Below, piece by piece: positions 1 through 23,769 of a DNA stretch of 23,769 nucleotides. The DNA lies in the IMG/VR virus record IMGVR_UViG_3300010885_012533, positions 1-23,769 of that record; one strand, given 5' to 3'. The translations under genes were made by a program, and so were the position numbers. The stretch's first letter is position 1. Every line of letters starts with the position of its first letter. The notes under the pieces were generated by a model. That model was not told where the DNA came from. It worked only from the letters and a program-made list of their open reading frames with translations, and ran no database searches. The stretch is from a virus.

Positions 1-983
1 TAGATTCTCTTGTAAGAGTTATCTAATTGCTTCCAAAGACCCACTGATAAACGAATATCATCTGGACCATCTTGTTTAACCTTACCACCTTGACCCCACA
101 TTAAGTAAGTCTCAATATCATTTGCAATTTTAGTCAAATGAGCAGCTTCTAATGTAGTTAAGAATGAACGAGTTAATTGACCTGATTGATAAGCAGCTTT
201 GATTTTATCCTTACCCATTTGCTCTAAGCTAGTGATAGAAGGATCAATACTCTTATCAAAGTTTCTCCATAATTCTACTACTGGAACTGTACCATCAGCT
301 TTCATACCACCCTTCAACATCAAGTCAGCACGACTAGAGATTGAATAATGTACGTGAGCTTCAGCACCACCTACGTAGTTGTAGAATTCACGGAAACCAG
401 CAGACACTGAACCAAGATCAGAGAATCTCTCTCCATACTCTCCACGTGCAGAACCTTTACGGAAGATCTTAGTACCAATAGTTAAATACTTATTGTCTAA
501 GTATTTGTTATTGTCATTGTTTACTAATTGTACAGTGTAGATGAAGCTATCTCCTGTAGGGATGATATCATCTGCAGTGATGTACATTTCCACACCATTG
601 TACTTGTCATAAGTGATGATATCACCATGTCCAAATGTACGTTTGTTCAACTTGATTTTGAAGGTCTGACCATCAATACCTTTTGTTGAGTTACCTGATT
701 CAATATCTTCTACTATATAAGGAAGATCTTGGGCCACGGGAATTTGCCATTTGTATTCACCACGTGCATTATCTACCATGATGACGTTTTTACCACCAAA
801 ACTTGACATTTGGTACAAAGGCATTTCTACCTTTTGAGCCATTGCCCACAAATCAACTGGACCTAAGTCAGTTGGTTCTGCAGATTTTAATAAGTTTGAT
901 AAATGGTAAGAGTCAACATGGGAGCTAGTGTGATACTGATTATCACGTAGGAATATCCCATTGTTTAAAACTGGAGTTGCCAT
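1..983 (-). CDS. Major capsid protein, N-terminal 327 codons (cut by window edge)
   Basis: The frame opens at ATG 983-981 (MATPVLNNGIFLRDNQYH) and runs without a stop to base 1, so the C-terminus lies outside the window. Its position, last after TerL, portal and a scaffold-like gene, and its N-terminal sequence fit the HK97-fold capsid protein of crAss-like phages. It would form the icosahedral shell. Codon use differs from the small rightward genes: 9 of 12 arginines are CGT, and GGT and ATC are frequent, as expected for a very highly expressed gene. The leader contains AAGGG about 13 bases upstream of the ATG. The family call is inference from context plus remembered sequence resemblance. 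Confidence 0.82.
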   Translation of the reverse strand, partial: MATPVLNNGIFLRDNQYHTSSHVDSYHLSNLLKSAEPTDLGPVDLWAMAQKVEMPLYQMSSFGGKNVIMVDNARGEYKWQIPVAQDLPYIVEDIESGNSTKGIDGQTFKIKLNKRTFGHGDIITYDKYNGVEMYITADDIIPTGDSFIYTVQLVNNDNNKYLDNKYLTIGTKIFRKGSARGEYGERFSDLGSVSAGFREFYNYVGGAEAHVHYSISSRADLMLKGGMKADGTVPVVELWRNFDKSIDPSITSLEQMGKDKIKAAYQSGQLTRSFLTTLEAAHLTKIANDIETYLMWGQGGKVKQDGPDDIRLSVGLWKQLDNSYKRI

Positions 984-1015
984 AGGGCTTTTGAAATTTA
1001 AGGGTTAATAATAAA

Positions 1016-2266
1016 TTATCTTTTAAAAATATTTTGTGGTCTAGATACTCTCTTAGACTTAGTTTCTTCTTCTTCCTGATATGTAGAAGCTGTTCTTCTA
1101 CTTTGTTCAGTTTTCAATTGTCTCACTGTTTGTTCTACAGCTTGATTTTTACCTTGTTTGGTTAATGTACTTCTATATCCTTCAGGATCAGAAAGTAACC
1201 AAAGAGCTTCAGCTATTAAAGGGTAGTTAGGTTCCACAAACTGATACTTTTCTAAAAGATGTCCCAACTGATTAGTTGGTCTACCTGATATAGAAGGATA
1301 TTGTGGTTGAACTAAGCCTGTATATAATTGAGCTTGAGTTTTTTTATCCAATCTAAGACCATTAATTTCAGCTGGTCTTAAAGCTTCAAATACATTTTGA
1401 GTGTATGCCTGTGCTGCTTGTTCTTGTTGAGCTCTTTTTTGTTCTTGTTCAGCTACATGGTATTGAACAATCTCTTCTTGCATTGCATCCAGTTTAGGTT
1501 TAAACTGTTTAGCTTTTCTTTCAAGAACTCCAAGATCTTTCCATGTTGTAACTTCTTCTTCTATTTCGTCAGCATCACCAAAATTGGTAGCTTGTAAATA
1601 AGATCTTACAATATGTTCTTGGTCGTAGTCATCTGTAGGATCAAGTTCTCTCACTTGTTCTACAGCTGCTAAAGCTTGGAAAAGACCTTTCATATCTTGA
1701 CCTCCATCCATTGCATACTTAGCTGCATACTTCAACTCTTCTGGTAAACTATCAAGGAACTGTGCTGGAGTTTGGTTAGCCACTTCTTGTTTCAAATTAG
1801 AAACATTGGCTTGCCAAAGCTCTTCTATATCTTTTTCTCCAAGACCACCTAAGTAATCTTCAAGAGATTGTTTCTTTTCATCATAGTCATCAAATGCAAA
1901 CATTTCATTTGATTCTATTCTTTTCTTTAAGAACTCTACTAATCCTGATTTATCAGTTTTAGGTCTTCCCACTGATTTTTTTAATGGATCTTCTCCATTT
2001 TCATCAGCTAACAAATCTTTATCAAGATCTGTAAGAACTTCAATAGTTTCACGTGAAACTTCTTTTTCTTCTTCTGTTTCTTTTGGCTCATCTAAAAAAG
2101 CAAGATCACTTTTATTAGAAGGAGAGAAAAAGTTTGGTTTAGATTCTTCCTTAGTAGGAGTGGTAGTTGGTGTAACTATACTCTCTGCTCCCGGAGCACC
2201 TAACCAGCTGTCAATGTCAAGATCTACTTCTTGTACAGATGTCTGTACGTTTTGATTATCAGTCAT
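1016..2266 (-). CDS. Scaffold-like acidic head protein between portal and capsid genes
   Basis: A 416-aa protein, strongly acidic in its first 150 residues (runs such as EPKETEEEKEVSRE) and with a Gln/Glu-rich helical stretch near residues 265-290 (EEIVQYHVAEQEQKRAQQEQ). The C-terminus is basic (SKRVSRPQNIFKR). Charged, coiled-coil-prone proteins with a basic tail located between portal and capsid genes are typically head scaffolds, the tail binding the shell. That is the inferred role; no catalytic motif is visible. A 99-base gap separates it from the portal gene, the largest gap in the lower half of this block, and an internal promoter for scaffold plus capsid is possible there. Confidence 0.6.
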   Translation of the reverse strand: MTDNQNVQTSVQEVDLDIDSWLGAPGAESIVTPTTTPTKEESKPNFFSPSNKSDLAFLDEPKETEEEKEVSRETIEVLTDLDKDLLADENGEDPLKKSVGRPKTDKSGLVEFLKKRIESNEMFAFDDYDEKKQSLEDYLGGLGEKDIEELWQANVSNLKQEVANQTPAQFLDSLPEELKYAAKYAMDGGQDMKGLFQALAAVEQVRELDPTDDYDQEHIVRSYLQATNFGDADEIEEEVTTWKDLGVLERKAKQFKPKLDAMQEEIVQYHVAEQEQKRAQQEQAAQAYTQNVFEALRPAEINGLRLDKKTQAQLYTGLVQPQYPSISGRPTNQLGHLLEKYQFVEPNYPLIAEALWLLSDPEGYRSTLTKQGKNQAVEQTVRQLKTEQSRRTASTYQEEEETKSKRVSRPQNIFKR

Positions 2267-2365
2267 ATGTGTTGGTTTTATTTATTAGTTCTACATTTAT
2301 AATATACAACTTAAACTCTAAAAATTTATATAGTATTAGCTAAGCTATGGATTATAGAGCTATAA

Positions 2366-5119
2366 TTACTTTTCTTTTTTATTATCAGCTGCTTTAGCAT
2401 CATATTTATTCTTATTTTCCCTAGCAATTTGAAGTTGTTTCTCTGCTATTTGTTGTTGTGTTTGTAATTTTTCACGTTCTATACCCATCTTTTGTTGCTC
2501 TGTTGAGTTCTTGTGAACCTGTTGTTCTCTCTTAAAACTCATACTGTCTTGATATTGTTGATCTTTTCTAATATCAGACATTGCATCAAGATAGTCAGAT
2601 TGTTGATTCTGATTAATATCAGACGATGCACCAAATCCAGCAGATCTAATTTCAGCTTCAGTGATTCTAGCAGCTCTATCTTTCTCAGCTTCATCAGCTT
2701 TAAATTGTTGAGCCATTTGTAATTGTTTCTCTTGTGCAGCCAATTGTTCTTGTTGCATTTTTTGTTGTTGTTCCATCTCAGCATCTTTTTGAGCTTTAAC
2801 TTTTTCTTCAGCTCCTTTAAGAACACTTGTAAGTTCAGCTATACTTTCAGCTTTGATAACGTTTCCAAGATCATATATACTAGCACCAGTGGTATTGTTA
2901 TTAAGAGCCAATTGTTTAAGTTGCTCCATTACAGCACGTGAGTTAGTCTTAGTGGTACAGAATATATTTATATCTCTCATTAAAAGATCTATACCATTCA
3001 TTTGGAAATTAACTTTCTCATCTGCTCCTGTAACATATTGCAAACGAAGACTAGGCTTTTTAGAGTTGTAATACTGAGCCAAGTCAGTTCTCATCTGATG
3101 TACCCTAGGCATTAAGTTATCACTATGTTGTATAAAGTATTGTTCTGTCTGTGCATAGGAAGCATTTGCAGCCTGTTCTACAGCTGTAGCTGTTTGTTGC
3201 TGAGCTATCTGCATACCCATACGTTGTTGATTAAGACCAATCACTTCAAAAGCTTGTGTCTTAAAATATGTTCCCAACTGTATCCTTGACATCAAACGTT
3301 GAGTTTGTTCTAAGTTTAACACTTGGTAGTGTTGGAAGTTAAGAGCATTCTCAGTGTTAGTGATAGATGTATCCAATGGTAACATTTGGAAATTCTTCAT
3401 GGCCACGTAAGCCTTAGCTAGATTATTCTTTCCCCAGTCTTCTCCTAATGAGTGACGTGGTAGGGCATTCTGATCTAACATGATAACAGTACCAAGCTCA
3501 TCCACTAATATATCAGCTATCTGATTATTTACAATGTTATAACCAATTTGATATGGCTTCATTAAATCTACAAGACTAACAGATCTAGTGTTTCTGTCTC
3601 CAAATATTGATCCCTCTACAGGAAGTTTACATCCATATATTGTAGCATCTCCTTTAAACTGGAAAGGCAACCTTCCAGGTTTACCACCATGCATTCCTAA
3701 ATATATAGGGTTTATACCTCCAGGATTATTCATACCCCAGAATGTAGGTCTGTTAGGACCAATCTTAATTCCACCCCAAGTTTCATTAATCCATATCCAA
3801 TCTATATGTTCACCAAATATAAGATTGTCTTTGGTTTTTTGTTTATATACAGAAGTGTCATATTGAGGTTTGTCTACTAATTTATAATCTTCACTAATAA
3901 CGTCTTGAATAGTTTCCCCATCTTCTGTAATTTTAGTGAGATGGCCCACTTTCCTTTGGCTCTTCCAATAGATTGTTGATACACGAAGCATATAGCTTTT
4001 ACCAAAGTCTTGTAAATCTTCTGAATCAGATAGGATCCATTGTACAATATCACCAGTTCCAAGCTTACTGTCGTACAAAGAAGTAAATTGTCTATAAGCC
4101 AATGACGGCATTTGAGTGTTCCACTCATGAGATCTTGTAGGGTCATAGTATGTTCCATCATTTTGATATCCTTGAACAGCATATCCTGCTGATCTCACTG
4201 GATAAATAACTTCTAATGCTTCTAATTGCTCCTGTGTCATCATCCAACCATACTTGTCTATTACATCAGATACACTCATCATATCTGTCTTACCTATCCA
4301 GTTACCATCTGATACATAACGTACATCAGGACTTTTATGATAGAATGTAAGTAGGGGATTCCATAATTCCACTTCATAATCTTCTTCTCCCATATTAAAA
4401 TGCCAAAACTCTCTATCTGTAATAAGCATATCACGGAAAGCTCTTTCTTCTAGTTCTTGCATTTTAAATCTTTCTTCATCTACAGCCATTTGGTGGGAAG
4501 CCCACTCTTCAATCATTGATCTATAACTCTTTTTAAAGAACCCTTCTATTTCAGGAAGTGTTTTAAGTGCTTCAGGATTTAATGCTTGTTGAGCTTCTTC
4601 TCCTTCCATATCAGCTCCGGCTTCCATCATTGCTATCATTTGTTTTTCCTGAGCTTTTTGTATAAGCACATCTTCTAACATCTGACGTTTTACTTCTAAC
4701 ATTTCATTATATGAGGTGTCATCCACTGATCTAAACATAATTCTAGAACTACGTTTAGAAAACTCATTACAAAGAACATTAATAACATTAGGGATAATAG
4801 GATAGAACTTAAGCTCAAATGCTGATACATCCTCTTGTGTAAGTACATCTATAAGATCAGCCATCTCATTATCTTCCTCTACAATATAATCTTGCTTGTC
4901 TATGATACCTTTAGAAAGTTTGTAGTTTTTACTTAACCTTCTAGCATTACGTCTAAGCTGACGCATACCCTGCCACTCTAACCAATCAAGGTTCCAAGCT
5001 CTCCATTCATCATCTTTTTCTTTATCTGATAAAAACTGAATAGGTTGGGTGAGGGTACCCATCTTATTATACTCAGCTTTTTTACCGTTTTTGAGGTCTA
5101 GTGCGTTATATATTTGCAT
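2366..5119 (-). CDS. Portal protein, crAss-like, with long Gln-rich C-terminal coiled coil
   Basis: A 917-aa protein directly downstream of TerL, the standard place for the portal that forms the dodecameric DNA channel at one capsid vertex. The N-terminus (NYKLSKGIIDKQDYI, about residues 65-79) resembles crAss-like portals as I remember them. Residues about 80-700 form the putative portal body. From about 760 to the end the protein is almost all Gln, Glu, Lys and Ala (AEMEQQQKMQQEQLAAQEKQ), predicting a long coiled coil that could project into the capsid as a barrel. The length is far above the 400-600 residues of most portals but normal for this phage group. It starts 2 nt after the 38-aa gene's stop. 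Confidence 0.85.
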   Translation of the reverse strand: MQIYNALDLKNGKKAEYNKMGTLTQPIQFLSDKEKDDEWRAWNLDWLEWQGMRQLRRNARRLSKNYKLSKGIIDKQDYIVEEDNEMADLIDVLTQEDVSAFELKFYPIIPNVINVLCNEFSKRSSRIMFRSVDDTSYNEMLEVKRQMLEDVLIQKAQEKQMIAMMEAGADMEGEEAQQALNPEALKTLPEIEGFFKKSYRSMIEEWASHQMAVDEERFKMQELEERAFRDMLITDREFWHFNMGEEDYEVELWNPLLTFYHKSPDVRYVSDGNWIGKTDMMSVSDVIDKYGWMMTQEQLEALEVIYPVRSAGYAVQGYQNDGTYYDPTRSHEWNTQMPSLAYRQFTSLYDSKLGTGDIVQWILSDSEDLQDFGKSYMLRVSTIYWKSQRKVGHLTKITEDGETIQDVISEDYKLVDKPQYDTSVYKQKTKDNLIFGEHIDWIWINETWGGIKIGPNRPTFWGMNNPGGINPIYLGMHGGKPGRLPFQFKGDATIYGCKLPVEGSIFGDRNTRSVSLVDLMKPYQIGYNIVNNQIADILVDELGTVIMLDQNALPRHSLGEDWGKNNLAKAYVAMKNFQMLPLDTSITNTENALNFQHYQVLNLEQTQRLMSRIQLGTYFKTQAFEVIGLNQQRMGMQIAQQQTATAVEQAANASYAQTEQYFIQHSDNLMPRVHQMRTDLAQYYNSKKPSLRLQYVTGADEKVNFQMNGIDLLMRDINIFCTTKTNSRAVMEQLKQLALNNNTTGASIYDLGNVIKAESIAELTSVLKGAEEKVKAQKDAEMEQQQKMQQEQLAAQEKQLQMAQQFKADEAEKDRAARITEAEIRSAGFGASSDINQNQQSDYLDAMSDIRKDQQYQDSMSFKREQQVHKNSTEQQKMGIEREKLQTQQQIAEKQLQIARENKNKYDAKAADNKKEK

Positions 5120-5121
5120 AA

Positions 5122-5238
5122 TTAATTTGTTAAAGAAGAATCTATTGTAATATAAGTGATGCCTATAGTTATTGTTGCATCAGTAACGGTAAACGTACCA
5201 GCATTAATATCAGATATACTTTGATTGTTTGTTGTCAT
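5122..5238 (-). CDS. 38-aa protein between TerL and portal
   Basis: Reading leftward, the TerL stop and this ATG share one base (TAATG at 5240-5236). The frame encodes 38 residues beginning MTTNNQSISDINAG and ends TAA at 5124-5122, only 2 nt before the portal ATG. The tight fit on both sides argues for translation by re-initiation. The product is mostly Thr, Ile, Ser and Asp, with an alternating hydrophobic pattern (TFTVTDATITIGITYITI) suggesting one or two beta strands. No known family is recognised. It could be a minor head component or simply a coupling peptide. Confidence 0.6.
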   Translation of the reverse strand: MTTNNQSISDINAGTFTVTDATITIGITYITIDSSLTN

Positions 5239-7448
5239 TATCTTATATTTTTAAAAGCATTTCTACTAGGAGCCATGTTCATTTTACTATTGCTGGAACC
5301 ACCCATGTGTCTGAATGGACTCCAATTTAATTTACTAAATTTTTGGGAGTTAACCAAATTATCCTTAGTAACTTCTATACGTTTAGCCAAGCCCCTATTG
5401 GATTGTTGCACTTTAGCAAATGCTACAAGAGCACAGAATGCTACAATTCTATCTACGTTCAATCCATCCCTGTAAGCTGCCATTTCTCTAAGTAGCATGG
5501 GATCAGGTATTCTTTCCACCCCATATATAGTCTTAACTATAGTGCCATCAGGTAGAGTTTCATGATCAAGCTCCTCCTGTAAGAACTCAATACCATATGA
5601 TAGAATAGTTCCTTTAAATAGTGTACCCACGTTTTTCCACCCATATTCTTGGAATACATTTCTATTGGCACCTATGTCTTTTAAGAATAATATCATGTCT
5701 TTAGGGACAAGGTATCTTTGTCTCTTTCTAGAAATCATGTATTGTATAAACAAAGCCACGTTATTCTCTACTACAGTCCAGGCATTATACCACTCTATAA
5801 GAAGTTCCAAACGTTCATGAGTTTTCTTAAGATCATCAAACCTACCACACCAACTTGCTACTATTCCATCTCTTTCTATGGTATTCTTTACTTGTCCATC
5901 CCCCTCATCTACAATAACTTCCACGGGACTTTTATAAACATATATAGAACAAAGAGAATCTGATGTAGTGGTTTTACCTTCTGACACAGGATCTATTGAA
6001 GCATAATAGTTACCAAACACTGGATCTTTACACGGTCTTTCATAAATACATATCACTCCTTCCTTATCTTCTGTCTTTTTAGAAATGGGAAACTCCATTA
6101 TAGGAAGCTTGTTAGATGCTTTAGCTACTATTTTACCCTCCTCATTTCTTGATAAATCTATATACTCTACCGGATATTCTTTATCAGATATCCTTTGTAA
6201 CTGCTTGGAAACCAGGTGAGTAGGAAAAACAGAAGCCTTTCTTGTAGCAAATGCTTCTTCTATAGATCGTGGTTGCTGAGATATTGTAAGCTGGTAAGCA
6301 GCAGGATCAAGATCCTTTTTCATTTTCTCAAACTCTATATCAAGAGCTGCCAATGCTTCTTCCACTTTAGAGTTACCATAAGAGTCTATATATGGAGGCA
6401 TGCTCCACTGCTCAGGTATAAACAATCCAGTGATTCCAACAGTGCCATCTTTATCTATAAGATTGGAAGGTACACCATAGAATCCGTTCTCTTCTGGGTG
6501 TAATATATAATTTTTAAGAGGTTCACATTGATCAAGATCACCCACAGATCCAGCAGCTATAAACTGTCCTGTAATAATATGACCTGATTTAAGGGCTGGT
6601 TTCATGAAGCCATATGTATCATCCATCTTAGGAGCAATACCTCCCTCTTCATGAAAGAAATAAGTCACAGGACCACCGACACCATTTGTAGGATCTTTCT
6701 CAAAAGAATAAGAGTTGATTGTAGATTTCAACCCTCTATAAGTGTCACGGTTATTAATCCTCACTTTAATTTGCTGTTGCCAAGCTCCCACCTTATCCGG
6801 TTCACTAGGTCTATACCAAGCAGTGTGTTCATTTAAGAAGTTCTTATATTCATTAAGAAACTTCCAAGAGCCTTTCTCATTGATGTAATCTTTAAGACTA
6901 GCACCTATTTTTAATACAGCACCTTGCTCAAACCAGTATTGGTTAATGAGCTTTCCCATATGAAAATATGAGGATGCTATCTGACGTTTCTTAAGGATGA
7001 TTACATGTTTGTAATGTAGTTCTGCTAATATCTCATATAGAGCCATGTGATATTGTGCATCTCTCACCTTAGCAAAGTCAAATCTTTTCTCTTCCTTATC
7101 ATAAATAGGAAGAAAGTTAAGCCACATATAATAGTCTCTAGATAGATACCAGGTTTTATCTCCTGATATGACTATGATTCCTACACGACATTTATATTTT
7201 TGATCATCCCAGTAGGCTATAAAATCTTTAGTCTTCACTGGAGCATCACAATAATATCCTTGCTTTTGAAACTTACGTCCTTCAACATTAAATATAAGAC
7301 TCACCTCATCAAACTCATATTGACCAGGTTCTTTAAATAATGGGACAAGGAAATCCCTAAACTCTTCTCTTGTAGAAAAGTCTGTAGTGGTCCATGCACC
7401 ATTATTATACGTGGGAACAGATGTATAATTATTCTGCACCTTCTCCAT
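5238..7448 (-). CDS. terL: Terminase large subunit (TerL), ATPase plus nuclease
   Basis: A 736-aa DNA-packaging motor. The ATPase half shows KKRQIASSYFHMG at 153-165 in the Walker A position, VTYFFHEEGG at 261-270 as Walker B (acidic residues 267-268), and ITGQFIAAGSVGD at 292-304 as the coupling motif. The nuclease half shows YYASIDPVSEG at 481-491 (Asp486), VVENN at 559-563 (Glu561) and a late Asp region (YRDGLNVDRIVA), fitting the RNase H-like fold of TerL. The Walker A region lacks the usual GK[ST]: Ala-Ser-Ser stands where T4 gp17 has Gly-Lys-Thr. It begins 20 bases inside the preceding gene and is followed by the 38-aa gene and portal. Confidence 0.9.
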   Translation of the reverse strand: MEKVQNNYTSVPTYNNGAWTTTDFSTREEFRDFLVPLFKEPGQYEFDEVSLIFNVEGRKFQKQGYYCDAPVKTKDFIAYWDDQKYKCRVGIIVISGDKTWYLSRDYYMWLNFLPIYDKEEKRFDFAKVRDAQYHMALYEILAELHYKHVIILKKRQIASSYFHMGKLINQYWFEQGAVLKIGASLKDYINEKGSWKFLNEYKNFLNEHTAWYRPSEPDKVGAWQQQIKVRINNRDTYRGLKSTINSYSFEKDPTNGVGGPVTYFFHEEGGIAPKMDDTYGFMKPALKSGHIITGQFIAAGSVGDLDQCEPLKNYILHPEENGFYGVPSNLIDKDGTVGITGLFIPEQWSMPPYIDSYGNSKVEEALAALDIEFEKMKKDLDPAAYQLTISQQPRSIEEAFATRKASVFPTHLVSKQLQRISDKEYPVEYIDLSRNEEGKIVAKASNKLPIMEFPISKKTEDKEGVICIYERPCKDPVFGNYYASIDPVSEGKTTTSDSLCSIYVYKSPVEVIVDEGDGQVKNTIERDGIVASWCGRFDDLKKTHERLELLIEWYNAWTVVENNVALFIQYMISRKRQRYLVPKDMILFLKDIGANRNVFQEYGWKNVGTLFKGTILSYGIEFLQEELDHETLPDGTIVKTIYGVERIPDPMLLREMAAYRDGLNVDRIVAFCALVAFAKVQQSNRGLAKRIEVTKDNLVNSQKFSKLNWSPFRHMGGSSNSKMNMAPSRNAFKNIR

Positions 7449-7734
7449 TTATAATATGTTCTATTACATCAGCATCACCTTTTGCTCTATGTAATAGGTC
7501 TAACAAAGTGTTCAAATTTTTACTTCTAAGAACACTTGCATTCTTATAATCATTCCAATACTCACTATATGTTTCACGTGGAATAGCTGCCCACTGTTTC
7601 ATATAAGGATTAAAATGAAATACCCAATCAGTGAGGTATTCTAAAGAATTGTTTGGGTAGTCTTGTTCGTAGTCTTGGTAAACTTCTTGTGGCATAGTAT
7701 TAGGGGTTTTAAATGTTCCATTTTGGTGTTCCAT
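7429..7734 (-). CDS. 101-aa conserved-looking protein preceding TerL
   Basis: The gene overlaps the 5' end of TerL by 20 bases and the end of the gene before it by 26 bases, so it belongs to the packaging operon. It is acidic and aromatic-rich (EVYQDYEQDYPNNSLEYLTDW, about residues 17-37). The C-terminal third is a helix-like segment (LNTLLDLLHRAKGDADVIEHI). The position just upstream of TerL is where a small terminase subunit often sits. No DNA-binding helix-turn-helix is evident, so that role is only a possibility. Family not recognised. Confidence 0.7.
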   Translation of the reverse strand: MEHQNGTFKTPNTMPQEVYQDYEQDYPNNSLEYLTDWVFHFNPYMKQWAAIPRETYSEYWNDYKNASVLRSKNLNTLLDLLHRAKGDADVIEHIINGEGAE

Positions 7735-8350
7735 AATTTCTTAAATCGTCTATATTTTTAAAAGGTTTTCCAAGATCCATTCCAAAGAAAGGCATCTTTG
7801 TTCCTTTCTTATATAGATCTTCATCATGTATAAGGTTGATGTCTGTAAAGTCATCATTATACAAAAGACTTGGTGGAAATAGTCCTAGTATATAAAAAGT
7901 CTTAGGACACACATCATCCATTGTAATTATAATCTGAGGATATCTATATTCTTTTTGTTTATCCTCTGGCATTTTATTATACATCTCATTAGGTATGTAA
8001 TTAATCAATGGAGGATTACACATACGATGAGTCTTGGTGCCGTAATGTAAATTCAAAGGTTCTAAGTCTGGACGGTTTTTATCAAATCCAAAATTAGGAT
8101 CTAGATTTACAAATTGCTCTCCTAACAAATGTCCTAAAGCAGCTTCTCCTAAATGACCATGCTTACTTCTGCAGTTAAGCTGATTAATATCTTTAGTAAA
8201 ATGTTCTATAGATCTTTTATCTTTAGTCCATTTATCAGAAAATTCTATAATAAAATTATACAAATTATCAGGCAAGATAACTTTAATAGCTTTTTCTAAA
8301 GCTAATGTAAGTCTTCTCTGGTATTCTTTTTTAGTATTTATTTCTTTCAT
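7709..8350 (-). CDS. Possible PD-(D/E)XK-like nuclease, 213 aa
   Basis: ATG 8350-8348 shares a base with the preceding stop (TAATG). The middle of the protein has the order expected of a restriction-like nuclease: a helix with Glu (HGHLGEAALGHLLGEQF, Glu69), then RPDLEPLNLHYGTKT with Asp95 and Lys106, followed by a hydrophobic strand (YPQIIITMDD). The acidic residue two before the lysine is missing (Gly104), so the motif is imperfect and the activity unproven. Many crAss-like phages carry more than one nuclease of this fold in the packaging block, which makes the reading plausible. Alternatively it is a catalytically dead structural relative. Confidence 0.4.
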   Translation of the reverse strand: MKEINTKKEYQRRLTLALEKAIKVILPDNLYNFIIEFSDKWTKDKRSIEHFTKDINQLNCRSKHGHLGEAALGHLLGEQFVNLDPNFGFDKNRPDLEPLNLHYGTKTHRMCNPPLINYIPNEMYNKMPEDKQKEYRYPQIIITMDDVCPKTFYILGLFPPSLLYNDDFTDINLIHDEDLYKKGTKMPFFGMDLGKPFKNIDDLRNYGTPKWNI

Positions 8351-8868
8351 TATTGGTCGTAAGCTAAATTTTGTCCTCCTCTAACAGAAGATTGTTGTTC
8401 ATCCATTAAATCTCTATACACTCCTTTGAATGATTGACGTACACCATCAAACTCTTTAGCTATTTTTAAAAGAGATGTAGCTGATCCATCCCTACCAAAC
8501 GTAGGTTGTTCTGTAGCCAACACTCTAGCTAAATTATCCAAGGTGATTTTGATTCCCATATAAGCTCTGTATGTAGGAGTTTGGTACATCTTCTCACATT
8601 GTTTCATGGCCACCATTAATAGTTCTTCATCTGTACTAAACTCAGCATCTATTTCTTTTAGAATTATATCTTCCTTGTCTGTCTCCGGTACATCAAAGAA
8701 TGGATTGAGATCAGGATTAGGACATGTCATATAAAACAAATAGGCATACATCTTAAGATGATCTTCTGGAAATTCATCCATTATATCCTTAAGAAACTTA
8801 AGGGTGTAACAGTGTTCACTTGGAATCACCTTACCATTCAACACATCAAACAGTCTTATCATCGTCAT
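8350..8868 (-). CDS. 172-aa helical protein of the packaging block, function unknown
   Basis: A mostly helical acidic protein (FSTDEELLMVAMKQCEKMYQ in the middle) with a basic C-terminal helix (SATSLLKIAKEFDGVRQSFK) and a polar tail rich in Ser, Gly, Gln and Asn. The start at 8868 lies 23 bases inside the preceding gene; a second Met two codons later (8862) could equally serve. It is linked by a TAATG junction to the next gene. The place in the operon and the general look suggest a conserved head or packaging component of this phage group, but I do not recognise a family. A small-terminase role cannot be excluded. Confidence 0.7.
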   Translation of the reverse strand: MTMIRLFDVLNGKVIPSEHCYTLKFLKDIMDEFPEDHLKMYAYLFYMTCPNPDLNPFFDVPETDKEDIILKEIDAEFSTDEELLMVAMKQCEKMYQTPTYRAYMGIKITLDNLARVLATEQPTFGRDGSATSLLKIAKEFDGVRQSFKGVYRDLMDEQQSSVRGGQNLAYDQ

Positions 8869-9052
8869 CTAGTTTTATATATATACCATCAATTATTTGC
8901 AAAGCAAGTGAACCATGATGGTATAAAAAGTTTTTCTTTTCTGAAAATCCTGTTATTACAATCACTTCACCCACCTCTATAGTACCAAAAGTTCTGTCAC
9001 CCAGTTTATTATTAGTTATTAAAAGTCTATCACCTATTTTTAAATCAGTCAT
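8846..9052 (-). CDS. 68-aa small beta-rich protein
   Basis: A short protein with alternating strands (KIGDRLLITNNKLGD, then GEVIVITGFSEKKN) and an acidic C-terminus (DDDDK). The pattern suggests a small SH3- or OB-like beta barrel, as seen in many phage accessory proteins. It starts with an ATGA overlap with the previous gene (9052-9049). Function unknown. Confidence 0.65.
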   Translation of the reverse strand: MTDLKIGDRLLITNNKLGDRTFGTIEVGEVIVITGFSEKKNFLYHHGSLALQIIDGIYIKLDDDDKTV

Positions 9053-9246
9053 TTTTTTAAATCTAATGTTTCGTTATGATGCATTCTTATTTGATCACTT
9101 CTATAATGTCTTATAATTCCACCCTCACATAATACAACACACCATATGTCATTTTCAAATGTACCACCAGTTGCTACATATATAGCATACCCTTCTTTAT
9201 TGGCTTCTACTATTACAGGTATTGGGTTTTTAAATTCTAACATCAT
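9049..9246 (-). CDS. 65-aa small beta-rich protein
   Basis: Joined by ATGA overlaps to both neighbours (9246-9243 and 9052-9049), so almost certainly translated as part of a coupled series. The sequence has strands IPVIVEANKEGYAIYVATGG and DIWCVVLCEGGIIRHYRSDQ, again a small beta-sheet protein. It may be related in fold to the 68-aa neighbour. No family recognised. Confidence 0.65.
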   Translation of the reverse strand: MMLEFKNPIPVIVEANKEGYAIYVATGGTFENDIWCVVLCEGGIIRHYRSDQIRMHHNETLDLKK

Positions 9247-9506
9247 TTCTTATTAGTTTTCCAGTTAGATTTATCCACCCCACTCATGTGATCTGGAGCT
9301 GTTTTAGTTCCTATTAATTTATCTTGGTGCATTGTACTATATATTCCTGATACAATAGCTTCTCTTTGAAGTTCATCTCTATGTACAAGTCCTGTTTTAT
9401 CTTTAGATTGATATTTAAATACAACAACATCTTTAGGAAGAGTGCCTTCTCTAAACTTTTCTACAAGTTCAATCATTGTATAAATTTTTTCTTCTTGTTT
9501 TTCCAT
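9243..9506 (-). CDS. 87-aa protein of unknown function
   Basis: It starts at 9506, sharing one base with the stop of the nuclease gene (TAATG). The N-terminal half looks helical (TMIELVEKFREGTLPKDVVV), and the C-terminal half is polar and probably disordered (KTAPDHMSGVDKSNWKTNKK). The central segment SKDKTGLVHRDELQREAIVS has no motif I can place. It sits between the PD-(D/E)XK nuclease and small beta proteins in the same coupled series. Confidence 0.65.
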   Translation of the reverse strand: MEKQEEKIYTMIELVEKFREGTLPKDVVVFKYQSKDKTGLVHRDELQREAIVSGIYSTMHQDKLIGTKTAPDHMSGVDKSNWKTNKK

Positions 9507-10336
9507 TAGTATTTAGCTTTTAATTTATGTCTATTGTCTTCTAACCAATGTATCATTGCAATAGATTCTGCCTTTAAATAAGGAAGATCATATGGCATAA
9601 TATCTTTTAATATAGGATTACCCTGATTGTCTAATGCCGTGATAGGATTGTCAAACTTATCTCTATCAGCTTCTTCAAACATAATATGATGAATCGTAAG
9701 GGTGCCAGGCTTAAGCTTAGGATTGTGCTTAAGAATAATGTACATGTACATACTAAGTTGTAAAGCATAATGCATTAAATGACAGTCATCTAAATGAGCT
9801 ACAGGAGGTGCCATCTTTTGAGAGATGCCATCCCAACTTGTAAATCCTTCAGTTTTAATTTCTTTGTTAGTTTTATAATCTGTAATGTGTACCACCCCAT
9901 CTATCACTTCCACTAAATCAGATTGACCACACACCCCTGCTGATTTCAAATACACCATGTGTTCTGGATAGACACCATCTTTAAGTTTTTGTTCTGGAGA
10001 ATATTTAATTCCTTCTATCTCAATAGGTTTAAGAACAGGCACTGTAAATCCATGTCTTTCTATTGTATCTAGTCCACATATATCAGCTTCACGTTGGTTG
10101 TGATACCATGTGCCTAAATCTGTAGCTCTTTTAGCTTCAGCTTTCCAAGCAAGCTTAATATCTTCTGGTGTCATGCCATACCACTTGCTTTTCTTATTTT
10201 TAGCAGACTTAATAGCAATGCTGTCAGCATCAAATGGTTTTTTAAAGTTTGATATAAAGCTGGTTACACTCAACCAATCTATGTCATCTTCACTACGATA
10301 TTTATGGTCATGTGCTGTAAATTTTAATATACTCAT
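9506..10336 (-). CDS. PD-(D/E)XK (RecB/Cas4-like) nuclease, 276 aa
   Basis: The core of this fold is complete. From Met1 at 10336 there is GTWYHN at 75-80 (His-containing helix), GQSDLVEV at 137-144 (Asp140), ITDYKTNK at 151-158 (Asp153 and Lys155) and a Gln-x-x-x-Tyr helix (QLSMY, 193-197). These are the metal-binding and signature residues of RecB/Cas4-type exonucleases. It likely trims or processes DNA in replication, recombination or packaging. An upstream in-frame ATG at 10393 exists, but the start at 10336 gives an exact ATGA overlap with the preceding gene and removes 19 basic residues that do not look like the family, so I chose it. Confidence 0.8.
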   Translation of the reverse strand: MSILKFTAHDHKYRSEDDIDWLSVTSFISNFKKPFDADSIAIKSAKNKKSKWYGMTPEDIKLAWKAEAKRATDLGTWYHNQREADICGLDTIERHGFTVPVLKPIEIEGIKYSPEQKLKDGVYPEHMVYLKSAGVCGQSDLVEVIDGVVHITDYKTNKEIKTEGFTSWDGISQKMAPPVAHLDDCHLMHYALQLSMYMYIILKHNPKLKPGTLTIHHIMFEEADRDKFDNPITALDNQGNPILKDIMPYDLPYLKAESIAMIHWLEDNRHKLKAKY

Positions 10337-10662
10337 AGTCCTAATTTTTGATTTAATAAATCCTCTTCCTCTTCTGTTAGCTCTGCTTTCCATTTACCTT
10401 TAGGACAATCAGAACTAAGTGCTCTTGTCTTTAGAGACAAGCTACATCCACATCCTCCTAGATTTTCATTACAACAAGGCTGGGTGATGGGCACTGTACA
10501 TCCTACACCTTTGTCATCATAAAGCTTACAACTTTTACATATAGTTAGTCTTTGTTCAGCTATTGCTTCTACATCTTCTTTCTTAAATATACTATTCGTT
10601 ATCCCCTCCACTATCTGACCCTTGTTTTTCCAAATTTTTATTATGTTTTCTTTCAGATTCAT
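10333..10662 (-). CDS. Cysteine-rich, probably zinc- or iron-binding protein, 109 aa
   Basis: Eight cysteines lie between residues 42 and 86 (C42, C45, C55, C63, C64, C71, C73, C86), opening with CKSCKLYDDKGVGC. This spacing suggests one or two zinc ribbons or knuckles. The N-terminal 35 residues look helical and the C-terminus is acidic. It overlaps the end of the IHF-like gene by 71 bases. The only ATG is at 10662, so the overlap looks real unless a GTG at codon 18 is used. The role is unknown; metal-bound adaptors of this type occur in phage head and replication modules. Confidence 0.65.
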   Translation of the reverse strand: MNLKENIIKIWKNKGQIVEGITNSIFKKEDVEAIAEQRLTICKSCKLYDDKGVGCTVPITQPCCNENLGGCGCSLSLKTRALSSDCPKGKWKAELTEEEEDLLNQKLGL

Positions 10663-11017
10663 TTTTATGGAATTTTATAAAATCTTTACGTTGGTTTTCT
10701 TCCCCTATAAGTTTCTTAATATTCTTTAAATCATACAATGTCTCAGCTGTTTTAAATCTAGCTGTCATTTGTTGCATTCCTTTTTGTTTATTACTTTCTT
10801 CCCATCTTTCTAATCCATCAATTTTTTCATCCACCTTCCAATGTTTAATAGTAAAATCTCCAAGGTTGGTGAGATGAATTCTTTGATGTTTTAATCCGGA
10901 AAGACTTTTCCTAATTTCTTGCCAATATGTTAATACAACATCTGTTACAAGTTCTTCTGACATATTTAAATCAGAGGCCACTTTAGGAATAAAATCTTTT
11001 GCTTTTTTAGGATGCAA
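10592..11017 (-). CDS. IHF/HU-like DNA-bending protein, 141 aa
   Basis: Residues about 3-60 follow the HU/IHF pattern: two N-terminal helices (KKAKDFIPKVASDLN and SEELVTDVVLTYWQEIRKSL), then the beta turn with HLTNLGDFTIK in place of the usual GFGTF. The DNA-clasping arm is replaced by a longer segment and a charged tail (QRKDFIKFHKNESERKHNKN). An IHF-like gene in the packaging block is a known trait of crAss-like phages. It probably bends DNA during replication or packaging. The last 71 bases also encode the start of the Cys-rich protein in another frame, which may explain the odd, Asn/Glu-rich C-terminus. Confidence 0.7.
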   Translation of the reverse strand: MHPKKAKDFIPKVASDLNMSEELVTDVVLTYWQEIRKSLSGLKHQRIHLTNLGDFTIKHWKVDEKIDGLERWEESNKQKGMQQMTARFKTAETLYDLKNIKKLIGEENQRKDFIKFHKNESERKHNKNLEKQGSDSGGDNE

Positions 11018-11369
11018 CAGAAAGTATTTTAATATTTAAAAGAATGTTTCCTGAAGATTGAATCTTCATGTTAGGATTTAACACAATCTTTTTCTTATTC
11101 TTTCCTTCTTTTATAATAAGACTTTTCTTTTCAGCTTTAGTGATGGAGTTACGAGCACTCTGAGGTGAAGAAAAAATCTTACGGTCATGAACTTTAGAAC
11201 AAAAAGATGTTAATTCCTGTTCTCCTTCTAAAGCCAAGAAGGTGAGGCAGTTTAAGTCTGCCTCACTCACTTGTATTTTAGAGATGTAACAGTGTGTAAC
11301 TATCTGGTATTTTATAATATCCCAGGTGTTCATCACTGCTTTTTTTTCAATTTGGTTAACAGCAGCCAT
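11007..11369 (-). CDS. Winged-helix-like protein, 120 aa
   Basis: The segment IFSSPQSARNSITKAEKKSL (about residues 65-84) followed by IIKEGKNKKKIVLNP looks like a recognition helix plus wing. The N-terminal half (LNCLTFLALEGEQELTSFC) resembles the first helices of a winged helix-turn-helix. It overlaps the IHF-like gene by 11 bases and follows the 116-aa gene after 2 bases. I infer a DNA-binding accessory or regulatory role in the late block. No specific family name can be given. Confidence 0.6.
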   Translation of the reverse strand: MAAVNQIEKKAVMNTWDIIKYQIVTHCYISKIQVSEADLNCLTFLALEGEQELTSFCSKVHDRKIFSSPQSARNSITKAEKKSLIIKEGKNKKKIVLNPNMKIQSSGNILLNIKILSVAS

Positions 11370-11371
11370 AA

Positions 11372-11722
11372 TTAAGCTTGATCTTTTTTAAGTTTTCTAG
11401 ACTTTGGAGTTTCTTCATTTGGCATTTCTACACCAGCAGGAATTAACACTTCATCTCCTACAGCAACACCTGCTTCCACCAATTCAGGATTGGCATCAAG
11501 GTCTTCTTGTGTTACAGTGTGAGGTTGGGTGTTTTGTTGTGATGGGTTGGTCATTTGACCAATAAAGCCAAGTGCTTTTAACTCTTCAGCTCTTGCTACA
11601 GCTAACTTAGTGTTAAGTTCTTGTAACTCAAACTGCACTTTCTTTACATCAATTTGTTCTTGAAAAAACTTAATAAGTTCTTCTTTACTTGGAGCTTTTT
11701 GCTCGTTGGTTTGGTCTGGCAT
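11372..11722 (-). CDS. 116-aa helical protein of unknown function
   Basis: The N-terminal half is one long amphipathic helix (EELIKFFQEQIDVKKVQFELQ onward, about residues 14-50), suggesting oligomerisation by coiled coil. A Gln/Asn/Thr-rich linker follows (NPSQQNTQPHTVTQEDLDAN), then a short segment containing GVAVGDEVLIPAGVEMP and a Lys-rich tail. It lies in the leftward block, 17 bases after the 98-aa gene and 2 bases before the winged-helix-like gene. Family not recognised. Confidence 0.65.
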   Translation of the reverse strand: MPDQTNEQKAPSKEELIKFFQEQIDVKKVQFELQELNTKLAVARAEELKALGFIGQMTNPSQQNTQPHTVTQEDLDANPELVEAGVAVGDEVLIPAGVEMPNEETPKSRKLKKDQA

Positions 11723-11739
11723 TTTATTTGTTTTTTGGT

Positions 11740-12036
11740 TTATAATTCAAGATCATCATCATCTATGATGTCTATTTGATTTTTATAGTCTTTCCAGATT
11801 TTTAAAAAATCTCTATACTTAGTGTCTATTACATAAGTATCTCCACTAGACATAAATAATGTAGTGCACTTATATGTAAATGAATCTGATTCATCTGATG
11901 ACATTTTGATGGCATCTATAAGGGAAACATCTACAGCAAATGGAAGCCACTTACCATCATCATCAGCAGACTTACCTAAAATGTTTTCTAAATCTGGAGC
12001 AATACTGTGACAGTATACATTACATTCGTAGATCAT
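11740..12036 (-). CDS. 98-aa protein of unknown function
   Basis: The open frame extends upstream to 12120, but the first 28 residues of that version lie entirely over the preceding gene and read unlike the rest. ATG 12036-12034 (MIYECNVYCHSIAPDLEN) leaves a 17-base overlap and is my chosen start. The second half has the pattern of a small beta-sheet phage protein ending in a helix (FMSSGDTYVIDTKYRDFLKI), and the C-terminus is very acidic (DIIDDDDLEL). Function unknown. Confidence 0.6.
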   Translation of the reverse strand: MIYECNVYCHSIAPDLENILGKSADDDGKWLPFAVDVSLIDAIKMSSDESDSFTYKCTTLFMSSGDTYVIDTKYRDFLKIWKDYKNQIDIIDDDDLEL

Positions 12037-12244
12037 TAGATTTGTTGGTTTTTGGTGTATGATATTCGTTATAAGTAATATACTTACTTCTGTTATTAGA
12101 TTTAAGTATTCTTTCAGCAATCATTCTTTCTACAATTCCATCTCTAACGTCAATAACAGGAACTTTTGATTCCTGCCCCCATCTGTTAATAGATGTTCTG
12201 TAATGAGAAAACTTTTCTTGTTGTTCAGTAGTTGGTTGGTTCAT
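12020..12244 (-). CDS. 74-aa basic protein, first gene after the late-block promoter candidate
   Basis: A small charged protein (MNQPTTEQQEKFSHYRTSIN at the start, IVERMIAERILKSNNRSKY in the middle), net basic with a helical centre. It has no recognisable domain. It is the first gene after the terminator/promoter gap at 12245-12334, with a leader of about 30 bases from the predicted promoter, so it would head the transcript that leads into the packaging and head genes. Confidence 0.65.
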   Translation of the reverse strand: MNQPTTEQQEKFSHYRTSINRWGQESKVPVIDVRDGIVERMIAERILKSNNRSKYITYNEYHTPKTNKSNDLRM

Positions 12245-12275
12245 AATATAATATACTTAATAAGTTTAAACTTAC

Positions 12276-12285
12276 CAAATTTATA
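12276..12285 (-). promoter_or_regulatory. Bacteroidetes-type -7 element upstream of the late block
   Basis: Read on the minus strand this is TATAAATTTG, containing an exact TAnnTTTG match (TAAATTTG), the -7 box of the Bacteroidetes primary sigma factor. A T-rich run lies about 21 bases upstream in the -33 position but without a clean TTTG. It is about 30 bases from ATG 12244. Alternatively a phage RNA polymerase reads this block from elsewhere. Confidence 0.45.
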
Positions 12286-12304
12286 ACTATATTATTTATG
12301 TTAT

Positions 12305-12334
12305 AAAAAAAGATATTCACATAATGTGGATGTG
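12305..12334 (-). terminator. Weak intrinsic terminator after the PhoH-like gene
   Basis: On the minus strand, CACAT (12334-12330) pairs with ATGTG (12322-12318) around a 7-base loop, and a run of seven Ts follows at 12311-12305. The hairpin is short (5 bp), so termination would be partial. It sits directly after the ATPase stop codon and before the promoter candidate. Confidence 0.4.
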
Positions 12335-12988
12335 TCATCCCTTATATTCGTAGTCTAAAATTTTACCCACTAAGTCTGACCTATGATTGTGCTTAAGCTT
12401 CACCCATTTAATTTCTTCTGTAAACTTCTTAGCTAAGTCTATTGCATAAGACAGTCCATTGTATGGATCTTTAATATCCTTCTGTTCATTGTCTCCATTA
12501 ACAATAATCTTACCTGTCTTACCCAGTCTAGTAAGAATAGCCAACATTTGATGCTTGGTCATGTTCTGTGCTTCCTCTACAATAAGAACATCATCAATAG
12601 TCTTACCCCTAATAAACTGAATAGTGCATCCTATAATTTTACCATTATTCACCATGTCTGTAGTCTTAGCAGTTTCTTGACATTTATTAAGATTGTCCAC
12701 TAAGGCTTCTATATAAGGATTGAATTTTTCATCAAGCCCCCCTGGTAAAAACCCTAGAGATTGCCCCACCTCTACAGTGGCTCTAGTAACAAATATCTTC
12801 TCACATTCTTTCTTATTAAGAAAGTCAAGAGCAGCTACTGCAGAGACAAGACTCTTACCACAACCTGCCCTACCTGTAATAACCACAATCTGGTTTTCTC
12901 TAATAAGTCTTTTAGTTTCCTTCTGCTCTTCATTTAAAGTGATTTTATATTTAATTTCTTGTTTACGTTCTCTATTGGTTTCTTTCAT
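12335..12988 (-). CDS. phoH: PhoH-like P-loop ATPase, 217 aa
   Basis: Walker A is GRAGCGKS at 39-46, Walker B is VLIVEEAQN at 134-142, and IIVNGDNEQ at 161-169 is the sensor region. The segment VGQSLGFLPGGLDEKFNPYI (74-93) is highly typical of PhoH. The protein is one ATPase domain of normal size, related to superfamily 1 helicase cores. PhoH is common in phages and is linked to phosphate stress or RNA metabolism, but its exact phage role is unsettled. It is the first leftward gene from the divergent region and appears to be transcribed separately from the genes after it, given the terminator candidate. Confidence 0.88.
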   Translation of the reverse strand: MKETNRERKQEIKYKITLNEEQKETKRLIRENQIVVITGRAGCGKSLVSAVAALDFLNKKECEKIFVTRATVEVGQSLGFLPGGLDEKFNPYIEALVDNLNKCQETAKTTDMVNNGKIIGCTIQFIRGKTIDDVLIVEEAQNMTKHQMLAILTRLGKTGKIIVNGDNEQKDIKDPYNGLSYAIDLAKKFTEEIKWVKLKHNHRSDLVGKILDYEYKG

Positions 12989-13152
12989 AAAATTATATAT
13001 AGTTTACAATACAATATACAAAATACCCCCCACATTTCCTAAGACAGAATTTACCCCCTCCTACAAAATGTTCCGTGTTAGACGGTGTAATGGGGTCCTA
13101 ATCAACTTCTCCCCCACTTACTTTCAGGGCACTAAAACCCCCTATATTCAAC
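12989..13152. promoter_or_regulatory. Divergent control region with four C5-C6 tracts
   Basis: This 164-base gap lies between the leftward PhoH-like gene and the first rightward gene, so it must carry start signals for both arms. It contains C-tracts on the plus strand at 13026-13031, 13054-13058, 13111-13115 and 13138-13142. Start-to-start spacings are 28, 57 and 27 bases, close to a 28-base repeat with one unit missing. Such tracts are rare in this AT-rich DNA. No exact TAnnTTTG element is present on either strand. The tracts may be binding sites for a phage regulator or polymerase. Confidence 0.6.
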
Positions 13153-13413
13153 ATGGTATACTTCGTAAAGACAACAGACAACGGCATCATCGTAGCCGAA
13201 AAGCAAATTGGTACAAAGACAGTAACAATTGCAGGTGTAACCAAAGAGGTGAACACCCAAGGTGGAAAACTTGGATTCGTGGCATGGGAAAATGCCAAGG
13301 CTGAATTAGAAGTAGAGAGAGGTGATAAATTACCATTCTCTATCACTGATAAGGCAGTAACAAGAAAGGATAGAACTGTAGTACCAAACTTGTATTGGTG
13401 CAACCCTGATTAA
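13153..13413 (+). CDS. 86-aa beta-rich protein, first rightward gene
   Basis: Begins MVYFVKTTDNGIIVAEKQIG and alternates short strands throughout (KTVTIAGVTKEVN, KAELEVERGDKLPF). It is probably a small all-beta protein. As the first gene from the divergent region it is likely expressed early and strongly. It has no membrane segment, signal peptide or recognised domain. The last C-tract lies 11 bases upstream of the ATG. A 9-bp hairpin and structured RNA candidates follow it. Confidence 0.75.
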   Translation: MVYFVKTTDNGIIVAEKQIGTKTVTIAGVTKEVNTQGGKLGFVAWENAKAELEVERGDKLPFSITDKAVTRKDRTVVPNLYWCNPD

Positions 13414-13431
13414 TTCAGGGGAAACATTGCT

Positions 13432-13458
13432 GGGACCTGCATCTTACTTGCAGGTTCC
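13432..13458 (+). other. 9-bp RNA hairpin after the first rightward gene
   Basis: GGGACCTGC (13432-13440) pairs over its full length with GCAGGTTCC (13450-13458), including one G-T pair, around a 9-base loop. No T-run follows, so it is not a classical terminator. It could be an mRNA 3' end stabiliser, a processing site, or the first element of the structured noncoding stretch that continues to 13686. Confidence 0.55.
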
Positions 13459-13487
13459 ACATGTTACATGTTACCTACAACCTACTT

Positions 13488-13571
13488 ATCACTGAGTATG
13501 TGCAGCTGTTGGACATCGGAGACCAACTTTATCTACACCAACCTGTTAGGTGAGCTGCATAACTCATTGAT
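13488..13571 (+). ncRNA. Structured RNA candidate B (three-way junction)
   Basis: The ends pair: ATCA-C-TGAGT-ATG-TGCAGCT (13488-13507) with AGCTGCA-TA-ACTCA-T-TGAT (13553-13571), giving 7+5+4 bp with small internal loops. Inside are two hairpins, GTTGG/CCAAC (13508-13512, 13523-13527) and CACC/GGTG (13536-13539, 13549-13552). No convincing gene occupies the stretch. The fold was read by eye; no energy or covariation was computed. Confidence 0.5.
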
Positions 13572-13573
13572 AA

Positions 13574-13686
13574 TGTGTGTGTTACTGTGGTTGACAGACA
13601 ACATCAGTCCTTTTCTTCATTCATTCAAATTCCCTTGATGCACACAAAAAGTTGCGGATAGGATGGCTATAACTAATTCACACACA
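13574..13686 (+). ncRNA. Structured RNA candidate C, low confidence
   Basis: TGTGTGTG (13574-13581) can pair with CACACACA (13679-13686), closing a 113-base segment. One internal hairpin is GTTG/CAAC near 13590-13602. The stem is a simple dinucleotide repeat and so weak evidence. The 10-mer CACACAAAAA occurs at 13641-13650 and again at 13681-13690, giving an alternative partner for the TG-rich strand. The segment ends about 14 bases before the next ATG. Confidence 0.3.
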
Positions 13687-13700
13687 AAAACCATTTACAC

Positions 13701-13991
13701 ATGGAAACAGTATTTTTAGTTTATTACGACAATGGATTAACTTATGAAGACCATTACGTATCTGTAGACAAAATCTTTAGTTCTAAAGAATCTGCACATA
13801 AGTATGCAGAAGAGAAGAATGCACCACTGCAAAAGTATACACCTTCTGTTACAGAAGAGAGATATATTTCTGAAAACTGGAGTGAAACTACTGGTTACAC
13901 TTATGCAGACTTCATAGAGAATGAGCATTATGAGTGGAGTACTAATGTAGATTCTAGATATTATGTATCCGTAATGGAGGTAAATCCATAG
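13701..13991 (+). CDS. 96-aa protein of unknown function
   Basis: Starts METVFLVYYDNGLTYEDHYV and continues into KIFSSKESAHKYAEEKNAPL. This strand-then-helix pattern (V-F-L-V-Y-x-x-N...S-x-E-x-A-x-x-Y) is seen in small phage proteins that report no known function. It is acidic and Tyr-rich and has no membrane segment. It is flanked on both sides by structured noncoding stretches. Confidence 0.7.
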   Translation: METVFLVYYDNGLTYEDHYVSVDKIFSSKESAHKYAEEKNAPLQKYTPSVTEERYISENWSETTGYTYADFIENEHYEWSTNVDSRYYVSVMEVNP

Positions 13992-13996
13992 ATTCT

Positions 13997-14077
13997 TGAC
14001 AGCTCACCAGTGAGCTCCATAACATACCAAGACTATTATAGTATTAGTATAGTTAGGGGGTCATCAGTGAGCTGTCA
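13997..14077 (+). ncRNA. Structured RNA candidate D with two competing pairings
   Basis: TGACAGCTCAC (13997-14007) is perfectly complementary over 11 bp to GTGAGCTGTCA (14067-14077). The same 5' strand can instead fold locally, GCTCA (14002-14006) with TGAGC (14011-14015), because the 9-mer CAGTGAGCT occurs twice, at 14008-14016 and 14065-14073. An inner hairpin GACTAT/ATAGTT (14031-14036, 14049-14054) sits between. The segment starts five bases after the preceding stop codon. Two mutually exclusive states suggest a switch or attenuator. Confidence 0.5.
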
Positions 14078-14093
14078 CAATTCCTTAATGCAA

Positions 14094-14208
14094 CAGGTGT
14101 ACACAAATTTGTTAGAGATACACTTACAAGATAGTAATAGGCTTGTAAGAGCAAAGCAGGTATCTCATTAGACAATCAGGTTTACTTGAGCGTCTTAGTG
14201 TACATCTG
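14094..14208 (+). ncRNA. Structured RNA candidate E (long closing stem, two arms)
   Basis: CAGGTGTACAC (14094-14104) pairs with GTGTACATCTG (14198-14208) over 11 bp including one G-T. Arm 1 is GAGATAC/GTATCTC (14115-14121, 14160-14166) enclosing the perfect 8-bp CTTACAAG/CTTGTAAG (14123-14130, 14142-14149). Arm 2 is AGAC/GTCT (14170-14173, 14192-14195) enclosing TCAGG/CTTGA (14176-14180, 14185-14189). This is the best-formed of the noncoding folds in the window. It has no tRNA signature loops. Confidence 0.55.
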
Positions 14209-14272
14209 TATGCATATAGGAACAAATTAATTTAAAACTAAAGGTAAGGCTACCTACAGCCATTAATGAAGC

Positions 14273-14599
14273 ATGAAAACATTCTTCAACTTTACAACCG
14301 GTAAAAGTATTAATCCATTAGAGAACATTAAATACTTCTACACCAACCCTTATATGCCTGAGAATATGAGGTTGTTGAACTTAGTTGAGAAACTAGGTGA
14401 ACTTGAATCAGGAGACGTTATCACCAGCAATGATGAGAAAGGTCACATTGTTACACTATTTCCTATTGATATGTTAATCAAGGGGGATGTAATGATAGAG
14501 TGGAGAACACAAGATTCTTTCTGTATTAACGGAAAGATGTGGTGTAAGATAACTGGAGAAGACAAAGATTGTGTTCGTGTAGATACAATCAGATTCTAA
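14273..14599 (+). CDS. 108-aa protein of unknown function
   Basis: Begins MKTFFNFTTGKSINPLENIK. The middle contains a helix plus turn (LLNLVEKLGELESGDVITS), and the C-terminal half is beta-rich (GHIVTLFPIDMLIKGDVMIE). No motif is recognised. The leader holds a small hairpin, AGGTA/TACCT at 14242-14255, about 17 bases before the ATG and after RNA candidate E; it could tune translation. A weak terminator follows the gene. Confidence 0.7.
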   Translation: MKTFFNFTTGKSINPLENIKYFYTNPYMPENMRLLNLVEKLGELESGDVITSNDEKGHIVTLFPIDMLIKGDVMIEWRTQDSFCINGKMWCKITGEDKDCVRVDTIRF

Positions 14600-14614
14600 T
14601 AGACCTTTGTGACC

Positions 14615-14644
14615 TGAGCATGTCCATAAACTGCTCATATTTTA
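14615..14644 (+). terminator. Weak intrinsic terminator
   Basis: TGAGCA (14615-14620) pairs with TGCTCA (14632-14637) around an 11-base loop and is followed by TATTTTAT. The stem is perfect but short, and the T-run is broken. It lies 16 bases after the stop codon of the 108-aa gene. Confidence 0.4.
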
Positions 14645-14667
14645 TAACCAAATTCATTTAAAAAATC

Positions 14668-14805
14668 ATGAAGCAAGTACATCTTACAATTAGAGAGTGG
14701 TACACTTTCAAAAACATTGCAACATTCTTCTATGATGTTGTAATAACCAAAGACATCATAACAGTAGAAGCCGACCGTTTTGATTTAGAACTATTAGGCT
14801 ATTAA
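14668..14805 (+). CDS. 45-aa small protein
   Basis: A short frame between two clear genes, starting MKQVHLTIREWYTFKNIATF and ending FDLELLGY. The leader (TTTAAAAAATC before ATG) matches the A/T-rich leaders of neighbouring genes, and the stop lies 23 bases before the next ATG. It looks like a small mixed strand-helix protein without a membrane segment. Function unknown. Confidence 0.55.
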   Translation: MKQVHLTIREWYTFKNIATFFYDVVITKDIITVEADRFDLELLGY

Positions 14806-14828
14806 TCAACATTTAAATTTAAACACAC

Positions 14829-15095
14829 ATGAAAAAGTTTACAGCATTCATCATCCTATCTATGGTAGTGATGACATTCATTGCTCTATTTTGTTCCTGC
14901 AACTATCCTGAACGACAACCAACATTTGTTACAAAGAGAGTCACTGTATTAGAAAACAACACCACTTCATTTGTACGTATTCCTTCAGGACTTGACAGTA
15001 TATACAGGGTAAATGACACTGTATGGTTAAACACAATCACTCACCAAATAGATGATTGTGACAGCTTCACAATGATGTCTGTTATAAAACCTTAA
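14829..15095 (+). CDS. Predicted lipoprotein, 88 aa
   Basis: The N-terminus is a typical export signal: MKK, a hydrophobic stretch (FIILSMVVMTFIALF, residues 7-21), then CSCN with Cys24 after Ser23 as the likely lipidated cysteine. The mature part of about 65 residues is polar and beta-prone (SFVRIPSGLDSIYRVNDTVW). A phage lipoprotein at the cell envelope could act in superinfection exclusion or lysis. It opens a run of small envelope proteins that continues to 16344. Family not recognised. Confidence 0.65.
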   Translation: MKKFTAFIILSMVVMTFIALFCSCNYPERQPTFVTKRVTVLENNTTSFVRIPSGLDSIYRVNDTVWLNTITHQIDDCDSFTMMSVIKP

Positions 15096-15096
15096 T

Positions 15097-15318
15097 ATGA
15101 AGAGTCTTATTCTATTTTTCATCTATCTCAGCACATTTGTGCTGGGATTTTTAACAATAAGCCTTATTGGTTTATTGTGGGCTGATAGTTACCACAATGT
15201 AATATCCAACCCAAACTGGTTTATAGCATATTCTCTTTTTATAGGATGGTGGTTAGCTGCCTTCCCTGCAAGAGAATACTATTTACATAACGAACAATAT
15301 TTTGATGACTACATTTAA
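15097..15318 (+). CDS. Small membrane protein with two transmembrane segments
   Basis: 73 residues, with hydrophobic helices at about 3-27 (LILFFIYLSTFVLGFLTISL) and 41-58 (WFIAYSLFIGWWLAAF), joined by a short polar loop containing DSYHNVISNPN. The C-terminus is acidic and aromatic (YYLHNEQYFDDYI). The ATG follows the lipoprotein stop after one base, so the two are co-translated. A holin-like or exclusion function is possible, but size and topology alone do not decide. Confidence 0.7.
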   Translation: MKSLILFFIYLSTFVLGFLTISLIGLLWADSYHNVISNPNWFIAYSLFIGWWLAAFPAREYYLHNEQYFDDYI

Positions 15319-15328
15319 ATTTTAAACC

Positions 15329-15538
15329 ATGGCAAACAAAAAGAGTTTTTTACTATTTATGACAATCTTCATGACTATTAGTACAATAGTGATGATGTTT
15401 TTAGGCTTTGCATACCTACCTGTAAGCAGAGAAAGTTTTATTGCAGTTACAGTTATTAGTGTATTAGGATATCTAACAGCAGGTTGCTACTATGATTCCT
15501 ACCGTAAAATCAAAATGGAGGAGGCTGACTATGAATAA
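15329..15538 (+). CDS. Small membrane protein with two transmembrane segments
   Basis: 69 residues. Hydrophobic segments lie at about 7-29 (FLLFMTIFMTISTIVMMFLG) and 36-54 (FIAVTVISVLGYLTAGCY), followed by a short charged tail (KIKMEEADYE). It is similar in size and layout to the preceding two-helix protein. Its end contains GGAGGAGG, which serves as the Shine-Dalgarno sequence of the next, overlapping gene. Confidence 0.7.
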   Translation: MANKKSFLLFMTIFMTISTIVMMFLGFAYLPVSRESFIAVTVISVLGYLTAGCYYDSYRKIKMEEADYE

Positions 15539-15755
15539 AGATATAGTAAAACTAATAATAGCAAATGCACTTGTATTAGTTGCAACAATGTTATTCATAT
15601 GGGGATGGCAATCTTATAAGAATCAGCCTCATCCATGTCAATATCAGTTCATAGTTACAGACGATAGTGTCACTGTATACGATTCTAAGGAGATTGTAGG
15701 CACTATAAAGCTGGACGGTAGCCTTGACAGCCTAATAACAGAAGATAACAAATAA
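15531..15755 (+). CDS. Single-pass membrane protein, 74 aa
   Basis: The frame opens at 15492, but the start at 15531 (MNKDIVKLIIANALVLVATM) places a good Shine-Dalgarno, GGAGGAGG, about 7 bases upstream and gives a clean N-terminal anchor (residues about 7-26). This start overlaps the previous gene by 8 bases. The remaining part is a small beta domain (YQFIVTDDSVTVYDSKEIVG) followed by an acidic tail. It is likely anchored in the inner membrane with the beta domain outside. This is one of the few genes here with a classical ribosome binding site. Confidence 0.7.
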   Translation: MNKDIVKLIIANALVLVATMLFIWGWQSYKNQPHPCQYQFIVTDDSVTVYDSKEIVGTIKLDGSLDSLITEDNK

Positions 15756-15758
15756 TTA

Positions 15759-15800
15759 GTGTGTGAAAGCCTGGAGATAACGTCAAAGGGCTTCACATAC
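15759..15800 (+). other. 12-bp hairpin at end of the membrane-gene run
   Basis: GTGTGTGAAAGCC (15759-15771) pairs with GGCTTCACATAC (15789-15800): 12 pairs including one G-T, with one bulged A, and a 17-base loop. No T-run follows. It begins 3 bases after a stop codon and ends 25 bases before the next ATG, so it may protect the 3' end of the upstream mRNA or act as a processing site. Confidence 0.55.
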
Positions 15801-15825
15801 ATTAAATCATTAAAAACTAACAAAC

Positions 15826-16173
15826 ATGAGTAGAGCAAATCAAAATGCTAAAGAAGAATTTCTATCATCTATCAGCACTAGACCTGTTAAATGTGCTGAA
15901 ATAGTTTACACAGCATCTAGTCTGTGGGCTATGAATGAAGAAGATGGTCCTGCACCTAAGAAAATATTTCTCAAAGTGGGGTATAATGAAACTGCTTGGG
16001 AAGAGTTTCTTGAACAGCTTGACTTTGATTATGATGCAGGATATGGTGGTCAAGAGTTGTTCGGTACTATATGGTTTAGTGCAAGTGATGAATGGATGAC
16101 CAGAGGAGAATATGATGGTTCAGAATGGTGGCAAGTACACTCTAAACCTAGAATACCGGAAGAACTTTTTTAA
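15826..16173 (+). CDS. 115-aa acidic protein of unknown function
   Basis: Starts MSRANQNAKEEFLSSISTRP. It is rich in acidic and aromatic residues, with SDEWMTRGEYDGSEWWQVHS near the C-terminus. The centre (EEFLEQLDFDYDAGYGGQEL) suggests a helix followed by a beta sheet. The small size and high negative charge recall phage DNA-mimic or inhibitor proteins, but that is speculative. No family recognised. Confidence 0.65.
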   Translation: MSRANQNAKEEFLSSISTRPVKCAEIVYTASSLWAMNEEDGPAPKKIFLKVGYNETAWEEFLEQLDFDYDAGYGGQELFGTIWFSASDEWMTRGEYDGSEWWQVHSKPRIPEELF

Positions 16174-16191
16174 ACCCTTAAACTTTAAAAC

Positions 16192-16344
16192 TTGAACAAG
16201 TACACATTTATTAAGGTTGCATTAATTGCAATCACATTAGGAACATTGGCATTAATTACAATGTCTAGTTGTAGAACAGGATATGGTTGCAGAGGCAACC
16301 AGTCCTGGAACAAAATGGTGAGACGTATAAACTCACCAAAATAA
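16192..16344 (+). CDS. 50-aa predicted lipoprotein with TTG start
   Basis: There is no ATG start upstream (an in-frame stop lies two codons before), but TTG at 16192 opens a frame encoding NKYTFIKVALIAITLGTLAL after the initiator, then ITMSSC. This is a complete lipoprotein signal with Cys26 as the likely lipidated residue. The mature peptide RTGYGCRGNQSWNKMVRRIN plus SPK is short and basic. Tiny lipoproteins with a GYGC motif and basic tail are, as I remember, common in Bacteroidetes, which supports the reading. The function is unknown; envelope location is inferred. Confidence 0.65.
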   Translation: MNKYTFIKVALIAITLGTLALITMSSCRTGYGCRGNQSWNKMVRRINSPK

Positions 16345-16368
16345 TAAATTAACCTAAAACTTATAAAA

Positions 16369-17484
16369 ATGGAAACAATCCAATTAGTACAACCACAGCA
16401 AGAATTTAAAGATTTTATGGCTTTACCAGACGGTTTAGCAAAGAATATAAGTTATTACAATAACTTTCAAAGCAGAAACTTCACTGATGCATCTATCACC
16501 AGAAAAGATGGACATATTTATTATGCAGCCAACACTTTTAAAGTGGTAAAATCAACCAAAAGTAGTTACTATATCAAAAGAGTGACTAAAGACGGTTTTA
16601 CTATTAATGAAAAAGGTAAACTATCTATATGGTTTGGCAAAAGTGTTTTTCAACTACCTCATATAAGTCAGGTATTTATGCATTTTAATTTTAATTGGTT
16701 AGATGTTAAGCTGTATCCTTTTGTAACTAAAGGTATATTTGAAAAAATGATTGCAGGTAAGCTTACAAACAACACAGATGTTTGTAAAGCATATATTAAA
16801 GCAATGAGACTTAACTGTAGTCCAAGTTTGTTCTTGCAGTTATTTCAGACAGGAAGTATATCCAAACAAGATTTTCTTCGTAGAGCATCAGTTGCTAAAG
16901 ATATTAATCATTTCATTGAACATTTATTATTACCAAATGACAACAGAAGTCTTTTGGTTTATGAAGATATGGTGAAAGAAGCATTGATTCTTGAGAAGAA
17001 AATAGACTACAAGTGGTCTTCTAAAAGATTAACAGAAGAACATAAGGCTTGGACGGAACAAATTATGCAGATAGAGATTGATGCTCTTGAAGATAAAGTG
17101 ATTCCATTTATAGATAAATTTGATAGGTATACACCTGATGGATTTAAACTTCTAAAAACACAAAAAGAAGTTTTTTATGAGGGTAAGACAATGAAGCATT
17201 GTTTGTATACAGCATATTGGAGTTCTATAAAGAACAATAATTATATTGCCTATCACATTACATCAGGAGATGAAGAAGTCACTCTTGGTATCAATATTTA
17301 TGATGATAAATTAAGATACAACCAATGTTATAGTAGATTTAACGGACCTGTTAGTTCTAAAATGCATGTTATAGTTACAAATTTTGTAGAACAGTTGAAT
17401 GAACAAGTGGAACGTGATGGTATCCTAAAGGAAACAAAGATTGAATATAAAGTAAACCCCATTTTTAACGAACTTCCATTTTAA
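16369..17484 (+). CDS. PcfJ-like protein, 371 aa
   Basis: The C-terminal part carries the PcfJ-family pattern: FYEGKTMKHCLYTAYW (269-284) with the conserved Met-x-His-Cys, then EEVTLGINIYDDKLRYNQCY (302-321) and SRFNGPV (322-328). The N-terminal 200 residues are a variable region with helices. PcfJ was named from a plasmid conjugation locus, and related genes are found in phages and mobile elements of Firmicutes and Bacteroidetes; the biochemical role is unknown. It is the largest protein in the rightward block of this window. Arginine codons are mainly AGA (9 of 12), unlike the capsid gene. Confidence 0.65.
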   Translation: METIQLVQPQQEFKDFMALPDGLAKNISYYNNFQSRNFTDASITRKDGHIYYAANTFKVVKSTKSSYYIKRVTKDGFTINEKGKLSIWFGKSVFQLPHISQVFMHFNFNWLDVKLYPFVTKGIFEKMIAGKLTNNTDVCKAYIKAMRLNCSPSLFLQLFQTGSISKQDFLRRASVAKDINHFIEHLLLPNDNRSLLVYEDMVKEALILEKKIDYKWSSKRLTEEHKAWTEQIMQIEIDALEDKVIPFIDKFDRYTPDGFKLLKTQKEVFYEGKTMKHCLYTAYWSSIKNNNYIAYHITSGDEEVTLGINIYDDKLRYNQCYSRFNGPVSSKMHVIVTNFVEQLNEQVERDGILKETKIEYKVNPIFNELPF

Positions 17485-17487
17485 ACC

Positions 17488-17685
17488 ATGATTAATTTAA
17501 GTAAAAACGAAGTTGAAAACCTCTATCCAAAAAACCAATTAGAACCACCACCTAATCAAATAAACACAGAATCAGGACTATGTATGTGGGAAATTAAAAG
17601 CATTAAAGATGACTGTATCTATAGGATATGGGCAAACACGTATAAAGAAGCACTTGAAATGCTACCACAGATTGAATCATTCTAA
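17488..17685 (+). CDS. 65-aa protein of unknown function
   Basis: It starts three bases after the PcfJ-like stop with MINLSKNEVENLYPKNQLEP, so it is probably co-translated with it. The rest has a beta-beta-alpha look (CMWEIKSIKDDCIYRIWANT then KEALEMLPQIESF), like small domains that accompany other phage proteins. No motif is recognised. Confidence 0.65.
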   Translation: MINLSKNEVENLYPKNQLEPPPNQINTESGLCMWEIKSIKDDCIYRIWANTYKEALEMLPQIESF

Positions 17686-17695
17686 AACTAGTTTT

Positions 17696-17863
17696 ATGAA
17701 GATGATTAAACAATTACTATTCGGAGAACCGATAAAGGGGGAAAAACTACCTAAAGTAGTTCCCCCTAAAGAACGACCAATGAACACTAAAGACTTTGCA
17801 CAATGGTGTAAAGAGTTCAACGTTTCTATGTTACATGACAAAAAAATAATCCACATTAACTAA
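17696..17863 (+). CDS. 55-aa protein of unknown function
   Basis: The frame opens at 17609, but the part before 17696 lies inside the previous gene. ATG 17696 (MKMIKQLLFGEPIKGEKLPK) lies 10 bases after its stop and is preferred. The N-terminal segment is a short amphipathic helix followed by a Pro- and Lys-rich linker. The C-terminal half (NTKDFAQWCKEFNVSMLHDK) is helical. The coding sequence contains a strong inverted repeat at 17736-17767. Confidence 0.6.
   Translation: MKMIKQLLFGEPIKGEKLPKVVPPKERPMNTKDFAQWCKEFNVSMLHDKKIIHIN
17736..17767 (+). repeat. Inverted repeat inside a coding region
   Basis: AGGGGG (17736-17741) pairs with CCCCCT (17762-17767), and AACTAC (17745-17750) pairs with GTAGTT (17756-17761) around a 5-base loop, with three extra As on one side. 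Such a 12-bp stem within an AT-rich gene could slow ribosomes or act as a binding site. Confidence 0.7.
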
Positions 17864-17880
17864 AATTTAAAACTAAAAAC

Positions 17881-18213
17881 ATGTCAAAAAGAAATCCAAT
17901 CAAATGGACTAGTCCAGAAGTAATGCAAATTGTATCTGAAGAAATACAAAAGTCTCCAGGAAATTTATCAAGTGCCTTTAGACAAATTAGTGTAAAAATG
18001 AATAGCACAGAAAGTGCCATTACACAAGCATGGTACAAAACATTAAGAAACAAATTTTCACAGTTTCACACAGGAAGTAATCAAGTGGTGTTATCTAACA
18101 CCAAGAATGTACCTAGGAAAGCAAATAATGCTCCTATTCACGAAAAAATATTAAGTTCAGCTGTATATGATGGTATGAGAGTAGTTACCATCAAACAATA
18201 TTATGCTGTATAA
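17881..18213 (+). CDS. Small Myb/SANT-like DNA-binding candidate, 110 aa
   Basis: Residues about 7-58 show a three-helix pattern with spaced aromatic residues: IKWTSPEVMQIVSEEIQ, then NLSSAFRQISVKMNSTESAI, then TQAWYKTLRNKFSQF. The W...F...W(Y) spacing and the Asn-Ser-Thr-Glu-Ser-Ala-Ile turn before the third helix resemble Myb-like or RsfA-like helix-turn-helix domains. The tail is basic with Asn and Lys, consistent with DNA binding. I infer a phage transcription regulator. The large structured stretch 18225-18476 lies directly downstream. Confidence 0.55.
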   Translation: MSKRNPIKWTSPEVMQIVSEEIQKSPGNLSSAFRQISVKMNSTESAITQAWYKTLRNKFSQFHTGSNQVVLSNTKNVPRKANNAPIHEKILSSAVYDGMRVVTIKQYYAV

Positions 18214-18224
18214 AGATGGTGAAG

Positions 18225-18476
18225 CTTGCAATAACAAGCACGTTCTGTTTATGACATTTAAGGGCTTAGGCTAATAAAATTTGTCATTTTAAGATGGAAC
18301 AAGGGGTATGTCCTTACCCTAACCTAATGAACTTAGGAGTGATCAACCATGGACGTGTGCTTTGACAAGATTCTTAGCTAATCAGGGATGAAAACATAAC
18401 CTGTAATGATGCCTAACCAAGTATTCCCTGTCGGACTTTAAACTACCTTATGTGGGTTCATAGAACGCTGCAAAGA
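18225..18476 (+). ncRNA. Large structured RNA candidate F, about 250 nt
   Basis: Long-range pairing closes the segment: CTTGCA (18225-18230) with TGCAAAG (18469-18475, one bulge) and CGTTCT (18241-18246) with AGAACG (18462-18467). Internal hairpins are GGGTA/TACCC (18304-18308, 18315-18319), the perfect CCTAA-TGAAC-TTAGG (18323-18337), and CAGGGA/TCCCTG bracketing about 18382-18430. Alternative pairs compete at the 5' end: GCTTG/CAAGC at 18224-18239, and GTTCT/GGAAC enclosing ATGACA/TGTCAT (18251-18256, 18282-18287). No gene longer than a few dozen codons fits here. A terminator candidate follows. Confidence 0.4.
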
Positions 18477-18494
18477 ATAGTACACCGGCTCATT

Positions 18495-18518
18495 CAAGGT
18501 GGGAGAAGCCTTGTTTTT
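18495..18518 (+). terminator. Intrinsic terminator candidate after RNA F
   Basis: CAAGG (18495-18499) pairs with CCTTG (18509-18513) around a 9-base loop and is followed directly by TTTTT. The stem is short, but the layout is standard. It would end an RNA covering 18225-18513 just before the next gene at 18540. Confidence 0.5.
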
Positions 18519-18539
18519 ATAACCATTAAAAAATAAACA

Positions 18540-19085
18540 ATGGAAACATTTAACTTTAATCATGATAATGAAACAATAATCAAAGCTCTTGGTGTAACAG
18601 AAGAGATTGATATGAAATGTAGAGAAATATTATTTTTCTCTATGATTAGTAACCATTTTATGGCAAGAGAACTGTTTGATAATGTAGAAGATGCACCTAA
18701 AGCATTAACTACACTAACAGGAGATCTTGAAAAGTGTATTAAACTATGTAGTAATACCGTAGAAAGCAGTTACATACTACTTACATTTAAAGACTTTCAT
18801 AGAATGGGAATGGATGCAATTGCAAAATATACTATTTTTACAAAATCTAAAGATGAACGTAAGAAAGAAATAGAACTAATGTTAAAAATATTTGAGTTGG
18901 ATATTATGAAAGAGGCATCAAAAAGTAATGGTGACTGTATGATACCAACAGATATATTTAAGAAGATAGATCTTGTAAAGAAATCAAGATATAATTTTGA
19001 TAGATATTTACAGTTGTGTAACGGAGAATCAGAAGTGGACACTATTTTAAACAACATCTTTAAAGATGGAGAATCAACGAACTAA
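18540..19085 (+). CDS. 181-aa helical protein of unknown function
   Basis: Begins METFNFNHDNETIIKALGVT and is helical almost throughout (EEIDMKCREILFFSMISNHF, DERKKEIELMLKIFELDIMK). The leader AAAAAATAAACA is A-rich without a Shine-Dalgarno sequence. The gene ends inside the start of the HTH gene (20-base overlap), so the two are translationally linked and may work together. No motif is recognised. Confidence 0.7.
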   Translation: METFNFNHDNETIIKALGVTEEIDMKCREILFFSMISNHFMARELFDNVEDAPKALTTLTGDLEKCIKLCSNTVESSYILLTFKDFHRMGMDAIAKYTIFTKSKDERKKEIELMLKIFELDIMKEASKSNGDCMIPTDIFKKIDLVKKSRYNFDRYLQLCNGESEVDTILNNIFKDGESTN

Positions 19086-19344
19086 AAACGGATTTGGACT
19101 GGTGAGCTGTACAGTGATGCGTGACCCTGAAGTTTCTTTAGGGGAGAAAGCTGTATATGCTCATCTATCCACTTACGCTGACAGTTCAAACAGTCTTTTT
19201 GTAAGCATAGACAGAATTGCTACAGAATGTGGCATATCAACATCCACTGTTAAAAGACAACTATTTCTTTTAGAAAAGAAAGGAATAATATCACGTGTGT
19301 CTAGAGGACATAAACTAACTAAAATCACAATCTTAATCAAATAA
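19066..19344 (+). CDS. Helix-turn-helix protein (HTH_36-like), 92 aa
   Basis: The segment VSLGEKAVYAHLSTYADSSN (23-42) followed by FVSIDRIATECGISTSTVKR (46-65) and LFLLEKKGIISRVSRG (67-82) is the classic winged helix-turn-helix arrangement found in phage replication initiators and regulators of the HTH_36 type. Here the domain stands alone, without the C-terminal part of an initiator, so a transcription regulator or origin-binding accessory is more likely. It overlaps the 181-aa gene by 20 bases and is followed after one base by the 75-aa gene. Confidence 0.75.
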   Translation: MENQRTKNGFGLVSCTVMRDPEVSLGEKAVYAHLSTYADSSNSLFVSIDRIATECGISTSTVKRQLFLLEKKGIISRVSRGHKLTKITILIK

Positions 19345-19345
19345 A

Positions 19346-19573
19346 ATGAAAGAATCATTCAAATTAGAAATTAATGCTACATCAATAGATGGTGAAAGCA
19401 TAGAATGTAAAATAGAAGCTGCCGTGTCATGTTCAAGTGAAATGGCCATTGGTGTATTAGTACAGCTTATTAAAGGAGACAATAACATAAAAAGATTGTT
19501 GATGAGAGCTATGATGCAAGAATTAACATCCTCAGTAGATTCATCTAAAGATAATTCTGAACCAGAATTGTAA
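19346..19573 (+). CDS. 75-aa protein of unknown function
   Basis: Starts MKESFKLEINATSIDGESIE, one base after the HTH gene stop. The pattern is strand-rich (IECKIEAAVSCSSEMAIGVL) then helical (NIKRLLMRAMMQELTSSVDS) with an acidic tail. It is probably co-expressed with the HTH protein as a partner or modulator. Family not recognised. RNA candidate G starts six bases after its stop. Confidence 0.65.
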   Translation: MKESFKLEINATSIDGESIECKIEAAVSCSSEMAIGVLVQLIKGDNNIKRLLMRAMMQELTSSVDSSKDNSEPEL

Positions 19574-19578
19574 AATAT

Positions 19579-19729
19579 TAGTATGATTGAGGGAGCCATG
19601 GTAGCTTAACTTGAGAGGCAAGTACGTACTGTTTATAAGAAACTGTTTCCTGCACTGCTAGAACTCTTCTCTTATAACTTAAGGTCAGAGCACTGTCTAA
19701 ATTAGATGCTATGTCCCTTCAATATACTA
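19579..19729 (+). ncRNA. Structured RNA candidate G, about 150 nt
   Basis: The ends pair: TAGTAT (19579-19584) with ATACTA (19724-19729), and TTGAGGGA (19587-19594) with TCCC-T-TCAA (19714-19722, one bulge). Inside are the perfect 8-bp TTATAAGA/TCTTATAA (19633-19640, 19670-19677), ACTTG-agagg-CAAGT (19609-19623) and TCTAA/TTAGA near 19696-19706. No gene fits the stretch. A promoter candidate and a tRNA-like fold follow directly. Confidence 0.48.
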
Positions 19730-19730
19730 T

Positions 19731-19757
19731 TTTGTAAACTGATTTACTGTATATTTG
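19731..19757 (+). promoter_or_regulatory. Bacteroidetes-type promoter for the tRNA-like gene
   Basis: TATATTTG (19750-19757) is an exact TAnnTTTG -7 box, and TTTG (19731-19734) lies upstream with 15 bases between (19 start to start). Transcription would begin about 7 bases after the -7 box, around 19764, almost at the first base of the tRNA-like acceptor stem (19767). That agreement supports both calls. Confidence 0.5.
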
Positions 19758-19766
19758 TAAAATATT

Positions 19767-19840
19767 AGCCAAGTAGCTCCAACTAGCAGAGCCCCATCAT
19801 TGTAGGTGGGAGGGTATGGGTGAGAATCCCATCTTGGCTA
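19767..19840 (+). tRNA. tRNA-like cloverleaf, apparent anticodon UGU (Thr), atypical loops
   Basis: A 7-bp acceptor, AGCCAAG (19767-19773) with CTTGGCT (19833-19839), then discriminator A. D stem GCTC/GAGC (19776-19779, 19789-19792). Anticodon stem CCCATC/GGTGGG (19793-19798, 19805-19810) with loop ATTGTA; U33-UGU-A37 would read Thr codon ACA. T stem ATGGG/CCCAT (19816-19820, 19828-19832). The D loop CAACTAGCA lacks the GG pair, the T loop TGAGAAT lacks TTC, the anticodon loop size is off by one, and no CCA is encoded. It is either a degenerate tRNA or a tRNA mimic. It ends 19 bases before the next ATG. Confidence 0.55.
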
Positions 19841-19859
19841 ATTTTTTAAATCTTACATT

Positions 19860-20168
19860 ATGGTAGAATGCATCTGTATCAATGATTCCAATCGTCCTAA
19901 AGAAATTCCTGTTAATAAATGGGTTAAACAAGGTGAGCCTTATACAGTGATATACACTGTCACTGTGCTACCACAAAAGCAATTAGCTTTCCATTTAGCA
20001 GAAATAGACCTGGACGAGTCCAATCTTCCATATGAATACTTCTTGGCAAACAGATTTGCATTTACAGAAGAAAACTTACAGAAGTTAATAGAACTTATTA
20101 AAGATTGTAACGATACAGACTTCAGTATGGACGAACTATTAAAACAAACAGAATTAGAACAAGCTTAA
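19860..20168 (+). CDS. 102-aa protein of unknown function
   Basis: Starts MVECICINDSNRPKEIPVNK. The motif IPVNKWVKQGEPYTVIYTVT (16-35) is a small beta domain seen in phage proteins of unknown role. The second half is helical and acidic (FTEENLQKLIELIKDCNDTD). The leader is the 3' flank of the tRNA-like element, so the gene may share its transcript. Confidence 0.7.
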   Translation: MVECICINDSNRPKEIPVNKWVKQGEPYTVIYTVTVLPQKQLAFHLAEIDLDESNLPYEYFLANRFAFTEENLQKLIELIKDCNDTDFSMDELLKQTELEQA

Positions 20169-20177
20169 AATTAAATT

Positions 20178-20531
20178 ATGAATCAAAAAATGTACAGAGT
20201 GACAAACACTCACGACTATAAAAGTGAAAATAAAATTGTTCATGAGTATACTATTATGCAGTATAGGAACAATAATGGACATGAAGTGACAGCTCTTCAC
20301 AGAAGCCACGATGAAGTGTGGGCTGAAGAAGTGAGAGGACAAGAAATTATAAAACTTATAGACACAGGAGATATGATTATGTATCCTAAAAAGATGTTTG
20401 TGGGTGATGTAGACTATGCAATGCATGCAGAGTTATTTATTGTTCTTGGATTTCTGAATAAAACAGATAGAATGCCTTTATATCAAGGTGTAATAGAAGA
20501 AATAGTTGAAAACAATACAATCACCATATAA
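20178..20531 (+). CDS. 117-aa protein of unknown function
   Basis: Begins MNQKMYRVTNTHDYKSENKI, 9 bases after the previous stop. It has a mixed alpha-beta composition with a hydrophobic strand near the end (HAELFIVLGFLNKTDRMPLY). It is not a membrane protein. It lies in a run of five closely packed genes (19860-21278) with an A/T-rich leader. Family not recognised. Confidence 0.7.
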   Translation: MNQKMYRVTNTHDYKSENKIVHEYTIMQYRNNNGHEVTALHRSHDEVWAEEVRGQEIIKLIDTGDMIMYPKKMFVGDVDYAMHAELFIVLGFLNKTDRMPLYQGVIEEIVENNTITI

Positions 20532-20541
20532 ATTTCACCAA

Positions 20542-21093
20542 ATGACTCCAGAAACTCACAAAGAACTAGTAGATAACTATCTAGATCATATACAAAGGTA
20601 TATGAAAGATACCGGTGGATTGTTTCCACATATTGTAATATTTGCAGAACATAAAACTCCTGAAGAAAATCAACCAGCAAATTCTATTATTCACATTCCT
20701 ATTCCTTCACAGTATATGGATACCGAGAATGATAAAAATGAGCTTGTAGATGAGATATTTCCATCAATATTTAAAAAGGTGAATGAAACATTTATACCTT
20801 CTGCCATAGGATGGGCATCAGAAGCTTGGATGAGAACTGCAGGAGCTGACTTTGATATAGACAAAGAAGATTACAAAACACTTCCTATACAAAAAGAAGT
20901 GTTGTTTATATGTATTGAGACAGCCAATGATTCTAAAACTTATGTTTATGAGATAAAAAGAAACGGCCAACAAATTAATTCTGATGGAGAATTAACAGAT
21001 AGTATTGATTTAATAGAAATACCTGAAATGAAAAATGTTGATAAAACAGAAGGTAGATTTTCAGGATTGTACAAAAAACTTAAAGTATGCTAA
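20542..21093 (+). CDS. 183-aa protein of unknown function
   Basis: The frame opens at 20506 inside the previous gene; ATG 20542 (MTPETHKELVDNYLDHIQRY) lies 10 bases after its stop with a typical leader and is preferred. The N-terminal helix is followed by a beta region (PHIVIFAEHKTPEENQPANS) and by IGWASEAWMRTAGADFDIDK in the middle. Strands near residues 123-144 (KEVLFICIETANDSKTYVYE) suggest an alpha-beta fold. No motif is recognised. It overlaps the next gene by 7 bases. Confidence 0.7.
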   Translation: MTPETHKELVDNYLDHIQRYMKDTGGLFPHIVIFAEHKTPEENQPANSIIHIPIPSQYMDTENDKNELVDEIFPSIFKKVNETFIPSAIGWASEAWMRTAGADFDIDKEDYKTLPIQKEVLFICIETANDSKTYVYEIKRNGQQINSDGELTDSIDLIEIPEMKNVDKTEGRFSGLYKKLKVC

Positions 21094-21278
21094 AATTTAT
21101 AAAATCTTTATTTAACAAAGGTAAAATTACAGAATTAGAACTTGAGAATAAAGAGTTGAAAGACAAACTTGCAAAAAGACAAGAGGTGATAAATGAAACT
21201 AATGCCTATTGGAAGAAGAAATTACATGCATTAGAGGCAAAAAAGAAGAAAACAAAAGGTGTTTCTCACGACTTATAG
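21087..21278 (+). CDS. 63-aa coiled-coil protein
   Basis: The ATG lies within the last codons of the previous gene (7-base overlap, ATGCTAA). After a short hydrophobic start (MLKFIKSLFNKGK) comes one long charged helix (ITELELENKELKDKLAKRQE) with leucines and isoleucines at heptad spacing, then a Lys-rich tail. It probably forms a dimeric or oligomeric coil, perhaps with the 183-aa protein. Confidence 0.65.
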   Translation: MLKFIKSLFNKGKITELELENKELKDKLAKRQEVINETNAYWKKKLHALEAKKKKTKGVSHDL

Positions 21279-21333
21279 CCCTATACTCCAACATTTATAT
21301 ATACAATTGGATATTTGATGTTAATATGTTCTA

Positions 21334-21352
21334 GCTTTATATTATATAAAGC
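21334..21352 (+). promoter_or_regulatory. Hairpin just upstream of a start codon
   Basis: GCTTTATA (21334-21341) pairs perfectly with TATAAAGC (21345-21352) around a 3-base loop, ending 6 bases before ATG 21359. The position would cover the ribosome landing site. It is AT-rich and would melt easily, so it might act as a temperature- or protein-sensitive gate, or simply stabilise the 5' end. Confidence 0.5.
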
Positions 21353-21358
21353 AACACA

Positions 21359-21616
21359 ATGTTATATCAACTACCCAACGGAAAGGTTATAGAGATGAGT
21401 ACTGAACAGTACTTAGAGATGACAGATGAAGATTTTGAATATCTAATAGCCTATAATTATGGAGAAATGCAAGAAAATCCGTGGTTTGGATCTGTTATAA
21501 CAAAGAATCCTCCACCGGACATCATTCTAGATGAAATAACACCAGAGCTAACAGATATGTCACAAGATGAAAAACTTCTTGATCTTGATCTTGATAAAGA
21601 CTTATTAGAAGAATAA
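21359..21616 (+). CDS. 85-aa acidic protein of unknown function
   Basis: Starts MLYQLPNGKVIEMSTEQYLE. The N-terminal half reads as a small domain with the segment EMTDEDFEYLIAYNYGEMQE; the C-terminal half is strongly acidic (LDLDLDKDLLEE at the very end). Acidic tails of this sort occur in proteins that contact DNA-binding or capsid partners. A clear terminator follows at 21650, so this gene ends a transcription unit. Family not recognised. Confidence 0.7.
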   Translation: MLYQLPNGKVIEMSTEQYLEMTDEDFEYLIAYNYGEMQENPWFGSVITKNPPPDIILDEITPELTDMSQDEKLLDLDLDKDLLEE

Positions 21617-21649
21617 GACTAGCCCCCAAATTAAATTCAAACAAAAACT

Positions 21650-21680
21650 GTCCTCAGAATATTCTGGGGATTTTTATTTA
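21650..21680 (+). terminator. Intrinsic terminator
   Basis: GTCCTCAGA (21650-21658) pairs with TCTGGGGAT (21663-21671), 9 bp with two G-T pairs and a 4-base loop, followed by a T-rich tail (TTTTATTT). It lies between the 85-aa gene and the 159-aa gene, and the latter starts within 20 bases of the tail, so read-through or a nearby promoter must supply it. Confidence 0.7.
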
Positions 21681-21698
21681 ACAAAAAAAACAAAAACT

Positions 21699-22178
21699 AT
21701 GTCAAAAGCAATTGTAACTGCAGACAAAACCGGAAATGTAATTGGAGTATCTCAAAACAATCCAGAGTATGGATACATTAGAGTGGAACAAGAAACAACT
21801 CAAATTAATGACCAAGGATGGTTAAGAAAAGTAAAAAGAGGAGCCCTTATAAAAGGTAAGGTGCAAGATCTTATTGATTGTGCATATAAAGCAGGTGATG
21901 AAATTACAGGTAAAATTGTAGTGAGAGAATCCCTAACTCCTTTTAATCCAAATAATCCAGACCGTGATTTGAAAGTTGCAGGTAACACTGGTGTTATTTG
22001 TCGTTTAGATGATCAACCAATCTATCGTCAAACATTTTTTACTAATGATTTAGAAGCTGGTGATCAGTTTATTATGCATACTAACACTGATGAAATCAGA
22101 GATGTTCAAAGTGCACAGAGAGCATTGGTAAGTATGACACTTAACAATAAATCTGCTAATGAGACAATAAATATGTAA
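21699..22178 (+). CDS. 159-aa beta-rich protein, possibly single-strand DNA-binding-like
   Basis: Starts MSKAIVTADKTGNVIGVSQN. The body is beta-rich, with RGALIKGKVQDLIDCAYKAG, EITGKIVVRESLTPFNPNNP and LKVAGNTGVICRLDDQPIYR as likely strands. The repeated strand pattern and small size would suit an OB fold like a single-strand DNA-binding protein, but no diagnostic residues are visible, so I leave it open. It stands alone between two terminators (21650 and 22193) with an A-rich leader, the arrangement of an independently and strongly expressed gene. Confidence 0.75.
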   Translation: MSKAIVTADKTGNVIGVSQNNPEYGYIRVEQETTQINDQGWLRKVKRGALIKGKVQDLIDCAYKAGDEITGKIVVRESLTPFNPNNPDRDLKVAGNTGVICRLDDQPIYRQTFFTNDLEAGDQFIMHTNTDEIRDVQSAQRALVSMTLNNKSANETINM

Positions 22179-22192
22179 TTATAGAAATTAAT

Positions 22193-22221
22193 AGCCTGGG
22201 ATACTATTTCCCAGGCTTTTT
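22193..22221 (+). terminator. Strong intrinsic terminator
   Basis: AGCCTGGGA (22193-22201) pairs perfectly with TCCCAGGCT (22209-22217) around a 7-base loop, followed by TTTT. It is the clearest terminator in the window, ending the transcript of the 159-aa protein 15 bases after its stop. Confidence 0.9.
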
Positions 22222-22242
22222 AAACAAACAAAAAATAAGATT

Positions 22243-22752
22243 ATGCAAAACAATCAAAACAAAACAATCACGGTAAACAACAAGGGTATGATAATTTATT
22301 ATACCGACACAAACAAACACCAATTCATAAAGTTTGAAAACCAAGATTTTCCTAAAAGAAAAACTACCAATTACCAAGAGATTGAAAAGCCTGTGTTTAA
22401 TCAAAAACAACAGAAAATGTATTCAGAGGCTTTATATGGACTTAGCATCTATCCAGAAAGTATGGTGTCTAAAATGCCTAAAAAGATATTAATGAAGATA
22501 ATCACCCGTTGTGAAACAGTTCAAAGAGTGATTAACAGATGGAAACAAGAAATTGTAAACGATAAAGTGGATTTATTTCTAACCACTACATTCCCTAAAT
22601 CTCCTATTGTAAAACAGATGATAGGAATTGAAGCCGATGACACAATAAGATGTAACTTTTCTCTAAAAGAACTTGACTTAAATCAAGAAAAAATTGCTAG
22701 AAAGTTAGTATCTTTAAACTTATTACCAGTAAACTTTTTTAATTTAGCTTAA
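22243..22752 (+). CDS. 169-aa protein of unknown function
   Basis: Starts MQNNQNKTITVNNKGMIIYY. The N-terminus is Asn/Gln/Lys-rich, and the middle (MYSEALYGLSIYPESMVSKM then PKKILMKIITRCETVQRVIN) is helical and basic. A hydrophobic helix-rich end (KIARKLVSLNLLPVNFFNLA) closes it. Its stop shares a base with the next ATG (TAATG), so it is coupled to the HNH-like gene. It might be a DNA- or RNA-binding protein by charge; no family recognised. Confidence 0.7.
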   Translation: MQNNQNKTITVNNKGMIIYYTDTNKHQFIKFENQDFPKRKTTNYQEIEKPVFNQKQQKMYSEALYGLSIYPESMVSKMPKKILMKIITRCETVQRVINRWKQEIVNDKVDLFLTTTFPKSPIVKQMIGIEADDTIRCNFSLKELDLNQEKIARKLVSLNLLPVNFFNLA

Positions 22753-23147
22753 TGATAACACCTAAACTTAAAAAATGCAGTGGTTGCAATCAACAGAAAC
22801 ACATATGGAAGTCTGATAAAAAAGACAAATATTGTAAAGAATGTTGGTATACCATTGAAAAACCCAAATCTATTTCCCCTGTCTCTACAAAGAGACGGGG
22901 TGAGATGGATGAATATGCTAGACTAAGAGATGCATTTCTTACAGCTAAACCAAGATGTGAAGCTAAACTAGTAGGTTGTACAGGTGTGTCAACAGAGATA
23001 CACCACAAAGCTGGTAGAGTGGGAGATAAATATCTTAGGATAGGTACATGGCTAGCAGTATGTAGAAACTGTCACACATGGATAGAGATTAATCCTGCTG
23101 AAGCTAAAGAACTAGGGTTCTCAGAGTCTAGACTTAATGAGTCATAA
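22752..23147 (+). CDS. HNH-type zinc-binding nuclease-like protein, 131 aa
   Basis: An N-terminal zinc ribbon has C9-x2-C12 and C28-x2-C31. The C-terminal part has C69 and C76, then EIHHKAGR with His84-His85, and CRNCH (C104, C107, H108), the layout of small phage HNH proteins that combine a structural zinc site with a beta-beta-alpha-metal active site. Possible roles are DNA nicking in replication or packaging, recombination, or gene transfer as a free-standing homing-type nuclease. It is translationally coupled to the preceding gene. Confidence 0.75.
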   Translation: MITPKLKKCSGCNQQKHIWKSDKKDKYCKECWYTIEKPKSISPVSTKRRGEMDEYARLRDAFLTAKPRCEAKLVGCTGVSTEIHHKAGRVGDKYLRIGTWLAVCRNCHTWIEINPAEAKELGFSESRLNES

Positions 23148-23168
23148 GACACTCAAAATGTAGCATAA

Positions 23169-23207
23169 AACCATCATTAATGACACATTATGCCCTTAAT
23201 GTTGGTT
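23169..23207 (+). other. 11-bp hairpin with one mismatch after the HNH-like gene
   Basis: AACCA-T-CATTAA (23169-23180) pairs with TTAATG-T-TGGTT (23196-23207), giving 6+5 bp around a T-T mismatch with a 15-base loop. No T-run follows. It lies in the 125-base gap between the HNH-like gene and the 88-aa gene, which also holds the palindrome ACAATATTGT. It could act as an mRNA end or a regulatory site. Confidence 0.5.
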
Positions 23208-23272
23208 ATATTGTGCAAAAATAACAATATTGTAAATAATAAACAACAGTCACCAATTAAAACCAAATAAAT

Positions 23273-23539
23273 ATGGTCCATTTAGAAAATCCACCATTAG
23301 AACAAGCAGTAAGACCAATGCCTGAAGCAATGGATGCACCAAAAGAGTACAGACCAAGTAATTCAGAACTTCTTAAAGAGTATGAGATTAGATTACAGTT
23401 CTTAAGTAGAGGCTGCATTGTACAAGTAGGCTGTAAAAACATAGCATTTGAAACAGTAGAGTCTGCTATGAAAGAAGTGAATGAGTATGTAAACAATCCT
23501 TTTGAGTGTCAGCAGAAGTGGAGAAAGATTTTAAGCTAA
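23273..23539 (+). CDS. 88-aa conserved-looking protein of unknown function
   Basis: Starts MVHLENPPLEQAVRPMPEAM. After a Pro-rich start comes SELLKEYEIRLQFLSRGCIV and then QVGCKNIAFETVESAMKEVN, followed by a helix with NPFECQQKWRKI. Similar small proteins occur, as I recall, widely in Bacteroidetes phages and hosts, without known function. Its stop codon lies inside the 5' strand of RNA candidate I, so translation and RNA folding would interfere. Confidence 0.7.
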   Translation: MVHLENPPLEQAVRPMPEAMDAPKEYRPSNSELLKEYEIRLQFLSRGCIVQVGCKNIAFETVESAMKEVNEYVNNPFECQQKWRKILS

Positions 23540-23638
23540 CTAGCCCACAGGCCATGGGATCGTAAGTTCAGGAACACCTCTCAGAATAGACTACATGTCT
23601 TGCACAGGTGCAACAGTCCTCTAAATCGTTAGTTAGCT
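23534..23638 (+). ncRNA. Structured RNA candidate I, overlapping a stop codon
   Basis: AGCTAACTA (23534-23542) pairs perfectly over 9 bp with TAGTTAGCT (23630-23638). The 5' strand includes the TAA stop of the 88-aa gene (23537-23539). Inside are CCCA-caggcca-TGGG near 23544-23558, GTTC/GAAC near 23566-23575, and TTGCA-cagg-TGCAA near 23600-23613 bracketed by GACT/AGTC. No gene fits. Confidence 0.48.
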
Positions 23639-23644
23639 GTATTG

Positions 23645-23754
23645 GCAACTTATACAGGGAAGTTAAAGTTGCAACATAGTCAGGTGGTGGAATTGGTAGT
23701 TTATCCAATAAAAAGTAAGTGAGGATGAGTAGTTACTTCTATCAATCCTATCTG
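23645..23754 (+). ncRNA. Hairpin plus tRNA-length fold at the window end, low confidence
   Basis: A hairpin GCAAC/GTTGC (23645-23649, 23668-23672) precedes a 74-base segment whose ends pair over 7 bp including G-T pairs: CAGGTGG (23681-23687) with CTATCTG (23748-23754). Just inside is TGGTGGAATTGGTAG (23685-23699), identical to the D-arm consensus of bacterial tRNA-Leu. Inner pairs are ATTGG/CCAAT and AAGTAA/TTACTT. No T arm with TTC is found, so a functional tRNA is not supported. The last 15 bases of the window show nothing. Confidence 0.3.
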
Positions 23755-23769
23755 CATTACTAACTAAAA

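Follow-up and report, generated by a model that had tools for sequence, protein, structure and literature searches.

Candidate structured RNA genes in the intergenic gaps of an uncultured crAss-like phage

What occupies the gaps between the small genes of a crAss-like phage, if not further protein-coding genes? The stretch of DNA analyzed here (hereafter the window) is a 23,769-base virus fragment from IMG/VR, whose source is an uncultured crAss-like phage. Its leftward block contains a PhoH gene and codes for a portal protein (PHROG 6547, E 2e-88) with kin in crAss-like phages and in the Leptolyngbya phage Lbo-JY46; in its rightward block of small genes, the gaps hold six elements, here termed e1 to e6. 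A preliminary description had proposed that these elements are structured, that they match no described family and that, while not copies of one another, they share an architecture. The gaps themselves are real: the open reading frames (ORFs) within them are short, and one of these (13468-13638) is disrupted by a 37-nt indel in the relative L003.

Related IMG/VR contigs were collected by means of PcfJ-like, PhoH and portal proteins together with DNA patterns, and profile searches of the fetched loci recovered relatives of all six elements. The distinct sequences numbered 4 for e3, 7 for e4, 10 for e5 (17 after a covariance-model search) and 16-17 for e6, and the nearest relative of the window is L002. 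Set against dinucleotide shuffles, the folding energies of e1 (13485-13575; z = -4.7), e2 (z = -8.0) and e3 (z = -5.3) lie well beyond chance, but those of e4 (-0.5), e5 (-1.0) and e6 (-1.1) are no better than shuffled sequence, so that half of the set fails the energy test put forward in the preliminary description. Covariation in the related phages, on the other hand, exceeds that of shuffled controls in e3, e4, e5 and e6 alike; this comparative evidence overrides the energy failure of the latter three, which we thus count as real. Hence, the proposal of a crAss-like phage with structured noncoding elements is borne out for most of the gaps, with e3, e4, e5 and e6 as conserved RNAs and e2 as a hairpin, but not with the 84-nt fold drawn for e1. 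The elements are indeed not copies of one another; the shared architecture does not hold, the folds of e3-e6 being unrelated to each other.

Two further observations bear on the nature of e3-e6. First, indels among the relatives are not multiples of three, which we count in favor of RNA genes. Second, the exceptions to Watson-Crick pairing on the + strand are predominantly G-U rather than A-C (40:4 in e4, 30:5 in e5, 7:1 in e6 and 8:3 in e3), a count that is favored by the structure prediction having allowed G-U pairs. Since a G-U pair becomes an A-C mismatch on the complementary strand, selection appears to act on the + strand RNA. The structures of e3-e5 were predicted with RNAalifold on the same alignments in which pairs were later counted, for which slide controls offer a partial remedy.

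Among the six, e5 (19574-19734, + strand) is the strongest case of a conserved structured RNA, as judged from covariation across 10 homologues. Its predicted fold consists of a closing 20-bp helix (19579-19601/19709-19729) and an inner helix (19613-19619/19690-19697). In a plain MAFFT alignment (n = 10), 99.4% of the cells of the closing helix are paired and 13 of its 20 pairs are altered on both sides; for the whole structure (n = 10), 96.4% are paired, against 34-51% when the structure is slid along the alignment, with 17 pairs altered on both sides. None of 500 shuffles reached the observed covariation. A further alignment (A10) was fitted to the e5 model and is biased its way, a bias from which the one counted here (A6) is free. 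When a covariance model of e5 was run on 47 related records, 13 gave a match, with E no worse than about 1e-5. Just within the closing helix, the two strands of most copies read AGTA (5' side) and GAAA (3' side), a pair that may resemble a loop-E motif. In the window, these positions read AGCT and GATG instead, and this copy may thus be decaying or diverging.

Upstream of e5, and followed by it in several relatives as well, lies e4, a predicted multi-helix RNA of about 280 nt (18211-18494, + strand) with eight helices and seven homologues. Its pairing extends to 91.5% of cells, against 34-42% in the slid controls, and 13 pairs are altered on both sides (n = 7). A scan placed an intrinsic terminator (CAAGGTGGGAGAAGCCTTGTTTTT; 18495-18518, + strand) directly after it, present in six of the seven homologues and displaying compensatory changes in its stem. 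Taken together, the stretch 18211-18518 is a conserved structured RNA as far as the covariation of seven sequences can tell. It begins at or adjoining the stop codon that ends the preceding gene, irrespective of which gene that is: the genes flanking e4 fall into at least four clusters upstream and two downstream.

The element e3 (14094-14208, + strand) is likewise a conserved structured RNA supported by covariation, in this case among four sequences, and is predicted to form a three-way junction. Here, the preliminary description had drawn both ends correctly. Its helices are P1 (14094-14104/14198-14208), P2 (14115-14121/14160-14166), P3 and P4; of these, P3 covaries and bears a conserved loop, ATAGYAATAGG. 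Pairing reaches 93.9% of cells, against 25-44% in the slid controls, with 9 pairs altered on both sides (n = 4).

For e6 (23540-23675, + strand; about 16-17 homologues), covariation again points to a conserved structured RNA, with helices other than those originally drawn. The closing stem proposed earlier (23534-23544/23628-23638) was rejected as not conserved, being paired in 42% of cells against 39% in shuffled controls. In its place, we found the hairpin Pa (23544-23547/23555-23558), Pb (23570-23573/23617-23620), Pc (23575-23578/23607-23610) and S1 (23637-23641/23653-23657), all with covariation beyond that of 500 shuffles across 16 distinct sequences; these statistics are optimistic, as we selected the helices visually and counted their pairs in a hand-edited alignment (a gap was moved in one sequence group and one loop base removed in three rows). 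Pb and Pc are nested and alter together between two sequence groups; Pc came from RNAalifold on the unedited alignment, with CACC/GGTG changing to CGCT/AGCG. A further helix, S2 (23645-23650/23667-23672), is invariant save for G-U pairs and crosses S1, so that the two probably form an H-type pseudoknot. A second pseudoknot, between the loop CCCAT and ATGGG, was dropped on inspection, being absent from the A group of sequences and from L185. Between the window and L002, e6 is 96.6% identical, compared to about 85% for the nearby DNA.

Several elements had been noted to begin close to a stop codon, and this is so: e4, e5 and e6 start at the upstream stop or no more than a few bases from it. Together with the terminator that ends e4 and the combination of hairpin and promoter-like box in e1, this could indicate elements acting in cis on mRNAs, namely 3'-UTR or intergenic structures without a role in trans, serving to stabilize, terminate or keep apart the transcripts of the small early genes. 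We regard this as rather unlikely for the set. The same fold is found after unrelated upstream genes and before different downstream ones, and such varied neighbors (the genes flanking e5 and e6 also differ between phages) argue against a tie of e4-e6 to any single mRNA. Moreover, e6 in L108 is preceded by a tRNA rather than an ORF, and the conserved unpaired stretches and the probable pseudoknot exceed the needs of a stability hairpin. Some neighboring genes do show partial conservation (clusters c9 and c17), which leaves room for a role in cis.

Are these RNAs members of known families? A search of e3-e6 against Rfam 15 matched no family (E ≤ 5 for the window; E ≤ 2, E ≤ 0.5 and gathering thresholds for the relatives), in line with the initial impression that none had been described. 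The Rfam matches that were obtained in the window and its relatives are to tRNA, tmRNA, the group I intron and weak, chance-level entries, none of them on e3-e6. Identification of e4 or e5 as a tmRNA, an intron or another Rfam family was rejected for want of a match. Searches of isolated phages gave only short, weak or tRNA matches for the right arm (13001-20900, DNA search, E ≤ 1e-3), and for the e3-e6 regions (E ≤ 1) fragments of tRNA plus matches that were short or weak, with no e3-e6 among them; the e6 pattern had no exact match in a collection of bacterial and archaeal genomes. A literature search on crAss-like noncoding RNA and phage-encoded tmRNA returned no papers.

The nearest analogues are to be sought among RNAs of similar setting. 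Phage T4 makes two small stable RNAs of unknown function, C and D (species 1 and 2), within its tRNA cluster, from which they are freed by tRNA processing. By setting and size, these would be the closest small analogues of e3-e6, though T4 is unrelated. GOLLD and ROOL, likewise of unknown function, are structured noncoding RNAs that phages and prophages carry, often near tRNA islands (PMC12286853). Like them, e5 and e6 are predicted structured RNAs of phages located near tRNA genes, going by raw neighbor counts; in addition, several pseudoknots are predicted in ROOL, and e6 probably has one. However, many GOLLD RNAs exceed 800 nt, whereas e3-e6 span about 110-310 nt, have no Rfam match and adopt unrelated folds; and the GOLLD and ROOL covariance models had no match in the window or the searched relatives. 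Phage tmRNA (RF00023) follows e5 in several relatives, either directly or after a tRNA-like sequence, but e3-e6 do not fit the tmRNA model. Similarly, e3-e6 share their region with phage tRNAs, and tRNA-like sequences follow e6, but they have neither a cloverleaf nor an Rfam tRNA match.

The tRNA and tmRNA setting is most evident around e5. In the window, it is followed by a tRNA-Thr-like gene (UGU; 19767-19840, + strand) that scores 35.6 bits with the Rfam tRNA model, above the gathering threshold of 29. ARAGORN made no call at 19767-19840, and the predicted fold has an anticodon loop of 6 nt instead of 7 nt; the homologue in L002 is called as tRNA-Thr. Ahead of this gene, a pattern match marks a promoter-like site of Bacteroidota type, TTTG-N15-TATATTTG (19731-19757, + strand). 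In the window, L169, L189 and L225, the site comes after e5 and ahead of the tRNA or tmRNA; in L002, it precedes the same tRNA. The 15-nt spacer between TTTG and TATATTTG is kept in L002, L169, L189 and L225. Genes for tmRNA score over the cut-off in 9 of the 47 related records, with none found by Rfam in the window. In L225, the tmRNA starts 41 nt past e5; in L226 (the record of L167), L169, L189 and L227, e5 is followed by a tRNA-Thr-like sequence and a tmRNA; and a tRNA closely precedes e5 in L221 and closely follows it in L223. By raw count, seven relatives and the window itself have a tRNA or tmRNA adjoining e5. In L219, L222, L224 and L228-L230, no tRNA or tmRNA was called near e5 within the roughly 2 kb fetched.

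A comparable arrangement is seen at e6: in nearly all homologues examined, the element is succeeded by a tRNA-like sequence whose acceptor-like stem has 7 bp. This stem is perfect in L183 (AGTCAGG/CCTGACT), and tRNA-like 3' ends follow e6 in L002, L164 and L175; the window copy, directly after e6 (23679-23765, + strand), is broken and apparently decayed. In L108, e6 begins 6 nt past a tRNA-Met. In L231, an e6-like match has a group I intron close by. The suggestion that the gaps contain decayed tRNAs was thus right insofar as tRNA-like sequences end the gaps at 19574 and 23540, but both are separate from the structured elements that had been delimited; the RNA decoys suggested alongside are unsupported, the evidence pointing neither way.

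Could the elements themselves be relics of mobile or tRNA-derived sequences (decayed tRNAs, an intron or a transposon) with no present function? Such an origin would fit the clean absence of e5 from L002 (a gap of about 160 nt), the occurrence of e6 at different genome positions adjoining tRNAs, the damaged look of the tRNA-like sequences in the window and the intron of L231. Even so, we consider it very improbable: the compensatory changes across divergent phages indicate that the folds are, or formerly were, under selection, and e3-e6 match neither introns nor tRNAs nor anything else in Rfam, even at lenient E-values.

The reading that we favor, and hold to be likely, is that e3-e6 represent four unrelated families of structured-RNA genes, acting in trans and situated in the tRNA/tmRNA region of crAss-like freshwater phages, with e1 and e2 acting in cis. 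That e3-e6 are RNAs is well supported by the comparative sequence evidence; their transcription and function are what we infer. Made within the rightward transcripts and either cut out by tRNA-processing enzymes or ended at the terminator, these RNAs of roughly 110-310 nt would be stable during infection and exert their effect in trans. The tRNA/tmRNA setting suggests stable RNAs working on translation or tRNA metabolism, and the most likely target would be the host translation and tRNA system served by the neighboring phage tRNAs and tmRNAs. More tentatively, and with only a modest chance of being right, they may constitute a small-RNA island functionally tied to the phage tRNAs and tmRNA, in which unrelated RNAs jointly help to seize or protect translation; conceivable targets include tRNA processing, ribosome rescue and host defenses that cut tRNAs. 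If confirmed, four structured RNA families would be added to a lineage with only tRNA, tmRNA and the group I intron from Rfam; they would be linked to phage tmRNA and tRNA genes, and the reason for which phages maintain additional stable RNAs could then be tested within a single system.

The remaining two elements more likely act in cis, e1 as a hairpin with a promoter box and e2 as a palindromic hairpin. By its alignment in 16 contigs, e2 (13997-14077, + strand) is a conserved, predicted long hairpin, which some 16 relatives share, though not at a fixed location. Each of its two arms contains a palindromic box (GCTCACCAGTGAGC-like) of its own, and the element matches both strands; divergent genes flank it in L013, L038 and L062; and its exceptions are merely 26:14 for G-U against A-C, a weaker ratio than in e3-e6. 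These features suggest that e2, and perhaps e1, might be DNA elements (operators or part of a replication origin) and not RNAs, a possibility to which we give even weight. Against it, the long-range pairing of the arms covaries, as an RNA hairpin would also predict (392 compared to a shuffled mean of 126 and maximum of 218; 16 contigs); despite this arm covariation, a DNA role for e2 is just as likely.

For e1, the 84-nt fold of the preliminary description (13488-13571) was rejected as a conserved RNA because its outer stem is lost in L003, its one close relative. It also competes with a local hairpin at about 13541-13597 (+ strand), which occurs upstream of a promoter-like box in the relatives folded. 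Most simply, then, e1 is this hairpin plus the box, and the pair would most readily be explained as a promoter preceded by a hairpin of the terminator-like or leader type. The box (TGCGGATAGGATGGCTATAA; 13653-13672, + strand) had no matches across 100 shuffles of the window; its consensus, GCGGATNARATRGCTATA, is present as one exact copy per locus in 15 loci, usually 3-70 nt ahead of an ATG.

The tRNA-like sequence directly 3' of e6, the structured RNA at window positions 23540-23675 (+), is conserved in the related IMG/VR loci L150 (1138-1243), L172, L185 and L108. In these versions the variable arm spans about 11 bp and the anticodon loop reads TTGTCTC; neither ARAGORN nor Rfam returns a call for them. 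Within the window, the tRNA-Thr-like gene at 19767-19840 has an anticodon loop of 6 nt; its counterpart in the related contig L002 was called as a normal tRNA-Thr.

Among the related crAss-like freshwater phages, tmRNA genes were observed in L169 (1136-1556), L225 (6515-6925), L226 (3114-3603), L227 (3766-4249), L189 (790-1239) and L218 (663-1110), with ARAGORN giving tag peptides for some of them. Matches to tmRNA over the Rfam cut-off were found in 9 of the 47 related-phage records. A further relative, L231, contains a group I intron (3202-3476; 96.1 bits), and roughly 540 nt separate this intron from a distant match resembling e6.

Variants of the promoter-like GCGGAT...GCTATAA box, lying on the opposite strand, are also present just past the portal gene, as in L098 (10645), L122 (12773) and L110 (7136), among others. 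Elsewhere in the window, a strong short hairpin is seen at 15759-15800 (z of -5.2), with 88-91% identity in L007 and L057, and hairpins resembling intrinsic terminators are found between the small genes at 21650-21676 and 22193-22222.
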